Origin: Devosia sp. 67-54
Lineage (GTDB): Bacteria > Pseudomonadota > Alphaproteobacteria > Rhizobiales > Devosiaceae
Assembly (NCBI RefSeq): GCF_001899075.1
Contig: NZ_MKVA01000006.1
Coordinates: forward strand, 186,001-250,000
DNA length: 64,000 nucleotides
Direction: 5' to 3'
Positions 1 through 64,000 of the stretch are shown here, one piece after another. The notes beneath the pieces were generated by a model. The model made no database searches. It had not been told where the DNA came from and was given only the letters and a program-made list of their open reading frames with translations. Position 1 is the stretch's first letter, and each line of letters begins with the position of its first letter. The position numbers and the translations under genes are program-made.

Positions 1-674
1 TCGACGATTTTGCCGCAGTACATCACGGCCGCGCGGTCCGCCAATCGCGAGATCACACCCAGGTCATGCGACACGATCAGAAGGGCCATGCCTGTTTCCG
101 ACTTCAGCTCCTCCAACAGGTAGAGGATCTGAGCCTGTGTCGTGACATCGAGCGCCGTCGTGGGTTCGTCGGCAATGAGCAAAGCAGGCTTTACTGAAAG
201 CGCGTGCGCGATCATGACGCGCTGGTTCATGCCGCCGGAAAACTGGTGCGGATAGCACCGCAGCCGGCTTTTTGCCTGGTCGATACCCACCCGCTCAAGA
301 AGGCGCATGGCTTCCAACCGAGCATCATTGCCCCTTAGTCCCTGATGACGGTAGAGGCTCGATTCCAGGTAGTGGCCAATCGTGTGAACTGGATTGAGGC
401 TGCTGGTTGAGTCCTGAAAGATCATCGCGGTCCGCGGCTGTGCCTCTTTGGCGGGACCTTGCGGCTCCCAGTTGAATGCGACCGTGCCACCGGTCTGGGC
501 GACGCCGCGCGGCAGAATCCGGGCAATGGCATAGCAAGTCATGCTCTTACCGCAGCCAGATTCACCAACCAGACCGAGCGTTTCACCTGCTTCAAGCGAA
601 AGGTTGATGCCGTCGATGATTTTTAGCGCCCTCGTCCGGATCACCAGATCGCTAACCGTCAAGAGACGAGACAC
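1..674 (-). CDS. Peptide-type ABC transporter ATP-binding protein (OppD/DppD family), cut by the window edge
   Basis: This cytoplasmic ATPase would energise a peptide/nickel-type importer together with the binding protein just upstream. Read from 674 toward 1, the frame stays open to the window edge, so the C-terminus is missing. Visible motifs are Walker A GESGCGKS, the Q-loop MIFQDSTSS, the ABC signature FSGGMNQR, Walker [13 protein letters not shown] and the switch histidine in IVSHDLG. The start is a GTG at 674 with a GGGAG Shine-Dalgarno about 9 bases before it. It follows the binding-protein gene by 65 bases on the same strand and is probably in one operon with it. Permease genes would be expected to the left. 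The family is clear; the substrate is not. Confidence 0.9.
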
Positions 675-739
675 CAGAGTGCTCCCAAAGAATGCGGCGC
701 GCACAAAGGCGCGCCGCCGCCAAATTTGACAGATCGATC

Positions 740-2314
740 TCAGCTAAAGCTGAGATTATCGGCCCGCAGATCCATCGTCTCAAAAGTCACCGGTCGCCAT
801 TTGACGTCCTTACGCGCGCCATAGACGTCAAAGGGCTGATAGAGCAGAACAGCCGGCGCCTCCTCATCAAAGATTTCGCGTAAGCGATCGAAGGCAGCCA
901 ACCTGTCAGGGCCGTCGGGCATCTGCTCGACCTTGTCACAGAGCTCATTGAACTCCGCCGGGGCCTGCCAACCCCACCGGGTCTGAATGCCGCGCCGAGG
1001 TCCAAACTCGGAAACAAGGGTAGTGACAGCATCGGTCAGCCACTGTCCGTTGGACCAGGTTCTGATCCACACCTGCTCATCCGGCACCGAGGTCCCAGGT
1101 GCTACGATCTCAGGAACGATGTTGATGCCGACGTCCTTCCACATTTCGATCATCATCGTCATCGCAGGGATGGAGTTGGCGTAGTAGCTGCCGGTGCGAT
1201 AGGTGATGGGGGAGCCGTCATAGCCGCTCGCGGCTACAAGTTGCTTCGCCTTTTCGACGTTGTATTCGAAGGTAGGCAACTTGGGGTCATAGCTCGCGCC
1301 GTAGTGCGGGAAGTTGAACCCGTTCGGAATGACTGCCTTGTTTTGCCATAACGCCTCGACGATCAGCGGACGATTGATGGACAGCGACATGGCTCGCCGC
1401 AGTTCCTTGGACTGCAGCTCCGGCTTGTGGAAGTTGAACGTGAACATGTGGATGTTCTCGATCACTGTTCCACGCGTCTCCAGATCTGGGTAGCCGTCGA
1501 CCAGCTTCATGTCATCGGGCGTCAACGTCGTGACGACGTCGTACTCGCCGCTGATCAAGCCTGCAACACGCGTGGCGGGTTCGCCGACGACCTGGTAGGT
1601 GATCTTCGATGCCGTTGGCGCGTCGCCCCAGAAATTGTTGTTTGCCTCGAGCGTGACGTGGTCGTTGGAGAGAAAATCGACGAACTTATAGGGGCCCGTG
1701 CCGACAGGCTTGTTGCCGAACCCATCCGCTCCAAGTCCCTTGTAGTATTCCTTAGGAACGATTGGCCCAAGCCATGACGCAGCATACTTTTCGATCAACC
1801 CGGACGGCGTCTTCGTGCGCAGGACGACCGTGTATTGATCCTCGACCACAGGTTCGTCCCAATTGGGCGAGAAGGCCCGACCATTGGGTATCGACTTGAT
1901 CGCTTCGTCGCCCCAAAGCCGTTCCGAGGAGAACGTGTAGGCGACATCGTCAGCGGTCATTTCCACGCCGTTATGGAACTTGACGCCTTTGCGAAGCTTG
2001 AAGCGCACTGAACTACCGTCAATGCGCTCCCAACTTTCAGCAAGGCCGGCAACCAGCCCGTGGCCGTCACCCGATGCCCCGTCGCCGAAGTAGTCACGCA
2101 CGATGAGCTTGTCGAACAACTGGTCGATGATACGAGGACCAGCGTTGCTGATGGCATTGATCGGCTCGAGCGTTCTGGGCAATCCGTTAACACCCAACCG
2201 AAGTTCGCGATGGTCTTGCCCAAGGGCCAGATTGACGCCCGACGTCGATGCTAGCGCGACGGCGCCTGCACCGATCAAAAAGGACCTGCGTGTTGTTTTG
2301 AGCACTTGGTTCAC
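740..2314 (-). CDS. ABC transporter substrate-binding protein, family 5 (peptide/opine/nickel type)
   Basis: A 524-residue periplasmic solute-binding protein of the SBP_bac_5 (DppA/OppA) family, of normal length. The N-terminus carries a twin-arginine-like signal (TTRRSFLIGAGAVALA), suggesting Tat export. The family signature region is seen in KFHNGVEMTADDVAYTF and in the GTGPYKF segment near the middle. It lies between a DeoR-type regulator (22 bases upstream) and the ATPase gene, all on the reverse strand. Members bind peptides, but also opines, sugar derivatives and glutathione, so the ligand cannot be read from sequence. The DeoR neighbour hints at a carbohydrate-like or conjugated ligand; this is inference. 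Confidence 0.9.
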   Translation of the reverse strand: MNQVLKTTRRSFLIGAGAVALASTSGVNLALGQDHRELRLGVNGLPRTLEPINAISNAGPRIIDQLFDKLIVRDYFGDGASGDGHGLVAGLAESWERIDGSSVRFKLRKGVKFHNGVEMTADDVAYTFSSERLWGDEAIKSIPNGRAFSPNWDEPVVEDQYTVVLRTKTPSGLIEKYAASWLGPIVPKEYYKGLGADGFGNKPVGTGPYKFVDFLSNDHVTLEANNNFWGDAPTASKITYQVVGEPATRVAGLISGEYDVVTTLTPDDMKLVDGYPDLETRGTVIENIHMFTFNFHKPELQSKELRRAMSLSINRPLIVEALWQNKAVIPNGFNFPHYGASYDPKLPTFEYNVEKAKQLVAASGYDGSPITYRTGSYYANSIPAMTMMIEMWKDVGINIVPEIVAPGTSVPDEQVWIRTWSNGQWLTDAVTTLVSEFGPRRGIQTRWGWQAPAEFNELCDKVEQMPDGPDRLAAFDRLREIFDEEAPAVLLYQPFDVYGARKDVKWRPVTFETMDLRADNLSFS

Positions 2315-2335
2315 CTCCCTGCTCTGTGGTTGAGA

Positions 2336-3172
2336 CTACTTAGCGAGGGCCTTTGAGCCCGCGTTCGCTATGACAAGCTTCTTGCGCAGTTCTTCTGGCG
2401 CGTTATCGATGATGCTCTTGGCGCCGATATCGGTCACAATCGCACCGACGTCCTCGATCTTCGCCGTGACCGACAGGCTCGATTTCGCAAATTTCGAGTG
2501 GTCCGCTACAACGATCACCCGGCTCGACACCTCGATCATGGCTCGTTGCACGGCTGCGTTCATCGGCGATGCCGTGAAGATCAGTCCGCGATCGAGGTCG
2601 ATTGAGCTGGCGTTGAGAATGAGCTTGTCTGCGTTGAACTGACGAATGAACTGTTCCGCCAGCGGCCCGCGGAAGGATCTATTAGAGTCAGTGTATTCCC
2701 CCCCGACCGAATAGACATCCGGCATCTCGGCGCGGATCAACTCGGCGACGATGTCGACCCCGTTCGAAATGAGCGTTAGGCCCTGGCGCGTCACCAGCAG
2801 CTTGGCGACTTCCAAAGCAGTCGTACCGGCATCGAGCAACACAGCGTCGCCATCGGCGATCATCCCTGCGGCCGTCGCCGCGATGATCGCCTTCTCAGTC
2901 TGATGAGCAACAGCTCGGGCGGCATGCGTCGAGTCTTGAGCGACCTGATTGAGGGGAACCGCACCGCCGTGCGTCCGCCGCAGACGGCCAGCCTCTTCGA
3001 GCTCGGCGAGATCCCGCCTCGCGGTCGCCACCGAAATTCCAAAGCGTTCGGTCAGGCCGCGGATGTCGAGAAAGGTCTCACCACGCAGGAGTTCAACGAT
3101 CTTCCCCTGGCGATCTTCGGCGGCATTGAGCAAGGCCTTCCCCTCGTCGCTCTTATGACCCATATCGATCAT
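2336..3172 (-). CDS. DeoR/GlpR-family transcriptional regulator
   Basis: A 278-residue regulator. Its N-terminal winged helix-turn-helix contains the family pattern RQGKIVELL and then SVATARRDLAELEEAGRLRR, followed by RTHGGAV. The C-terminal part is the DeoR sensor (isomerase-like) domain with LLDAGTTALEVAKLL and ISNGVDIV, which usually binds a phosphorylated sugar. It is the first gene of the reverse-strand set with the binding protein and ATPase and probably controls them. No Shine-Dalgarno precedes the ATG at 3172 or the second ATG at 3163, so the exact start is uncertain. Confidence 0.88.
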   Translation of the reverse strand: MIDMGHKSDEGKALLNAAEDRQGKIVELLRGETFLDIRGLTERFGISVATARRDLAELEEAGRLRRTHGGAVPLNQVAQDSTHAARAVAHQTEKAIIAATAAGMIADGDAVLLDAGTTALEVAKLLVTRQGLTLISNGVDIVAELIRAEMPDVYSVGGEYTDSNRSFRGPLAEQFIRQFNADKLILNASSIDLDRGLIFTASPMNAAVQRAMIEVSSRVIVVADHSKFAKSSLSVTAKIEDVGAIVTDIGAKSIIDNAPEELRKKLVIANAGSKALAK

Positions 3173-3740
3173 GAAGAGCGATATGCGTCGTTGTCAAGTG
3201 AATTGCGGATGACAGTTTTATGACGATACTATATGGCGTTGCGAAGCAGTTACTGCCTTTGAGATATCGGGATGAGACAGCTGACAACAGCCAATCTGCT
3301 ATCCTATGAGCGATTTCGATCGAATGGAAATGACTGCCGGTCTTAGGAAGGGCAGGGGGTGTCCGAGTATGACAGTGACGCCAATTCAATGGGCACCGCC
3401 GGCAATGCCTAAGTCGTTATTCAGGCTAACTCCGCACCGCGCTCGCAATTTCTCTTCCTGGCCGTGCAGAGGCGCGCGGGCAGGACGCCGGTGGGCATCG
3501 GTCCTCCCGGATCGCCCACCGGCACTTCTCCCATGGATGGGAGAGAGCGAAGGACGCGTTTTTGAAAATGCGGTTGCAGTCGAACATGCGTCGTTGATGT
3601 GAAGCCGCGGGTGGCATCCACTCTCCTGCCTATCGACCTCGTCGGGGCCGCGGCCTCCTGCCGATCGTCGGTCCGATGACGCGCCTCCTGACGCTTGTTC
3701 TTCCCGATAGGTCATCGACTGCAGGAGGTACATCACCTTG
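3173..3740. other. Stretch without a recognisable gene
   Basis: This 570-base stretch lies between the DeoR gene and the remains of a phosphate cotransporter. The short open frames on both strands show no family resemblance. It should hold the DeoR-operon promoter near its left end, and perhaps fully decayed DNA from the missing 5' part of the cotransporter gene. I could not support any specific site. Confidence 0.5.
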
Positions 3741-4444
3741 ACAATTAGACGAGACGGCACTGGCCGATCCACCCGCGGCGATAGCAGCTGCAATGCGCGA
3801 GACTCTTCGCGTTGACGACCTCGTCGAACGGGTGCTCGACACCACACTCGTTGCGCTCAAGAGCAATGACGAGCTGCTCTGCCAAGGCGTCTTCCGTCTG
3901 GACGATGAGGTCGATGCGATCCAAGAGGCGATCAGACTCTACCTTGCAAGGATCGACCGGACGAACCTCGACGAGGCAGGGCGGGCGGGTCAGCGCGGTC
4001 CTCGACTACGCCATCAACGTTGAGCGCGTAGGGGACATCGTCGAGCGCAGCCTGTCGCGCCTCACGATGAAGAAGATCGATAACCAGCTCCAATACTCCC
4101 CCGATGGAATGGCCGAGATCGAGGACTTGGTCCACGACACGATCGAGAACCTGCGCCTCGCCCAACGGGTGTTCATCAATCGCGACGCCCAGATCGCGCG
4201 GAGACTGATGGAAGGTAAGGTTGCGGTCCGGCTAAAGGAACGTGTTTCGGTCGAGCGCCATAGGGCCTGGCTTCAGGATCGGCGGCCCGGACACACTGCA
4301 GACGACTTTCCCGCACATGGACGTGATGCGCGATCTCAAGCGTATCAAGGGCCACTTGATGACGGTCGCAGCCCGATCGTCGAGGACGTCGGCATGCTGC
4401 GCGAAAGCCATGTTCGATCTGGGGCGAAGTCAAGCAACTCATGA
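3741..4444 (+). pseudogene. Remnant of a Na+/Pi cotransporter (NptA/YjbB type), C-terminal PhoU-like part
   Basis: Three reading frames must be joined to recover a PhoU-like helical domain. The first frame, from 3741, reads ALADPPAAIAAAMRETLRV and continues to about 3980. The second reads LDYAINVERVGDIVERSL and MEGKVAVRLKERVS to about 4265. The third reads FPHMDVMRDLKRIKGH, and the second frame then returns with IVEDVGMLRES. At least three frameshifts are needed and the membrane domain of the intact transporter is absent upstream. It is a decayed fragment and no product is expected. It may mark an old rearrangement at the edge of the element. Confidence 0.8.
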
Positions 4445-4583
4445 TCGTTTACTACCTCTCTTTAGAGCAATGCTCGATCGATCCTGCAACCCAATGCCCT
4501 CGTGACCAACTGCATGTGCGTCGAGGGCCCGATCGGCGATCACCCCACGAACAACTCCAACGACTTTTTCAGAAAGACAGTAA

Positions 4584-5501
4584 TTGCCCGACCTATCACT
4601 CGATCTACGTCATCTTCGGTACGTGCTCGCGGTCGTAGAGCAGGGGAGTTTCCGGCAGGCTGCAGCCAAGCTTGATATTCCCCAGTCGACCGTCAGCCGG
4701 CGAGTGGCACAGCTCGAGGGACGGCTGGGTATTTCGATCTTCGATCGCGACCACCGCGGCGTGCGACTGACATCGGCGGGAGAGAGGTTCATCGACGAGG
4801 CCGTGGTCGGAGCTCAGCACTTCACCAATGCTGTTGGCGCCATGCACGCGACGCGCTCGAGCAAGATGGGATCGTTGCGAATTGGGATGTTCACCTCGCT
4901 CCGCAATGGATTCTTGCGGGCATTGGTGGGACAGTACCGCGAGCGACACCCGGATGTGGAGTGTCACTTCTCGGAGAGCACCACGCAGGCTGCGGTCGGT
5001 GGTGTGCTCGATGGACGTCTTGACATTGCCTTTGTCACCGGACGGCCGGTCGCTCCACGCTGCGAGACTACGAGACTTGGAGATGAGGGGCTCTTTGTGG
5101 CTCAGCAACGAACGGCGGCAAGTCTGTCGGTGGGCGCGGTCGAACTATCGAGCCTGCGTGACCGTCGGTTCATCGTGACCAAAGGGGGGCGGGGTCCGGA
5201 GATCGAGGACTTCCTTGTGGCGCGTCTCTCATCGCCTGGCTTCCGCCCGAACATCCAGGTCCACGACGTCAGCTTCGAGACGTTGCTGCATATGGTCGAG
5301 CTCGGCTTTGGCGACGCGGTGGTCAGCGAGGGGGCGATGGCGCAGCGGACTGACGCCCTCAGCTTCTCGGCGCTCCTCGGACCCGACTGCAGGGTCGAAG
5401 CGAGCGCTGTCTGGTTGACGTCGAATACCAATCCTGCACTTCGCCCTTTGATCGCTCTCGCCCAGCAATTGCGAAACGGTCCGTATCAGAGCAAAGCTTG
5501 A
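4584..5501 (+). CDS. LysR-family transcriptional regulator at the end of the trb operon
   Basis: A 305-residue LysR-type regulator. The N-terminal helix-turn-helix has GSFRQAAAKLDIPQSTVSRR and the linker pattern LEGRLGISIFDR; the C-terminal part is the periplasmic-binding-like effector domain (GSLRIGMFTSLRNGFL). The frame starts with TTG at 4584. It converges on the reverse-strand trb operon, whose last gene ends at 5550. A lysR-type gene beyond trbI/DUF2274 is common in related elements, so I assign it to the element. Its target genes and ligand are unknown. Confidence 0.88.
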   Translation: MPDLSLDLRHLRYVLAVVEQGSFRQAAAKLDIPQSTVSRRVAQLEGRLGISIFDRDHRGVRLTSAGERFIDEAVVGAQHFTNAVGAMHATRSSKMGSLRIGMFTSLRNGFLRALVGQYRERHPDVECHFSESTTQAAVGGVLDGRLDIAFVTGRPVAPRCETTRLGDEGLFVAQQRTAASLSVGAVELSSLRDRRFIVTKGGRGPEIEDFLVARLSSPGFRPNIQVHDVSFETLLHMVELGFGDAVVSEGAMAQRTDALSFSALLGPDCRVEASAVWLTSNTNPALRPLIALAQQLRNGPYQSKA

Positions 5502-5549
5502 CCGTCGACCTATGCCTTATGCCCGGGTTGCATCATGGTGTCGTGGTCA

Positions 5550-5780
5550 TCAACATCGGGAGCTGGCCGATCGGCGCGACCGTGAGAAACCTCGGTCACT
5601 GGCGATGAAACGCTCAAGCATGGGGCCAATAAGGCGGGTGGGGTCGGCAATTTGCCGGCCGGACTCACGGGACAACGCCTCCGCGTAAGCGAGAAGGTCC
5701 CGATGCAGCGCAGCTGATAGTTCCACCGTTACCTTGACCGGCTTGTCATCAAGAATTGCCCCCAGCTTCAGCTTGGTCAT
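5550..5780 (-). CDS. DUF2274 protein, last gene of the trb operon
   Basis: A 76-residue cytoplasmic protein of the DUF2274 family, which regularly follows trbI in alphaproteobacterial ICEs. The hallmarks are the opening MTKLKLGAI, the VKVTVELSAALHRDLLAYAE segment (ribbon-helix-helix-like) and PTRLIGPMLERFIASDR. Its ATG overlaps the trbI stop codon (ATGA at 5777-5780), which implies translational coupling. It may be a small DNA-binding protein of the transfer operon, but no function is established. The C-terminal tail after DRGF looks atypical and low in complexity. Confidence 0.85.
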   Translation of the reverse strand: MTKLKLGAILDDKPVKVTVELSAALHRDLLAYAEALSRESGRQIADPTRLIGPMLERFIASDRGFSRSRRSASSRC

Positions 5781-6970
5781 CGGGTCGCTCCATAGGGTTC
5801 GAGCACCAGGTCCCGCGTGACGATGACTCGCACCGAAAAACCGGGTCGAACAGTCAAGGTCGGCGAGACCTGCAACTGCCGCTGAATGATCTGCTGAGCC
5901 ACATCGGCGATCGTGTTTGCGGCACCACCCTTGATGGCCCGGATCAATCGATCCGTATCGCTGGTGGTCAGCTCGGCGCCACCGGCGAGCAGGGTCGAGA
6001 GACCCGCGGCCCTCATCAAGTCCCACCAGTGATAATCGACACCGTCCTCGAGACCGGCATAGCCCTGGGTATCTGCGCCCGGCTGGCGCTCGAGGACGAT
6101 GGAGCGGCCATTTGGAAAGATCAGCCTGTCCCAAACCAGCAGGACGCGGCTCTGTCCGAAGCCGACATTGTTGTCGTACTCACCGACGATCCGCGTCCCC
6201 TGCGGGATAAGTAGGATGCTGCCCGTTGGGCTGTCGTAAATGCTCTGGGTGACCTGAGCGGTGACCTGCCCGGGCAGATCAGAACGTATCCCGGTGATCA
6301 GGGCCGCCGGAATGACCGAGCCGGCTTGCAGCACAAACGGTGATGCCGGCGCCGTTACGCGATCGGGTGCTACGGTCCGGCGGTCGACGTCGGCGTTGAG
6401 AAATGCGACCTGCTTCTCTTGCGCTGTGGGAGGAGGCGTCTGAGCTGATTCGAACGACAATCCACCGTTGATTGTCGCGACGCGGGGGTTGGCCACCTCT
6501 GGCGTGGTTGAAAGTCTCGTCTGGAAAAACACCTGGCTCGTGCGTGCCGCTTCCACCTCGGCAAGTCGCTTCTGCTCTTCGGGATCCGGCTGTGCGAGTG
6601 GCATCGGCTCGAGAGGAACAGACGCACCGTGCTCCTGGGCCCGGACGATGGGGCCCCCGAGGTCTCCGGGCAATGGTGGGCCGAGCTGTGGAACACCGGT
6701 GTAGTCGGTCGGCAGGTTGTGCAGACCGTCGGCCGTCTGGCGGTGGTCCGTGGTGATGAGTTCGGCTGGTGCCGCTTGGCGGTTGCCTGTCTGAAGCGCG
6801 TAGATCAGGGCGCCACCAATGCCAATGCCGGCCACGACCCCGAGCCCAATGAGTACGCGGCGCGAGATCCGTGTGACTCGCGGCGGCTCTGCGCGCAGAC
6901 GCATGTTTGCGCTTGTTTCGGACGCCGAACCCGATGCGCGCTTGTCGCTACCGATCGATGTGTCGGTCAT
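5777..6970 (-). CDS. trbI: Conjugal transfer protein TrbI (VirB10-like)
   Basis: A 397-residue VirB10-type protein that spans the inner membrane and reaches the outer-membrane core of the mating-pair channel. A single membrane segment (RVLIGLGVVAGIGIGGALIYAL) lies at about residues 38-59, followed by a proline-rich periplasmic stretch. The C-terminal TrbI/VirB10 domain includes LQAGSVIPAALITGI, LIPQGTRIVGEYDN and GYAGLEDGVDYHWW. It overlaps trbG by four bases upstream and DUF2274 downstream, so it belongs to the trb operon. Confidence 0.95.
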   Translation of the reverse strand: MTDTSIGSDKRASGSASETSANMRLRAEPPRVTRISRRVLIGLGVVAGIGIGGALIYALQTGNRQAAPAELITTDHRQTADGLHNLPTDYTGVPQLGPPLPGDLGGPIVRAQEHGASVPLEPMPLAQPDPEEQKRLAEVEAARTSQVFFQTRLSTTPEVANPRVATINGGLSFESAQTPPPTAQEKQVAFLNADVDRRTVAPDRVTAPASPFVLQAGSVIPAALITGIRSDLPGQVTAQVTQSIYDSPTGSILLIPQGTRIVGEYDNNVGFGQSRVLLVWDRLIFPNGRSIVLERQPGADTQGYAGLEDGVDYHWWDLMRAAGLSTLLAGGAELTTSDTDRLIRAIKGGAANTIADVAQQIIQRQLQVSPTLTVRPGFSVRVIVTRDLVLEPYGATR

Positions 6971-7944
6971 GACCCATGCCTCCCATCGGTACGGACGATC
7001 CGAACGGTCTGCTGATGACTGCCGCTGCCCAAGCGGAGTTCCGCCGCGGCGAAGAGCTGGTCAACGATCAGCACGTTATTGAGGATGCGCGTGTTGACGA
7101 TCTGGGCCTGACCGTCCGAGCCAATCACAAAGATCGGCGGCATCTCGCCCTGAACGATGCCCCGCGGGAACTCGACATAGACATGCCGGCCGTCGTCATA
7201 GACCGCGAGCGGCCGCCAGGGTGGATTGCCGCCGCCGAGGCCATAGCGATAGTGGCGCGCCGCCGCGCCTGGTAGGGCCGGCGTCGCGGGAAGGGTAAGA
7301 CGCTGTGTGTCGACCTGCGGATACGACCAGGCCACCGCCGGCATGTAAGGGCTGGTATCGGCGCGTAGCTCCATCATGTAGGTGCGCCGGTCCGTGGTGA
7401 TGACTAGATTGGTGGTGATTTCCGGCCGGGTCGGTTTCACCAGCACATGGACTTGGTGCGTCGGCCCACTGCCGCTCTGGGTATTGCCGATGATCCAGCG
7501 CGTCGTGTCGCCGGCCGCAATCGGACCGTCGCCTGTGAGGGTCTCGCCGGGCTCGAGGGCGATGTCGGTGATCTGCCCAGGCGCCGCATAGACCTGATAA
7601 AGGGCACCGTCGCTCCAGGGATAGATCTGGATGGCGTTGAAATAGCCCTCCTTGCGTGGCTCGACCCGGGCGGCCTTGTTGGCGTTCTCGACGCGACCGG
7701 CTGGCGTGGTTGCTGGATCACCGCCCTTGGCTGGTGTCCACGTCGGCGGCACCAGAATGGCCTTGGGCGTTGCGTCGACAGCGCTCGCATGGATTGCCGG
7801 CAGCGGCGGCACGGTCGCGTCGTAGCTGATCTGCGGCGAAGTCGTTGCACAGCCGGCCAGTGCTAGCGCAGCGATCAGCATGACAGCTGTCGATGCGGAT
7901 TTGCGGAAAGACGCGTTCGCAATCTGGAATGTCGAATGGTTCAT
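6967..7944 (-). CDS. trbG: Conjugal transfer protein TrbG (VirB9-like)
   Basis: A 325-residue VirB9-type periplasmic protein of the outer-membrane core complex. A lipoprotein-like signal is visible (MLIAALALAGCATT, with a lipobox cysteine near residue 32). The VirB9/CagX domain follows, with the beta-rich segments RTYMMELRADTSPYMPAVAWSYP and HVYVEFPRGIVQGEMP. The gene overlaps trbF and trbI by four bases each, typical of tightly coupled trb operons. Confidence 0.95.
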   Translation of the reverse strand: MNHSTFQIANASFRKSASTAVMLIAALALAGCATTSPQISYDATVPPLPAIHASAVDATPKAILVPPTWTPAKGGDPATTPAGRVENANKAARVEPRKEGYFNAIQIYPWSDGALYQVYAAPGQITDIALEPGETLTGDGPIAAGDTTRWIIGNTQSGSGPTHQVHVLVKPTRPEITTNLVITTDRRTYMMELRADTSPYMPAVAWSYPQVDTQRLTLPATPALPGAAARHYRYGLGGGNPPWRPLAVYDDGRHVYVEFPRGIVQGEMPPIFVIGSDGQAQIVNTRILNNVLIVDQLFAAAELRLGSGSHQQTVRIVRTDGRHGS

Positions 7945-8630
7945 TGGCCAAGCTCCCGCGACCAGTTGATGGCATTGACGAAGACGCCGAGCGGATTGCG
8001 GCGCAGGCTGTCGGCGTCGTGTGGCGTCTCAATCAGCACGGTGAGGATGGCTGTCCATCGTGCCGTGCCGGCGAGCTGACCGTTGGCATAGCTTCGCTCT
8101 GTCCACGCGACCCGGAACGAGTCCGGCGAGGCGCGGATGACGCTCGAGACATCGACGGCAACCTGCTGCTTGCCGACGTGGCCGAAAGGGTCGGCAGTAC
8201 GGGCGTAGTCGTTGAGCGCCGTCGCGCCGGCACTGGTGGTGAAGTCGTAGGCCCGCAGCCAGTTCTGCCGCACCACGATCGGATCATCGGGAAGGCTTCT
8301 TACCTGCTCGATGAAACGCGCCAGGTGGAAGGCGATCTGCGGATCGGTCGGCTGATAGTCGGCGTTCGCCGGGGCGACGGCGGTCGCCGCACCGGTATGG
8401 TCGACCTCGACCACCCAAGGCACCACGGTGCCTCGCACTGACTGCCAGACGAGGGCACTGGCGAAGCCGGCGGAAAGGACGAGGCAGCCGAAGGCCATCA
8501 ACCGCCAGTTGCGGGCCTGGACTCGCGATGAGCCGATGCGGTCGTCCCACACCTGCGCCGCACGCTTGTAGGGTGTCTCCGGTTCGGGTGCCTTGCCGTA
8601 GTGCGTGGCCGATCGCTTGAACGGATTCAT
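7941..8630 (-). CDS. trbF: Conjugal transfer protein TrbF (VirB8-like)
   Basis: A 229-residue VirB8-type assembly factor of the inner-membrane complex. It has a short cytoplasmic N-terminus, one membrane segment (LMAFGCLVLSAGFASALVWQ, about residues 44-63) and a periplasmic NTF2-like domain with VPWVVEVDHTG and VDVSSVIRASPDSFRVAWTE. It lies in the trb operon and overlaps trbL and trbG by four bases on each side. Confidence 0.95.
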   Translation of the reverse strand: MNPFKRSATHYGKAPEPETPYKRAAQVWDDRIGSSRVQARNWRLMAFGCLVLSAGFASALVWQSVRGTVVPWVVEVDHTGAATAVAPANADYQPTDPQIAFHLARFIEQVRSLPDDPIVVRQNWLRAYDFTTSAGATALNDYARTADPFGHVGKQQVAVDVSSVIRASPDSFRVAWTERSYANGQLAGTARWTAILTVLIETPHDADSLRRNPLGVFVNAINWSRELGQ

Positions 8631-9982
8631 ATCTTGTCCCCCTGGGAAAGGCTGATGGAGCTGCCGCCGCCATGGCTGTCACCGGACCGAACGGCATGCG
8701 CGGCGGCGGTGACGCCGTGACTGATGGATTGGCTGTGGCGCAGTCGGCGTGCCCACGCCGGTGCAGCATCTTGGGCAGGTGCGCTGGAGGGGTGGTCCGG
8801 AGTGGTGCCGATCGTGCCCATGGACGACCGGCCGCCTGTCACTTCGAAAGCCGCTCTCGTTCCCGCATCTGACGCGGCACTGAGGCTGGATGAGGCGCGC
8901 TGCGCGGCCCGTCTGAGTGGCGACGCCGAGGCAGATGCAGCAGCACGCGCGACGCCACCAAGACCGGCCGCAACACTGGCCGGGCCAGACTGACCGGCAG
9001 AGGCCAGCGTGTAGGCGGTCGAGGCGCCAATCGCGAGCGCGGCGCCACCACGAACACCTGCGGCGCCAGCCGAGATCGCCGCTCGTCCACCCCTTGCGGC
9101 CAGCATGCCGGCGCCGCCGACGGCGAGGGCTGCACCACCAGCCGCGAGGCCGGTGCCGACCGCAGCGCCTGCGCCGAGCTGAGGTCCGCCGGAGACGAGA
9201 CCCGCGGCGATGCCGGGTCCAAAGATGCCCAGTCCGAGTAGCGAGAGCGCGGCCAAGACGATCGACATGGCGTCGTCGATGGTCGGCTGCTGGCCGTTGA
9301 AGCCAGAGGTGAACTCCCCGAACAGCGTCGAGCCGATGCCGATGATGACGGCGAGAACGAGAATCTTGATGCCTGAGGAGATGACGTTGCCCAGCACCCG
9401 CTCGGCCATGAAGGCCGACTGACCGAAGAGGCCGAATGGGATCAGCACGAAGCCGGCGAGGGTCGAGAGCTTGAACTCGATCAGCGTGACGAAGAGCTGC
9501 ACGGCGAGGATGAAGAAGGCGAGCAGCACCAGCACCCAGGCGATGAGCAGGCAAACGATCTGCAGGAAGTTTTCGAAGAAGGCCCAGTAGCCGCTGAGAT
9601 CCGAGATCGCTTGGAGCAGTGGACGTCCAGCATCGAGACCGGTCTGCGCCACGCGGCCAGGACGCATCAGGTCGGCGACGGAGAAGCTGGTGCCGGAGGC
9701 CTTTAGGCCTAGGCCGGCAAAGCTCTGGAAGACGATCTGGGCGAGGCTGTTCCAGCTGGAAATCAGATAGGCGAAGACCCCGACGAAAAGCGTCTTCTTC
9801 ACTAGGCGCGCGATGATGTCCTCGTCGGCGCCCCAGGCCCAGAACAGGCCGGCGAGGGTCACGTCGATGACGATCAATGTCGAGGCGATGAAGCCGACCT
9901 CGCCACCGAGCAGACCGAACCCGCTGTCGATGTACGACGTGAAGACGTCAAGGAAGTGATCGATGACCCCGGTGCTCTGCAT
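8627..9982 (-). CDS. trbL: Conjugal transfer protein TrbL (VirB6-like)
   Basis: A 451-residue polytopic inner-membrane protein of the VirB6/TrbL family. Several hydrophobic segments occupy roughly residues 25-280, including LIVIDVTLAGLFWAWG and IVCLLIAWVLVLLAFFIL, after the typical opening GVIDHFLDVFTSYIDSGFGL. A long alanine/glycine-rich tail follows, as is usual for TrbL. It lies four bases after trbK-alt and overlaps trbF. Confidence 0.95.
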   Translation of the reverse strand: MQSTGVIDHFLDVFTSYIDSGFGLLGGEVGFIASTLIVIDVTLAGLFWAWGADEDIIARLVKKTLFVGVFAYLISSWNSLAQIVFQSFAGLGLKASGTSFSVADLMRPGRVAQTGLDAGRPLLQAISDLSGYWAFFENFLQIVCLLIAWVLVLLAFFILAVQLFVTLIEFKLSTLAGFVLIPFGLFGQSAFMAERVLGNVISSGIKILVLAVIIGIGSTLFGEFTSGFNGQQPTIDDAMSIVLAALSLLGLGIFGPGIAAGLVSGGPQLGAGAAVGTGLAAGGAALAVGGAGMLAARGGRAAISAGAAGVRGGAALAIGASTAYTLASAGQSGPASVAAGLGGVARAAASASASPLRRAAQRASSSLSAASDAGTRAAFEVTGGRSSMGTIGTTPDHPSSAPAQDAAPAWARRLRHSQSISHGVTAAAHAVRSGDSHGGGSSISLSQGDKI

Positions 9983-9985
9983 GGC

Positions 9986-10252
9986 TCAGTGCGCCTCGTC
10001 CGCGCCGAGGAAGCGGCGGCGGTTCTCGGCCCAGGCTGCAAGGCAGTCGCTGTCGTGAATGGCAGCCTCGCCAACCTCCGCGCAGTGCAGCAGCGTCGCG
10101 TGCAGCGAGTCCAAGGGCGGGGTCGGAGCCGCGCGGGGCGCGGCGACAGACGTCGATGGCCCGTTGTCGCGCGCGACGAAGATCGCCGCAGCCGTGCCGG
10201 CGACTGCGACGATGATGATCGCCGCCACGCGGGTGAGGGTTCTGCCGTCCAT
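9986..10252 (-). CDS. TrbK-alt, putative entry-exclusion protein
   Basis: An 88-residue protein with one N-terminal membrane segment (AAIIIVAVAGTAAAIFVA). Its C-terminal motif, with LHATLLHCAEVGEAAIHDSDC, AWAENRRRFLG and the paired cysteines, defines the TrbK-alt group found at this place in alphaproteobacterial trb operons. It is thought to reduce redundant transfer into cells that already hold the element, by analogy with TrbK. It sits between trbJ and trbL. Confidence 0.88.
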   Translation of the reverse strand: MDGRTLTRVAAIIIVAVAGTAAAIFVARDNGPSTSVAAPRAAPTPPLDSLHATLLHCAEVGEAAIHDSDCLAAWAENRRRFLGADEAH

Positions 10253-10273
10253 GGGATTTGGATTCCGCTCGGC

Positions 10274-11044
10274 TCAGTGGAACATCTGCGCGCCAACGGG
10301 CTGGTAGCCGGCACCGGGCGCAATGAAGCGCTTGCGCAGTTCCTGGCCTTCGGTGGCGGCAGCCGCGCGCTCGCCTTCGGCAAGCGCATCGGCGCGGCCA
10401 TTGGCGGAGAGGACAGCGACGAGATCGGAGAGCTGCGCCGACTGCAATGCGAGGAGCTGGTTGCCCGCCTGCGTCGCCTGCAGCGCGCCGGTGGCACCTT
10501 GGCTCTGGCCAACCAGCGCCGCGAGTTGCGCCTTCTGGTCGTCGATATTGCCGACCGCACCCGCCTGTACGCGCATCGCATCCTGCAGCGCGCCTACGGT
10601 GTTCTGCCAGCGGGTGCGGGCCTGTCCGATCAGCTGCTGGTCGGACTGTGACAGGTCGATATTGGAGTATTGCTGCGAGAAGACCTGATCGATCTGCTGC
10701 ACATTGAAGGCAATACGCTGCGCCTGGCCGAGGAGCTGCTGGGTCTGAGCGATCGACTGCTGCAGTTGCTGCAGCGCCGAGTAGGGGAGGCTCGCGAGAT
10801 TGCGCGCCTCGTTGATCAGCTGCTGAGATTCGTTCTGCAGGCTCTGGATCTGGTTGTTGATCTGGTCGATCTCGTGCGCCGACTGCACGAGGGCTTCGGC
10901 ATAGTTGCTGGGATCGAACACCACGTCGCCGAAACCGAAGAGTGCATAGGCGGGTGTGACCACGACGGTCGAGAGCGCAACTGGCGCGGACAACATTGCG
11001 GCGCCGATCAAAGTGGCACGCAGGGACAAGCGAAGGCGGGTCAT
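10274..11044 (-). CDS. trbJ: Conjugal transfer protein TrbJ (VirB5-like)
   Basis: A 256-residue secreted protein. A Sec signal (ATLIGAAMLSAPVALSTVVV, then AYA) is followed by the TrbJ landmark FGFGDVVFDPSNYAEAL and a long glutamine-rich helical domain. VirB5/TrbJ proteins are minor pilus or periplasmic components of the channel. The ATG overlaps the trbE stop by four bases. Confidence 0.94.
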   Translation of the reverse strand: MTRLRLSLRATLIGAAMLSAPVALSTVVVTPAYALFGFGDVVFDPSNYAEALVQSAHEIDQINNQIQSLQNESQQLINEARNLASLPYSALQQLQQSIAQTQQLLGQAQRIAFNVQQIDQVFSQQYSNIDLSQSDQQLIGQARTRWQNTVGALQDAMRVQAGAVGNIDDQKAQLAALVGQSQGATGALQATQAGNQLLALQSAQLSDLVAVLSANGRADALAEGERAAAATEGQELRKRFIAPGAGYQPVGAQMFH

Positions 11045-13515
11045 GGGGAGACCTCCGTGGGTTGGTCGGGAGTGGAAGGTGACGGTGGCGGTAGGACGTT
11101 GAGCTCAGGGATGAGCGCCGCGGCCCAGTCGAGGTTGTGGATCCGCAGCCAGGTCTCGAGAAATCCATCGCGACCGTGGCCGTCGAGGACCTCGTCGATC
11201 AGGGTGTGATCGGCCTTCGCCGAGGCGGCGCAGAGGGACAATGCGATCTCGCCGAGGCCGAGTTCGAAGAGCCGGTTGCCCCGCCGCGACTGCGCGTAGT
11301 AGTCACGCTTGGGTGTCGCGCGCGCGATGATATCGATCTGCCGATCGTTGAGACCGAAACGTCGATAGATCTCGGTGATCTGCGGCTCGATCGCCCGGTC
11401 GTTGGGCAGCAGGATGCGGGTTGGGCAGGAGTCGATGATCTCGGCCGCAATCGGGCTCTTCTCGAGCTGGGCGAGCGACTGCGTGGCGAAGACGACGCTG
11501 GCGTTCTTCTTGCGGAGCGTCACCAGCCATTCGGCCAACTGCTTGGAGAAGCCAGGATCGCTCAGCGCAAGCCAGCCTTCGTCGACGATGACCAGCGTCG
11601 GCCGACCATCGAGACGGCTCGCGATCCGGTGGAAGAGATACGAAAGTGTCGCCGGTGCGGCGCCGGTGCCGAGCAGGCCCTCGGTCTCGAAGGCGAGCAC
11701 CGATGCCTCGCCAACGCTTTCCTGCTCGGCGTCCAGCAGCCGCCCATGGGGCCCACCAACGCAAAAGGGTTGCAGGGCGCGCTTCAGATCCTGCGACTGC
11801 AGCAGCACCGTGAAGCCGGTGATCGTCCGTTCGCCCACGGGTGCAGACGCCAGCGAGGTAAGTGCCGTCCAGATATGTTCCTTGACCTCAGGCGTGATCT
11901 CGACGCCCTCGCGCGTAAGGATGGCGACGATCCAGTCGGCCGCCCAGGCGCGCTCGGGGGTCTCGTGGATCCCCGCGAGCGGTTGCAGCGCGACACTGCT
12001 GTCGCCGCCGGCGGTGAGCTCGCCACCGAGGTCGTGCCAGTCGCCGCCCATCGCCAAGGTGGCGACGCGGATCGAGCCGCCGAAGTCGAAAGCGAAGACC
12101 TGACTTCCGAAGTAGCGCCGAAACTGCAGCGCGATGAGCGCCAGCAGGACTGATTTGCCCGAGCCCGTGGGGCCAACTACCAAGGTGTGACCGACGTCGC
12201 CGACATGCAGGGACCACCGGAACGGGGTCGAACCTTCCGTTCTGCCGTAGAGCAGTGGGGGACTCCGGAAGTGCTCGTCCCGTTCCGGCCCCGCCCACAC
12301 CGCCGAGAGGGGAACGATGTGGGCGAGATTGAGTGTGCTGATCGGCGGCTGACGCACATTGGCGTAGAGGTGGCCGGGCAGGGTGCCGAGCCAGGCGTCG
12401 ACCGCATTGATGGTCTCGAGCATGGCGGTGAAGTCGCGGCCCTGGATGACTTTCTCGACCAGTCGCAGCTTTTCGTCGGCACGGCTGGAGTCGTCGTCCC
12501 ACACGGTGATGGTCGCCGTGACATAGGCTTCACCTGCGTAGTCGGCGCCGAGTTCCTGCAAAGCGAGGTCTGCATCGGCGGCCTTGTTTGCCGCATCGGT
12601 ATCGACCAGCGCCGAGGCCTCGTTGGTCAGCACCTCCTTGAGGATCGCCGCGATGCTCTTGCGCTTGCTGAACCACTGCCGCCGGAGTCTTGTCACCAGC
12701 TTGGTGGCGTCTGTCTTGTCGAGGAGGATGGCGCGCGTCGACCACCGATAAGGGAAGGCCAGGCGATTGAGCTCGTCGAGGATCCCGGGCGTGGTCGCGG
12801 TCGGGAATCCGACAATGGTCAGGACGCGTAGATGGTCGTCGCCGAGTCTTGGGGCCAACCCTCCGGTGAGGGGTTGATCGGCGAGCAGCGCGTCGAGATA
12901 CATCGGTGTTTCGGGGACGCGGACGCGATGCCGATTGGTCGAGACCGTCGAGTGGAGGTAGCTCAGGGTGTCGGCATCATCGAGCCACCGGCACTCGGGC
13001 ATGAAGCCGTCGAGCAAGGCGAGGACACGATCGGTGCGATCCGTGAAGCCCCGCACGATCTCGCGCGGGTTGACACCGTTCTGATCACGGCCCTCGAACA
13101 GCCATCCCTCGGCACGCGCCGAGTCTTCGGCCGGCGGCAGATAGGCGAAGGTGAGGAGATAGCTCGACTCGAAATGTGTTCCAGTTTCTTCGAAGTCGGC
13201 CTTGCGCTCGGCATCGATCAGGGCCGACGCGGAATCGGCGAACCTGCTTCGCGGATAAGTCGCGGCTTCATGGCGCTGCGCCTCAACGAAGATCGACCAG
13301 CCTGAGCCCAGACGGCGGAAGGCGTTGTTCAGGCGGCCAGCGACACCAACGAGTTCGGCAGGGACAGCGCTATCGAGATCCGGTCCCCGGAATCGAGCGC
13401 TGCGCTGCAGGCTGCCATCCTTGTTGAGGATGACTCCGCGGCCGACCAGGGCCGCCCAAGGCAGGAAGTCGGCGAGACGGGCACCGGTGCGGCGATATTC
13501 GGAGAGGTTCATCAT
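11041..13515 (-). CDS. trbE: Conjugal transfer ATPase TrbE (VirB4-like)
   Basis: An 824-residue VirB4-family ATPase that powers pilus assembly and substrate transfer at the inner membrane. Walker A is GPTGSGKS near residues 448-455 and Walker B is LVIVDEGWLAL; VVFATQSLAQLEKS lies further on. The N-terminal CagE/TrbE/VirB domain begins MNLSEYRRTGARLADFLPW. I chose the first of two adjacent ATG codons (13515); the next, at 13512, is equally possible. It is followed by an overlapping trbJ. Confidence 0.95.
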   Translation of the reverse strand: MMNLSEYRRTGARLADFLPWAALVGRGVILNKDGSLQRSARFRGPDLDSAVPAELVGVAGRLNNAFRRLGSGWSIFVEAQRHEAATYPRSRFADSASALIDAERKADFEETGTHFESSYLLTFAYLPPAEDSARAEGWLFEGRDQNGVNPREIVRGFTDRTDRVLALLDGFMPECRWLDDADTLSYLHSTVSTNRHRVRVPETPMYLDALLADQPLTGGLAPRLGDDHLRVLTIVGFPTATTPGILDELNRLAFPYRWSTRAILLDKTDATKLVTRLRRQWFSKRKSIAAILKEVLTNEASALVDTDAANKAADADLALQELGADYAGEAYVTATITVWDDDSSRADEKLRLVEKVIQGRDFTAMLETINAVDAWLGTLPGHLYANVRQPPISTLNLAHIVPLSAVWAGPERDEHFRSPPLLYGRTEGSTPFRWSLHVGDVGHTLVVGPTGSGKSVLLALIALQFRRYFGSQVFAFDFGGSIRVATLAMGGDWHDLGGELTAGGDSSVALQPLAGIHETPERAWAADWIVAILTREGVEITPEVKEHIWTALTSLASAPVGERTITGFTVLLQSQDLKRALQPFCVGGPHGRLLDAEQESVGEASVLAFETEGLLGTGAAPATLSYLFHRIASRLDGRPTLVIVDEGWLALSDPGFSKQLAEWLVTLRKKNASVVFATQSLAQLEKSPIAAEIIDSCPTRILLPNDRAIEPQITEIYRRFGLNDRQIDIIARATPKRDYYAQSRRGNRLFELGLGEIALSLCAASAKADHTLIDEVLDGHGRDGFLETWLRIHNLDWAAALIPELNVLPPPSPSTPDQPTEVSP

Positions 13516-13525
13516 GGTTGGCAGT

Positions 13526-13789
13526 TCACACGTCGAGGTGGCTGGGGATCTGCAGGTGCCGGCGGACCACATCGACGAAGAGGGGATCGCGCCGCGCCGC
13601 CCAGACCGCTGAGAGATGGCCGATCGCCCAGAGGATGACGCCTACCACCCAGAGGCGGAGGCCAAGGGCGAGCGCGGCCGCGAGGGTGCCGTTGAGGATG
13701 GCGACCGCCCGGGGCGCGCCACCGAGCAGGATCGGCTCGGTCAAGGCTCGGTGGACCGGCGCGGTGAACCCTGGGATCGGCTCGTCCAT
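13526..13789 (-). CDS. trbD: Conjugal transfer protein TrbD (VirB3-like)
   Basis: An 87-residue VirB3-type inner-membrane protein. The opening IPGFTAPVHRALTEPILLGG is diagnostic, followed by hydrophobic stretches (LNGTLAAALALGLRLW and VGVILWAIGHL) and the C-terminal signature DPLFVDVVRRHL. Its start codon overlaps the trbC stop (TGATG). It works with TrbE in pilus assembly. Confidence 0.94.
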   Translation of the reverse strand: MDEPIPGFTAPVHRALTEPILLGGAPRAVAILNGTLAAALALGLRLWVVGVILWAIGHLSAVWAARRDPLFVDVVRRHLQIPSHLDV

Positions 13790-14118
13790 CAGACCAGGGC
13801 TCCGCCGCCGAAGGAGAAGAAGCTCAAGAAGAAGCTCGAGGCGGCGAAGGCGATAGAAAGTCCGAAGACGATCTGGACCAAGCGGCGGAAGCCGCCTGAC
13901 GAGTCGCCGAAGGCGAGGGTGAGACCGGTTGTGATGATGACGATCACCGCGATGATCTTGGCGACCGGGCCCTCGATCGACTCCAGGACCTGCTGCAGCG
14001 GCGCTTCCCAAGGCATGTTAGAGCCGGCAGCCTGGGCTGCTGGAACAGTCGCCAGCATTGCGGCAACGGCGAGCGCGGCGAGGGCAAGACGGCGCAGGTT
14101 GCGCAGAGGGTGGATCAT
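13789..14118 (-). CDS. trbC: Conjugal transfer pilin TrbC (VirB2-like)
   Basis: A 109-residue prepilin. A signal peptide (LALAALAVAAMLATVPAAQA) is followed by two hydrophobic helices (VAKIIAVIVIITTGLTLAFG and the C-terminal FGLSIAFAASSFFLSFF). TrbC-type pilins are processed, and in some systems cyclised, to build the pilus. The ATG at 14118 overlaps the trbB stop, and the TGA overlaps the trbD ATG. Confidence 0.93.
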   Translation of the reverse strand: MIHPLRNLRRLALAALAVAAMLATVPAAQAAGSNMPWEAPLQQVLESIEGPVAKIIAVIVIITTGLTLAFGDSSGGFRRLVQIVFGLSIAFAASSFFLSFFSFGGGALV

Positions 14119-15089
14119 GACTGAGGGCTTTCGAGTTGGGTGGTGATGAGACTGTAGTCGCCGGACTCGCCGAGGCCGTTGACGCCGGCGAGTTCGATCA
14201 CGCGGCGCGCGGGGCCACGGCCGCCGAGCACGACAATGAGGTTGATGGTCTCGGCGACGAGAGCGCGGGGCACCGTGACCACGGCTTCCTGAATGAGCTG
14301 CTCGAGACGGCGCAGAGCGCCGATGGCGGTGCCGGCGTGGATGGTGCCGATGCCACCAGGGTGGCCGGTACCCCAGGCCTTCAACAGATCGAGCGCCTCC
14401 GGACCACGCACCTCGCCGATCGGAATGCGGTCGGGACGCAGGCGCAGGGACGATCGAACGAGATCGGAAAGGGTCGCGACGCCGTCCTTGGTCCGCAATG
14501 CCACGAGATTGGGTGAGAGGCACTGCAGCTCGCGGGTGTCCTCGATGAGAACGACGCGATCAGAGGTCTTGGCGACCTCGGCGAGCAAGGCATTGACGAG
14601 CGTGGTCTTGCCGGTCGACGTGCCGCCGGCGACGAGGATGTTGCGGCGATTGTCGATCGCAAGGCGGAGCACCGCTGCCTCGCGGTCGGTCATGATCCCG
14701 CCGGCGACATAGTCGTCGAGCGAGAACACGGCGACCGCGGGACGCCGGATCGCGAAGGTGGGTGCCGCAACGACAGGGGGCAGGAGGCCCTCGAAGCGCT
14801 CGCCCGTTCCGGGCAGCTCCGCGGACACGCGAGGCGCGCCTGCATGGACCTCGGCACCGATATGATGCGCGACTAAGCGGATGATCCGTTCACCATCGGA
14901 TGGCGTCACGCGCTCGCCGGTGTCGGCGAGGCCCTCGCCAGCGCGGTCGACCCAAAGACACCCGTCAGGGTTGAGCATGACCTCGAGGACGGCTGAGTCT
15001 TCGAGCAACCCCGCGATGGCCGGCCCCATTGCGGTGCGAAGCATGCGCGCCCCGCGCTCGTGCGCGGTGGCATCCCAGGAAGTCGACAT
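14115..15089 (-). CDS. trbB: Conjugal transfer ATPase TrbB (VirB11-like)
   Basis: A 324-residue hexameric secretion ATPase of the VirB11/PulE family at the cytoplasmic face of the channel. Walker A is GGTSTGKT at residues 155-162. The Asp box holds [12 protein letters not shown], Walker B lies in [19 protein letters not shown], and the His box in [11 protein letters not shown]. It is the first gene of the contiguous trb block, 160 bases downstream of the copG-like gene. Confidence 0.95.
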
Positions 15090-15249
15090 ATCGTCCCCGT
15101 CTGTTGCGGCGCGCGGAACGCGCTGCCCGGATCGGGGACGAGTAGAGAGGGCAGCAAACGGGCGTCGGCAACAAGCCGGGCGCAGCGATCGTGCCCCGGC
15201 GTACGATTACGCGGGTTCGGCGAAGCTCACTTTCGTAAGCGGCAACCGG

Positions 15250-15711
15250 TCACTGATCGCTGGACGACGGCGAATCGGCATCCGGGTGAACGTCCTCGGG
15301 GATCTCGCTGCGCAATCTTGGACCTTGGGCCAGCCGCCGCCCAAGCGCCGCGACGAAGGCGTCGTAGCGCTTGCCCGATTGTGCACGCGCGGCAGCGAGT
15401 GCCGGTTCGGGCAGCTGCGGAGTAGTCGTCAGCCAGAAGCGAATAAAGACGGCGAGGGTTTCGACCGAGATACCGAGATCCCGCTCGAGACGGTTGAGGC
15501 GCCGATCAATCTGATCAAGTCGCTTTGTCGTGGCTGCTTCTTGCCGCTCGGCTGCGTCCGGCGACAGAAATGAAGCAATCGCCGCCTCTGCGACGAGCGA
15601 CCGCGAGTGCTCGCGTCGGGCGGCATACTCGACGAGCGCCTTCATGACCGGTGGGTCGAGATAGATCGAAAGGCGCTGCTTCTTGCCGGGCCTGGTCTTT
15701 GGCTGGCTCAA
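15250..15711 (-). CDS. CopG-family ribbon-helix-helix protein
   Basis: A 153-residue protein with an N-terminal ribbon-helix-helix (KKQRLSIYLDPPVMKALVEYAARRE) and a helical C-terminal part (LDQIDRRLNRLERDLGISVE). Such genes regularly lie between traG and trbB in this ICE family and are usually annotated as CopG-type regulators. It overlaps the traG stop by four bases. It may regulate the transfer operon or act as a relaxosome accessory protein; that is not decided here. Confidence 0.85.
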   Translation of the reverse strand: MSQPKTRPGKKQRLSIYLDPPVMKALVEYAARREHSRSLVAEAAIASFLSPDAAERQEAATTKRLDQIDRRLNRLERDLGISVETLAVFIRFWLTTTPQLPEPALAAARAQSGKRYDAFVAALGRRLAQGPRLRSEIPEDVHPDADSPSSSDQ

Positions 15712-17696
15712 AGCAGACCGTCGCCCGGATCGAGATCGGCTTGGCGCGCGACCCGTTGCATCGTCTTATCGAGGGCGCGGGCCATAACCGCGGGGTGCTC
15801 ATCGCTGTCGCGATCGGTGTCGAATTCATCGACGACTGCGGGCTCGACCTCGGTCGCGATCTTGCTACTGAGCTCGTGCTGGCGGCGCTTCTCGGACTCG
15901 GTAAGGTCTTCGTCGTCGGTCGTGGGAGTGGCGTCAGCCGGCCTCACGCTGTCTATAGATGTTCGAGCGTCGGGCATGACCATTCCACTCCACTCGCTCG
16001 GGCTGTAGGTGCCGTGTTCGAGGGTAGGCGGGGGCAGGATGCGCTCGGTGAAGCGCGCGTCCTCGTAGTACCGCGCCTTCTGTGCGCGAATAGGCGGCAC
16101 GCCCGCGACCATCACGACCTCATCCGTTGGTGGCAGCTGCATGACTTCGCCGGGCGTGAGTAGAGGTCGCGCGGTTTCCTGACGCGAGATCATCAAATGC
16201 CCAAGCCATGGCGAGAGCCGGTGGCCGGCGTAGTTCTTCATCGCGCGCAGTTCCGTCGCGGTCCCCAGGGCATCCGATACGCGCTTGGCGGTGCGTTCGT
16301 CGTTGGTCGCAAAGCTCACGCGGACGTGGCAGTTGTCGAGGATCGAATTGTTCGGTCCATAAGCGCGCTCGATCTGGTTAAGCGATTGCGCAATCAGGAA
16401 TGCCTTGAGGCCGTACCCCGCCATGAAAGCTAGGGCGGACTCGAAGAAGTCGAGCCGTCCGAGCGCCGGGAACTCGTCGAGCATCAACAGTAGGCGATGC
16501 CTCTTCGTCTTGGCGTTGAGATCTTCGGTCAGGCGGCGGCCGATCTGGTTGAGCAGGAGGCGAACGAGCGGCTTCGTTCGATTTATGTCGGACGGAGGGA
16601 CAACCAGATAAAGAGTCGCCGGTCGCTCGCCGTCCACGATGTCCGAGATGCGCCAGTCGCAACGCGACGTGACGGTTGCCACCACCGGATCGCGATAGAG
16701 TCCGAGGAAGCTCATCGCGGTGCTCAGGACACCGGATCGCTCATTGTCGGACTTGTTAAGGAGTTCGCGCGCGGCCGATGCGACGACGGGGTGCGGACCG
16801 GCGTCGCCGAGGTGCGGGGTTCGCATCATTGCGGCGAGCGTCGTCTCGATCGGACGCGCCGGGTCGGACAGGATATTGGCAACGCCGGCCAGGGTCTTGT
16901 CCTCCTCGGCATAGAGCACGTGAAGGATCGCGCCGACGAGCAGGGCGTGGCTGGTCTTCTCCCAGTGGTTGCGCCGCTCGAGAGAGCCTTCGGGGTCGAC
17001 CAGGATGTCGGCGATGTTCTGGACGTCGCGGACTTCCCACTCGCCGCGCCGCACCTCAAGCAGCGGATTGTAGGCAGAGGATGATGCGTTGGTCGGGTCG
17101 AACAAAAGGACGCGGTCGTGGCGTGCGCGGAAGCCTGCGGTCAGTTGCCAATTCTCGCCCTTGATGTCGTGGACGAGCGCCGACCCTGGCCAGGTGAGCA
17201 AGGTCGGGATGACGAGCCCGACGCCCTTGCCACTGCGTGTCGGCGCGAAACATAGGATGTGCTCCGGTTCGTCATGGCGCAGATAGTTGCGCTCGACACT
17301 TCCCAGGACCACGCCATCCGATCCGAGAAGGCCGGCGGCTTGTATCTCTGCAGGTTTGGCCCAGCGCGCCGAACCATATGTGTGGACGTTCTCGGCTTCG
17401 CGGGCCCGCAGGAGCGACATCAGGGTGGCAGCAGCAACTGAAAGGAAGCCGCCAGACGCGGCGACGATCGCGCCCTCCTGAAAAGTGGATCGCGCATACG
17501 CATCGTATGAGAACCACCACCAGAAGAAGGACGGTGGAAAATAGATCGGCATGCCGCCAAGTTCGAACCACGGTCTCCCGAGTTGGCCCTGGAAGCCGAG
17601 GCGCCACGCGACCCATTGGGTCGCGCCCCAGATGGCGATGACCACGATCAGGCCCACGACGGCCATCTGGCCCCAAAGGATTTTCGTTCCCGACAT
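15708..17696 (-). CDS. traG: Type IV coupling protein TraG (VirD4-like)
   Basis: A 662-residue coupling ATPase that links the relaxosome to the secretion channel. N-terminal membrane segments (VVGLIVVIAIWGATQWVAW and a second pair near residue 85) precede the TraG/VirD4 core. Walker A is APTRSGKG at about residues 151-158 and Walker B is LLLMLDEFPALG; the coupling-protein motif FLIAQSLNQIERAYG follows. The start is the ATG at 17696 with GGAGCG before it; an upstream in-frame extension looks non-coding. In relatives the relaxase gene comes next upstream; here a bluB gene on the opposite strand separates them. Confidence 0.95.
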   Translation of the reverse strand: MSGTKILWGQMAVVGLIVVIAIWGATQWVAWRLGFQGQLGRPWFELGGMPIYFPPSFFWWWFSYDAYARSTFQEGAIVAASGGFLSVAAATLMSLLRAREAENVHTYGSARWAKPAEIQAAGLLGSDGVVLGSVERNYLRHDEPEHILCFAPTRSGKGVGLVIPTLLTWPGSALVHDIKGENWQLTAGFRARHDRVLLFDPTNASSSAYNPLLEVRRGEWEVRDVQNIADILVDPEGSLERRNHWEKTSHALLVGAILHVLYAEEDKTLAGVANILSDPARPIETTLAAMMRTPHLGDAGPHPVVASAARELLNKSDNERSGVLSTAMSFLGLYRDPVVATVTSRCDWRISDIVDGERPATLYLVVPPSDINRTKPLVRLLLNQIGRRLTEDLNAKTKRHRLLLMLDEFPALGRLDFFESALAFMAGYGLKAFLIAQSLNQIERAYGPNNSILDNCHVRVSFATNDERTAKRVSDALGTATELRAMKNYAGHRLSPWLGHLMISRQETARPLLTPGEVMQLPPTDEVVMVAGVPPIRAQKARYYEDARFTERILPPPTLEHGTYSPSEWSGMVMPDARTSIDSVRPADATPTTDDEDLTESEKRRQHELSSKIATEVEPAVVDEFDTDRDSDEHPAVMARALDKTMQRVARQADLDPGDGLL

Positions 17697-17823
17697 CTTC
17701 AACGCTCCGAAAAAGGAGGGAGGTCGGAGCCTTCGCGCGCCGACTTCAAGACTGATCGGGGAGAGGTCGGGTGTTATCGGGCAATAGGGTAGGAAAGCGG
17801 ATGTTTCGGACGTCTCGCCCGAG

Positions 17824-18582
17824 ATGCGAAAAACGAGAGCTGTGAACGTCGCAAATCTGCAAGGGTGGGGTAAAGAGGACCTCGATCCGACGAGACCCGG
17901 GAGCCGGCAAATTTCGCACAAACAGGAACCAGCTACCGAAGTTCCCGAAGGGCCGACGTTCTCCGCCGCGTTCGACGAACAATTCCAGGCGTTGCTCAGA
18001 TGGCGACGCGACGTGCGTCGTTTCGAGACCACTTCAATCGATGCGTACGTCGTCGATCGATTGCTCGACGCCGCGTGTCTTGCTCCGTCCGTGGGATACA
18101 GCCAGCCCTGGCGCTTCGTGAGCATTGACAGCGAGACCGCCCGCGAGGCCGTGCGGGCCAACTTTGCCAAATGCAACGCGGAAGCATTGGCGACCTACGA
18201 GGGCGAGAAAGCGCAGAAATACGCCGAGCTAAAACTCGAAGGGTTGCGCGAAGCGCCGGTGCAGTTCGCGGTCTTCACCGACGTGGCGACCTCGGTCGGC
18301 CATCGGCTCGGACGTCGCACGATGCCCGAGACTCTCGTCTATTCGACCGTTATGGCGATACAGAATCTTTGGCTGTCGGCGCGCGTCCTGGGAATCGGGG
18401 TCGGGTGGGTATCGATCCTTGACCCCCAGGAGCTTTGCTCCAGCCTCGACGTCGATCCCAGATGGGTGTTCACCGCGTATCTATGCCTTGGCTATCCAAA
18501 GGCCGTATCCGCTCAACCGGAGTTGCGTCGCGTCGGCTGGGAGCAGCGGAACGATGAGGCCCGTCGGGTGCTACACAGATAG
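17824..18582 (+). CDS. bluB: 5,6-dimethylbenzimidazole synthase BluB
   Basis: A 252-residue nitroreductase-fold flavoenzyme that cannibalises reduced FMN, using oxygen, to make the lower ligand of cobalamin. Family landmarks are FSAAFDEQFQALLRWRRDVR, LLDAACLAPSVGYSQPWRF, the NAEALATYEGEKAQKYAELK segment, RRTMPETLVYSTVMAIQNLW and IGVGWVSILDPQ. Family members usually read APSVGNSQPWRF, so the tyrosine is an oddity. The first 45 residues are not typical and the Shine-Dalgarno is weak, so the true start may be downstream. It is the only forward-strand gene between traG and the relaxase. No other cobalamin gene is visible. Confidence 0.88.
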   Translation: MRKTRAVNVANLQGWGKEDLDPTRPGSRQISHKQEPATEVPEGPTFSAAFDEQFQALLRWRRDVRRFETTSIDAYVVDRLLDAACLAPSVGYSQPWRFVSIDSETAREAVRANFAKCNAEALATYEGEKAQKYAELKLEGLREAPVQFAVFTDVATSVGHRLGRRTMPETLVYSTVMAIQNLWLSARVLGIGVGWVSILDPQELCSSLDVDPRWVFTAYLCLGYPKAVSAQPELRRVGWEQRNDEARRVLHR

Positions 18583-18660
18583 TTGGTGGTATCGGTGCGA
18601 GAGGGCGCTTGAGTGCAGATCGAAACGGCTTTCTCGCGGACCGAACAAGCCGTTCAAAGG

Positions 18661-20400
18661 TCACAGCCCGATCCCTCGCTTTCGAGCAAAGCTCCAGTCC
18701 ACGCCCGTGTCGCCTCGAGCGATGCCGGTAACGTGTTGACCTAACTTCTGCTCGAGCGACGGGGTCCAAGGGACGAGTTTGAACCCCAGACCGTCGTCGA
18801 TCATTGCGAAGCGACCGGAAGCGAGAGCGAGACGCTGCCGATAGGTTCCCGCAATCTGATCTCCGTCAGCGGGCTTGTTGAATGGCCGTGCCAATTGGGT
18901 CGCCAGCTTCTCGCCGACCGCGTCGAGCTCGCGGCGGCGCAGGGTCTCCAGCAATTGCCGCCCGAGTACAACTCGGCTTCCCTGACGCTGGGCTAAGCCT
19001 TCCCGGATGAGGTGCTCCGCGCGCTGGTGCATCGCATCGGCGACATCTCGACCGAACCCTGCCTCACTAAGGGCGATGCGCGTGTGGGCGACCGCCTGAC
19101 GGTCCAGCCACGTGGCGCCACTGGCAGTGACCTGCTGTTCAAGAGACAGGTCCGAGCGCACCGCGATTGCCACGCGCCGTCGACCTTGTGCGTCATCGAA
19201 CTTGCGCAGTTCGACGATCGAGCCAGCCGGTCCATCGCTCGCGGCGTCCAGATCAGGCAAGCGAATGTGATGGGCGCGCCCATCGACGCCGTCAATGACG
19301 GCGTAGGCAGTACCCTTGAGTTCGTCATCCAGTCCGCGATCGATCAGGCGGCCAACGATGGGCTGGTCAAGGATCTCGCCGGCGAGGACGAAGCTTGACG
19401 CGCCTCGCTCGATACCTCGGTCGGTCAGCGCCCGGTGCATGCGTTTGATGACGTCGCCACGCTCACCGAGCTCGCGCAGCGTCGGTTCCGCCTCGTCGGC
19501 GATGTACCATTGTCCCGTACCGACCTGCTGGGCGAGTCCCATGGATTCGAGCATGCGCAGGCGTCCGACTTTCAAAACCTGAAATTCGTCCGGCTGGATT
19601 CCCGCCCGCGGCGCTAGATCGACGATGCCGGTCTCCCCGCCGTCACGTCGGAGCTGGCGGTCGAGCCTCGTCCATCGTTCGGCCCCGACCTGACGCTCGA
19701 TTTCGCGGCGGATGTCCTGGTCGGTACGTGGCCCGAGTTCCTGGGTGATAAGATCGCGCGCCCGATCGCGCATGCCCTCGCGGATGTACTCGCGTGAGAT
19801 GACGAGGTTCTCGCCGTCGTCGCGAACGCCACGCACGATGAGATGGATATGCGGATGCTCGGTGTTCCAGTGATCCACCGCTGCCCAGTCGAGACGGGTG
19901 CCGAGATCCTTTTCCATCTGGCTGACCAAGTCGCGGGTGAAGGCGCGCAGGTCTGCCATTTCGATCGCGTCGTCGGGCGAGACGATAAAGCGGAAGTGAT
20001 GCCGATCGTCTTTGCAGCGGTCGGTAAACTCTCGGGCGTCGATGTTGTCGCCGTCGCGACCGAACAGCCTGGCCTTCTCCCCATCCCGGGTGACCCCCTC
20101 GCGGCGCAGATAAGCTAGGTGGGTCGGGAGATTGCCGCCGCGGAGGTTCATCCGCACAACGCGCGCTTTGATGACAGCGCCGCGAGAGCGCGCGGTCAAC
20201 AGCCGGTTGGCCTGAACCGACGCTCTCTTGCCGCGTCCAAAATGAGAGCGATGTCTGGGTCCAACCCTGCCGCTACGAGAGACCGAGCCGCCCGCTTTCT
20301 GTGCGGCGGCGAGCACCTGGGCGATGAAGGGGCGGGCGCGCTGCGCCTTGCCGGAGCGGATACGGCCAGGACGGATACGAAATTCGTGCTCATCGCTCAT
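18661..20400 (-). CDS. Conjugative relaxase, VirD2-like with DUF3363
   Basis: A 579-residue relaxase that would nick the origin of transfer and lead the strand into the recipient. Key features are the metal-binding triad in HWNTEHPHIHLIVRG (His 177, 182, 184 and 186) and the upstream helical part LRAFTRDLVSQMEKDLGTRLDW. The long C-terminal DUF3363 region ends with QHVTGIARGDTGVDWSFARK. The start is the ATG at 20400 (MSDEHEFRIRPGRIR), the usual N-terminus of this family. It lies downstream of the transglycosylase gene with a 244-base gap that could hold oriT, which I could not identify. Confidence 0.93.
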   Translation of the reverse strand: MSDEHEFRIRPGRIRSGKAQRARPFIAQVLAAAQKAGGSVSRSGRVGPRHRSHFGRGKRASVQANRLLTARSRGAVIKARVVRMNLRGGNLPTHLAYLRREGVTRDGEKARLFGRDGDNIDAREFTDRCKDDRHHFRFIVSPDDAIEMADLRAFTRDLVSQMEKDLGTRLDWAAVDHWNTEHPHIHLIVRGVRDDGENLVISREYIREGMRDRARDLITQELGPRTDQDIRREIERQVGAERWTRLDRQLRRDGGETGIVDLAPRAGIQPDEFQVLKVGRLRMLESMGLAQQVGTGQWYIADEAEPTLRELGERGDVIKRMHRALTDRGIERGASSFVLAGEILDQPIVGRLIDRGLDDELKGTAYAVIDGVDGRAHHIRLPDLDAASDGPAGSIVELRKFDDAQGRRRVAIAVRSDLSLEQQVTASGATWLDRQAVAHTRIALSEAGFGRDVADAMHQRAEHLIREGLAQRQGSRVVLGRQLLETLRRRELDAVGEKLATQLARPFNKPADGDQIAGTYRQRLALASGRFAMIDDGLGFKLVPWTPSLEQKLGQHVTGIARGDTGVDWSFARKRGIGL

Positions 20401-20644
20401 CGCAGCGGGCCCGCACATCGCGCCAAAGCACGTGCATCGCTGACCAATCGCCCTTTGCGCGATGTCCCCGCTCGAAGCGTGCGTCGCGGAAGGGCCATGT
20501 AAGTCATTGAAAAACAACCAACCGACCGCAGCGCACCTCGCGCCCCTTTATCCTGCCATCCCTCGGTTGTTCTTTCTGGTTTTCCCCTGAACACCACCCA
20601 GAGTTCCCCATGGCTCGCTATGAGACGAATGATGAGGAATGCTG

Positions 20645-21406
20645 TCACGGGGTAGAACTACTTCCCGAAATGGTGACGAAAATTCCACCCATGGACGTGC
20701 CGTCTGGTGCGTCGCGGCTTGCTGGCGTCGACAGTTCCATCGCGGCCGATGGACGATCAGGTTGCACTGATCTTGCGGCGGTGGGGCCGTTGGCGGACAC
20801 CACGAACAGCGGTGCATCACGCCAATCAACGGGCGTCGATGGCACCGCCCCGGTGCTGCTTTGCAGCGGCGTGCCGCCGAGGATTGGCGCAAGCTTTGCG
20901 ACGTAGTCACGAGTTTCAGCGGGCAGCACACGACCCGTCGCAAGATAGTCGTCGTAACGGCTTGGGCCCGCGTTGTAGGCCGCAAGCATGGCGCCGATGT
21001 TGCCGTACCGATCGAGCATCGCCCGCAGGTAGGCCGCCCCCACGAAGATGTTGTCGTGCGGGTCGAACGGATCGCTGCCGAGGCGATACTGCGCCCGAAG
21101 CACCGCCCATGTGTCAGGCATTATCTGCATGAGGCCCATCGCGCCGGCGGACGAAACGTCGTCCGCGTTCTCGCTCTCGGCATGCATCACGGCCCGTATC
21201 CACACCTCGGGAATGCGAAAGCGCTGTGAGGCTGCGGTGATGAACGCCGCAAATGCCTGGTCTCGATTGACGGGGGCAGGGTGTGCATCCTGCGCGAATG
21301 CCGGCGTGACGGGCGCGAGCAGCGACAGGCCGGAAAGGAGAAGCACGGCAGCGCGACGACGAACGCTTTCTCGCCGCGCCGCGCGAATGATACGGCCGAA
21401 GTGCAC
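20645..21406 (-). CDS. Lytic transglycosylase, VirB1/TrbN-like
   Basis: A 253-residue secreted muramidase that opens the peptidoglycan for the conjugation channel. A signal peptide (AAVLLLSGLSLLAPVTPAFA) is followed by an SLT domain with the catalytic glutamate in AVMHAESENADDVSSAGAMG, the LMQIMPDTWAVLR motif and AAYNAGPSRYDDYLATGRVL. The C-terminal 80 residues are unstructured. It sits between a DUF736 gene (three bases upstream) and the relaxase, the usual place in this family. Confidence 0.92.
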   Translation of the reverse strand: MHFGRIIRAARRESVRRRAAVLLLSGLSLLAPVTPAFAQDAHPAPVNRDQAFAAFITAASQRFRIPEVWIRAVMHAESENADDVSSAGAMGLMQIMPDTWAVLRAQYRLGSDPFDPHDNIFVGAAYLRAMLDRYGNIGAMLAAYNAGPSRYDDYLATGRVLPAETRDYVAKLAPILGGTPLQSSTGAVPSTPVDWRDAPLFVVSANGPTAARSVQPDRPSAAMELSTPASRDAPDGTSMGGIFVTISGSSSTP

Positions 21407-21409
21407 GGG

Positions 21410-21757
21410 TCACTCCGCAGGTTTGTCCTGGTCGTCGCGCTTCTTCTGGCGCGTCCAGTGCAGTCCCCAGTCGCGGCCGCTCTCGTCGGACTGGAACAGG
21501 CGAGCGCGGATCGGCTGTGTGAAAGTGGGATCATCGAGAACGATCGAAATGTACGCGCCCGCGCGGTCGCCGGTCTGGAGCCAGCCGGCACCGATCTCGA
21601 CGCCGTCTTCGTCGCTGACGCGAATGCGATAGTCCGGTGCATTCTCGACATCCGTACTGTCAACCGGCAGGAGGACGACAGCGAGGTCAAGCGACAGCGT
21701 GCGGACGCGTCCGGAATAGCCCGTCTGGGTGCGGGTGAATTGACCGATCTGTGCCAT
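21410..21757 (-). CDS. DUF736 protein (first of two copies)
   Basis: A 115-residue DUF736 protein. It begins MAQIGQFTRTQTGYSGRV, has DYRIRVSDEDGVEIGAGW, and ends with the conserved pattern SIVLDDPTFTQPIRARLF and WGLHWTRQKKR. The ATG at 21757 has a GGAG about 7 bases before it. DUF736 genes are standard ICE and plasmid backbone genes in alphaproteobacteria; no biochemical role is established. A second, divergent copy lies at 25990-26316. Confidence 0.9.
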   Translation of the reverse strand: MAQIGQFTRTQTGYSGRVRTLSLDLAVVLLPVDSTDVENAPDYRIRVSDEDGVEIGAGWLQTGDRAGAYISIVLDDPTFTQPIRARLFQSDESGRDWGLHWTRQKKRDDQDKPAE

Positions 21758-21791
21758 GGAAAACTCCGTTGCTGGCGGGTGGAAGTGGGAA

Positions 21792-22349
21792 TCACGGGAC
21801 GACCGACGGATCGGCGAGGTGCCACTCAAAGCGGCCGTTGCGGCCGTCGTTGGTCCACATGGGAAGCGCGCGCGCGACGATTGCGCTAACGGGGAGCGGG
21901 CCGAAGTAGCGGCCGTCCAGGCTATCGGCGACGTCGGAGTTCATGAGGAACACGTCGTCATCGGCGAGCGTCCGACAGCCTTGCCAGACAGGCAGCGGTC
22001 GATCGTGGCTGTCACGTGCGAGCGCCGTCCCAGTGATGTGGCCGTCGACCACCATGGTCAGGCCGATGCGGCAGACGGTGGTCCCGCCGAGCGCTACGAT
22101 GCGTTTGAGCAATGGAACGCTACGCGGCAGGTAGCCGCGATCGGCAAGGAAGCTGTCGAGCGGCGCCGGCGGCGTGACGACGACAAGGTCGCCGATCGAG
22201 ATCGGTGTCGATAATACCAGCCGATAGAGGCCGATCGGCGCGCTGGCGGAAGCGTTCCAAATGAAGAGCGGTGTGAAATGAAGGCAGGCCGATACGGCAA
22301 GAAGGCTGAGGCCAGTGGCAGCTGAGAGGGTGACCTGGCGCCGGCTCAT
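21792..22349 (-). CDS. traF: TraF-type conjugal transfer peptidase (S26 family)
   Basis: A 185-residue S26 signal-peptidase-like protein. One N-terminal membrane segment (LSAATGLSLLAVSACLHF) is followed by the catalytic-serine region WNASASAPIGLYR and the lysine region LLKRIVALGG. The C-terminal box FLMNSDVADSLDGRYFGP is typical. TraF proteins mature, and in RP4 cyclise, the TrbC pilin. The ATG overlaps the DUF2840 stop by four bases. Confidence 0.93.
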   Translation of the reverse strand: MSRRQVTLSAATGLSLLAVSACLHFTPLFIWNASASAPIGLYRLVLSTPISIGDLVVVTPPAPLDSFLADRGYLPRSVPLLKRIVALGGTTVCRIGLTMVVDGHITGTALARDSHDRPLPVWQGCRTLADDDVFLMNSDVADSLDGRYFGPLPVSAIVARALPMWTNDGRNGRFEWHLADPSVVP

Positions 22350-22858
22350 CGGTCGATGCTCCGCCGTTTGAGCCAGGCGGCGTGTCGCTCCGCCGTGTAG
22401 GCGTGTGGCTCCATGCTGGCGGCAATACGGTGATGGACGTGCCGCCAATAGTCCGGCGAAGCGAGCTCTGGAGCGGTGCCCGGTGCTTCTACCGCGTCGA
22501 TGATCTCGAGCACGTGGGCGACCTTTGGCCAACTATCGGCGCGCAGCAGGATGTCGCCGCCGGGTCGAACGAAGGGCAGCGTTTGGAACGGTCCGCCGCG
22601 TCCGACCGCTCGAACGATGTCGATGCGTGACAGCACGGTGCCGTGATCGTTGGCGGCCCAGCGGACAAAGGCGAAGATCGCACCGGGGGCGAAGCCGACG
22701 AGACGGCGATGGCGGTCGAGCACCTGCTCGTAGCTCGGCTGTCCGAAACGGATCCAGTATTCGATCCGCTTCTCGCGCCAGGTCAGCTCAACGAGCGTGA
22801 GTGCGTCATGTTCGCCTTCGGACGTGAGGACGCTGGCGTGCTGCACAGGAAGGGTCAC
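22346..22858 (-). CDS. DUF2840 protein
   Basis: A 170-residue protein of the DUF2840 family, which nearly always sits next to traF in these elements. Typical parts are ALTLVELTWREKRIEYWIRFG, GAIFAFVRWAANDHGTV and ILLRADSWPKVAHVLEIID. The start is a GTG at 22858 with GGAGCGA just before. Function unknown. In relatives a parA gene usually lies between this gene and repA; here there are only 277 bases with no open frame. Confidence 0.9.
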   Translation of the reverse strand: MTLPVQHASVLTSEGEHDALTLVELTWREKRIEYWIRFGQPSYEQVLDRHRRLVGFAPGAIFAFVRWAANDHGTVLSRIDIVRAVGRGGPFQTLPFVRPGGDILLRADSWPKVAHVLEIIDAVEAPGTAPELASPDYWRHVHHRIAASMEPHAYTAERHAAWLKRRSIDR

Positions 22859-23066
22859 TCGCTCCTCCCAGGCGCGACTGACGTAAGGGCCCCTCGGCTC
22901 TGCGAGCGCAGCGCGTCAAGCGGAGCTGGAGTGGCAGGTACAACGTGCAGGTTATCCCCAGGCGTGCTTGCAGCGGCGGCCGTTAGAAGAATTGCGAAGC
23001 AATTCTGGTTAGAAGAGTTAGCTGCAGCGCAAGCGCTTGAGCGAACAGGACAATGCGACGCTCGCG

Positions 23067-23130
23067 GTCCCCGATGGCACGAGGAACGCGTCCTCGATGG
23101 CACGATACGCTGGGTCCCCGATAGCACGAT
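23067..23130. repeat. Three iteron-like direct repeats next to repA
   Basis: Three near-identical copies of the pattern TCC(C/T)CGAT(G/A)GCACGA lie at 23068-23082, 23091-23105 and 23116-23129, spaced 23-24 bases, about two helical turns. They lie directly beyond the 3' end of repA, in the space where a parA gene would be expected. Evenly phased short repeats beside a replication initiator gene are the hallmark of an iteron origin. The rest of 22859-23135 also holds a short inverted repeat (AGAATTGC/GCAATTCT, at 22987-23004) but no gene. Confidence 0.6.
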
Positions 23131-23135
23131 GGGAC

Positions 23136-24008
23136 TCACAGCTTTTCCCCAGTCGTCGGTTTGCCATGAGTTGGACTGGAGCCAGCGAACGTCGTTCCGT
23201 CGATCGGCGCGAAGCACAGCACGGCGCCACGTCGCGGCTGCTCTTCGAGCGCCAGGCGATAGCCAGGAAGCGACTGTCTGCGGACGATCTCGCGCAGATC
23301 GTAGGCGAAGTGCTTGAGCGGCGAGAGGCTCCCGGACTTTGCATGCAGATGCGTGAGCTCGAAGGTCCACCCGAAATGCTGACGGCCACCATGCTTGCGC
23401 ACCAGGCGGTAGAGCCACCGTTCTAGCCCGCCGGTGAGACTGAAGTATGCCCGATCTATGGTGAGGATCAGCGCGTCTTGAAGGACCGCACTGTAGAACC
23501 AGTCCGGCAGGATCAGCTCGAGCCCAAGTGCTCGGCCGTTACCGTCGGCGCGCTCTTTCCACTCGTTGATCCAGGAGAACCGGTGCAGGCGTCGTTCGGT
23601 CGGCTGTCGGATCGACGTCGCGATGGTGGTCGACTGCAAGCGGTCGAGCGCAGCTTTCAGACGGTTATAGTCGCGCAAGCTGACACCGCGGCCGATGAAG
23701 TTGAGGATCTCGTAGGGCGTTGCCGCCATCAGGCGCGACGGCTGAAATCCGAGGTCGCGCGCTTCAACGACCTGTGACGCCGCCCAGATCAGGACGTCGG
23801 CATCCCAGATAGTCGCCATGCCGTGTTCGGGCACGGCCTCGACGCGGATGACGATCGAGCCGACGCGGTAGTCGATCGGCACCAGGCGTTTTGATTTGGC
23901 GAGAGAAAAGAACGGATAGGACATGAGGTCCTGCGCGTCACGCGGGGCCAGGTCGCCGGGGAGCGCGCGGAAGAGCTGCAGTTGTTCGGGATGGTGATGA
24001 CGCGACAT
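23136..24008 (-). CDS. repA: Plasmid-type replication initiator RepA
   Basis: A 290-residue initiator of the RepA family found in alphaproteobacterial plasmids and ICEs. Landmarks are the opening QLQLFRALPGDLAPRDAQDL, MSYPFFSLAKSKR, WDADVLIWAASQVVEARDLG, the DNA-binding segment LRDYNRLKAALDRLQSTT and RWLYRLVRKHGG. The start is the ATG at 24008. It follows the AlpA-like gene by ten bases. It probably allows the excised circle to replicate, acting on the iterons at 23067-23130; this is inference. Confidence 0.9.
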   Translation of the reverse strand: MSRHHHPEQLQLFRALPGDLAPRDAQDLMSYPFFSLAKSKRLVPIDYRVGSIVIRVEAVPEHGMATIWDADVLIWAASQVVEARDLGFQPSRLMAATPYEILNFIGRGVSLRDYNRLKAALDRLQSTTIATSIRQPTERRLHRFSWINEWKERADGNGRALGLELILPDWFYSAVLQDALILTIDRAYFSLTGGLERWLYRLVRKHGGRQHFGWTFELTHLHAKSGSLSPLKHFAYDLREIVRRQSLPGYRLALEEQPRRGAVLCFAPIDGTTFAGSSPTHGKPTTGEKL

Positions 24009-24018
24009 TGGGCGGGTC

Positions 24019-24297
24019 TCAGCGTGTACCGCGGCCGGCGTACGGAATTGGTGTGTGCCGCTTCGCCGGCAACACCGTTCCAATGCCGGGATCGGAGGTG
24101 GATACTTTGGTCCCGCGATCAGCCCAGGCCTTCAGGTCGTCGAGTGAGTAGACGACGCGGCCACCCAGCTTTCGATAGGCAGGTCCGGTGCCATAGGTGC
24201 GGTGCTTCTCGAGCGTGCGGTCGGACAGCCCAAGAAACCGTGCGGCTTCGGGCGTCCTGAGGTACCGCGGCGGCATTCCGGTCGGCGTATCGGCCAT
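24019..24297 (-). CDS. AlpA/excisionase-type helix-turn-helix protein (RdfS-like position)
   Basis: A 92-residue MerR/AlpA-type DNA-binding protein. The winged helix is visible in YLRTPEAARFLGLSDRTLEKH and the wing in YRKLGGRVVYSLDDLKAWADRG. In ICEMlSymR7A a gene of this type (rdfS) encodes the recombination directionality factor and is switched on by FseA. Here it lies directly downstream of the FseA-like gene and upstream of repA, which supports the same role. Without the integrase in view the assignment remains inference. Confidence 0.8.
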   Translation of the reverse strand: MADTPTGMPPRYLRTPEAARFLGLSDRTLEKHRTYGTGPAYRKLGGRVVYSLDDLKAWADRGTKVSTSDPGIGTVLPAKRHTPIPYAGRGTR

Positions 24298-24420
24298 CGT
24301 CGAACTCTCTGCTCGGTTCGGATGCCGCGGGACATTCGCGGCGCGTGGAGAGCAGGGTGGAGAACGCGATCGATCGTTGCGATGTCGAAGATTGTGGCGC
24401 TCGAATCGACACCCTAGGCG

Positions 24421-25177
24421 TCAACGCTTGCGCGGTCGGCGAAGCAGGGTCCGATAGCCGCCGGCGGCAAGCTTGGCGCCGTCGCGGGCGAGCCGAATGG
24501 TCGTCTCCCGCAGTGCGTTGCCGGCCCAGGACATGGCATCAATGCGATGTTGCGGGAAGAGAACCTCGGCGATGGCGCGATAGCTAGCGCCGCCCCTTCG
24601 TGCGTCGAAGACACGCAGCATCTGCCGGACGCGAGAGCGACGCTGCGCCGTCAGACTTGGCGGTGAAGGGGGCGATCGACCGAGTGCATTCCAGAGCCTA
24701 GAGATCGCCTCTAGCCGGTCGGGCAACAACGCATCGAGAATTGCAATCGTGGACAGCGTATCGTCGGGAGTCAGGTCCGGCGATACAAGCAAGGGGAACA
24801 GGGCGGCACTGATGCGCAGCATCCGGTAGGGCGCGTCAGCTGAGATGATCTCTGCGCGAACGATTGCGGCTCGGAGTGACGCTGATGTTTCGGCCGCGAT
24901 TGGGCTTGACCCAATGACGATGACGGACGGGTCGATCGCGGGCGACCAGAAGACATTCGTGTGGTCAGCTCCAAGCGTCGGGTCGACCGCGAAAGCAGAG
25001 CCCCCACTTGTCGAGGAAAGCGGAGACCTCCTGCGTGTTCGCTGAAGTTCCTAGTCGTTGGAAGTCGTCCTGATAGGACGTGTTCCGTCGCAGAAATTCC
25101 CAGGCCAGCTGCGATGGATTGAGGTCGACGACATAGTCATAGGCAGATGCATCCCGCCAGTCGCTGGGCTGCGACAT
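24421..25177 (-). CDS. FseA-like transfer activator (DUF6499 + DUF2285) read through a probable +1 frameshift
   Basis: Two overlapping frames join into one protein of about 251 residues. Frame 0 starts at ATG 25177 (MSQPSDWRDASAYDYVVDL, DUF6499) and stops at 24965. The +1 frame continues without a start codon to 24421 and carries DUF2285 (DTLSTIAILDALLPDRLEA and SYRAIAEVLFPQHRIDAMSW). A TTT-C at 24991-24994 is the likely slip site: after frame-0 WGLCF the +1 frame reads AVDPTLGADHTNVFWSPAI, as expected for the fused family. In ICEMlSymR7A, FseA is made by +1 programmed frameshifting of two such genes and activates rdfS. Here rdfS-like 24019-24297 lies next. Confidence 0.82.
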
Positions 25178-25292
25178 CAAAAACGCTCCCGAACAACGCC
25201 TTACCGAAACGATCGAAATATCGACTGGATCATCGAATCCCAGACCGCTTGCGGGAAGCACGAAGTGCATCACGGGTGATGCAAAAGCTGCA

Positions 25293-25562
25293 TCACCTCG
25301 GTGGCGCGCCCTTGCGCAGGAGGTTCTTGTGGGCCCCAGCCGCGATGACGTGCGCGCGGGCAAGGTGGTTGTCGTAGACGCGCCGCGCTCGCGCAAAGTC
25401 GGAGCCTGGATCGATGCCGAAGACGACCTTCACGACGTCCCGCCAATTGGCACGCTGGGCCTCAGCATCGAGCAGACGGAGGTAGAGGCTCGCATGCTGC
25501 CGGTCGTAGTCGGTAGCGTTGTCACCGCCAAGCGGTTCGTCAACGAAGGTGAGTTTCGGCAT
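25293..25562 (-). CDS. Small DUF2285 protein, QseM-like antiactivator
   Basis: An 89-residue DUF2285 protein that begins MPKLTFVDEPLGGDN and contains YDRQHASLYLRLLDAEAQRA, WRDVVKVVFGIDP and RRVYDNHLARAHVI. In ICEMlSymR7A the small DUF2285 protein QseM binds and silences both the quorum-sensing activator TraR and FseA. Its position just upstream of the FseA-like gene fits such a role. No traR or traI gene is visible in the window. The ATG at 25562 follows a long in-frame extension that I regard as non-coding. Confidence 0.75.
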   Translation of the reverse strand: MPKLTFVDEPLGGDNATDYDRQHASLYLRLLDAEAQRANWRDVVKVVFGIDPGSDFARARRVYDNHLARAHVIAAGAHKNLLRKGAPPR

Positions 25563-25676
25563 GCCGGACTGGGATACGTGATGATACGTGTATGTGCGAA
25601 TAAGGGAAAACGAGGCCGCTGTTAACGGCGGGCCTTGAATTTCAGCACAGCCAGATAGCATGTGCAGCAACGAATA

Positions 25677-25705
25677 GGAACTATCGTTCCTAGAACGATC
25701 GTTCC
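25677..25705. promoter_or_regulatory. Two tandem dyads, probable operator of the XRE regulator
   Basis: Two 12-base dyads, GAACTATCGTTC (25678-25689) and GAACGATCGTTC (25693-25704), lie 15 bases apart from start to start and together form a larger imperfect inverted repeat. They end about 20 bases before the XRE gene and lie in the divergent space toward the QseM-like gene. This is the usual arrangement for a Cro/CI-like switch controlling both directions. The assignment to the XRE protein is inference. Confidence 0.6.
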
Positions 25706-25725
25706 GACGCTGGTCTCGTTTGGCC

Positions 25726-25947
25726 ATGGATCTCAAAGAGATCATGGCCGTAAACCTGCGACGCATACGCCATGACAAGCAAATGACGCAGGAGGACCTG
25801 GCCGAGCGTGCTGGATTGAGCGCGCGCTATGTCGGAGCGATTGAGCGAGCCGATGTCGCCGCCAGTGTCACCGTGCTTGGACAAATCGCCGAAGCGCTTG
25901 GCGTCGAACCCGGCAGACTCGTGAAGGCAACGACCCGCACCGAATGA
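25726..25947 (+). CDS. XRE-family helix-turn-helix regulator
   Basis: A 73-residue Cro/CI-type repressor consisting almost only of the DNA-binding domain: VNLRRIRHDKQMTQEDLAER, then AGLSARYVGAIERADVA and VLGQIAEALGVEPGRLV. It is the one forward-strand gene of this backbone segment and diverges from the QseM-like and FseA-like genes, whose promoter it may control. In ICEMlSymR7A a comparable small regulator works with QseM. No clear Shine-Dalgarno precedes ATG 25726; ATG 25744 is an alternative start. Confidence 0.85.
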   Translation: MDLKEIMAVNLRRIRHDKQMTQEDLAERAGLSARYVGAIERADVAASVTVLGQIAEALGVEPGRLVKATTRTE

Positions 25948-25989
25948 AGGTCCCGCCCGGACCTGCCGGGCGGGATGCTGTGATCCGTC

Positions 25990-26316
25990 TTAGTCGGCGT
26001 TGCGGCGGCCGGTCGGGCGAGACCAGATGAGGCTGAAGCCATCGCCTTCCTCGTCGTCGAAGAGATTGGCGTAGATCGGAGCGGTGAAGCTCGGATCGTC
26101 GAGCTTGAGGCCCAGGTACTCGCGACCCTCGTTGGACTTCTTGCTCCACGCGGCGCCGATCTCGACACGGCCCACGAAGACCCGATGAGTGGGCGCGTTG
26201 TCGCCGCTGGCGCGGGTGTCGGGAGCGATGCGGACGTTCTTGGCCTGGAGCGAGAGGGTGACGATCTCGCCGTTGAACTCGTTGCCGGACTTCTTGAAGG
26301 TGCCGATGGTGGTCAT
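25990..26316 (-). CDS. DUF736 protein (second copy)
   Basis: A 108-residue DUF736 protein: MTTIGTFKKSGNEFNGEIVT at the start, HRVFVGRVEIGAAWSKKSNE in the middle and YLGLKLDDPSFTAPIYANLF near the end. The ATG at 26316 has a strong AAGGAG. It is the backbone gene nearest to the catabolic cargo and is preceded by a structured leader (26436-26499). It is clearly divergent from the copy at 21410-21757, so the two are old paralogues rather than a recent duplication. Confidence 0.9.
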   Translation of the reverse strand: MTTIGTFKKSGNEFNGEIVTLSLQAKNVRIAPDTRASGDNAPTHRVFVGRVEIGAAWSKKSNEGREYLGLKLDDPSFTAPIYANLFDDEEGDGFSLIWSRPTGRRNAD

Positions 26317-26435
26317 TTTAGTCTCCTTGGTTTCTGGTTCGAGCCCGCACCATTGCGGCCTCGATGGCGATCGTCCGGCCGAAGGCGATCGACGCCGCAC
26401 CGGCTTGCTGGCCGAAGCGCAGCGGAGGATGGCAG

Positions 26436-26499
26436 CCGGGAGACTTTGTTGTTGCGCGAGGAATGCTGGCGCAGCCGGCAGGGGAAGAAAGTTGACCGG
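26436..26499 (-). promoter_or_regulatory. Structured leader upstream of DUF736 (copy A of a repeated element)
   Basis: In the 5' leader of the DUF736 gene, three nested pairings can be drawn: CCGG/CCGG (26436-26439 with 26496-26499), ACTTT/AAAGT (26443-26447 with 26488-26492), and an inner hairpin GCTGGC-gca-GCCGGC (26465-26470 with 26474-26479). A second copy with different bases but the same pairings precedes the DUF2493 gene (42422-42484). Both are flanked by GGATGGCAG and by GGCGCCATTGC. Read as protein, both also begin MAP-x-[DN]-[YF]-x-P, so a short leader peptide is an alternative explanation. Confidence 0.55.
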
Positions 26500-26520
26500 C
26501 GCCATTGCGGCATAGGCGAT

Positions 26521-26902
26521 CGAGGCGCAGCCGGTCTTCGGCCAGATCACGCCATGAAGAGAGGACGTATTGGAGCGGTCTTGAAGCCGCCAGCAACCAA
26601 GGAAGCGAGGTCACTTTGGTCCGAGTGAGCGGTAACGTTGGACCCTGGCAAAGTCGTCACGCAATACCTTCGAGCGCGTCCGCACCATCTTGCACCCGAT
26701 GAGAGATGTAGCCTCTGGCCCGGTGGCTTGTTTTTACGGTGTCGGAGCAGCGCACGCTGCGGTAGGTGCTCATCGGGAGGCCATGAACTCAGTGCTGCTC
26801 GAGTGACTGGAACGCGGCTCGATGGTATCGCCACAGCTGTGATGGCAGGCAGCTGGACTGACCGCTTTTGAGCCGCTGTTTGCCACGTACGCGCCGCAAA
26901 CC
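26521..26902. other. Junction between ICE backbone and hut cargo, no recognisable gene
   Basis: Between the DUF736 leader and the end of hutD there are about 380 bases with no open frame that I can tie to a family on either strand. In related backbones an ardC-type antirestriction gene often lies near here; I see no trace of one. The stretch is the likely left junction of the catabolic insertion. Confidence 0.4.
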
Positions 26903-27475
26903 TCAGCGGTCGGCCATAAACTCTACTATGAAGATCTCAGTAGGGCGCTCCGAATAGAACAGGCACGCCTCTCCTCTCTGGATCTCGGCCACCGCGTCGT
27001 GCCGCCCCAGGGTGCCGCGGCCGCACCAAGAGAACTCCAGGATGCCGTTCGACACGATCATGGTGTGATCGGCCGCGCCGTTGACCGTGATCCAACCGAT
27101 AAACTCTTCTCGGCGCAGGGTGTGACGGAAAAAACCTCGGCGCGTCATTGCGTTCAGGTCGACGGTCGGCCCGTCGATCAGTTCGCACGAGATCGCCGCT
27201 TCGCCATCGAACGAAAAGGGCGCCGTCTTCGCCGTAACGCTGAAGCTTCCCTCTGTCGCGCGCAGCAGCATCCCCTGGCCTGCCATCAGAGCGATTGTCC
27301 GGTCGACGCCGTCAAACCGCGAAAATGGCCCAGGGGCCGCCACGATAGCGATGCTGAGGCGCCAAAGAAAATCGTCGTCCAGATTCGGATCGCGATATGC
27401 CGCAATCTCTCGTGTCATTCCGCCACCGTTCCTCCAGGGAACGGTGGCATACTGGTCCGCACGCAATACCTTCAT
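26903..27475 (-). CDS. hutD: HutD-family protein of histidine utilisation
   Basis: A 190-residue cupin-fold protein of the HutD/Ves family. Typical features are PWRNGGGMTREIAAY at the start, FLWRLSIAIVAAPGPFSRFDG, DRTIALMAGQGMLL and the C-terminal EACLFYSERPTEIFIVEF. In Pseudomonas HutD is thought to set an upper limit on hut expression by binding an intermediate; its catalytic role, if any, is unknown. It is the last gene of the reverse-strand operon hutI-hutH-hutG-hutU-hutD, 27 bases after hutU. Confidence 0.92.
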   Translation of the reverse strand: MKVLRADQYATVPWRNGGGMTREIAAYRDPNLDDDFLWRLSIAIVAAPGPFSRFDGVDRTIALMAGQGMLLRATEGSFSVTAKTAPFSFDGEAAISCELIDGPTVDLNAMTRRGFFRHTLRREEFIGWITVNGAADHTMIVSNGILEFSWCGRGTLGRHDAVAEIQRGEACLFYSERPTEIFIVEFMADR

Positions 27476-27502
27476 CTCACTTGACCGCCAGGACCATCAG
27501 CC

Positions 27503-29173
27503 TCATCCGAGAATTGCTGGCAGGTTCAGACCTCCCTCTCGTGCACACTCAATGGCGATGTCGTAGCCGGCATCGGCATGCCGCATGACGCCCGTCGCTG
27601 GATCATTCCACAGCACCCGCTGCAGACGCCGGGCTGCATCGTCGGTGCCATCGGCGCAGATGACCATGCCTGCATGCTGAGAGAAGCCCATGCCGACACC
27701 GCCGCCGTGATGCAGCGACACCCAGGTGGCGCCCGACGCCGTGTTGAGCAGCGCGTTGAGAAGCGGCCAGTCCGATACCGCGTCTGAACCGTCCCGCATC
27801 GCCTCGGTCTCGCGGTTGGGCGAGGCGACCGATCCCGAATCCAGATGGTCGCGGCCGATGACGATGGGCGCCTTGAGCTCGCCGCTGCGGACCATCTCAT
27901 TGAAGGCGAGGCCGAGCCGATGGCGATCGCCGAGGCCGACCCAGCAGATGCGGGCGGGCAAGCCCTGAAACGAGATGCGCTCGCGTGCCATGTCCAACCA
28001 GTTGTGGAGGTGACGGTTGCCGGGCGTCAGTTCCTTCACCTTGGCATCGGTCCGGTAGATGTCCTCAGGATCGCCGGATAGCGCCGCCCAGCGGAACGGA
28101 CCGATCCCGCGACAGAAGAGCGGGCGGATATAGGCCGGCACAAAGCCGGGGAAGGCGAAGGCGTTTTCGAAGCCCTCGTCCTTGGCGACCTGACGGATGT
28201 TGTTGCCGTAGTCGAGCGTGGGTACACCAGCGTTACAGAACGCCACCATAGCTTCAACATGCTCGCGCATGGAGGCGCGGGCGGCCTTTTCGACGGCCTT
28301 CGGATCGGAGACGCGCCTGTCGCGCCACTGGGCGAGAGTCCAGCCCTTGGGCAAATAGCCATTGATCGGGTCATGCGCCGAGGTCTGGTCGGTGAGGAGG
28401 TCGGGCCTGATGCCGCGTCGGAACATCTCGGGCACGAGCTCGGCAGCGTTGCCGAGCAGGCCGACAGATTTCGCCTCGCGGGCTTTCGTCCAGCGCTCGA
28501 TCATCGCCATTGCCTCGTCGAGCGTCTCGGCCTTTTCGTCCAGATAGCGGGTGCGAAGCCGGAAATCGATCGAGTCCTGATTGCATTCAATGGCGAGGCA
28601 AGAGGCGCCGGCCATGACGGCGGCGAGCGGCTGGGCGCCGCCCATGCCGCCAAGGCCACCGGTCAAAATCCATCGGCCCTTGAGGTTGCCGTCGTAGTGC
28701 TGCCGGCCCGCCTCGACGAAGGTTTCGTAGGTGCCCTGCACGATGCCCTGGGTGCCGATGTAGATCCATGAGCCTGCGGTCATCTGGCCATACATGGCCA
28801 GCCCCTTTTTATCGAGCTCGTTGAAATGGTCCCAGGTCGCCCAGTGCGGTACCAAGTTGGAATTGGCGATGAGCACACGCGGCGCGTCGGCATGGGTGCG
28901 GAACACGCCGACCGGCTTGCCGGACTGTACCAGAAGCGTCTCGTCGCCCTCGAGCTGTTCGAGCGCAGAGACGATACGGTCGAAATCCTGCCAGGTGCGC
29001 GCGGCCCGGCCAATGCCGCCATAGACCACCAGCTCATGCGGGTTCTCGGCGACATCGGGATCGAGATTGTTCATCAGCATGCGCAACGGCGCTTCGGTGA
29101 GCCAGCTTTTCGCGCGGAGCTCCGTGCCACGTGGTGCGCGGACCTCGCGCATGTTGCGGCGGGGATCGGTCAT
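27503..29173 (-). CDS. hutU: Urocanate hydratase
   Basis: A 556-residue NAD-dependent urocanase of standard length; it converts urocanate to imidazolone propionate in the cytoplasm. It begins [19 protein letters not shown]. Family blocks include [59 protein letters not shown] and [20 protein letters not shown]. The ATG overlaps the hutG stop by four bases; an upstream in-frame extension lies over hutG and is not coding. Confidence 0.97.
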
Positions 29174-29979
29174 GATGCGGCTTTCGCTAATGTGGGGGCG
29201 AGGTTCTCGATGCGCCGGAGCATGTCGCCCAGGTGAACGCGGAGGCGGTCGGCCTTGGCGCGGTCGAGCGCGAAGGGCGGCGCTTCCGCGACGAGGTGGG
29301 TGTCCTGCGCCAGCTCCAGCTGGATCGCGTGCACGCCTTGCTCCGGATGCCCGTATTCGCGGGTCGTCCAGCCGCCCTTGAAGCGGCCGTTGAGGACAAA
29401 GGTATAGCCGGCGGCGGCCATCGCGACCGCTACGGCCGCCGCCTCGATCGACAGCGAGGAGGAGACGCCGCCGACGGTCCCGATGTTGAGGTCCGGAAGC
29501 TTGCCGGCGAAGAGGAACGGGATGTTGGAGCGGATGGAGTGGCAATCGAAGACGATGGCGACGCCATGCTCCGCCTTCACCCGCGCAATCTCGTCCGACA
29601 AGGCGGCGTGATAGGGCGCATGGAAGAGCTTCAACCGGCGCGCGGTTTCCGCCGCGTCGGGTTCCTGGCCCTCTTTCCAGATCGGCTTGCCGTCGAAATC
29701 CGTCTTGGGCACGAGACCGGTGGTGTTTTGGCCCGGATAGAGGCTCACATCGTCCGAACCGCGGTTTACGTCAATGACGTAGCGGTGAGTGAGTGCGCGG
29801 AGGGTCGAGGCGCCGGGCAAGAGATCCGCGTAGAGCTCATGGATGTGCCAGTCCGTGTCGGCCAGCAGCCGCCCGGTGTCATTCAACCGCTCCGCCAGCT
29901 CATCGGGGACATATGTCCCAGTGTGCGGGAAGCCGAGGATCACTGGGGAGGTGCCGCGATGAAGCTCGAAGAAGGCCAT
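29170..29979 (-). CDS. hutG: N-formylglutamate deformylase
   Basis: A 269-residue N-formylglutamate amidohydrolase, the last step of the five-step route: N-formylglutamate to glutamate and formate. It shows [20 protein letters not shown] near the start, [35 protein letters not shown] and [20 protein letters not shown], with the histidines and acids of the metal site. It overlaps hutU by four bases and ends one base before the hutH stop region, inside the operon. Confidence 0.96.
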
Positions 29980-29980
29980 C

Positions 29981-31516
29981 TCAGCGCACCAGTCCTGGCA
30001 AGATGCCCGCGCTCACCGAACGAACCAACGAACCGTCGGCAACAAGGCCAACCGCCGTTTCGATGTCCGTCGCCATGTAACGATCGACGTCGAGCTCCCG
30101 GACCACAGAACGCACCGCCCTCCGCGCTTTCTCCAATTCACGCCCGGTCTCGAGGGGCGCTCTGCAGTCGATACCCTGCGTTGCGGTCAGCGCCTCGATG
30201 CCGATGATGCCGAAGAGGTTGTCGGTCATCTGCAGCAAGCGGCGGGCGCCGTGGCAGGCCATCGAAACGTGATCTTCCTGATTGGCCGACGTTGGCGTCG
30301 AGTCGACCGAAGCCGGATGCGCCATCTGCTTATTCTCGCTCATCAGCGCCGCCGAGGTGACCTCCGCGATCATCAAGCCAGAGTTGAGCCCTGGTTTCTT
30401 GGCCAGGAATGCCGGCAGGCCGAACGACAGCGCCGGGTCAACGAGAAGTGCGATCCTGCGCTGAGCAATCGCCCCGATCTCGCAGATCGCGATGGCGATC
30501 TGATCCGCCGCAAAAGCTACGGGCTCGGCGTGGAAGTTTCCGCCGGACACCACGCTGTCGTCAGGCAACACCAGGGGATTATCCGTGACCGCGTTGGCCT
30601 CGATTTCGAGAGTGTGCGCTGCGCTCCGCAACAGATCGAGGCAGGCGCCGTCGACTTGTGGCTGACACCGGATGCAATACGGATCCTGCACCCTTTCGTC
30701 GCCCTCGATATGGCTCTGACGGATGGCCGAGCCTTCGAGCAGAACGCGCAGCGCAGCAGCAGCGTCAATCTGGCCCTTATGCCCGCGTAGGATATGGATG
30801 TCAGGATGGAACGGCGTTGGCGAACCCATCGCGGCATCGGTCGACATCGCGCCGGTGACCAACGCCGCCTGCGCCGCGCGGTGCGCGCGAAACAAACCGG
30901 CAAGCGCCAACGCGGTTGACGCCTGGGTGCCATTGATCAGCGCCAGCCCTTCCTTAGCTGCCAATACCACTGGACGCAGTCCCGCACTCTTGAGTGCGTC
31001 CGCGCCGCTCAGACGTTTTCCTCCGAACGTCGCCTCGCCCGCGCCCATGAGCACGGCCGCCATGTGCGCCAACGGAGCAAGATCCCCCGAAGCGCCCACG
31101 GATCCCTTTTCGGGGATCACCGGCAGCACGCCCCAAGCGAGCATATCCTCGATCAACCGGATCAATTCAACCCGAACGCCGGATGCCCCTCGACCCAGAG
31201 AGACCAACTTCAACGACATGATGAGGCGAACGATATTCTCGGGCAGTGACTGACCGACGCCGCAGCAGTGAGAAAGGATGAGGTTTCGCTGCAGCGTTAC
31301 GACGTCTGCAGCGTCGATCCTGATCGAGGCGAGTTTGCCAAATCCGGTGTTCACGCCGTAGACGGGAACATCTCCAAAGGCAATTGCCGCGATCCGTTCA
31401 GCTCCCCGTTGGACGGCGTCGTTTGCCACGGGGTCCAACACTGCTGGAACGCCATCCCAATAGATTCTTGATAGGGTCTCAAGCGAGACTGCACCTGGAG
31501 TGAGCGTGACACTCAT
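29981..31516 (-). CDS. hutH: Histidine ammonia-lyase
   Basis: A 511-residue lyase that deaminates histidine to urocanate, the entry step. The Ala-Ser-Gly that forms the MIO cofactor is in [20 protein letters not shown]. Other family blocks are [52 protein letters not shown] and [20 protein letters not shown]. The start is the ATG at 31516 ([12 protein letters not shown]), overlapping the hutI stop by four bases. Confidence 0.97.
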
Positions 31517-32745
31517 TGCGTTATGCCTTTGAAGATCCGTGTGTTTAGAGGATTGAAGCCGATCCGGTAGACGAGTTCCGCGGTGGACTCGCAGTCCCAG
31601 ACCGCAATGTCGGCCGATTTTCCCACTTCCAACGTACCCGTCTCGCTCGACAGGCCGAGCGCTCGCGCCGCGACACGCGTGGTGCCCGCGAGGCACTCCT
31701 CGACCGTTAGTCCGAAGAGGGTGGCGGCCATGTTCATGGCCAGGAGCAGCGACGTGAGCGGGGATGTGCCGGGATTGCAGTCGGTTGCGACCGCGATGGG
31801 TACCCGGTGCCGCCGCAAGGCCGCGACGTCGGGTTTTCTGGTTTCGCGGATCGCATAAAATGCGCCAGGCAGCAGCACGGCCGCGGTGCCGGACGCCGCC
31901 ATCGCTTTGGCATCGTCGTCGTCCAGATATTCGAGATGGTCGGCGGAGAGGGCGTCGAAGCTGGCGGCACGGCGAGCGCCGCCGAGCCAGCCCAGCTGCT
32001 CGGCATGCAGCTTGACGGGCAGGCCCAACTCTTTCGCGAGCCTGAAGACCTGCGCAATTTCGTCGGGCGAAAACGCGATGCTCTCGCAAAAGCCGTCGAC
32101 CGCATCGACCAGCCCATCCGCATGAGCGCGGCGCAGCCCGGGCAGCACGACCTCATCGAGATAGGACTGGCTGCGCCCCTTGTATTCTTCCGGCACGGCA
32201 TGCGCGCCGAGATACGTCGCCCTCACGCGGACGGCTCGCGCCCGTTCGAGCTCGCGCGCAGCCCGCAACATGGCGAGCTCCGCTTCGATAGTCAGGCCGT
32301 ACCCGGACTTGATCTCGATGGTCGAGACGCCTTCAGCAAGCAATGCGTCGAGTCGTGGCAGAGCAGCACTCACCAACTCGGCAACCGACAGCGCGCGCGT
32401 TGCCCTGACGGTCGAGACGATGCCACCACCAGCTCTTGCGATCTCGACGTAGGTCGCCCCGTTGAGCCGCATCTCGAACTCGCGAGCTCGGTTCCCGCCA
32501 TGCACAATGTGCGTGTGGCAATCGATCAGCGCCGGCGTCACTAGACGACCTTCGAGGTCAACGACTTGAGTGTCTAGGTCTGGCGACGGCATGTCGGCGA
32601 TCGCCCCGGAGTAGGCGATCCGCCCTGAACGGATCAGCAAGGCGCCGTCCTCGATCAGCGGGGTCTGGCCACCGGCCATCGTCGCCAGGCGACCGTTTCG
32701 CAATAGCACCGACGCTTCGCTAGCATCGGGCGCGCTTTGCAACAC
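31513..32745 (-). CDS. hutI: Imidazolonepropionase
   Basis: A 410-residue amidohydrolase-superfamily enzyme that opens imidazolone propionate to formiminoglutamate. The metal site is visible in [20 protein letters not shown], with further family blocks [40 protein letters not shown] and [20 protein letters not shown]. The start is GTG at 32745 with GGAGG seven bases before. It heads the hutIHGUD operon and is read away from hutF across a 102-base space that contains a perfect palindrome. Confidence 0.96.
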
Positions 32746-32771
32746 GTCGGGCCTCCTTCCAATCCTCGGCG

Positions 32772-32789
32772 AATATGTCTAGACATATT
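32772..32789. promoter_or_regulatory. Probable HutC operator between hutI and hutF
   Basis: The 18-base sequence AATATGTCTAGACATATT is a perfect palindrome. Its core TGTCTAGACA matches the TGT-N-TA-N-ACA shape expected for regulators of the HutC branch of the GntR family. It lies 27 bases before the hutI start and 59 before the hutF start, so one site could control both arms. HutC is encoded at 34263-34985. I saw no second copy elsewhere in the window. Confidence 0.75.
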
Positions 32790-32847
32790 TGGGCCGATGA
32801 CAAGACTGAATCTTGTCGGGAAACCTCATCGACCAATGGAGCCCACC

Positions 32848-34194
32848 ATGACTAAGCTCTTCGCTTCAGCTGCGCTCTTGCCGCGCGGCCTCGCTCGCGA
32901 TGTCATGATCGAGATCGATGGGCCGCGGATCAACAAGGTCGACGTCGGTGCGACCGCCGCCGGTGCGGATGAGCGACACGCTTTGATTGCGGCGGGCGTG
33001 GGGAACCTCCACAGCCACGCTTTCCAACGGGCAATGGCCGGCCTGGCTGAGCAAAAGGGCTCAAGCGACGACAGCTTCTGGAGCTGGCGGTCGACCATGT
33101 ACAAGTTCGCGCTCTCGATGACCCCGGACGATGTTGAGGCGGTTGCCGCGCAACTTTACATCGAGATGCTCGAGGCGGGATTCACGCGTGTCGGGGAGTT
33201 TCACTACCTGCATCACAACGAGGCCGGCGTCCCTTACGCCAATATCGCCGAGATGGCCGAGCGGATCGCCGCCGCGAGCGTCGAGGCTGGCATCGGGTTG
33301 ACCTTGCTCCCCGTCTTCTATGCACATTCGGGATTTGGGCCGACGCCGCCAACAGACGGCCAGCGCCGGTTTGTCAATGATCGCGATCGCTTTTCTTCCC
33401 TCATGGATGCGAGCCGCCAAATCGTCGACCGAACCCCAAGTGCCTGCATTGGCGTTGCACCACACAGTCTCCGAGCCGCGACCATTCCCGAGATTCGGGA
33501 TGTGGTCGCCCTCGCTCAAGACGGGCCAATCCACATTCATGTCGCTGAGCAAATGCTCGAGGTGGAGGATTGCCTTCATGCAACGGGCGCACGCCCTGTC
33601 GAATTGCTCCTCTCCAATGTCGACGTGACCAGCAATTGGTGCCTGATCCACGCCACGCACCTGAGCGACATCGAACTGAACGCACTTGCCGCGACCGGCG
33701 CTGTTGCTGGTCTCTGCCCCATCACCGAGGCCAATCTGGGTGATGGCATTTTTCGAGGCGCCGACTTTCGCCGGGCGGGCGGCCGATATGGGGTCGGCAG
33801 CGATTCCAATGTCGAGATTTCCCTGGCTGGGGAGCTGCGGCTTCTGGAATACAGCCAGCGCCTGGCGCAGCGGGCCCGCAACGTCCTTGCACCAGCCGGG
33901 GGGTCGACGGGGCAAGCACTATTGGATGACGCGTCGGCCGGCGCAGGACAGGCTCTCGGCGTCGCAACGGGGATTGCCGAGGGCATGCCTGCCGATCTCG
34001 TTGCGCTCAACCGCACCGGGGCCGAATACCTTCCACACGAGAGCCTGCTGGATGCTTTCGTTTTTGGTTCCGGGGTCGAGATCGCCGAGGTTTGGGTTGC
34101 CGGCCGCAAGCGGGTATCAGGCGGGCGCCACGTGAACCGGGACATCATTCGCAGCCGCTTCGACAAGGTGATGCTCGGTCTGGTCCGGCGGTGA
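32848..34194 (+). CDS. hutF: Formimidoylglutamate deiminase
   Basis: A 448-residue amidohydrolase that releases ammonia from formiminoglutamate to give N-formylglutamate, the substrate of HutG. It begins MTKLFASAALLPRGLARDV. The metal site is in VGNLHSHAFQRAMAGLAEQ, followed by DSFWSWRSTMYKFALSMTPD, GVAPHSLRAA, HIHVAEQMLEVEDC and RYGVGSDSNVEISLAGELR. The start is ATG 32848 with GGAG at 32838-32841. The gene is divergent from hutI and followed by hutC. Confidence 0.96.
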   Translation: MTKLFASAALLPRGLARDVMIEIDGPRINKVDVGATAAGADERHALIAAGVGNLHSHAFQRAMAGLAEQKGSSDDSFWSWRSTMYKFALSMTPDDVEAVAAQLYIEMLEAGFTRVGEFHYLHHNEAGVPYANIAEMAERIAAASVEAGIGLTLLPVFYAHSGFGPTPPTDGQRRFVNDRDRFSSLMDASRQIVDRTPSACIGVAPHSLRAATIPEIRDVVALAQDGPIHIHVAEQMLEVEDCLHATGARPVELLLSNVDVTSNWCLIHATHLSDIELNALAATGAVAGLCPITEANLGDGIFRGADFRRAGGRYGVGSDSNVEISLAGELRLLEYSQRLAQRARNVLAPAGGSTGQALLDDASAGAGQALGVATGIAEGMPADLVALNRTGAEYLPHESLLDAFVFGSGVEIAEVWVAGRKRVSGGRHVNRDIIRSRFDKVMLGLVRR

Positions 34195-34262
34195 ACTTCG
34201 CTCTATCAGTTCTTGATCGGAGAGCTAGCGGAGCCTGGCGAGGCGTGACCAAGGTTGAAGCA

Positions 34263-34985
34263 ATGCGGCGCCAGCGCAGCGCAACCACATTGCACGAAAA
34301 GATCGTCGGGGAACTTGAGCGCAAGATCGTCAGCGGCGAATGGCCAGTCGGCCACCGGATCCCCAACGAGGTGGACTTTGCCAGCCAGTACGGCGTCTCG
34401 CGAGCCACGGTCAACAAAGTTCTCACTCAGCTCGCTCGAGCCGGCCTTATCGAGCGTATCAGGCGCGGCGGGAGCTTTGTAACCCAACCGCACACCCAAT
34501 CGGCAGTTCTCGAAATTGGCGATATTCGACGCGAGGTCGAATCGCTGAATGTGCCCTATGGCTTTGCCGTTCTAACGCGCGAACGCCGGAAGGCGAGCCG
34601 CACCGATACTATGCTGCTGGACATTGATGTTGGAACGCCGATCCTGAACGTAACATGCGTTCACACGGCCGCGGGCAAGCCATTCTGCCTCGAACAGCGG
34701 GTGATTAACCTTAGCGCCGTTCCGGAAGCGGTTTCTGCCGATTTCGAACACACGTCACCTTCGCAATGGCTGCTCAGCCACATCCCTTGGACGTCAGCAC
34801 AGCACAGTATCCACGCCGCGCCCGCGTCCGCCACGGACGCCAAACTCCTTAAGATCGATGAAGGAATGGCATGTCTCATTGTGGAGCGCCGTACCTGGGG
34901 TACGCCCGGTTCGGTAACGCATGTCCGCCTGACCTACCCCGGTGATAGCCACACGCTGGTGGCAACCTTCACGCCATCATCTTAG
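34263..34985 (+). CDS. hutC: HutC, GntR-family repressor of histidine utilisation
   Basis: A 240-residue GntR/HutC regulator. The winged helix is LHEKIVGELERKIVSGEWPV then SQYGVSRATVNKVLTQLARA, and the UTRA effector domain covers roughly residues 90-235 (CVHTAAGKPFCLEQRVINLS and RTWGTPGSVTHVRLTYPG). HutC proteins are released from DNA by urocanate. ATG 34263 is chosen because the upstream extension overlaps hutF; GTG 34245 is also possible. It is co-directional with hutF, 68 bases after it. Confidence 0.93.
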   Translation: MRRQRSATTLHEKIVGELERKIVSGEWPVGHRIPNEVDFASQYGVSRATVNKVLTQLARAGLIERIRRGGSFVTQPHTQSAVLEIGDIRREVESLNVPYGFAVLTRERRKASRTDTMLLDIDVGTPILNVTCVHTAAGKPFCLEQRVINLSAVPEAVSADFEHTSPSQWLLSHIPWTSAQHSIHAAPASATDAKLLKIDEGMACLIVERRTWGTPGSVTHVRLTYPGDSHTLVATFTPSS

Positions 34986-34993
34986 CTTGAGAG

Positions 34994-35884
34994 CTAGAGC
35001 TGCTTTCCAAGGCTTGTCGCCAGGGAAAAGAAGGCTCTTGCAGGCTGCGACAGCTCTTCGAACGGACGGCTTAGCAGACCGATGGGACTAACCGCCTTTT
35101 CGTCGTCTATTCGAACGAAGACGGGGGCGGGATCGACATGATGTTTGGTCCCCATCTCCGCGAGGATGCTCACGCCAACGCCCAGACCGACCAGCCGGCA
35201 CGCGGTCGCGTACTCGGTTCCAGAACAGATGATGTTGGGCTGGAACGATTGCCTCGCACAAAGGTGGAGCACCAGATTGTGAAATGGTTCGCCGCGATTG
35301 CTGATGAGGATGAATGGCTCGTCGGCGAGTTGTCTCAGGCTGACCATGGCCTCGCTTGCAAGCGGATGCGACCCTGGGACTGCCGCCATGAGCGCTTCGT
35401 CCCGCAGGACTGTGATCGATAGCTTCGTCTTGTCGTGTGGCAAACGGATTAGCGCCACGTCGATCTCATGGCGCTCGGCGGCATCCAGCAATTGCGGTGT
35501 CCGGTGCTCAACGATCTGAAGATCGATATTGGGGTAGAGTTCCCGATACTTCACGACTAGGAGCGGCAAAAGGTGGTAGGCAAGAGATCCTGAGGCGCCC
35601 ACCCTTACCACGCCCTTCTCGAGGCCTGTTCGAGCCCGGATCTCTTTGGCCGCATCGTCTGTCTGAAGCAGGATGCTGCGCGCTCTCGGCAGGAAAGCCT
35701 CGCCGAGATCAGTCAGCCGAACGAGTCGACTGCTCCTCTGAAAGAGCTCGCCACCCAACTCATCCTCAAGTCGCTTGATCTGATGCGAAAGCGGCGGCTG
35801 CGAAAGATGCAGCGTCTTTGCGGCTCGCGTGAAGCTCAACTGCTCCGCCACCGCGAGAAAATAGCGCAATTGAAAGAGCTCCAT
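34994..35884 (-). CDS. LysR-family regulator divergent from the opine-like genes
   Basis: A 296-residue LysR-type regulator. The helix-turn-helix is QLRYFLAVAEQLSFTRAAKT then LHLSQPPLSHQIKRLEDELG, and the effector domain includes VVRVGASGSLAYHLLPLLVV. The start is ATG 35884 with GGGGAG just before. Its 3' end is nine bases from the hutC stop (convergent). It is divergent from the gene at 36072, and a 14-base palindrome lies between them. It is a natural candidate to control the downstream cyclophilin-like pair and transporter. Confidence 0.9.
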   Translation of the reverse strand: MELFQLRYFLAVAEQLSFTRAAKTLHLSQPPLSHQIKRLEDELGGELFQRSSRLVRLTDLGEAFLPRARSILLQTDDAAKEIRARTGLEKGVVRVGASGSLAYHLLPLLVVKYRELYPNIDLQIVEHRTPQLLDAAERHEIDVALIRLPHDKTKLSITVLRDEALMAAVPGSHPLASEAMVSLRQLADEPFILISNRGEPFHNLVLHLCARQSFQPNIICSGTEYATACRLVGLGVGVSILAEMGTKHHVDPAPVFVRIDDEKAVSPIGLLSRPFEELSQPARAFFSLATSLGKQL

Positions 35885-35952
35885 CGATTCTCCCCAGCAG
35901 CGGCACCGGTTCACAGTTGCCGGGCCGCGACCCGGGCAGCGCCCATCCATTC

Positions 35953-35966
35953 TCTATCGCGATAGA
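35953..35966. promoter_or_regulatory. Palindrome in the LysR/opine-gene intergenic space
   Basis: TCTATCGCGATAGA is a perfect 14-base palindrome, 69 bases before the LysR start and 105 before the gene at 36072. LysR regulators usually bind an interrupted dyad near their own start, so this may be the operator, but the compact dyad without a spacer is not the classic T-N11-A form. Support is positional only. Confidence 0.4.
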
Positions 35967-36071
35967 TAGCAGTTTTCAAAAGTCTTGGACAATGGATTGC
36001 CGCCGACCCTAACGTTTGCGGCATAAATGTGTCGTCCGGCGAAGACCGGATAGAATTGCGGAGCGCTATTG

Positions 36072-36590
36072 ATGCACTGGTCGGAAATAAAGAAGACCAT
36101 CGACGCGGAGGTCAAACATATCTGGTCGGACGAGAGCGAAGATATAACACGACTTCGCATGGGAATTGCTCACGCGCAGGCCGGTTCCTTCGGACAGTAC
36201 TTCTCGACGCTGGTTTTTGCTCTGACCTATACCCTCGCCCTTGGCGAACACGTCGTTTATGGACTTGTGAAGGGCGCCGACAATGAGAAAGTATCGCTGG
36301 AGGCTTTGAAGGAACTTACGAGGGAACACTTCGTCGTTGGGTTCCGCGCGCCGATGTTCGTCGGCTATGTCCTCGCGCCCAAAGCCGAAACCTTTGCCGA
36401 CGAAATCGTCGCGGCTCTCGACGGCGTCACGACGCGCGAGGACTTCAAGGCTCTTCTGGGTAGCTACTTCACCTACCAGAACATCCTTCACTGGTGGCTG
36501 CACGTCTATTTCCCTTGGTCGCTGGGTGCCGTTTTCGAGCAGGTCGACGCCACGCGCGTCGCCACGCTGCAGCGCCTCATCAAGAACTAA
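36072..36590 (+). CDS. Small helical protein, possible cucumopine-synthase-type helical bundle
   Basis: A 172-residue, almost wholly helical protein without signal peptide or membrane segment. It opens MHWSEIKKTIDAEVKHIWSD and contains FGQYFSTLVFALTYTLALGE, FRAPMFVGYVLAPKAETFAD and YQNILHWWLHVYFPW. It is followed after 24 bases by a cyclophilin-like DUF3830-type protein. In cucumopine/mikimopine synthases a cyclophilin-like domain is joined to a helical bundle, so the two genes look like a split version. The match is from memory of the fold order and neighbourhood, not from a search. GGAG at 36060 supports ATG 36072. Substrate unknown. Confidence 0.5.
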   Translation: MHWSEIKKTIDAEVKHIWSDESEDITRLRMGIAHAQAGSFGQYFSTLVFALTYTLALGEHVVYGLVKGADNEKVSLEALKELTREHFVVGFRAPMFVGYVLAPKAETFADEIVAALDGVTTREDFKALLGSYFTYQNILHWWLHVYFPWSLGAVFEQVDATRVATLQRLIKN

Positions 36591-36614
36591 GACTCGAACA
36601 AGGAATTCAGAGCC

Positions 36615-37028
36615 ATGGCCAAGACACTGCTCATTGAATGGAAAGAGTTGGGGTGCAAGGCGCATATCCAGCTGCTTTGGGACAAGGCGCCGAAACTCTG
36701 CCAGGCCGTCGTTGACTGTCTGCCGCTCCGCTCGATCAGCTGGCACTCGGTGATCTCGGGCGACAATATCGGTTTCGCTCTCCCCGTCGTGTGCACGACT
36801 TTCGAAAACCCGCAGCCGCGCACGCGGGGCAATATGTACATCTACGCGAACGGGCAGCTCGGCATCGTCCCCTATGGGGACTTCTCCGAGCCGGGCGACG
36901 TCAACACCTTCGGCCGTATCGATGAGAAAGACATGGCCGACGTGACGAAAGCCGGCCAGACCGTCGCCGAGTTCTTCCGCAACGGGCCCGGCCGCCCGAT
37001 TTTCGCCGACGTCAGCGTCGTCGAGTGA
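36615..37028 (+). CDS. Cyclophilin-like DUF3830-type protein, possible histidine-opine enzyme
   Basis: A 137-residue beta-rich protein of the cyclophilin-like DUF3830 type: LLIEWKELGCKAHIQLLWDK at the start, PKLCQAVVDCLPLRSISWHS, then NMYIYANGQLGIVPYGDFSE and the end VNTFGRIDEKDMADVTKAGQ. Cucumopine and mikimopine synthases, which condense histidine with 2-oxoglutarate, have a catalytic domain of this fold. The gene sits between a helical-bundle gene and an opine-type importer, next to a full hut locus. A role in making or cleaving a histidine conjugate is therefore likely but unproven. Confidence 0.6.
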   Translation: MAKTLLIEWKELGCKAHIQLLWDKAPKLCQAVVDCLPLRSISWHSVISGDNIGFALPVVCTTFENPQPRTRGNMYIYANGQLGIVPYGDFSEPGDVNTFGRIDEKDMADVTKAGQTVAEFFRNGPGRPIFADVSVVE

Positions 37029-37194
37029 CGCGAACAAGATGAGGCACAACCGTTACAGTACGGCCAGCTAACGAAACTTGGGTGGTGAACGGATGGACGA
37101 CTGGCCTGAAGTGCTTCGAGATAGAGCGTCCACTCCCCGGTCATCCCGGTCGAAATCGTCTCGCCCTCTTCACCAGCGATAGAGGGGGGTTGAA

Positions 37195-37914
37195 TTGGAT
37201 CTCGCCAGGACGTTCGAACTCGTTGGCTTCGGCCCCGATGGGTGGGGCGCGATCCTCTTGGCCGGGACGGCAACCACCCTTGCCGCCGCATTCTGTGGAC
37301 TTCTGCTTTCCTTCGTCCTTGGAGCCTTGGGAGCCAGCGCGAAAGTCGCTGGCGGTCCCGCAGCGCGCGCCGCCGCGGAGACTTACACGACGATCCTGCG
37401 TGGCGTGCCGGAACTGCTCGTCATCTTCCTGTTCTACTTCGGCAGCAGCTCAGTCCTTGGCGCCATCGCCGCGCTTTTCCAATACCAGGGATTCATCGCT
37501 CTGCCGGGGTTTCTCGCCGGCGTGCTCGCCATCGGCGTGGTTGAAGGCGCGGTGATGGTCGAGGTGCTACGTGGCGCCTTTCTTGCCGTGAAACCCGGAG
37601 AGATCGAAGCCGCGAAGGCCTGCGGCATGAACACCTTCCTGCGCTTTCGTCGCATCATCGCACCGCTGACTCTTCGTCACGCCCTGCCGGGCATTGGAAA
37701 CGTCTGGATTGGCCTGTTGAAGGGCTCGTCACTTCTATCGGCAACTGGCGTCGCCGAGCTGATGAGACAGACCCAGGTTGCCGCCGGCTCAACCAGATTG
37801 CCCTTCGATTTCTATGTGGCGGCCGGCGCGATCTACATCGTCATAACGGTCAGTTCCGGTGTGGTCTTCCAGCTGGCCGAACGACACTACTCGCGCGGCG
37901 TTGCGAGGCCATGA
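37195..37914 (+). CDS. Amino acid/opine ABC transporter permease (HisQ/OccQ type)
   Basis: A 239-residue inner-membrane permease of the polar amino acid family. Hydrophobic segments include AAFCGLLLSFVLGALGAS and LAGVLAIGVVEGAVMVEVLR. The cytoplasmic EAA loop with GEIEAAKACGMNTFLRFRRI contacts the ATPase. The start is TTG 37195 with AGAGGGGGG before it. Its stop overlaps the next permease (ATGA). A 166-base gap separates it from the cyclophilin-like gene, with no gene inside. Confidence 0.92.
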   Translation: MDLARTFELVGFGPDGWGAILLAGTATTLAAAFCGLLLSFVLGALGASAKVAGGPAARAAAETYTTILRGVPELLVIFLFYFGSSSVLGAIAALFQYQGFIALPGFLAGVLAIGVVEGAVMVEVLRGAFLAVKPGEIEAAKACGMNTFLRFRRIIAPLTLRHALPGIGNVWIGLLKGSSLLSATGVAELMRQTQVAAGSTRLPFDFYVAAGAIYIVITVSSGVVFQLAERHYSRGVARP

Positions 37915-38648
37915 TGAACCTCGAATTCATCGGCCAAACGCTTGTCACGCTTCTTGCCGGCATTCCAATCACGCTGGAACTCGCGGCTCTTGCCATAGCG
38001 GGAGGCGCGCTGCTGGGCTTTGCGATCGCGCTCATGCGCCTGTCGCAGCATCCGTTCCTCTATGTGAGCGCCTGGCTCTATGTGCAGATCATCCGGAGCA
38101 CGCCGCTTCTCGTGCTCCTTTTCCTGATCTACTACGGCCTTGGTCAGTTCAGCGCTCTCCGATCCAGTTTTCTATGGCCAGTATTGAAACAGGCTTACTG
38201 GTGCGCCGTCATCGCTCTTGTCATCAACGGGTCCGCCTTCGCGGCTGAGATCTTCCGCGGTGGTCTGCTTTCCGTTGGTCGCAAGGAGGTCGAAGCCGCG
38301 CGTGCCTGCGGCATGTCCGGAATACTCCTCTATCGACGGATTGTGTTCCCGCTCGCCATCCGCCAGGCGCTACCTGCCTACAGCAACGAAATGGTCGCGA
38401 TGGTGAAGGCGACTTCGCTTGCCTCCCTCGTCACGCTTATGGACGTCACAGGCATTGCCGCTTCGATTGCCTCGAGCACCTATCAACCGATCCCGGTCTT
38501 CGTTGCGGCTGGTGCGATCTATCTCCTCATCAACACACTGCTGACTCGCGCCGTGAGGGCGCTCGAGTATCGCCTGACGCCGCACCTGCGGCCGGCGCAG
38601 TACGCAACAGCGTCAGCCGTGACCGAAGCTGGTGTTACCCCGACATGA
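37911..38648 (+). CDS. Amino acid/opine ABC transporter permease (HisM/OccM type)
   Basis: A 245-residue second permease of the same importer, with membrane segments such as TLLAGIPITLELAALAIAGG and LLVLLFLIYYGLGQF. Its EAA loop is KEVEAARACGMSGILLYRRI. It pairs with the preceding permease as HisQ does with HisM. Both ends overlap neighbouring genes by four bases, so the operon is tightly coupled. The final 20 residues are not conserved. Confidence 0.92.
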   Translation: MMNLEFIGQTLVTLLAGIPITLELAALAIAGGALLGFAIALMRLSQHPFLYVSAWLYVQIIRSTPLLVLLFLIYYGLGQFSALRSSFLWPVLKQAYWCAVIALVINGSAFAAEIFRGGLLSVGRKEVEAARACGMSGILLYRRIVFPLAIRQALPAYSNEMVAMVKATSLASLVTLMDVTGIAASIASSTYQPIPVFVAAGAIYLLINTLLTRAVRALEYRLTPHLRPAQYATASAVTEAGVTPT

Positions 38649-39418
38649 CGACGGCTGTGCGCCTGCAAAACATCCACAAGCGGTTTGGTGCCCTCGAAGT
38701 ACTGCGCGGCATCACGCTCGAGGCTCAGGAGGGCGAGGTCCTCTCACTGCTCGGATCGTCCGGCTCGGGAAAATCGACGCTTCTCAGATGCATCAACATG
38801 CTCGAGATTCCAAACGACGGCGACGTCTGGGTGGCCGGCGAGGCCGTCAAGTTTCGCGCTGGTCGGCAGGGTCAAAGCAGGACAGTCGACACCGCGCAGA
38901 TCGACCGGCTCCGATCCCGCATTGGAATGGTCTTCCAAAGCTTCAACTTGTGGCCGCACCTGACCATCCTTGAGAACGTCATCGAGGCGCCAATTCACGT
39001 TCTCAAGCGACCCCGATCCGAGTGCATCCAGGAAGCGCGGGATCTGCTCGAACGCGTCGGCATCGGTGACAAGGCGCAGTACTATCCAGCCCATCTTTCC
39101 GGGGGCCAGCAGCAGCGCGCCGCTATCGCGCGCGCCCTGGCAATGCATCCCAACCTCATGTTGTTCGATGAGCCGACCTCGGCTCTCGATCCCGAACTCG
39201 TGGGCGGCGTGCTCCGCGTCATTCGCTCCCTGGCAGAGGAAGGACGGACGATGCTCGTCGTCACCCACGAAATGGCCTTCGCCCGTGACGTCTCCAGTCG
39301 GGTCATCTTTCTGCACAAGGGCGAAGTCGAAGCCGACGGCCCGCCGGAGGACGTCTTTACCAACAGCAGCTCACCGCACTTCCAGCAGTTTTTGGGGCGG
39401 GAGGCGAGAACTGAATAG
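38645..39418 (+). CDS. Amino acid/opine ABC transporter ATP-binding protein (HisP/OccP type)
   Basis: A 257-residue ATPase of the polar amino acid uptake family. Walker A is GSSGSGKS (about residues 37-44), the Q-loop is MVFQSFNLWPHLT, the signature LSGGQQQRAAIARALA, Walker B LMLFDEPTSALDPE and the switch region VVTHEMAFA. The 12-base insertion region around FRAGRQGQSRTVD is like HisP/OccP. It is coupled to the second permease (ATGA) and followed by the binding protein. Confidence 0.94.
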   Translation: MTTAVRLQNIHKRFGALEVLRGITLEAQEGEVLSLLGSSGSGKSTLLRCINMLEIPNDGDVWVAGEAVKFRAGRQGQSRTVDTAQIDRLRSRIGMVFQSFNLWPHLTILENVIEAPIHVLKRPRSECIQEARDLLERVGIGDKAQYYPAHLSGGQQQRAAIARALAMHPNLMLFDEPTSALDPELVGGVLRVIRSLAEEGRTMLVVTHEMAFARDVSSRVIFLHKGEVEADGPPEDVFTNSSSPHFQQFLGREARTE

Positions 39419-39439
39419 TCAACCAGAAGGGGAATATCG

Positions 39440-40285
39440 ATGAAGATGACGACGATCGTCGCAACCGCGTTGGTTGCGATCTTGGCCGCGAACCCGGCGT
39501 TCGCTGAAGACAAGAAATGGACCGAGGTGCGGATCGGCACCGAGGGTGACTACGCACCCTGGAACTTCACCAAGCCCGACGGTACGATCGCCGGCTTCGA
39601 GGTTGACCTGTTCAACGACCTCTGCCAGCGCATGGGAGTCAAGTGCACCTTCATGGCGCAGGACTTCGACAGCATGATTCCGGCTCTCAACGCTGGTAAG
39701 TTCGACGCCATCGTCGACTCGCTCACCATAACGGACAAGCGCAAGGAGGTGATCGACTTCTCGATCCCCTATGGAACCCTGTGCTACACGTTCGCCACGT
39801 CGGACGGCGACATCGAGACCAAGCTGCCGCCCGATGACACGATCATTTCCCTCGACAACGAGGCAGCAACGAATGCTGCCCTCGACAAGATCAAGGCGGC
39901 CCTCACCGACAAGACGATCGGGACGCTCGCCGGCGGCGGATCAGTTGCGTTCGTCAACACGTACCTCCAGGGAACCACACTGCTCCGCCAGTACAAGACC
40001 CCGGACGCACGCGACCTCGACTTCACCGCCGGTCGGCTGGATGTGATCATCGGAACGAAGGACCAACTGACCGACCTGGCCAAGAAGCCCGGCAATGACT
40101 CCATCAAGGTCGTCGGTCCATGTTTCCAGGGTGGCATCCTCGGGCAGGGCGTCGGCGTCGGCCTGCGTAAAGCTGACACCGATCTCAAAGCTCTCTTCGA
40201 CAAAGCCATCGCCGAGGCCAAAGCGGATGGGACGATCAAGAAGCTCTCGACCCCCGTATTCGGCGTCGACCTGACACCCCAATGA
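39440..40285 (+). CDS. Periplasmic binding protein of the HisJ/OccT/NocT type
   Basis: A 281-residue family 3 solute-binding protein. The signal peptide is TIVATALVAILAANPAFA. The ligand region shows RIGTEGDYAPWNFTKPDGTI, GFEVDLFNDLCQRMGVKC and LTITDKRKEVIDFSIPYG. The C-terminus, with GVGLRKADTDLKALFDKAIA, ADGTIKKLS and the end VDLTPQ, is very like octopine and nopaline binding proteins as I remember them. Together with two permeases and an ATPase it completes an importer for an opine or basic amino acid; given the hut neighbours, a histidine conjugate or histidine is the best guess. Confidence 0.88.
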   Translation: MKMTTIVATALVAILAANPAFAEDKKWTEVRIGTEGDYAPWNFTKPDGTIAGFEVDLFNDLCQRMGVKCTFMAQDFDSMIPALNAGKFDAIVDSLTITDKRKEVIDFSIPYGTLCYTFATSDGDIETKLPPDDTIISLDNEAATNAALDKIKAALTDKTIGTLAGGGSVAFVNTYLQGTTLLRQYKTPDARDLDFTAGRLDVIIGTKDQLTDLAKKPGNDSIKVVGPCFQGGILGQGVGVGLRKADTDLKALFDKAIAEAKADGTIKKLSTPVFGVDLTPQ

Positions 40286-40304
40286 TCTACGCTGACCGGT
40301 TGCG

Positions 40305-40398
40305 GCAGAGAGGAGCGGTAGACCCTTCTCTGCAACGCGGTGCGTAGGTAATTTCCGGGAACTCGCGAGATGCTCGGCGGCTATTCTGCTGAGCATCT
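40305..40398 (+). terminator. Two hairpins after the importer operon, possible terminator region
   Basis: Downstream of the binding-protein stop there are two stem-loops: GCAGAGA/TCTCTGC (40305-40333) and AGATGCTC/GAGCATCT (40368-40398, eight pairs). Neither is followed by a clean run of T, so termination efficiency is uncertain. Their position just past the last cargo gene supports the operon ending here. Confidence 0.4.
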
Positions 40399-40798
40399 TG
40401 CCTCACGCCGCAGGCTCACCGGCAAGGACGAATGATCGCACGCCTGCTCGTACACGCCTTCTATGGTCAACCTCAACGATGGAGACGCATAGATGTCATC
40501 TCTGGACCCTTTTGGCTCGAGAGTGCCACTGTCTTTCAGGCCCGATCGAAGGAGCGATAGCGACCACATCGCAAGGACCTTCGCATCGATGGTGCGGTAC
40601 CTTCGACAACGTTGGGTTCTCGCCTTAAGGCGCCTCTGGCATCGAGAGCCGCCTGACCATCCCGGCCGGTAGTCAAGGCAGTGCGATTGACTAGAATTGA
40701 CTCAGACACCGATTGCGGGCGGCATTCCGCGTCATCGTGATCTTCTGTGCGCTGGTGGAAGGCCGCTTTTCTGGGCAGCTTTCGCAGCCCGCGAGGCA
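40399..40798. other. Right junction between cargo and backbone, no recognisable gene
   Basis: About 400 bases with no supported gene on either strand. The composition looks mixed and several short frames are interrupted. It separates the importer operon from the membrane-protein gene of the second backbone block, and so is the likely right junction of the catabolic insertion. I could not see a direct repeat shared with 26521-26902 by eye. Confidence 0.4.
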
Positions 40799-41266
40799 CT
40801 ATGGCGCTTGCGGGATGCGCCCTCTAGCTGGTTCGGACGGCGCCGTCATCATTGTCAACCGCGTGACTGCGGTGATGCCGACGGCCACCGCGCCGACGAC
40901 CGCAAAGATAATCTGCCAGGGCTCGGACGGCATAGTCAGACGAACGATACCGAGGGTGGCGTGATAGCCGGCAACTGTGGAAGGTGCGGCGAAGGCGAGC
41001 GCCACGATCAGTTTGAGCCAGTTGCGCCGCAGAACCAGCAGCAGCAACTGGAACAGCGCGAAAGTCGCGGCAGTGGCGATTGCGGCGAGCAAGATTGCAC
41101 CGGCGATGCCAGCACCGGTGGCGTAAGCCCAACCACCCACCGCCATGGCGGCGAAGAAGGGAAGAGCGAACACCGCAAGCGTGAACAGCAGCCAGCACAA
41201 CACGGCGATGCCGGCGAGCGATGCGACGATAGCGAGAATGATCATGATGGTGGACTCCGTGGACAT
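40799..41266 (-). CDS. Small multi-pass membrane protein of the ICE backbone
   Basis: A 155-residue protein with about four hydrophobic helices: MIILAIVASLAGIAVLCWLL, VFALPFFAAMAVGGWAYATG, GAILLAAIATAATFALFQLL and IIFAVVGAVAVGITAVTRLT. The start is ATG 41266; an upstream in-frame extension has no support. Proteins of this kind often lie beside DUF2493 genes in related elements. No domain of known function is recognised. Confidence 0.75.
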   Translation of the reverse strand: MSTESTIMIILAIVASLAGIAVLCWLLFTLAVFALPFFAAMAVGGWAYATGAGIAGAILLAAIATAATFALFQLLLLVLRRNWLKLIVALAFAAPSTVAGYHATLGIVRLTMPSEPWQIIFAVVGAVAVGITAVTRLTMMTAPSEPARGRIPQAP

Positions 41267-41366
41267 GGTCGAACGGTTGCGCCTCCACCACCATCCGCGG
41301 CGCAGGCGTGAGTATACGCCGATGACGGCGATGAGCAAATCGGCGTGGCGATGGTGTGAACGGCGC

Positions 41367-42299
41367 TCATGCGCCGCCTCGCTTTCGGAAGTCGTAAGTG
41401 CTGATGCCGAGCTTTCTCGCCTTGTCGGCGAAGTTGTCCTGAATGCCGGTGCCGGGGAAGACGATGACCCCGATGGGGACGATGTCGAGTATCGCGTCGT
41501 TGCGCTTGAAGGGTGCGGCTCGACCGTGCTTGTCCCAGTTCGGGGCGAAGCCGATCTGGGGGACTTTTCGGGCGTCAGCCCACTTGGAAGCGATGAGTTC
41601 GGCGCCCTTGGGCGACTTGCCGTGGATCAGCACCATGTCGGCGTGCTTGGCGTGCACCTTGTCGAGCGTGTCCCAGATGAGCTGGTGATCGTTGAAGTCG
41701 AGCCCACCCGTGAGAGCGATCTTGGGTCCGGGTGGCAGCATGACCTCGGTGTCGGCCTTGCGCTTAGCGGCGAGGAAGTCACGGCTGTCGATGAGAGCGG
41801 CCGTGAGGTGCCGGTGGTTGACCTGCGATCCCGTGCGCGGGTGCCAGGCTGAGCCGGTGTGCTGTTCGTACCGATCGGCGGCCTGGTCTCGCATGAGCTC
41901 GAAGGCGTCGCGGCGTTCGATCATCGTGATGCCCTGGGCGGTGAGGTTCTCGAGTTCGACCGATTTGATCTCCGTGCCGTCCTGCTCCTGCTGCAGGCGA
42001 CGCTGGGCCTGCTCGTTGTCGTCGAGCTGCCGCTCGATCCTGAAGACTGCACGGTGGAAGACATTGACGACCGACCAGAGGAGGTCATCGAGGTCGGGCT
42101 CGAGGCGGGTGTCGCTGAGGCTGCCGACGAGGACATCGAAGATGTCGGTGACCGCACCGACGATGTGCTCGGCTTCGGGCAATGGTCGCGGATCTGCTTC
42201 GTCGACGAACGGTCGCCAGCCATAGGGCTGCAGTTCGGTGAGGACGCGATCGGTCGGGGACGAAGCGTGGTTCGGTTCGGTGTCGTCGTGCTCGCTCAT
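41367..42299 (-). CDS. DUF2493 protein (SLOG-like nucleotide-binding fold)
   Basis: A 310-residue protein. The C-terminal DUF2493 domain shows KIALTGGLDFNDHQLIWDTL, MVLIHGKSPKGAELIASKWA and GVIVFPGTGIQDNFADKARK, a Rossmann-like SLOG fold thought to bind nucleotides. The N-terminal half is helical (ENLTAQGITMIERRDAFELM). It is a standard backbone gene and is preceded by the structured leader at 42422-42484. Some SLOG proteins take part in defence or DNA processing; nothing specific can be said here. Confidence 0.88.
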   Translation of the reverse strand: MSEHDDTEPNHASSPTDRVLTELQPYGWRPFVDEADPRPLPEAEHIVGAVTDIFDVLVGSLSDTRLEPDLDDLLWSVVNVFHRAVFRIERQLDDNEQAQRRLQQEQDGTEIKSVELENLTAQGITMIERRDAFELMRDQAADRYEQHTGSAWHPRTGSQVNHRHLTAALIDSRDFLAAKRKADTEVMLPPGPKIALTGGLDFNDHQLIWDTLDKVHAKHADMVLIHGKSPKGAELIASKWADARKVPQIGFAPNWDKHGRAAPFKRNDAILDIVPIGVIVFPGTGIQDNFADKARKLGISTYDFRKRGGA

Positions 42300-42421
42300 G
42301 AGAGCTCCCGTCGGTTCTGACCGCGACCCTCGCGGCCTTCATGGCGACGAAAGCCCACGGGCGGGACCTCCTGGCATCCGGAGCAAAGCGGAGGGCCGAA
42401 GCGACAGAGAAGGATGGCAGA

Positions 42422-42484
42422 GGCCGGCTATTTTGCCTCGCGATGGAAAGGCGGCACAGCCGCCGCCGGAAAATAGTCGGCCGG
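42422..42484 (-). promoter_or_regulatory. Structured leader upstream of DUF2493 (copy B of a repeated element)
   Basis: In the 5' leader of the DUF2493 gene the pairings are GGCCGG/GGCCGG (42422-42427 with 42479-42484), CTATTTT/AAAATAG (42428-42434 with 42470-42476) and an inner hairpin GGCGGC-aca-GCCGCC (42450-42455 with 42459-42464). The bases differ from copy A (26436-26499) while the pairings and flanks are kept, which argues for conserved structure. The whole space 42300-42606 holds no gene. Confidence 0.55.
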
Positions 42485-42606
42485 CGCCATTGCCTGGACG
42501 TCCTGCTTGTGGGCCGATCGCCCTCTTGAAGGCGGGTCGTGGCCTTTACCGGCGGGGTGCCGACAGCCAAGCGGCGGCGCCACCACACTGCTCCCATTCG
42601 TCGACG

Positions 42607-43647
42607 TCATGTTGCGCGGTCGAGAAACCGGGTGACGTCAACTGGTGCGAGTTGAACTCGGACGGATGCGCGAAGAGCGTCGACACCCACGAGGGTGAGA
42701 TCGTCATTAAAGTCTTGGAGCGTGGGCGACAGCACAATCGGTTCGATGCTGTTCGCCTGTGCCCGCTGGATAAGGGCATCTCGTGCCACGTCGCCGGCTG
42801 CATCGTCGTCGCGAACGATGTAGAGGCGGTGAAGCGAAGTCGGCAGTTGCATGGCGGCGAGATGCGCGGCCGACAGCCCGGCGGCCATCGGCATATCGGT
42901 TAGGACCTGTCTAAGCGACAGCATGGTCTCAATGCCTTCGCCCGCGGCCATCACACCCTCGGCCGTGCCGAACCGAACTGCATGACCAAGCAGCTCGCCC
43001 ATCGCCCGTCGTGGGGTGTCGACTGGTGCCTTGCCCTGACCATCCGGTGAGAGCCAGGTCCTTTGGACGCCGGTGACGATACCCGCGAGATTGGTCACCG
43101 CGGCAATCATTGCTGGCCAGGTCTCGGTCGCATGGTGATCATCGGGGACGTAGTAGCAGCGCGGGTGAAATCGCAGAGACGCAACGTCGTGCAAATGCGC
43201 AACGCCACGGTTGCGCAGGTACGTCTCTGCGAGGGTGCCAGCTATGGGCGCAGATATCGCCAGCAGCCGTCTCGCGGCCTCTGGCGAACCGGTCGGAACT
43301 GAATCGCGTGCACTACGTGAGGCAGAAGGCCGTTCTGGTTGCGGTAGTGCGAGGAAGTGCCGCGCCTCATCAATCACGTCCTTGAATTCGACAAGGCCGA
43401 GAGACCCACGGATGACATCGAGCAAATCGCCGTGTTCGCCGGTCGCAGCGTCGGTCCATTTGCCGGCGGCGCCGCGACCGTTGGTCGGACCGGACAGTCT
43501 CACGAACATCGATCGGCCGGGTGCGTTGCGGACGTCCCCGACGACCCAGTAGCGGCCCTGGCGTCGACCGTTCGAAAGATAGCACGCGCAGACGGCCTCA
43601 GCACTGCGCGCAAGCCGTGCGGCGACCTCGCCGGGAGTGAACAGCAT
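42607..43647 (-). CDS. Toprim-domain protein (primase-like)
   Basis: A 346-residue protein with an N-terminal DUF7146-like part (GRYWVVGDVRNAPGRSMFVR, PTNGRGAAGKWTDAATGEHG) and a C-terminal Toprim domain. The Toprim glutamate is in VMAAGEGIETMLSLRQVL and the DxD in LYIVRDDDAAGDVARDAL. It may act as a primase for strand replacement after transfer. The start is ATG 43647 with GGAGGA just before. It lies downstream of the ParB-like gene beyond a terminator-like hairpin. Confidence 0.88.
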   Translation of the reverse strand: MLFTPGEVAARLARSAEAVCACYLSNGRRQGRYWVVGDVRNAPGRSMFVRLSGPTNGRGAAGKWTDAATGEHGDLLDVIRGSLGLVEFKDVIDEARHFLALPQPERPSASRSARDSVPTGSPEAARRLLAISAPIAGTLAETYLRNRGVAHLHDVASLRFHPRCYYVPDDHHATETWPAMIAAVTNLAGIVTGVQRTWLSPDGQGKAPVDTPRRAMGELLGHAVRFGTAEGVMAAGEGIETMLSLRQVLTDMPMAAGLSAAHLAAMQLPTSLHRLYIVRDDDAAGDVARDALIQRAQANSIEPIVLSPTLQDFNDDLTLVGVDALRASVRVQLAPVDVTRFLDRAT

Positions 43648-43668
43648 GATGTCCTCCAGAACAAGAAA

Positions 43669-43690
43669 GGCCCGCCGGCGACGGCGGGCC
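43669..43690 (-). terminator. Hairpin terminator after the ParB-like gene
   Basis: On the reverse strand GGCCCGCC-gtcgcc-GGCGGGCC is followed by TTTCTTGTT. The long GC stem and T-rich tail fit an intrinsic terminator for the ParB-like gene that ends at 43717. The Toprim gene starts 22 bases further on and would need its own promoter or read-through. Confidence 0.7.
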
Positions 43691-43716
43691 AGTTGCGTCA
43701 AAGGAGAGTAGGGTTG

Positions 43717-45807
43717 CTACTCCGCGGCGATGGCCGGGACGACCTCCGCCGCCGGATCATCCTCCGCCAGCACCTCGGGCTCGACCATGGCCGATGCGCC
43801 GCCGGCGGTATCCGTTTCCACGCTTTCAACGGTCCGCAGCGGCTGGGGCAGCCAGCCGGTATCGGCGAGCAACGCCTGCGCCTTCTCCGCCATCTCCGCC
43901 TTCTTGAGGTGGTCTATGAGCTGAGCCTGCGCTTCACCCTTGGCCTCGCGGACCGCATCCAGGATGCGGGCCTTGGTGACCCGACCAAGATAGTTGTCCA
44001 CGGTCGGTCGCCATCCAGCGTCGACCATGTCGAGCCCGACGGCGTGGGCCAGGCGATTGGCTTCAGCGATCCGTTGTTCGACAGCATGCGCCGAAGGGCC
44101 GGAGGTGTAGCGGTCGGCTTTCTCGTGCAGCGCGTTCACGCCGAACGACACGCAATGGGCGAGCAGCGCGCGGCGGCTCGCCTCGTCGAGGCCAGTGAGC
44201 CACTCCCACAAGGCGCCATCCTCAGTGGGGACAGCGACCTTCCAGGCCTCCTGTCGACTGGCGATCGCCGCAGCCGACGCGCTGTCGCCGAGTTCGACCG
44301 ACTGCACCGGAAAGTGGCTCTCCTGCACGAAGACCTGCAGGCAGCCGCTTCCAGCGATATGGAACCGCTCAGAGACGAGACGGTGCAGGAGCAACGTCAT
44401 TGCCACCTGCGGATTGTCCGCCACGGCATTGCGCAGCGCCAGCGTGCGATGCGCCGTCAACTCGAAGAGCAGGCGGTCGGGCAGGGGCGCCAAATCGTCC
44501 TCTTCTTCCTCTTCGCTGGTGCTCTGGCCGGCGACGGTGATGACAGTCGCCGGTGCCGAACCATCGGTCTCGGCGTGGTCGTCGGCAGAGGTCTCGTTGC
44601 CGTCGGGAGGCAGGATCGCGGCGAGGTCCTCAGACCGAACATAGCCCCGTTCGACCGAGAGTGACCCGTCATGGCCGATGCTGACAAAGGCGCCGGCATG
44701 AACCACCTGACCTTGATCATAGAGGGCTGGGCGCTCGTCGAAGGCGGCAAGGGCCACCTCGATCTCGCCGAGGCGTGCATCGACCTCCTCAGGGAGTTCG
44801 TCCGCGTCCTCATACTGGGTTTCCAGGGCCTGCTGCTCAGTCGTCAGCGCGTCAAGAGACGCCCGCTCTTCCTCGGTCAGTTCTGCGGGCGTCCCGTCGA
44901 TCCGCATGAGTCCAGAGGTGTGGCCATAGGGAAAGCTCGCAGCGACCTCGATCCACTTCCAGCCCTCGGTGGCGATGGTCGCCGCGGCGGTCTTGAGCTT
45001 TTCAGTGACCAGGCGATCGAGCAGCGGGACATCTTGGATCCATCCGCCGTCGTCGCTCTCGAAGAGGTCACGCAACACGATACCACCTGCCGCCTCATAG
45101 GCGCCGATCGTCACGAATTGGACGCGGCGATCGGCAGCGCGCACTGTGTTCTCGGTGAGCATGCGCCGGATCTGGTACGGCTCCTTGGACCAAGAGGTCT
45201 TGAGGGCGTCCCAGACCTGTTCCTGGCGCGTGTGGTCGGTGTTGACGCTGAACGCCATGAGCTGCTCGAGGGTCATGCCGTCCTCGGCATAGACATCGAG
45301 GAGTGCCGGCGAGACCGAAGCGAGCTTGAGGCGCTGGTGCACGACATTGACCGGCACGAAGAAGCGCGCGGCGATCTCTTCATCGCCGATGCCTTTGTCG
45401 CGAAGATCCTGGAACGCGCGGAACTGATCGAGGGGATGCAACTCCTCACGGTGGATGTTTTCGGCGAGCGAGTCTTCTTCGGCGGGGATGTCACTTCCAG
45501 CGTTGACGACGATGCAAGGGACGGGCTGCGTCTTGCTCATCCGCTTCTGCTTGACCAGAAGCTCGAGCGCACGATAGCGGCGGCCACCGGCGGGAATTTC
45601 GAACACGTCGGTCTCGTTTCCATCGGCATCGAGCACCGGCCGGACGTTGAGGCTCTGCAACAGACCGCGTCGGGCAATGGAGGTAGCGAGGTCTTCGAGT
45701 GTCTGCCCAGCACGGGTGCGCCGAACGTTGGCCTGGCTCAGGACCAGCTTGTTGAAGGGAATATCGCGCGAGGCACTGAGGGTGATCTTCGATGTGGCCT
45801 TGGCCAT
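43717..45807 (-). CDS. ParB/RepB/Spo0J-like nuclease-domain protein of the ICE backbone
   Basis: A 696-residue protein with an N-terminal ParB/Srx domain (FNKLVLSQANVRRTRAGQTL, then GLLQSLNVRP and IPAGGRRYRALELLVKQKR) and a central helix-turn-helix region (GDEEIAARFFVPVNVVHQRL). The C-terminal half is long and helical. Such large ParB-like proteins are conserved in alphaproteobacterial plasmids and ICEs; no partner parA is visible, so a role other than partition is likely. The start is ATG 45807 with GGAGAC, directly behind a leader hairpin. Confidence 0.88.
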   Translation of the reverse strand: MAKATSKITLSASRDIPFNKLVLSQANVRRTRAGQTLEDLATSIARRGLLQSLNVRPVLDADGNETDVFEIPAGGRRYRALELLVKQKRMSKTQPVPCIVVNAGSDIPAEEDSLAENIHREELHPLDQFRAFQDLRDKGIGDEEIAARFFVPVNVVHQRLKLASVSPALLDVYAEDGMTLEQLMAFSVNTDHTRQEQVWDALKTSWSKEPYQIRRMLTENTVRAADRRVQFVTIGAYEAAGGIVLRDLFESDDGGWIQDVPLLDRLVTEKLKTAAATIATEGWKWIEVAASFPYGHTSGLMRIDGTPAELTEEERASLDALTTEQQALETQYEDADELPEEVDARLGEIEVALAAFDERPALYDQGQVVHAGAFVSIGHDGSLSVERGYVRSEDLAAILPPDGNETSADDHAETDGSAPATVITVAGQSTSEEEEEDDLAPLPDRLLFELTAHRTLALRNAVADNPQVAMTLLLHRLVSERFHIAGSGCLQVFVQESHFPVQSVELGDSASAAAIASRQEAWKVAVPTEDGALWEWLTGLDEASRRALLAHCVSFGVNALHEKADRYTSGPSAHAVEQRIAEANRLAHAVGLDMVDAGWRPTVDNYLGRVTKARILDAVREAKGEAQAQLIDHLKKAEMAEKAQALLADTGWLPQPLRTVESVETDTAGGASAMVEPEVLAEDDPAAEVVPAIAAE

Positions 45808-45812
45808 GATGA

Positions 45813-45865
45813 AGTCTCCGTGACGGGCGCCGAGAGCCTCTCTCCCGACTTCCAACCCGTCACGA
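45813..45865 (-). promoter_or_regulatory. Leader hairpin abutting the Shine-Dalgarno of the ParB-like gene
   Basis: Read on the reverse strand, GTGACGGG (45863-45856) pairs with CCCGTCAC (45827-45820), and GAGAG/CTCTC pair inside. The 3' strand of the stem runs straight into GGAGAC and the start codon follows. The same layout, with compensatory changes, precedes the DUF932 gene. It could be a protein-binding RNA operator, a ligand-responsive leader or a known mobile-element RNA motif such as the radC motif; a covariance search would decide. Confidence 0.65.
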
Positions 45866-45952
45866 CGGGCGGCGCCGCCCTCTTACTCTGAGGACGGCGC
45901 CGGACAGTCGATGATCGAGGTGGCGAAGCGGGTAATAGCTCAGCAACTGGGA

Positions 45953-47149
45953 CTAAGCTGCGCGGTCGAGCAGCCTCTTGGCGCGCGCCTCGAGGTCGAG
46001 GCGGGCATCCTGGTGCGGCTTGTCACGCGCGATCGCGGTAATGCCCTGAACAAAGTCGAACACGGAGCGTGGCGGATGCCCTTCCTCGGCCAGCACCGTC
46101 TCGATGATCTTGGTGGTCTCCGCCTTGGAGAAGCTACGCTTGCGCAGAAACTCGCTTCGATCGTCATCGGTACGTGCCACGATCTGTTCACGGGCAGCCT
46201 TGACGCCGTTGATGAAGGGCGTTGGCGATGAATTGGCGAAACGGGTCAGCGCTGGCGCCGCCTCATGAGCGAAGCGTGACGCGGCGTATTTGGAGTGACG
46301 GATTGTGATCTCCTCAAAATCCTCCACGCCCCAGAGATTGCGGTTTTGACAGACGGCGCGGAGATAGAACGACGCTATACCGAGCGTCTTGGCCCCGACC
46401 TCGCTGTTCCAGCAGTAGAAGCCACGGAAGTAGAGGTCCGGAGAACCATCAGCTAGTCGCCCGGCCTCGATCGGGTTGAGGTCATCGACGAGAAAAAGAA
46501 AGACGTCACGATCGGAGGCATAGAGTGTCGTTGTGTCCTGGGTGATGTCGACGCGAGGGTTGTAGATGCCGGTCGACCAGTCGAGCACACCGGGGACCTT
46601 CCAGCGGGTGTCGCCAGTCCCGTTGCCGGCAACGCGCTGCACGGCAGCGACCAGCTCCTGATCAAAGATGCGGCCATAGTCAGGCCCGGTGACGGCGCGC
46701 AGTTCCACGCGGCCGTCTTCGATCTCGAGCGTCTTGACCTGCTCGGCGCGGTGCGAGGTCAAGCCGTACTGGAGGTTGATGGCTGCGAGGGGCGCGGGCA
46801 GCTGGCGCAGGTACGTCGTCGGCGCGCCAACGAGAGTGGCAAGCTGGCCAAAGCTCCAATGTGTGGGCGCGATGGGCGTGTCGGCGCCTGGAATGACGAG
46901 CGTCATTCGCTCCGTATCGTCGCGAGAGGCTTCGACGCGGATCGCCGCTGTTTCAACGGTCCGGGTGCGGCTGTGCTCGGTCCGGCGATGAACAGCGTTG
47001 AAGATATCTGACAGGGAAAGATAACGCTCGTCGGCAGGGCGAGAAAACCATTCCGACGAAACGCGGCCAACGCGCTGGCCGCGGCTCGCGTCCACCTTGT
47101 AACCGCCGCGCGCGTCGCGAGCGGTGTCCAGAATTTCGACCTGGGTCAT
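45953..47149 (-). CDS. DUF932 protein
   Basis: A 398-residue DUF932 protein. Typical blocks are MTLVIPGADTPIAPTHWSFG, LPAPLAAINLQYGLTSHRAE, LRAVTGPDYGRIFDQELVAA, LFLVDDLNPIEAGRLADGSP and YLRAVCQNRNLWGVEDFEEI. The family is widespread on plasmids and phages of proteobacteria and is of unknown function (a YfjQ-type single-strand annealing or antirestriction role has been suggested). The start is ATG 47149 with GGAGAT behind the leader hairpin. Confidence 0.9.
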   Translation of the reverse strand: MTQVEILDTARDARGGYKVDASRGQRVGRVSSEWFSRPADERYLSLSDIFNAVHRRTEHSRTRTVETAAIRVEASRDDTERMTLVIPGADTPIAPTHWSFGQLATLVGAPTTYLRQLPAPLAAINLQYGLTSHRAEQVKTLEIEDGRVELRAVTGPDYGRIFDQELVAAVQRVAGNGTGDTRWKVPGVLDWSTGIYNPRVDITQDTTTLYASDRDVFLFLVDDLNPIEAGRLADGSPDLYFRGFYCWNSEVGAKTLGIASFYLRAVCQNRNLWGVEDFEEITIRHSKYAASRFAHEAAPALTRFANSSPTPFINGVKAAREQIVARTDDDRSEFLRKRSFSKAETTKIIETVLAEEGHPPRSVFDFVQGITAIARDKPHQDARLDLEARAKRLLDRAA

Positions 47150-47153
47150 GGGA

Positions 47154-47205
47154 TATCTCCATGACGGGCACCGGGAGCCTTTCTCCTGGCCTCAACCCGT
47201 CACGA
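47154..47205 (-). promoter_or_regulatory. Leader hairpin abutting the Shine-Dalgarno of the DUF932 gene
   Basis: The reverse strand reads GTGACGGG (47203-47196), an internal GGAG/CTCC hairpin, and CCCGTCAT (47168-47161), then GGAGAT and the start. It has the same architecture as 45813-45865, but the inner stem is changed on both sides (GGAG/CTCC against GAGAG/CTCTC), so the pairing is kept. The two genes may be co-regulated through it. Confidence 0.65.
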
Positions 47206-47207
47206 AG

Positions 47208-47554
47208 ACTCAGATCGCCCTCTCACTCTGGATTGCCCCTCGCCGTGGCAGTTGTGGACACCCCATCGCGTCAGGGATCGACGCCCGGAGGGCGAAGACC
47301 GGAAGGGCTTCGGCAATCGCCAAGAGCCCGGCCCGAAGGGCGACGCCATTTGGCGCAGAGTTCGCGATACCTCAACGCCACCACGCTACTGATTGCGCTT
47401 GAGCTCGCGCGAGGGCGGGGCCCTTAGAAACTCACACGTCTTCTTCTTGACCTAGCCCCTGGTCGCGAAGATCGTTGCATCCCTTCGAGATGCTGGTCGT
47501 GATCGAGTTCGGTTGGCTGGCGATCTCCACAATCTTCGACCGGGCTTGGGAACA
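47208..47554. other. Spacer between backbone and accessory region, no recognisable gene
   Basis: About 350 bases, rich in GC, with repeated GAAGGGC/GGGCGAAG words around 47285-47350 but no supported gene. It must hold the promoter of the DUF932 gene (reverse) and that of the gene at 47555 (forward), and marks the change from conserved backbone to accessory DNA. Confidence 0.4.
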
Positions 47555-48739
47555 ATGAAGATCGCGATATTGGGATGGGGTTCGCTTCTCTGGGACAGTC
47601 GAAAGGACTTCGACGGACAGCACGAGCAGTGGTCCGAAGCCGGACCGCTGCTGCCTTTGGAGTTCTCACGCATTTCGGAATCGCGGAAGGGCGCTCTGAC
47701 GCTCGTTATCGATGAACAACACGGTATGCCGTGCGCGACCTCTTTTGCAATCAGCAAGCGCGCCGACCCTGACGACGCCATTTGCGACTTGCGCTGCCGC
47801 GAGGGCACAACGCTGAAGAACATTGGCGTCTTCTTCGCTGATGGATCGCGACCGGCACGTGGCGCCAGCAAGGAGACGCTGGCGGCAATCGAGGCTGTGG
47901 CGAAGCTAGAGAAAATCGATGTCATCACCTGGACGGCGCTGACCTCGAACTTCAACAAGAAGACGGGGAGACCGTTCTCGGTTGCGGGAGCGGTCGCCTA
48001 CCTGAAAGCGCTGCCTGGTGAGGCGAGGCTGTTGGCCGACGAGTATGTTCGTCGCGCACCAGGAGCGGTCCAAACCCCCTTACGAGCCGCGCTAGCCGCT
48101 GATCCCATCGTAGTCGCGCGCGAGGAGAACAGGCAGGATCTGCTGCCAAGGAGTTTTCAGGCCGACATCATGCGCTTCTTTGATCGCGCCGCGCGCCCGC
48201 TTCTGACCGACATGACACCACATGTTGGCATCAAAACTGGTGAGAAGGCCACGATCGATGAGTTCCTCGACGACGCGAGGAAGCTCACCGACAATAGGGT
48301 AGCTTTCGAGACGCGCCGCATACTGGCGCTCAGCCTTGTTGCGATCTTTGAGAGGCAACTGAGGATTTGGGGACGGGTCCACATAGATGATCTGCCTGCC
48401 GATCGTGTGAGCGCCATGCCTCTCGACCAACTCCTCGACATCTTGGTTGCACTCCGCCACATAGAGATCGAGCCAAAGGCGGTCGACACACTCAAAGAGA
48501 TGGTCTTGGTCGGAAATGTCACCCGCCACGGGGATGGGCGCTCTATCGACGAGCTACGCAAGGCTGCGCCGGCTTTATGGACGAGTGGCGATGCCGAGGC
48601 CGAGCGGGCTTCGTACACACTGAGCGAAAAGCTCGAAATCCGCGACGAGGATTTCCAGCGGTACATGAATGCCGCGGTGGCCTTTTGGGGCTGGGCGGAC
48701 CGGGAGCCGTTCGCGGTTAGGGCCGGTCCATATCGGTGA
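47555..48739 (+). CDS. GGCT-like N-terminal domain fused to a helical C-terminal domain
   Basis: A 394-residue protein. Residues 1-100 resemble gamma-glutamylcyclotransferase-like (AIG2/GGCT) folds: MKIAILGWGSLLWDSR, LPLEFSRISESRKGALTLVI and the acidic REGTTLKNIG. Residues 220-345 are helical, with LALSLVAIFERQLRIWG and NVTRHGDGRSIDELR, which has the feel of a HEPN-type RNase or scaffold domain (Arg-His near 324). I do not recognise a characterised protein. Its 3' end overlaps the convergent gene at 48717 by 23 bases. A function in defence or stress is suggested only by neighbours. Confidence 0.6.
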   Translation: MKIAILGWGSLLWDSRKDFDGQHEQWSEAGPLLPLEFSRISESRKGALTLVIDEQHGMPCATSFAISKRADPDDAICDLRCREGTTLKNIGVFFADGSRPARGASKETLAAIEAVAKLEKIDVITWTALTSNFNKKTGRPFSVAGAVAYLKALPGEARLLADEYVRRAPGAVQTPLRAALAADPIVVAREENRQDLLPRSFQADIMRFFDRAARPLLTDMTPHVGIKTGEKATIDEFLDDARKLTDNRVAFETRRILALSLVAIFERQLRIWGRVHIDDLPADRVSAMPLDQLLDILVALRHIEIEPKAVDTLKEMVLVGNVTRHGDGRSIDELRKAAPALWTSGDAEAERASYTLSEKLEIRDEDFQRYMNAAVAFWGWADREPFAVRAGPYR

Positions 48740-49772
48740 GGCCCGCGGCAGTTCCGGCTGCTCTAGGCATAGTGGTGAGGACAGTTCGGAATTGTAGGTG
48801 TCCTTCCCGGATCTCATAGACCCAATTACCTGTGGACTCAGACCAGTAGGTTTGGAACACGTCCCGGTGCCGAAAGGTCGCGGGATCGAGGGGATGTTGG
48901 GCCTCGGGGTTGTGGTAGACCCTGAGCCCCTCCAGCAATCGCTCCCGATAGGTGGCCTTGAGCGCCTTCTCAGTGTGAGGAGTGGTGCCATGGGGGTTGT
49001 ACCGCACCGCCTGAAACAGGATCGCTGGGTTGGGGTCAGCCGATAGAGCCCGCACCTTGCCCCAGGTTGCACATGGATTGCAGACGACCGCACTAAGCCA
49101 ACTGTAGGCTGGCTCCATGAACACACCCACTTCGATCGGAGCGCCGTTGTCTTTGGTGACCCAGTCGATGTGCTTACCTTTGAGCTTGCCTCCCTCGCGA
49201 AGAAACCGCTCCTCATCAACATAGTAGCCAAGCAGCGCGGCCTCGATGGGACGATGCCCGGCGAGCATCGCGTAAGGGCTGTCAAATCCGGCAATTGCCA
49301 GGACGAACGGTCGGCCTTTGACGTGCGGCAGATGTTGATACGAGTCGACAAACTTCCTGTGCTTGCCCTCGATCGCATTGCGAAGGCGAATGATGGCCTG
49401 CCGGTTGAACTCATTGAGATCGTCCGGGACCGGGTGACCCTCTTTGGCGTGTTCGGGAGGCGAACCCTGAGCATGGGAAGCGATCGTGGCTTCGATATTG
49501 AAACCGCCACCGTCGGTCACGCTGAAGTCAGGGGCGGGATGGCTGAAATCCATCGCGAACCCGTACTGCTTGAGCCCGGCAAAGAGGTACAGCTCCCAGA
49601 ACGAGGAATCGAAGGTGGTTTGGAATTCCCGGACGAACTTACCGTCACGGTCCGGAAAGCCGCGAGCCCAGTCGTTGAGCACGTCGCAGTTATAGCCGTT
49701 GCGTTCAACGCCGATCCTTTTGAAGTTCGGATGCTGGCGATCCTCGGGAACGATGGGGCTGAAGAGGTCCAT
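48717..49772 (-). CDS. PD-(D/E)XK-like nuclease-fold protein (first of a pair)
   Basis: A 351-residue protein without recognised family name. Residues 59-97 carry WELYLFAGLKQYGF, then PAPDFSVTDGGGFNIEAT: a helix glutamate (E60), the PD pair (81-82) and an acid (E94) in IEAT, as in restriction-endonuclease folds, although the usual lysine is not present. Later parts are VLAIAGFDSPYAMLAGHRPI and EPAYSWLSAVVCNP. The protein at 55649-56647 has the same layout. The start is ATG 49772; a longer in-frame extension to 49961 looks non-coding. It is divergent from the nuclease-helicase gene. Confidence 0.6.
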   Translation of the reverse strand: MDLFSPIVPEDRQHPNFKRIGVERNGYNCDVLNDWARGFPDRDGKFVREFQTTFDSSFWELYLFAGLKQYGFAMDFSHPAPDFSVTDGGGFNIEATIASHAQGSPPEHAKEGHPVPDDLNEFNRQAIIRLRNAIEGKHRKFVDSYQHLPHVKGRPFVLAIAGFDSPYAMLAGHRPIEAALLGYYVDEERFLREGGKLKGKHIDWVTKDNGAPIEVGVFMEPAYSWLSAVVCNPCATWGKVRALSADPNPAILFQAVRYNPHGTTPHTEKALKATYRERLLEGLRVYHNPEAQHPLDPATFRHRDVFQTYWSESTGNWVYEIREGHLQFRTVLTTMPRAAGTAAGLTDMDRP

Positions 49773-49985
49773 GAGTCCGGAATAGCGCCGTGGCCTGAGA
49801 AGCGCAAACTGAACTCTGCCCTCGCATACAACGCCGTTCTGAAGGCGCGAGGGACCGTCACCGGATGGCCAGGACGCCATGTCGGCCTGGGGGCGCCAAG
49901 CGCCTAGAGCCCGGTCGCCTAGCCACGCGCCCAACCCTCCCCGGAAACCCCCTGCTCCCAACGTCGGAAGGTGCTAGGATGGAGC

Positions 49986-52900
49986 ATGTACTTTGACAAT
50001 TCTATTCTTCATCTTTCGGCGTCAGACCTCATTGGATACCTCAACTGCCGGCATCTTACCGGTCTCGATCTTGCTGTTGCGAGAGGAGAACGTGCGAAAC
50101 CGAGCGGCTGGAATCCTGAGCTAGAGCTGCTGCGCGAACGCGGTGAGCGCCATGAGGCCGCTTATGTCGAGCATCTAGGGGCAACAGGTCATACGATCGT
50201 TGTCATCCCTGGCCGCGATCTCGACGAGCCGGCGCGGCTCGCCACGATAAGGGCGATGCGGGATGGAACTGGGATCATTGTTCAGGCGGCCCTGAGCGAC
50301 GGCGTTTGGGGTGGGCGCGCGGACGTTTTGAAGCGCGTCGAGACGCCGAGTGGTCTCGGCGAATGGTCCTATGAGGTAATCGACACAAAGCTTGCTCGTG
50401 AGACCAAGGGTGGAACGGTCCTCCAACTGTGCCTCTACTCGGACCTGGTCGCGGCAATACAGGGAAAGCGGCCTGAGTATGCGTATGTTGTGGCTCCCTA
50501 TCGGGATTTCGTCCCTGAGCCGTTTCGGCTCGACGACTACGCTGCCTACGCAAGGAAGGTAAGACAGGCGCTAGTTGATGAGGTCGCAGCGCCCTCCGAT
50601 CCCTATCCGCTGCCAGTCGCCCATTGCGACAATTGCCGCTGGCGCGACAACTGCGACCAGCGGCGGCGCAACGACGATCATTTGTCGCTGGTTGCCGGCA
50701 TGAGCTCAATGCACACCAACGAGTTCGAGCTTCAGGGCATCCAGACGACGGCACGGCTGGCGGCCGAGCCTCTGCCACTCACTTGGAAGCCCATCCATGG
50801 CGCTGCGCCCTCCTATGAGCGGCTGCGGGAACAGGCGCGGATACAGGTGGCGGGACGCGCGGCCGGCGAGCTGGTCTGGGAGGCGATGCCGATCGAAACA
50901 GGTCTTGGTCTCGGCAAGCTGCCTCCGCCATCTCAAGGGGACATCTATTTCGATCTCGAGGGTGATCCCTTCGCAGCGCAAGGCGGCCGCGAATACCTGT
51001 TTGGCTACGCGGTGCGAAACGGGGCCGGTGTCCTTGAGTACACAGGTCAATGGGCGCTGACTCCAGCGGATGAGAAGGCGGCGTTCCAGCAATTCGTGGA
51101 TATGGTTCAGGCGCGCCGGCAGAAATTTCCCGATCTCCATGTCTACCACTACGCGCCTTACGAGCCTGGCGCTCTGAAGCGCCTGATGGGCCGGTACGCG
51201 ACGCGTGAAGAAGAAATCGATGACATGCTGCGGCATGGCATCTTTGTGGATCTCTTTGCCGTCGTCCGACGCGCCGTCCGCGCCAGTGTGGAGAGCTACT
51301 CGATCAAAAAGATAGAGGGCCTTTACGAGTTCGCACGGGCCGTCAGCATGCCCGATGCGAACCGCGCCCTCTTCGCGGTCCAGGCGGCAATCGAAACGGG
51401 TGGCCGCAACGACGTTACCGAGGATGTTCGCGGAGTTGTCGAAGGATACAACGCCGATGATTGCCTCTCCGTCGCGGCCCTCCAGGTTTGGCTGGAGCGC
51501 GTTCGCGCCGGTCTGATCGCGCAGGGACAGGCGATCCCGCGGCCGACTCCATCTGAAGGCGCGGCGCCTGCCAATGTTACAGCGTGGCAAGCGCGGGTCG
51601 AGGTCGCTATGCAGCGCCTGCTCGCGGGGTTGCCGCCGGACGCCACCGGTTGGAACGACGAGCAGAATGCCGCCTGGGTTTTGGCCCATATCCTTGACTG
51701 GCACCGGCGAGAGAACAAAGCCAAGTGGTGGGAGTTCTATCGGCTTTGCGATGTTCCCGAGGAAGATCTGATCGACGAGCGTGCTGCGCTGGTCGGTCTT
51801 CAGTTTGAAGGCGCGACGGGGGGCACCCCTAAGGCGCCGACCCACCGCTACAGCTACCCGGCGCAGGACGCGGACATTCGCGACCATGACCTTTATCTGC
51901 CGGGCGGTCGGAAGCTCGGAACTCTTGAGGACTGGGATTCCGAGACCCGCAGCATCGAGATCAAGAAGCGCAGCGACACTGCGGCGGTCCACCCGACGGC
52001 CCTGTTCGGCAACACGGCAATCTCGATGCAGGCGCAAGCAGAGTCGCTGATGCGCACGGCCGACTTCGTGCTTGCGCGTGGTTGGAATAACGGGAAAATC
52101 GCCAAGCTTGCCCGGGACCTTCTAATGCGTCGTGTGCCCGATATCGGTGACGCGCCACTGCGTCTGGCCAACGAAACGCCGGTGGCTTCTGCGGTCAGGA
52201 TCGCCCCGCTGTTGCAAGGCGTCCTACCAATTCAAGGACCGCCTGGCGCTGGCAAGACACATGTCGGAGCGCAGATGATCGGCGCGCTTATCAAGGCCGG
52301 CAAAACGATTGGTGTTACTGCAAATAGCCATAAGGTCATCTTGAATCTCGTCGAGGCGGCGATCGACGCCGCCGCCCAGCAAGGCGTAGATATCTCGTGC
52401 ATCCACAAGTCGCGCGAGGCGAGGGCCCCGCAGCCGCATCTAACGTTCGCGACGGACGACAAGGTGCTGTTGTCGGCGATCGGCAAGACGGCGAATCTCA
52501 TCTCAGGGACCTCGTGGTTTTGGTCGCCGCCAACCGCAACGGGCGCGGTCGACGTTTTGTTTGTCGACGAAGCGGCCCAGATGTCGCTCGCCAATGTTTT
52601 AGCGCTCAGTCAGGGCGCACGCGGGCTCGTTCTGATTGGTGACCCGCGCCAGTTGGAGCAACCGATCCAGGGATCGCATCCGGAGGGCACCGAAATCTCG
52701 GCGCTTGACTACGTGCTGAACGGTCGCCAGACGATCGGTGAGGATAAAGGCTTGTTTCTCGACAAGACCTGGCGCCTGCACCCCGACATCGCCGCCTTTA
52801 CCTCGGAGCTCTTCTATGAAGGTCGTCTCGAGGCCCGCACTGAGAGCGGACAACAGCGCATCGTCGTCGAGGGACCCTTCGCAGGTTCGGGCCTTCGCTA

Positions 52901-53383
52901 CGTTCCAGTCGAACATGCTGGCAGTCAGACGACGAGCCCCGAAGAAGCTGACGTTGCTGTAGGGATAATCCGGTCGCTGCTCGATCAGAAGGCGTATTGG
53001 ATTGACGCCAAGGGTGACGAGCACGACCTGACCCTTGAAGACATCATAGTGATCGCTCCGTACAACGCACAGGTTGCGGAGATCGAGCGACGGCTGCCTG
53101 GCGTGATCTGCGGTACAGTTATCGCTTCCAGGGCCAAGAGGCGGCGATCGTCATCTATTCGGTGACGAGCTCGAGCGCCGCCGACGCGCTGCATGGGATG
53201 GAGTTCATCTATAGCCCAAACCGTCTCAACGTCGCGACCTCGCGCGCGCGGTGCCTTTGCGTGATGCTGGCGAGCCCGCAGATTTTTGAGCCCGGGTGTC
53301 GGACCCCTACTCAGATGCATCTGGCGAACGGCTATTGCCGCTATCAGGAGTTCGCCATCCGGACGGAGTGGCCGCCGTTGTGA
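49986..53383 (+). pseudogene. TM0106-type RecB-like nuclease with RNase H-like and SF1 helicase domains, split by a one-base frameshift
   Basis: About 1130 residues if the frame is repaired. An N-terminal Cas4/RecB-like nuclease shows EVIDTKLARETKGGTVLQLC and an iron-sulphur-like cysteine set (CDNCRWRDNC plus an early cysteine). Next come a DEDD-type RNase H-like domain (IYFDLEGDPFAAQGG) and an SF1B helicase with Walker A QGPPGAGKT near residue 750 and Walker B FVDEAAQMS. At 53120/53121 a base is missing: the frame ends at 53165, while the next frame reads RFQGQEAAIVIYS and LNVATSRAR to the TGA at 53383. Either an inactivated gene or a sequence error. The stop overlaps the exonuclease start (GTGA). 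Confidence 0.85.
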
Positions 53384-54768
53384 GTTTCACTATTTACGAT
53401 CTCGAGACGACGGGTCTCAATCCGCACTACGATCAGGTCGTCCAGTTTGGCGCCGTCCGCTTCAACGCCCGCCTCGAGATCATCGATCGCTTTCAGATTA
53501 GGTCGCGCCTCCAGCCACACATCATCCCGTCCCCTGGTGCCTTGGCTGTAACCGACACACCAATCGCAGAGCTTTTGGGCGATGCGCACCCTACTCACTT
53601 CGAGATGATGCGCGAGATCAACCGGGTCCTGCGCAGTTGGGGGGCCTCGGTTTTCATCGGCTACAACTCCTTGCGCTTCGACGAAGAGTTCCTGCGGCAC
53701 GCGTTCTATCAGACGCTCCACGATCCCTACCTCACCAACAAAGAGAACAACACGCGGGGAGATGCGCTTCGGCTGATCCGCGCCGCGGTGCATTTCCGAC
53801 CAGACCTGATCTCGACGCCGATCGGGCCGGACGGCGTCCCATCGACAAAGCTTACGGATGTTGCCGCGGCATTGGGCTTCAAAGTCGAGCGCGGGCATGA
53901 GGCCATGATTGACGTCGAGATGACGGCGTTCGTTTGCCAGCAGATCGCGCGTCGCGCGCCGGAGGTCTGGGCGCGGTTTCTACAGTTTACGACGAAGGCC
54001 GCGACGGTCGAGTTCATGCAAACCGAAGAAGCGTTCGTGCTCTTCCATCCAACTGGGGAAGGTCGCGGTTGCTATGTGGTGAGCTTCTTCGGCCGGCACC
54101 CGAAGATTGCCAACTTCCACTACTGCCTGGATCTCTCGAATGATCTCGACGCATTGCGCTCTATGACGCAGGAGGAGCTCAATGCGGCGCTCGCGGGCTC
54201 CAAAATTGTAAGGAAGGTGAAGGCCAACGCCGCTCCGGTTCTCTTCCCGGTCTATGAAGGACTCGAGAAGGCATTCAGCCCGCTCACGGAAGACGAAGTT
54301 AGTCGCAAAGCCGCGAGCCTTCGCGCCGACACTGAATTCGTTGAACGTCTGATGGCCGCTGCCGTAGCAAATGAGAGGGTTTACCCGCGGTCGGACAACG
54401 TCGAGGACCAGCTCTACCAGGAGGGTATGGGCTTTTTTGATGACCAGGATAGCCACATCATGGGCGAATTCCACAAAGCGGATTGGCCGGAGCGTCCGGG
54501 GTTTATCGGCCAGCTGCGGGACAGCCGTTTGAAGCGCCTTGCCCAGCGGCAGATCTACTTCGAGCGTCCGGATCTCTTGTCAGCGACCATCCGGAGCGCA
54601 CTTGGCCAGGCAATCAGGGAGCGCAGGTTCGCGGAAGGCGAAGTGCCATGGCGAACGCTGGCGGCGGCGCGTCGGGAATTGGATGAGGTCCGTGATCCGG
54701 ACGCGCGGGGTTTGGAGGGGTATTCCGGGTATCTCGAGCACCTGGGCAAAGCTGATGGTCAAGGGTAA
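53380..54768 (+). CDS. Exonuclease I-like 3'-5' exonuclease (SbcB/DnaQ family)
   Basis: A 462-residue exodeoxyribonuclease I homologue of near-normal length. The DEDDh residues are D7 and E9 in YDLETTGLNP, D101 in IGYNSLRFDEEF, and H173 and D178 in ERGHEAMIDVEMTA. The C-terminal part, with SKIVRKVKANAAPVLFPVYE and ERPDLLSATIRSALGQAI, matches the ExoI SH3-like and C-terminal domains in position. The GTG start at 53380 overlaps the stop of the nuclease-helicase gene; an apparent earlier start lies inside that gene. It is coupled to the DUF4238 gene by a 14-base overlap. Confidence 0.88.
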   Translation: MSFTIYDLETTGLNPHYDQVVQFGAVRFNARLEIIDRFQIRSRLQPHIIPSPGALAVTDTPIAELLGDAHPTHFEMMREINRVLRSWGASVFIGYNSLRFDEEFLRHAFYQTLHDPYLTNKENNTRGDALRLIRAAVHFRPDLISTPIGPDGVPSTKLTDVAAALGFKVERGHEAMIDVEMTAFVCQQIARRAPEVWARFLQFTTKAATVEFMQTEEAFVLFHPTGEGRGCYVVSFFGRHPKIANFHYCLDLSNDLDALRSMTQEELNAALAGSKIVRKVKANAAPVLFPVYEGLEKAFSPLTEDEVSRKAASLRADTEFVERLMAAAVANERVYPRSDNVEDQLYQEGMGFFDDQDSHIMGEFHKADWPERPGFIGQLRDSRLKRLAQRQIYFERPDLLSATIRSALGQAIRERRFAEGEVPWRTLAAARRELDEVRDPDARGLEGYSGYLEHLGKADGQG

Positions 54769-55630
54769 GGCTCCGCATCGCCACCACTACGTTCCGCGCA
54801 TGGTGCAACGGAACTTCGTCAATGAGGATGGCGGTCTATATTTCTGGCGCCGAGAGTTTGCGGTGGGCGAAGTGCGCAGCACAACGCCCGCAAACTTATT
54901 CGTGGAAGACAATCTCTATTCGATGGTCGACGGCGCAGGGGTGCGGGACGCTGAAATCGAAGTGGGCTTCAGCAGGCTGGAGTCTGTGGCGGCGCCATTC
55001 ATTGACAAGCTTCTGCGCGTCGTGCGGCATGGGATGATACCGATCCTTGACGAAGGCTCATGGGACTTCTGGCATCACTACAACTACTACGCACAAAAGC
55101 GCGTGAGTGCCTGGCACGAGCGTTTCCTGACGCAGGACGACCTGTTCATGGTCATGAAGTCGATCGCTACTAAGGAGCAGTGGGCCGAGCACGAGCGGAT
55201 GTGGGCGGAGAACCGGGAAGAGGCGCTGCGCGTGATGAGAAATTCGCGCATCGCGGCTCAAGTTGATCCGCCTCCAGAAGATCTTCTCGCTGAGCTCCAT
55301 ACCCGTGGACTTGTGATCTATGTCGCGCCATCAAGGACGTCCTTCATCCTCGGCGACGATGTCGGTGCTTCCGCCCAAATCAGCACTGACAGAGTGAACT
55401 TCATGCCTATCGCCTGTGATATGGCGGTTGGGTACTCAGCCGACAAAAAATCAGTTCGGGTCGAAAGGCTGACCGCGTCCGGTGTGCGCCGGATGAATGA
55501 GGCAATGACCAAGAAATCGTACCTGATCGCGGGACGTTCGCGGGCTCAGATCGCGTCACTGTCGAGGATTTCGTATGAAGCCCCAGACATCCTCCAGGGA
55601 TGGCAGGGTCGGCGGCAGGAAACGGCCTAG
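54755..55630 (+). CDS. DUF4238 protein
   Basis: A 291-residue protein with the DUF4238 hallmark HRHHYVPRMVQRNFVNEDGG at its start, followed by LYFWRRE, NLFVEDNLYSMVDG, WHHYNYYAQKRVSAWHER and the C-terminal FILGDDVGAS and VGYSADKK. DUF4238 proteins are common in defence islands and plasmids and have no proven activity. The ATG at 54755 overlaps the exonuclease stop, so the three genes from 49986 form one coupled operon. It converges on the reverse-strand gene at 55649. Confidence 0.85.
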   Translation: MVKGKAPHRHHYVPRMVQRNFVNEDGGLYFWRREFAVGEVRSTTPANLFVEDNLYSMVDGAGVRDAEIEVGFSRLESVAAPFIDKLLRVVRHGMIPILDEGSWDFWHHYNYYAQKRVSAWHERFLTQDDLFMVMKSIATKEQWAEHERMWAENREEALRVMRNSRIAAQVDPPPEDLLAELHTRGLVIYVAPSRTSFILGDDVGASAQISTDRVNFMPIACDMAVGYSADKKSVRVERLTASGVRRMNEAMTKKSYLIAGRSRAQIASLSRISYEAPDILQGWQGRRQETA

Positions 55631-55648
55631 CCCTCTTCCCTAGTGCCT

Positions 55649-56647
55649 TTAACCGCGAAATAGCCGGCGAAACACCTGCCATAAGCCGGCAGCAATCGAG
55701 CAAGGATGGTGGAGGGGTTTGATCGGCGTAGCCGGTTTGGCCGGGCGGCCGTCGAGACGATCGAGGCGATAATCCGGTCCGAGGTCGGTGGCGACGTACT
55801 CGGAGTCGGCCGGCAGAATATTGCGCGGCAGAGCGACCGCGGCACGAGGATTATGAACGACAACCATGGATTGGCCTCGCCCGAGTAAAGCGCCAGCGTC
55901 CATATCTGTGGCCCAGACCGCGCTTATTGGCGCGAAGCGCGGATCGAGAAACGTGTCGGCCGGGACGGACGTGCCGTTGTCCTTTGGAATGAGCGGCCGG
56001 TTTTGATGGTCGCGTCTGACTACCGCGCCCGTCGCGTGGTCGAGGTGCAGCTGTATGGGTCCGACACCGAATGTCGCCTCCGCTGCATGAGGAAACTGGC
56101 TGATGCCTGTGAGACCTGGAAAGCCGTTTCCGTCGCGGAGCAAGAATGCATTGATTGCAATGACGTAGACGTCTGCAGGGTTAACGATACCTTTGTCCAT
56201 GTATCCGCGGACGCCCCGCGCTGGATTGCCGAGGAGCTTTTCCGCCTTCTCTTTGATGGCAGCTGGCCAGCGCAAGAGAATCTCCTGATGCGGGAATGTG
56301 CGCACGCCGAGACCGGGTCGGGTCCACTCCTCCGGCACGCCAGTTGGGGTTGGGCAGATAACTTCAATCCAGATCCGCCGTCCGTGATCTTCGATGAGGA
56401 AGTCGGGGCCTTCGCCGCGGTGAAGAATGCCGTACCCTGCATTCTCGAGCTCCCGGGCGAGGAGTACCTCGGACAGTTGCTGCATAAAGGTGTAGCGATC
56501 GGTCGAGCTGAGTTTCTGTTCGGCGTTTGCATCGCCGTAGCCTGCCGAGAGATAGCGACGACATTCCACTAGAATGGCCGCGCGCAGACGGTCGCCGTGC
56601 TCGCTCCTAGCCGGAAAATGAATCGAAATGGCGTTCTCTAAATTCAT
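55649..56647 (-). CDS. PD-(D/E)XK-like nuclease-fold protein (second of a pair)
   Basis: A 332-residue protein. The nuclease-like core is SEVLLARELENAGYGILHR, then GEGPDFLIEDHGRRIWIEVI: E60, PD at 81-82 and E95, almost the same spacing as in the protein at 48717-49772. A shared later pattern is YVIAINAFLLRDGNGFPGLT and PISAVWATDMDAGAL. Upstream bases are unusually AT-rich and the Shine-Dalgarno is poor; TTG 56665 is an alternative start. It is read toward the DUF4238 gene. Function unknown; a nuclease or effector is likely. Confidence 0.6.
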   Translation of the reverse strand: MNLENAISIHFPARSEHGDRLRAAILVECRRYLSAGYGDANAEQKLSSTDRYTFMQQLSEVLLARELENAGYGILHRGEGPDFLIEDHGRRIWIEVICPTPTGVPEEWTRPGLGVRTFPHQEILLRWPAAIKEKAEKLLGNPARGVRGYMDKGIVNPADVYVIAINAFLLRDGNGFPGLTGISQFPHAAEATFGVGPIQLHLDHATGAVVRRDHQNRPLIPKDNGTSVPADTFLDPRFAPISAVWATDMDAGALLGRGQSMVVVHNPRAAVALPRNILPADSEYVATDLGPDYRLDRLDGRPAKPATPIKPLHHPCSIAAGLWQVFRRLFRG

Positions 56648-56838
56648 CTTTTGATTTTGAACCAAACTTGCACCACAGGCGAGTGTGCAAAACCCCGTCG
56701 GGTCGACCGACGGTGGCGAGCTATTTCATTGGACCGTCTCGACGGTCCAGGAAGAAGAGTCTGCTGCTACCGTACCGAAATCGTCGAGATTGCGGTGCCG
56801 CTCGTGGATTGCCCTTGGCACTAGTGGCGGCGTCTCGT

Positions 56839-59070
56839 TCACCTGTTCAGCAGGCATCTAGCCGCCACTCTTGGTAGTGAGGCTGGATCGAGCCGCTCGA
56901 CTGCAGCGACTTCGGCCAGCAGCTTCTCGCCAAGATAACGGTCGAACTTCGCAATAAAGGGTTTGCCGATATGGCTAGCGAGAGAGCGACCGTCAGGCGG
57001 TGGAGCGGCCGCAATCTCGGTGATGGCGTCCCGCAAGCCCTTCGGATCGCAGTTGTCAATCTCCAGGCAATGGCGCGCCGTTCCAACTTTGAACTGACGT
57101 TCCATCAGGGCCAGTGCCAGGGTGTCGAGGCGCTTGGTCCCGACCCATGGGAAGACGAATGCGCCCCGACCGACTTCGTAAACTGAGCGCCGGTCGAGCC
57201 CCATTTCAAAATAGGCCCCGCGGGCATCGTCCAGCATATCTTTGGCCATTGTATCGAGGTAGGGCGGGACAGACGTGTCGCTAAGTATCTCACGCATTTT
57301 GGCGACGATGCGGTCGTGGATGCCGGCGAAGCCGCCGCCGAAGGTTGGGGGCATGGCCGATTGCGTTGGGACGACGAGGACGACACGGGCCCGATCGTCA
57401 ACTTCTTGGGTAAGCCACCGGCGCCCTGCAAAGATGAGAGTCTGACCGGGCGCCACGACATGGTCGGCAGGAAGCACGCCGAGCGTGGTCGAGCCATTGA
57501 TGACGCGGTAGTCGGGAGGCGTCTCGAACACGGCGTAAAATTCGTGGCTCTCGACAATGCGCTCGCCCTGTTCGGCAAGCATCAATTCACCCTGTGTCGA
57601 CGTCTCGATGAGTTTTTCGGCGGCCATTGCCCTTAGGAGCGTGGCGTAAAGTTCGCGGGTGACCCGGCGGAACGGACCGATCTCACATAGCTGAGCATAG
57701 GCTTCGAGGGGTTTGAGAGCTCCCCGTTGAATGATGAGAGCGAGCGTCTGGTGAAGCAGAGTCGATAGGTGGAGGCCCAGCGGATCGGGCGGCTCGCACC
57801 AGCGCTCCAGCATGCACTCTACCATGGCAATGCTTTGAACAAGGTCGAGGCGAAGCCGGTCGACGGGGTGAGTGATGGCCTCCGGCGCTTCCTCAGTGAC
57901 GAAGATGCGCATGATCGCAGGATGGCCGGGACGGCGCCCCGAACGACCGAGGCGCTGGCGCAGTGACGAGACCGAAAAGCCTGGTCCGAGCTGCGCGACG
58001 CTCTCCACGTCGCCGACATCGATGCCGAGTTCGAGGGTCGTCGTCGCGATCGCCGTCGTTGGTCGCGGGTCTTCGCGCAGGCGCAACTCGACGTCCTCTC
58101 GCTCCGACTTCGAGAGATTGCCGTGATGGGCAAAGAATTCGTTGGGGACGCCGGCATCCTCGCAACGTTGAGAGAGTGCATCGGTGTAGGCTTCGACGCG
58201 CTGGCGCGAGCCGGCAAAGAAAAGATTGCTATGTCCGCGCAGCGTACGGAAGAGATCGTTGGCGACATCCTGATTTACGACGGAGGGCGCGGCGAGTCCT
58301 GAAGCCACAGATCCCGGAGCGGGCTTCTGCTCGGCATAGCCTCGTACCTGCAGCCTGACGCCGTTGCCTTCGTCAAGGCCCTCGACAAGAGTGACTTCCT
58401 CCCCGTGGTCGGGCCTGAGGTATTCGGCAGCGAGGCGCATGTCGCCGAGAGTTGCGGAAAGGCCAATGCGATCGAGCTGGGTCCGGCCGCACGCAGCTTC
58501 GATGCGTGCCAGGATCGATTGCAGCTGCATGCCGCGATCTCGTCCGATGAAGGCGTGAAGTTCGTCAATCACGACGGCGGTGAGGTTGCTGAAAAGCCGA
58601 GGCACGTCGCCCCCGCGCCGGACAAGCGTCGCCTCGAGCGATTCAGGCGTGATGAGGACGACGCCCGAAGGACGGGCGCGGGCCTTGGCCTTCTGGCCAG
58701 CGTCAACGTCGCCATGCCAGCGATGGAGAGCGAGGTCGCAACCTTCTACCAGGCTCTCAAGACGCCGCGCCTGATCATTGATGAGGGCCTTGAGGGGGCT
58801 TACATAAAGAACGTCAAACCCCTCGCTCAGACCCCGTGCGCGTTGCTGTAGGACGCGGGTTAGGAGCGGCAGAAACGCGGCTTCTGTCTTGCCGGCCGCC
58901 GTTCGCGCCGAGAGGATGACGTCGCCTCCGGCAAGGATCGGGCCGATCGCCTTTTCCTGCACGTCGCGAAGGCTCTTCCATTTCTGCTGCCAGATCCAAC
59001 GCTGGACAGGCTCAGCGAGTTTGCCGGCCTGGGAGAACGGTTGCTCAGAGCCTGAGGGTTGCGAGGTCAT
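56839..59070 (-). CDS. Lhr-like DEAD/H-box helicase (BrxHI-like)
   Basis: A 743-residue superfamily 2 helicase. Walker A is ARTAAGKT at residues 55-62, followed by VLYVSPLKALINDQ and VLITPESLEATL; motif II is VIDELHAF (DELH at 169-172), motif III GLSATLGD, and motifs V and VI ATTTLELGIDVGDVE and QRLGRSGRRPGHPA. The C-terminal third matches the Lhr/BrxHI layout. Its start overlaps the end of the ATPase gene by 26 bases, so they are co-translated. In type 2 BREX a helicase of this kind accompanies BrxD; the rest of BREX is absent here. Confidence 0.9.
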   Translation of the reverse strand: MTSQPSGSEQPFSQAGKLAEPVQRWIWQQKWKSLRDVQEKAIGPILAGGDVILSARTAAGKTEAAFLPLLTRVLQQRARGLSEGFDVLYVSPLKALINDQARRLESLVEGCDLALHRWHGDVDAGQKAKARARPSGVVLITPESLEATLVRRGGDVPRLFSNLTAVVIDELHAFIGRDRGMQLQSILARIEAACGRTQLDRIGLSATLGDMRLAAEYLRPDHGEEVTLVEGLDEGNGVRLQVRGYAEQKPAPGSVASGLAAPSVVNQDVANDLFRTLRGHSNLFFAGSRQRVEAYTDALSQRCEDAGVPNEFFAHHGNLSKSEREDVELRLREDPRPTTAIATTTLELGIDVGDVESVAQLGPGFSVSSLRQRLGRSGRRPGHPAIMRIFVTEEAPEAITHPVDRLRLDLVQSIAMVECMLERWCEPPDPLGLHLSTLLHQTLALIIQRGALKPLEAYAQLCEIGPFRRVTRELYATLLRAMAAEKLIETSTQGELMLAEQGERIVESHEFYAVFETPPDYRVINGSTTLGVLPADHVVAPGQTLIFAGRRWLTQEVDDRARVVLVVPTQSAMPPTFGGGFAGIHDRIVAKMREILSDTSVPPYLDTMAKDMLDDARGAYFEMGLDRRSVYEVGRGAFVFPWVGTKRLDTLALALMERQFKVGTARHCLEIDNCDPKGLRDAITEIAAAPPPDGRSLASHIGKPFIAKFDRYLGEKLLAEVAAVERLDPASLPRVAARCLLNR

Positions 59071-60358
59071 CGCCGTCGGCCTCGTCGGGGGGAACCGCGC
59101 TCTCGATCAAACCCTGTTCGTCTCGGTCGACTTGGACCGCGCCAAGCATTTCGCGCCACGAGCTGCCTGGGTTCTGTTCTAGGATGGCGAGGAGATCGAC
59201 AAAGCTCTTTATGCTGTTGCGCGGGGTCTGAAAGTACGCATCGCCGATGCGGGAGCGGCAATGGTCGAGGAACGCGTCAAGAGCTTCGTCGGGGACCAGA
59301 TATCGGGCAGTATCATTTAGCGCGAATACGTCGCGGAGCTTCTCGAGGAGGTGCCACAGTTCTTCGACGGATAGGTTCTGGAGATGGATGACCGGGCCGC
59401 CAAGGTCGATGAGGGTCGATGACGCGAAGCTATTTTCGGCAAGACGCGACTGCAGCGCTTCGTATGAGTAGAGGCCGCGCCTCGTATCCATGAGGAAGTC
59501 TGGCGTGCCACCAAAGACGATACCGAGACCCTCAGTCGTGCCCTGGAGCGCATCGTTGAGGATGTGAAGGATCTGCTCGTAGTTCAGCTTGCGGGCCTGA
59601 GCGTTCTGTAGCTTGTAGAGGTTCACCATCTCATCAAGGCATACGAGTAGGCCGCCATAGCCGGCGAGCCGCGAGAAGCGCGCCCAGAGGCGAAGTGCGT
59701 CATAGAAGCTGCTGTCATCAATGATGGTGCGAACGCCAAGGTCCTCTCTGGCTTGGGTCTTGGTCGTGTATTCGCCGCGGAGCCAACGGAGCGCGGCTTC
59801 CTGGAGCGGCTCGTTGCCCTCATCAAAGCCGCGCGCGTAGGCGGCGATGACCGCCGCAAAATCCGGACCGGAGATCATCTCACGCAGCGGCGCCAGTCGG
59901 GCCGTGATCGCGTCGACGATAGGGCGGCCCTGGGCTCGGTCGGCAGTGTCGCTGATGAAGCTCTCGATCATTGACCGCAGCGCGCCACCATCGGGAAAGG
60001 CGCGCGTCGCGAGACTCTTCACAAGCTCAGAATAGAGTGTTTGTGCCTGACCACCGGTCGCGTGGATGCGCTTGTCCGGCCCGAGATCGGCCTGCATGAC
60101 GGCGAGTTTCTTCTGCAGCGCGATTTGCCGGACGAGGAAGAGGAAAAAGGTCTTGCCGGCGCCATAGGTGCCGATGATGAAGCGGACAGTCGAGCCGCCA
60201 TCGCCGACCCGATCAATGTCGCTGACCAGGGCCTCGATCTCGCGTTTGCGCCCGACCTGTATGTGTTGGAGACCAAGGCGGGGAACGACGCCGGCGCGCA
60301 GCGCGCGGATGATGGTGTCTCGGTCTTTGGCCCTTATGGGTGGCTTATCGGCCATCAA
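59045..60358 (-). CDS. BrxD-like P-loop ATPase (DUF2791)
   Basis: A 437-residue AAA-type ATPase of the DUF2791/BrxD family. It opens RAKDRDTIIRALRAGVVPRL; Walker A is GTYGAGKT (63-70), Walker B GLLVCLDEM (acids at 242-243) and the sensor region GLGIVFGGTPDFLMDTRRGL. The family patterns LYSYEALQSRLAENSF and TPRNSIKSFVDLLAILEQNP follow. It begins 14 bases after the TerB-protein stop and overlaps the helicase gene. Confidence 0.9.
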   Translation of the reverse strand: MMADKPPIRAKDRDTIIRALRAGVVPRLGLQHIQVGRKREIEALVSDIDRVGDGGSTVRFIIGTYGAGKTFFLFLVRQIALQKKLAVMQADLGPDKRIHATGGQAQTLYSELVKSLATRAFPDGGALRSMIESFISDTADRAQGRPIVDAITARLAPLREMISGPDFAAVIAAYARGFDEGNEPLQEAALRWLRGEYTTKTQAREDLGVRTIIDDSSFYDALRLWARFSRLAGYGGLLVCLDEMVNLYKLQNAQARKLNYEQILHILNDALQGTTEGLGIVFGGTPDFLMDTRRGLYSYEALQSRLAENSFASSTLIDLGGPVIHLQNLSVEELWHLLEKLRDVFALNDTARYLVPDEALDAFLDHCRSRIGDAYFQTPRNSIKSFVDLLAILEQNPGSSWREMLGAVQVDRDEQGLIESAVPPDEADGDDLATLRL

Positions 60359-60372
60359 AATCTCTTAAATTC

Positions 60373-63234
60373 TCAAGCAGCGGCCGAATTGACCACAATC
60401 GGGTCTTCACCTTCAAGCAGGACCTCGCCTCCTGTATCGAGCGCCCAGTCGTTCAGTTGGGCAAAAACGGCGCCTGGCATGAGCCCGGCCTGCTTTGCCA
60501 AGGCCGCAAAGTCGGCCTTGGACCATTCGGGCCGCGACGTCAGTTCATCGAGTAGCCGGCGAAGCCGCCCATCCAGCCCCCTGCTATCGGCCGCTTCCTC
60601 CCGCGGTGGTTCGGGGTCCGGCTGGGGTTCATCATCGACAAAGATATTGCTGAGGTAGGTTGCGACCTGGCTGCTTTCCTTTCGCACATCGTCGAGCTTG
60701 CCACGGTTGATGCTTGGCTTTGCTGCCGGAGACGGAGCTGGCGCGATGAGCGGGCGACCCGCCGCGGAAATGGTGGGCTTTTGAGGTAGAGGCGCCGCCG
60801 GAGCACGGGCGGCGTTGAGTTTTCCATAGAGGGAGCTCGGATCGAGCCCGATAAGCTTGGCGAGCTTTTCAAGCACGGCAACCTCACTGGCGTCGAGTAC
60901 GCCGTCTGCCGTGGCGATCGGCAGTAGGTTAGTGACAAGCTGCTCTTTGAACGAAGCGGGCGCGTCGGCGAGTTGCTGTCTGAGGTCGCCGAGCGCGAAC
61001 GGGTTGGACTCAAGCCAATGGCCATCGGCTTGGAGGCGGTAGCGTTCGTTGCCTGACAAGCCCTCTGTCTGAGTGACGAGTGTTCGAAGCAGGTCTCGTT
61101 CGCTGTCGCTGACCACGCCGTCGGCTTTGGCGACGATCGTACCGAGGGCGAGCGCTAGATAGGTCTGGCGATATGCCTGACTCGCGGCAACGACAGGTTC
61201 ATCCTCAATATCCTGGCGGAAGACGAGCACCTGTCTTTGCGTCGCTACAATGCGGGGTGCGAAGACAGGATCGGGTACGACTCCGAAACCGAATGCACCG
61301 AGACACTGCGCGAGACGTTTGAGGTCAGTGCGGTCAGAACCATCGTCGTTGACCTCAGTCAGGTCCATCAAACCTTGCAGCGGGCTCAACTCATGAGCGT
61401 CCGACAGCCGATCGAGTTCGGCTAGTTTGGCTGGATGCAGCTTGCCCGCCTGTTCAAGGCGCAGCTCCTTTGGTAGCCGGGCAATGGCTGAGAGCGTCGG
61501 AGTCTCAGGCGACTCTGCCCGTCCGAGCGCGCGGGAGTAGCCCTCAAGATCCACCGTCACTGCATCGAGGATATGGCGTGCAAGACCGATAGGTTCCGTG
61601 AGCTGCGATATGTCGGGAATAGCATTGGGGTTGGCGAGGACATTCACGCGAAAGCTATTACTGGCGGCTTGATAGACGAGATCGATAGGAGGCACCTCTT
61701 TTGGGAGCGCAAGCCGCAACCCGGACGGATACTTCTTCGCAAGTTCGGCAGCAAAAGCCTGCTCTAGAAGGTCCGGCAAGCGGCGCGCGGGAGTACGAAC
61801 CCGCGTCTCGGGGTGGCCGACGACGAAAGCGAGCAGAAGCGGCGCTGAAATGATTTGGCCTGCCGCCGCTACCCTTCCCATCTCAAGTTTGACGGCAAGC
61901 GGAATGGTGCCGGCGTCCATGTTGATGGTGAGATCTGTGAGGGGCGTGATGCCCTGCTGACGGACGCGTGCCGCCGCGAGCAGCTCGGAGCTATAGCGCT
62001 GGAATGACCTGTTGCCTCCATAAATGCGGACGAGGCGCTCTACCTCCGTGACGATTTCGTTGTGCGCGTCGCCTGCACCGTCGAGCATGAGTCTCCGCTC
62101 GAGGCCATAGAAGTAGAGGAACACGTAGCCGATGTTGGTATCTGGGTTGTTGCGGCCGCTAGCGAGCCAATCGATGTAGGCTTTGCGCGAGGACGGGGTG
62201 AGCTGCTGATACGAGGGCCAGTAGTCGAGGTATTGTCCGGAGATGTCGGCGCGAGTGGCGACGGGGAGTGAGGGGATGATGAGGCAATTGTCTTGATCGG
62301 CCCAGCCTTCCTGGGGCCTGAGGTGCTCGCCCACATAGATCATGCCGCCGGAAATGGTGTGCTTGCCTACCTGAACCGACTGTCCCCTTGGAATCCAGGG
62401 GATCGATGCGTGACTCCCTTGTACGCGCGGCGGTTCGGCACGACGGGTCTCAACCTTCACCGAAATGATCGGACTGGGAGCCGGCCGCGACGGCGATGAT
62501 CCGGTGTCGGCCAATTGATCGGCGGGGGCTCGAGCCGGCTTGCGTTGCCTCGTGCGCCCCGATTGGCGTCGGTCTCTGGCTGCTGAAACGAAATAGACAG
62601 CGACCGCGGCGGCGGCCACGAGGCCGCAGAGGACAAGGTAGAAGGGACCAGCGTCCGACGTCATAGTTGAGAGCCTTCCTGCAGAGACCGGTGAGGTGGT
62701 CTCCGTGGATGAAATGGCCGATGGCGCCTGATGGCGAGCCGGGGCGCCTGCCGGTCGCTGCGGTGGAATGACGGGGGGCGACTCCGACGCCGATGTCTGC
62801 GCAGCCATCGAGCTCAAAGCGTCGGTGAGTGGGATTGACCCCTTTGTCGGTGATGGCTCCGGTGGGGTCGATTTGATAAGAAGACGTTCCGTGTTGGGAT
62901 CAAGCTCTCCTGTTGCGGGCAAGCCGTTGGCGTTCTGGAAGGCGGCAAGGGCAAGACGGGACTGCTTGCCCCATAGGCCATCAACCGTTCCGACGTTGTA
63001 GCCGTGATTGGCGAGAGCCTGTTGGATTTCGGTCGTGGTGGGAGTTGTTTGCCCGAGCGCGACATCGCTGCCCAGCATGAACAGGCTCAGCGCAAGCGCA
63101 AGCAGACGTCGACTGCCAACCACTCGATTGTCTTGGATCTTCTTATCCCCCGGGCAGCGAAAATATAGCAACGCGCCCAAGCAAGTTAAGAAGAAACGAT
63201 GGAAGGCGCTTTTGGCTCGCCTACCGCGATGCAT
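60373..63234 (-). CDS. Membrane-anchored TerB-domain protein with peptidoglycan-binding domain
   Basis: A 953-residue protein. In order: a signal-like hydrophobic segment (RRLLALALSLFMLGSDVALG, 42-61); a PG_binding_1 domain (TEIQQALANHGYNVGTVDGL and GLPATGELDPNTERLL, 68-119); a proline-rich linker; a membrane segment (FYLVLCGLVAAAAVAVYFV, 198-216); a TerB_N-like part (about 280-500); a TerB domain with the acidic ADGVVSDSERDLL and ADGVLDASEVAVLEKLAKLI (near 703 and 777); and a TerB_C-like end (870-945). The predicted topology puts the peptidoglycan-binding part in the periplasm and TerB in the cytoplasm. ATG 63234 has an AAGGTGG; GTG 63123 is an alternative. Confidence 0.85.
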   Translation of the reverse strand: MHRGRRAKSAFHRFFLTCLGALLYFRCPGDKKIQDNRVVGSRRLLALALSLFMLGSDVALGQTTPTTTEIQQALANHGYNVGTVDGLWGKQSRLALAAFQNANGLPATGELDPNTERLLIKSTPPEPSPTKGSIPLTDALSSMAAQTSASESPPVIPPQRPAGAPARHQAPSAISSTETTSPVSAGRLSTMTSDAGPFYLVLCGLVAAAAVAVYFVSAARDRRQSGRTRQRKPARAPADQLADTGSSPSRPAPSPIISVKVETRRAEPPRVQGSHASIPWIPRGQSVQVGKHTISGGMIYVGEHLRPQEGWADQDNCLIIPSLPVATRADISGQYLDYWPSYQQLTPSSRKAYIDWLASGRNNPDTNIGYVFLYFYGLERRLMLDGAGDAHNEIVTEVERLVRIYGGNRSFQRYSSELLAAARVRQQGITPLTDLTINMDAGTIPLAVKLEMGRVAAAGQIISAPLLLAFVVGHPETRVRTPARRLPDLLEQAFAAELAKKYPSGLRLALPKEVPPIDLVYQAASNSFRVNVLANPNAIPDISQLTEPIGLARHILDAVTVDLEGYSRALGRAESPETPTLSAIARLPKELRLEQAGKLHPAKLAELDRLSDAHELSPLQGLMDLTEVNDDGSDRTDLKRLAQCLGAFGFGVVPDPVFAPRIVATQRQVLVFRQDIEDEPVVAASQAYRQTYLALALGTIVAKADGVVSDSERDLLRTLVTQTEGLSGNERYRLQADGHWLESNPFALGDLRQQLADAPASFKEQLVTNLLPIATADGVLDASEVAVLEKLAKLIGLDPSSLYGKLNAARAPAAPLPQKPTISAAGRPLIAPAPSPAAKPSINRGKLDDVRKESSQVATYLSNIFVDDEPQPDPEPPREEAADSRGLDGRLRRLLDELTSRPEWSKADFAALAKQAGLMPGAVFAQLNDWALDTGGEVLLEGEDPIVVNSAAA

Positions 63235-63287
63235 TTGCCACCTTCGCCACTTGCGCGTTCAAACCCCACGAACTGAGGAGGTTTTCG

Positions 63288-63401
63288 ATGGTTGAAGAGG
63301 CAAAGAGGACGACGGAATTTCGAGCCGACATGGTCAGTCGATTTGGTAGACGTCGAGGCATTGGCCGGGAAAACGTGCCGATGCTACGCCAAGGAGGTTG
63401 A
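63288..63401 (+). CDS. Possible 37-residue small protein
   Basis: Between the TerB gene and the ThiF gene a forward frame starts at ATG 63288 behind an excellent Shine-Dalgarno (GAGGAGG) and ends with TGA 63401. It begins MVEEAKRTTEFRADMV and is rich in arginine. The wording slightly resembles the start of IS3-type transposase OrfA proteins, so it may be a decayed insertion-sequence fragment. It is weakly supported as a real gene. Confidence 0.25.
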   Translation: MVEEAKRTTEFRADMVSRFGRRRGIGRENVPMLRQGG

Positions 63402-63471
63402 CGGCCAACTTGCTTGCAGCACTGCTCAAGTCGGTGGCTGCCGATCACGTGCGCAGCGCGCACCTTCCGTG

Positions 63472-64000
63472 CTAAGTGCTCAGTGTGGTGAACCCCGGGT
63501 TCCATGACGTGTCGAGATTATTCGCGGCAACGGCCTCCCGAAGGTCTGGCGCGCGGAGGTTGAGATCAATGACCTCCAGACCCCCTATGCCGTTAAGGCG
63601 CTTAAATACTTCGGCCAGGACAAGACAGGCGGCGATAACACCGACGAAAGGTGCACCGACGGTCCGGCTTGCCAGCTGGACGAGTCCGCATTCGTCAACG
63701 GCTCCTGACTCTAGTAGAGAGTCATAGGCGGGACTTTTCGGGCTTTCTTTCTCGTCGATGACCTCACCCCATTTTTGCAGACTTGGCACGGTCGCGGGAA
63801 ACGTGTGAATGCGCATGGTCAGATATTCCTGGGGACCCGCACCCAACCCTGCTTCGACCACGAGATCGAAGCCGGCTTCGTCGATTCTTGCTCGCGCCTC
63901 AGAGTTGTCGACGCCGAAAAGCGCAATGCGGGGATCACTCTCACCAAGGAAAAGTCTCCCGTCGAACCGGCGTTCGACAATGTGGGTAACAAATCCTCGT
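63472..64000 (-). CDS. ThiF/E1-like adenylyltransferase, C-terminal part; the gene continues beyond the right edge
   Basis: The reverse frame is open from the right edge (GFVTHIVERRFDGRLFLGES) to the TGA at 63472, about 175 residues. It shows RIALFGVDNSEARARIDEAG and DLVVEAGLGAGPQEYLTMRI, typical of the E1/ThiF Rossmann domain (partner and adenylate-loop region), and then DECGLVQLASRTVGAPFVGV with the conserved Cys-Gly and a helical end VIAACLVLAEVFKRLNG. It could adenylate a ubiquitin-like or peptide C-terminus. It lies 237 bases upstream of the TerB gene on the same strand; whether it shares the operon is open. The N-terminal ATP-binding glycine-rich part is outside the window. Confidence 0.8.
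   Translation of the reverse strand, partial: RGFVTHIVERRFDGRLFLGESDPRIALFGVDNSEARARIDEAGFDLVVEAGLGAGPQEYLTMRIHTFPATVPSLQKWGEVIDEKESPKSPAYDSLLESGAVDECGLVQLASRTVGAPFVGVIAACLVLAEVFKRLNGIGGLEVIDLNLRAPDLREAVAANNLDTSWNPGFTTLST

Follow-up and report, generated by a model that had tools for sequence, protein, structure and literature searches.

A putative cassette for the import and reverse Pictet-Spengler cleavage of a histidine-derived conjugate beside a complete hut locus in Devosia sp. 67-54

What a helical-bundle gene and a DUF3830 gene, followed by an opine-type importer, may be doing beside a complete set of histidine-degrading genes is the question raised by a locus of Devosia sp. 67-54, which lies within the 64,000-nucleotide stretch of DNA analyzed here (the window). 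The reading that we hold to be probable is that of a catabolic cassette, in which a conjugate would be imported, cleaved by the two associated proteins in a reverse Pictet-Spengler reaction, and its histidine passed to the Hut enzymes. The gene positions given in the original prediction (bundle, DUF3830, four-gene importer and hutDUGHI-F-C) were recovered from the open reading frames and profile matches, and the locus is laid out as follows.

26903-27475, minus strand: HutD (PF05962, 144 bits, Pfam cut-off passed)
27503-29176, minus strand: HutU, urocanate hydratase (TIGR01228, 958 bits, cut-off 375)
29170-29979, minus strand: HutG, N-formylglutamate deformylase (TIGR02017, 347 bits, cut-off 279)
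29981-31516, minus strand: HutH, histidine ammonia-lyase (TIGR01225, 706 bits, cut-off 539)
31513-32745, minus strand: HutI, imidazolonepropionase (TIGR01224, 434 bits, cut-off 298)
32848-34194, plus strand: HutF, formimidoylglutamate deiminase (NF006683, 662 bits, cut-off 654)
34257-34985, plus strand: HutC repressor (TIGR02018, 278 bits, cut-off 220)
34994-35887, minus strand: regulator of the LysR type, oriented divergently to the bundle gene (LysR_substrate and HTH_1)
35953-35966, no strand: perfect 14-base palindrome TCTATCGCGATAGA, a candidate operator between the LysR and bundle genes
36072-36590, plus strand: helical-bundle half, Cucumopine_C, 172 aa (PF18631, 1.8e-28, 100 bits, cut-off 27)
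36615-37028, plus strand: cyclophilin-like DUF3830 half, 137 aa (PF12903, 28.9 bits, cut-off 26)
37195-37914, plus strand: importer permease 1 (BPD_transp_1; 69% identity to Sodalis pHS1, 67% to G191, 45% to pRi1724)
37911-38648, plus strand: importer permease 2 (BPD_transp_1; 63% to Sodalis pHS1, 65% to G191, 47% to pRi1724)
38645-39418, plus strand: importer ATPase (ABC_tran; 72% to G191, 58% to Sodalis pHS1, 52% to pRi1724)
39440-40285, plus strand: periplasmic binding protein of family 3, mikimopine-plasmid type (SBP_bac_3; 62-63% to Sodalis/G191, 46% to pRi1724)

The hut locus is complete, as had been claimed, given that HutH, U, I, F, G and C all score above their NCBI equivalog cut-offs and HutD is recognized by Pfam, and its hutH gene is the only PF00221 match in the whole genome. 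The cargo is flanked by Trb, TraG and relaxase conjugation genes and by RepA, DUF736, Toprim and ParB genes, which therefore support a conjugative element; of the “ICE” originally proposed, the conjugative part is thus upheld, while the form may be either integrated or plasmid. The palindrome at 35953-35966 occurs once in the window at up to two mismatches (0.17 expected, with 16 of 100 shuffles holding one), and its role as an operator common to the hut genes was rejected because of this single occurrence.

The kinship of both proteins with the opine synthase and Pictet-Spenglerase family is borne out by sequence, profile and fold comparison. In searches of the PDB, the bundle protein matched McbB (3x27, 7.6e-16), 9uwa (1.7e-9) and KslB (9k0a/9ns6, 1.3e-8), and the DUF3830 protein again found the McbB/KslB family, at 7e-4 to 5e-3. 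The original prediction was to be given up if neither protein resembled opine synthases, and the PF18631, PF12903 and KslB/McbB matches show such a resemblance. The Pfam score of the DUF3830 gene lies barely above its cut-off (28.9 against 26 bits). As in McbB and KslB, both domains and the conserved Glu, His, Gln and Trp positions are present, although these two relatives are single polypeptides that use tryptophan according to their PDB titles. Both of them are synthetic enzymes, working in the condensing direction.

Near-universal positions were defined as those alike in at least 79 of 85 aligned rows, which yielded 14 in total, seven per half, and 13 of these are kept by the window pair: all seven in the DUF3830 protein and six in the bundle protein, where Ser replaces a Pro found in 83 of the 85 rows. 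Those of the DUF3830 protein include the Glu of the YGxxxE motif (E in 81 of 85 rows, the window row included), which we take to be McbB Glu97. Both domains of the Cucumopine-synthase/McbB/KslB family are in place on the profile tests, but its single chain is replaced by two genes, with a TAA at 36588-36590. As split pairs account for 67 of 83 rows, one chain is not a defining feature of the wider Pictet-Spenglerase family. The two genes share a frame and are separated by the TAA and 24 bases, with an AAGGA (found by eye) before the second ATG; a read-through or frameshifted single gene was rejected, given that both genes are complete in themselves and the split form is the usual one.

A single read-through chain, modeled as a stand-in for the pair (pLDDT 87.1, pTM 0.75), has as its best PDB match KslB (7e-17), whose structure, by its PDB title, contains the L-Trp/2-oxoglutarate product, and also matches McbB (2e-6; 1.9 Å over 158 columns). 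As a whole, the model deviates from KslB by an rmsd of 13-17 Å, and the interface between the modeled domains is thus no evidence for the true one. In the tree, the window bundle protein forms a long, lone, deep branch, with no more than 36% identity to any relative found.

A close parallel to this arrangement is found in the mikimopine plasmid pRi1724, where split DUF3830 and bundle genes (probably riorf22 and riorf23) also stand beside the same kind of four-gene importer, with 46% identity in the binding protein and 45-52% in the other parts. The gene order is DUF3830-bundle in pRi1724 and bundle-DUF3830 in the window, the 24.5 kb of pRi1724 that were read hold no hut genes against a complete set in the window, and the pRi1724 region, which adjoins rol genes, includes a hydantoinase/oxoprolinase pair that has no counterpart in the window cargo. 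The predicted likeness of the window binding protein to octopine and nopaline types was confirmed, its best PDB relatives being those that bind octopine (3e-58) and nopaline (1e-55). In the tree of binding proteins it groups with that of pRi1724 at 100/100, in a cluster of ten enzyme-linked binding proteins that leaves outside OccJ, NocT and five plasmid importers with no enzyme annotated in the stretch seen. Of the 16 sites of its ligand pocket, 10 are as in pRi1724, four as in OccJ and three as in NocT, and the five importers without linkage to the enzyme in the stretch seen share only four to five.

Relatives of this binding protein are present in 1960 plasmid records. Some rhizobial and enterobacterial ones without the enzyme nearby reach 48-52% overall identity, against 46% for pRi1724, but the five compared were rejected as a better guide, as all lack the shared pocket. 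Four of these five plasmid stretches are annotated; amidohydrolase genes of the M20 or abgB type are present in them, and their annotation lists neither a bundle nor a DUF3830 gene.

The parallel with hut genes comes from other plasmids. The literature terms pRi2659 and pTiAg57 cucumopine types, and a cucumopine-catabolic region is named in PMC10745273. In pRi2659, pTiAg57 and pTiLBA1190, two fused homologs lie inside a hutD-U-G-I/F/H/C region, so that hut genes adjoin the enzyme as they do in the window, and pAvF25c combines Pictet-Spenglerase homologs with hutI, F, H and C within the 16 kb read. All four plasmids share with the window a family-3 importer beside these genes, but they carry two fused, divergent paralogs rather than one split pair, their binding proteins are only about 20% identical to that of the window, and they hold an additional spermidine-type importer and hydantoinase/oxoprolinase genes. 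The latter, in pRi2659, come nearest to a caprolactamase model, although below its cut-off, which fits the opening of an opine lactam. The split pair with hutH nearby recurs in Sodalis praecaptivus pHS1 and its chromosomal relatives in Paraburkholderia, Sodalis, Martelella, Trinickia and Pseudomonas, a group that also provides the closest importer (62% for the Sodalis binding protein); here, unlike the window, DUF3830 comes first, the regulator is of the RpiR type, and hydantoinase/oxoprolinase genes are present. The proposed context of enzyme, importer and hut thus finds outside support on cucumopine and mikimopine plasmids and in unrelated chromosomes, and the original interpretation is upheld in part. 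In the accessible part of the open-access literature, no paper was found in which a homolog of the Pictet-Spenglerases is connected with hut genes or with opine degradation by the reverse reaction.

The bundle family is rare, being found in three of 136 genomes of the taxonomic family, 13 of 397 of the order, and four of 385 of the class (two of them over the cut-off), the window genome included in each case, and the grouping at this locus is therefore not due to chance. Profile comparison showed that another genome of the genus (G091) has its own distant pair. A DNA search with the locus gave matches in 19 of 19 genomes of the genus; among the matches listed, those other than the window itself map to the ATPase portion of the query (about 2790-3511) or, for two rows, to its binding-protein portion (3651-3881), and none falls within the bundle or DUF3830 gene. 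Scans of viral contigs confirmed no viral relatives of either. Core hut genes lie near 18 of 47 named bundle and DUF3830 loci, as opposed to one of 15 DUF3830 loci without the bundle (one-sided Fisher p 0.018, with a small control set and 47 loci that are not independent), and this association recurs across Pseudomonadota and Actinomycetota. Two extra bundle loci among the control stretches, L134 and L136, hold no core hut genes.

In the proposed cassette, the binding protein and the ABC importer would take up a histidine-oxoacid conjugate of the tetrahydroimidazopyridine type, such as cucumopine, mikimopine or a close relative. The bundle and DUF3830 proteins would associate to form one Pictet-Spenglerase-type active site, running the reaction backwards to release histidine and the oxoacid, which in the case of cucumopine is 2-oxoglutarate. 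Histidine would then be degraded by HutH-U-I-F-G, with glutamate, formate and ammonia as products, and because the reaction of HutH is irreversible, it would pull the cleavage; HutC and the divergent LysR protein are the likely regulators. Catabolism is favored because the cargo joins an importer to breakdown genes, with no exporter found among its identified genes. We know of no relative of the pair with a demonstrated reverse reaction; this want of a precedent weighs against the catabolic reading, as do the 29 of 47 named loci without a core hut gene in the stretches examined. Also unfavorable to it are the missing hydantoinase/oxoprolinase, the isolated position of the bundle protein with its lost Pro, the marginal DUF3830 score, and the higher overall identity of binding proteins that have no enzyme nearby.

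The identity of the conjugate bears on a narrower version of this mechanism, in which histidine would be joined to another carbonyl compound (e.g., pyruvate, glyoxylate or formaldehyde) to give a product unable to close a lactam. We regard this as a real possibility, somewhat short of an even chance, and, as a sub-case of the favored explanation, it shares in its probability. Hydantoinase/oxoprolinase A and B genes, a mark of the cucumopine and mikimopine catabolic regions, are absent from the cargo, where two other marks, an opine-type family-3 ABC importer and (for the cucumopine type) hut genes beside the enzyme, are present, and the locus is thus described as working like such a region and not as a member of it. 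Similarly, among the 18 named loci with hut linkage, 12 list no hydantoinase/oxoprolinase (six list one), and lactam-free forms may therefore be widespread. The window pocket also differs from those of the nine other enzyme-linked binding proteins (e.g., T at 91 and G at 163, OccJ numbering), and the enzyme is a lineage of its own, which, like the missing hydantoinase/oxoprolinase, tells against a plain cucumopine or mikimopine role. On the other hand, the ten pocket positions in common with pRi1724 weigh against this narrower version, and PF01968 (hydantoinase A), which has no match in the window, has three elsewhere in the genome, though none adjoins the cargo.

The more distant alternatives change the direction, the substrate or the very activity of the pair. 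It is improbable, in our view, that the proteins make an alkaloid, signal or metal chelator for secretion by condensing histidine and an oxoacid, with hut as an incidental neighbor: the tested family members known to us do condense, and histidine biosynthesis genes adjoin a fused homolog on pSYMBR3459 of Paraburkholderia phenoliruptrix, but the cargo holds an importer alongside the full set of genes for histidine breakdown, and the same grouping recurs on cucumopine-type plasmids, whose hosts use the opine. A different amine, such as tryptophan, cysteine or an unknown one, would make the hut adjacency coincidental and would suit the tryptophan held in the KslB and McbB structures (PDB titles), the 29 loci without hut, and a second pair in the window genome, which lies beside a PLP enzyme and hydantoinases; the quite different neighbors of the Pantoea example also indicate that the enzyme family is not tied to histidine. 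This, too, is rather unlikely here, given the repeated hut association in two phyla and an importer of the kind found on a histidine-opine plasmid. Least credible, and very improbable, is a decayed remnant of a fused enzyme, as might be read from the shared frame, the single TAA and the lost Pro, since neither reading frame is incomplete, the downstream gene is provided with a start and a ribosome-binding-like site of its own, nearly all near-universal residues persist, and split pairs are the commoner form.

Finally, relatives of the enzymes that make cucumopine and mikimopine in transformed plants are found in many bacteria, often beside histidine-breakdown genes. If these relatives catalyze the reverse reaction, this would amount, to our knowledge, to a new catabolic use of the Pictet-Spenglerase fold, which would explain how cucumopine and mikimopine are opened and suggest that opine metabolism grew from a wider scavenging of histidine adducts. 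A 2022 study by Hooykaas and colleagues, said to deal with the cucumopine-catabolic plasmid pAtAg67, may well state part of the present reading. A broader view, which we put forward only tentatively and consider somewhat unlikely, is that bacteria across Pseudomonadota and Actinomycetota share a general, mobile nutrient route in which histidine conjugates are cleaved by a reverse Pictet-Spengler reaction. The Agrobacterium cucumopine/mikimopine systems would then be one co-opted branch of it, and the window element would carry an independent lineage of the enzyme, with the bundle gene first and no lactam-opening enzyme, for a conjugate so far unrecorded among natural products. The locus offers a compact system in which such a route may be tested, as it needs only the two small proteins of the pair, a single binding protein and the one hutH of its genome.

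The six plus-strand genes at 36072-40285 and the hut genes next to them rather probably form a catabolic route, in which a conjugate of histidine and an oxoacid would be imported and cleaved by a reverse Pictet-Spengler reaction, with the histidine passing to Hut; we infer both the direction and the ligand from the chemistry of the enzyme family and from the genomic context. In this mechanism, the imported conjugate would be bound between the helical bundle and the cyclophilin-like domain, the imidazole carbon would be protonated with the help of a conserved Glu, the ring would open to an iminium, and hydrolysis of this iminium would yield histidine and the oxoacid, the former to be removed by HutH. 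Agropine provides a precedent for catabolic enzymes homologous to T-DNA opine synthases. The genes concerned are as follows.

36072-36590, plus strand: helical-bundle protein, 172 aa, first of the six genes (Pfam Cucumopine_C, 1.8e-28)
36615-37028, plus strand: DUF3830 protein, 137 aa, second gene (28.9 bits, cut-off 26)
37195-37914 and 37911-38648, plus strand: two permeases
38645-39418, plus strand: ATPase
39440-40285, plus strand: family-3 binding protein
Upstream of the bundle gene, minus strand: hutD, U, G, H, I
Upstream of the bundle gene, plus strand: hutF, hutC
Upstream, divergent from the bundle gene: LysR gene
5.8-20.4 kb: conjugation genes (TrbI, CagX/TrbG protein, TrbL, TraG P-loop ATPase, T2SSE ATPase, T4SS coupling protein, DUF3363 relaxase)

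The original prediction of a helical-bundle and a DUF3830-type gene, a four-gene importer and an adjacent hut locus is thus borne out, with Pfam matches for both halves of the enzyme. Six of the Hut proteins (U, G, H, I, F and C) score above the cut-off of NCBI equivalog models, the hutH gene being the single PF00221 match in the genome, and the bundle and DUF3830 proteins have no match among the NCBI models at 0.001. The LysR-bundle intergenic region holds a perfect palindrome, TCTATCGCGATAGA, at 35953-35966. The cargo is flanked, across its two sides, by RepA, DUF736, Toprim, ParB and a weak DUF932 match, and on the other side of the element the RNase H/helicase, exonuclease, DEAD helicase, BrxC/D-like ATPase and TerB-domain genes of 49971-63234 look like a defence island.

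Kinship to the opine synthases, which had been proposed for both proteins, was recovered by sequence and by fold. Searches of the PDB with either half returned the same best five distinct sequences, namely McbB (3x27), KslB (9k0a, 9ns6) and their relatives 9uwa and 9uwb, the few other hits having E values of 0.27 or worse. These proteins carry both domains in one chain, whereas the window has two genes, which lie in one frame and are separated by TAA and 24 bases. A single-chain model of the pair, in which the stop was read as Q, reached a mean pLDDT of 87.1 and a pTM of 0.75 (40 aligned sequences), and Foldseek ranked KslB first (E 7.3e-17), with McbB at 1.9e-6 and 1.9 A over 158 columns; the whole-chain rmsd to KslB is 13-17 A, which makes the model unreliable as to how the two domains sit relative to each other. 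When 83 family rows were aligned with McbB and KslB, at least 79 of the 85 rows agreed at 14 positions, and 13 of these are conserved in the window: for DUF3830 a Glu (81), which we take to be the equivalent of McbB Glu97, a His (83), a Pro and a Gly (85 each), a Tyr (81), a Leu (81) and another Pro (82), and for the bundle a pair of Gly (80, 82), a Gln (79), a Trp (84), a Pro (82) and another Trp (83). The single departure is a bundle Ser where 83 of 85 rows have Pro.

Fusion state and gene order cluster strongly in the 83-row trees of both domains, in which the window stands alone at the end of a long branch (2.0 and 2.1 changes per site), its best bundle identity to relatives being 36%. The bundle tree gives it no settled position. 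Given that the DUF3830 tree places it on the same side as the DUF3830-first and fused forms (support 96/92), apart from the other bundle-first split forms, its bundle-first order probably arose independently; no other surveyed locus combines the bundle-first split order with a mikimopine-type importer.

When binding protein, ATPase and permeases are taken together, the nearest importers among the loci compared belong to Sodalis pHS1 (58-69%), the surveyed genome G191 (63-72%) and the mikimopine plasmid pRi1724 (45-52%). Relatives of the binding protein occur on 1960 plasmid records, and rhizobial and enterobacterial ones (48-52% overall) are closer to it than that of pRi1724 (46%); those of the cucumopine-type plasmids are about 20% identical. 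Of the 16 pocket positions in the contact table of PMC5740067 for the octopine and nopaline binding proteins OccJ and NocT, the window's protein shares 10 with that of pRi1724 and 9-10 with the other enzyme-linked binding proteins, against 4 for OccJ, 3 for NocT and 4-5 for five non-linked proteins. All ten enzyme-linked proteins, the window and pRi1724 among them, form one side of a 100/100 branch in a tree of 17 and share Asp 88, Tyr 111, Leu 109 and Gly 162 (OccJ sites), and nine of them have Leu at site 159. Tree and pocket agreement favour mikimopine-like ligands, as opposed to arginine opines or plain amino acids.

Within the catabolic reading, it is quite possible, at somewhat less than even chances, that the ligand is something other than cucumopine or mikimopine. 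Against the proposed route, the Pictet-Spenglerase family includes members acting on other amines, and the cargo holds no hydantoinase/oxoprolinase genes. The lack of these genes suggests either that the conjugate enters the cell in its open form or that this ligand does not form a lactam; three hydantoinase/oxoprolinase A genes lie elsewhere in the genome. Those of the cucumopine-type plasmid pRi2659 may open the opine lactam, since their nearest models, under cut-off, are caprolactamase, and such genes are listed in 6 of the 18 hut-linked loci of the survey described below.

The locus also has counterparts on plasmids. A tblastn search with the bundle returned 20 plasmid records, and on pRi1724 a DUF3830-bundle pair adjoins an importer and hydantoinase/oxoprolinase genes. 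In pRi2659, pTiAg57 and pTiLBA1190, a gene fused in the order DUF3830-bundle and a divergent one fused in the order bundle-DUF3830 share one region with hutD-U-G-I, hutF, hutH, hutC, hydantoinase/oxoprolinase genes and importers, several genes of this region being in pieces in pTiAg57; over the 16 kb read from pAvF25c the arrangement is the same, the hut genes there being hutI, F, H and C. Such adjacent divergent paralogs with swapped domain orders were seen in the cucumopine-type loci L038, L043, L014 and L015, opposite stereochemistry being one idea for why both are kept. Paraburkholderia phenoliruptrix pSYMBR3459 carries a fused bundle-DUF3830 gene immediately after hisG and an ATP phosphoribosyltransferase regulatory subunit gene, and this may be a biosynthetic version. 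These opine plasmid regions are already sequenced; PMC8554961 and PMC10745273 type pRi2659 and pTiAg57 as cucumopine and octopine/cucumopine, and the latter cites a report of a cucumopine-catabolic region (Hooykaas et al. 2022). In the portion of the literature covered by our search, no paper was found on chromosomal hut-linked loci or on a reverse role of the enzyme.

Scanned for in 84,980 species genomes, the bundle turned up at 47 distinct loci. All 47 have a DUF3830 gene beside the bundle, and 18 have one or more of hutH, U, I, F and G in the stretch examined, a lower bound given that some contigs are short; these 18 span Alpha-, Beta- and Gammaproteobacteria and Actinomycetota. By the same rule, 8 of 17 further genome stretches (4 of which repeat loci among the 47) had a hut match, two of these being only a hutH-like gene at 41%. 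Of 15 control loci, which match PF12903 but lack a bundle and come from the same order as the window, one had hut genes (one-sided Fisher p = 0.018 against 18/47, a value that calls for caution as the loci are mutually related and the two samples are not of the same kind). Two bundle-DUF3830 pairs precede hutH in five loci of Microbacterium, Amnibacterium and Actinotalea (L071, L072, L073, L077, L092), four of which also have hutU, hutF and hutI, and in L128 (genome G580) a DUF3830 gene adjoins hutC, hutH and hutU, with no bundle detected.

No hut genes were found in two more bundle loci from the control stretches, L134 and L136, nor in the stretches examined of the Enterobacterales bundle-first loci. 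L134 (G000:C9:234001-254000, 2358-13781, minus strand) is a second, divergent DUF3830 and bundle pair in the window's own genome, its bundle scoring 37 bits by a profile made in this analysis and having no Pfam match; it is flanked by two hydantoinase A/B gene pairs and adjoins a PLP-dependent enzyme (D-cysteine desulfhydrase-like by eye), with rhodanese-like and M20-peptidase-like genes (also by eye), and may be a pathway acting on cysteine-carbonyl (thiazolidine) adducts. Finally, the neighbours of the Pantoea locus L078, by eye glutamine-synthetase-like, Rieske-type and luciferase-like genes, indicate that the enzyme family is probably not confined to a single pathway.
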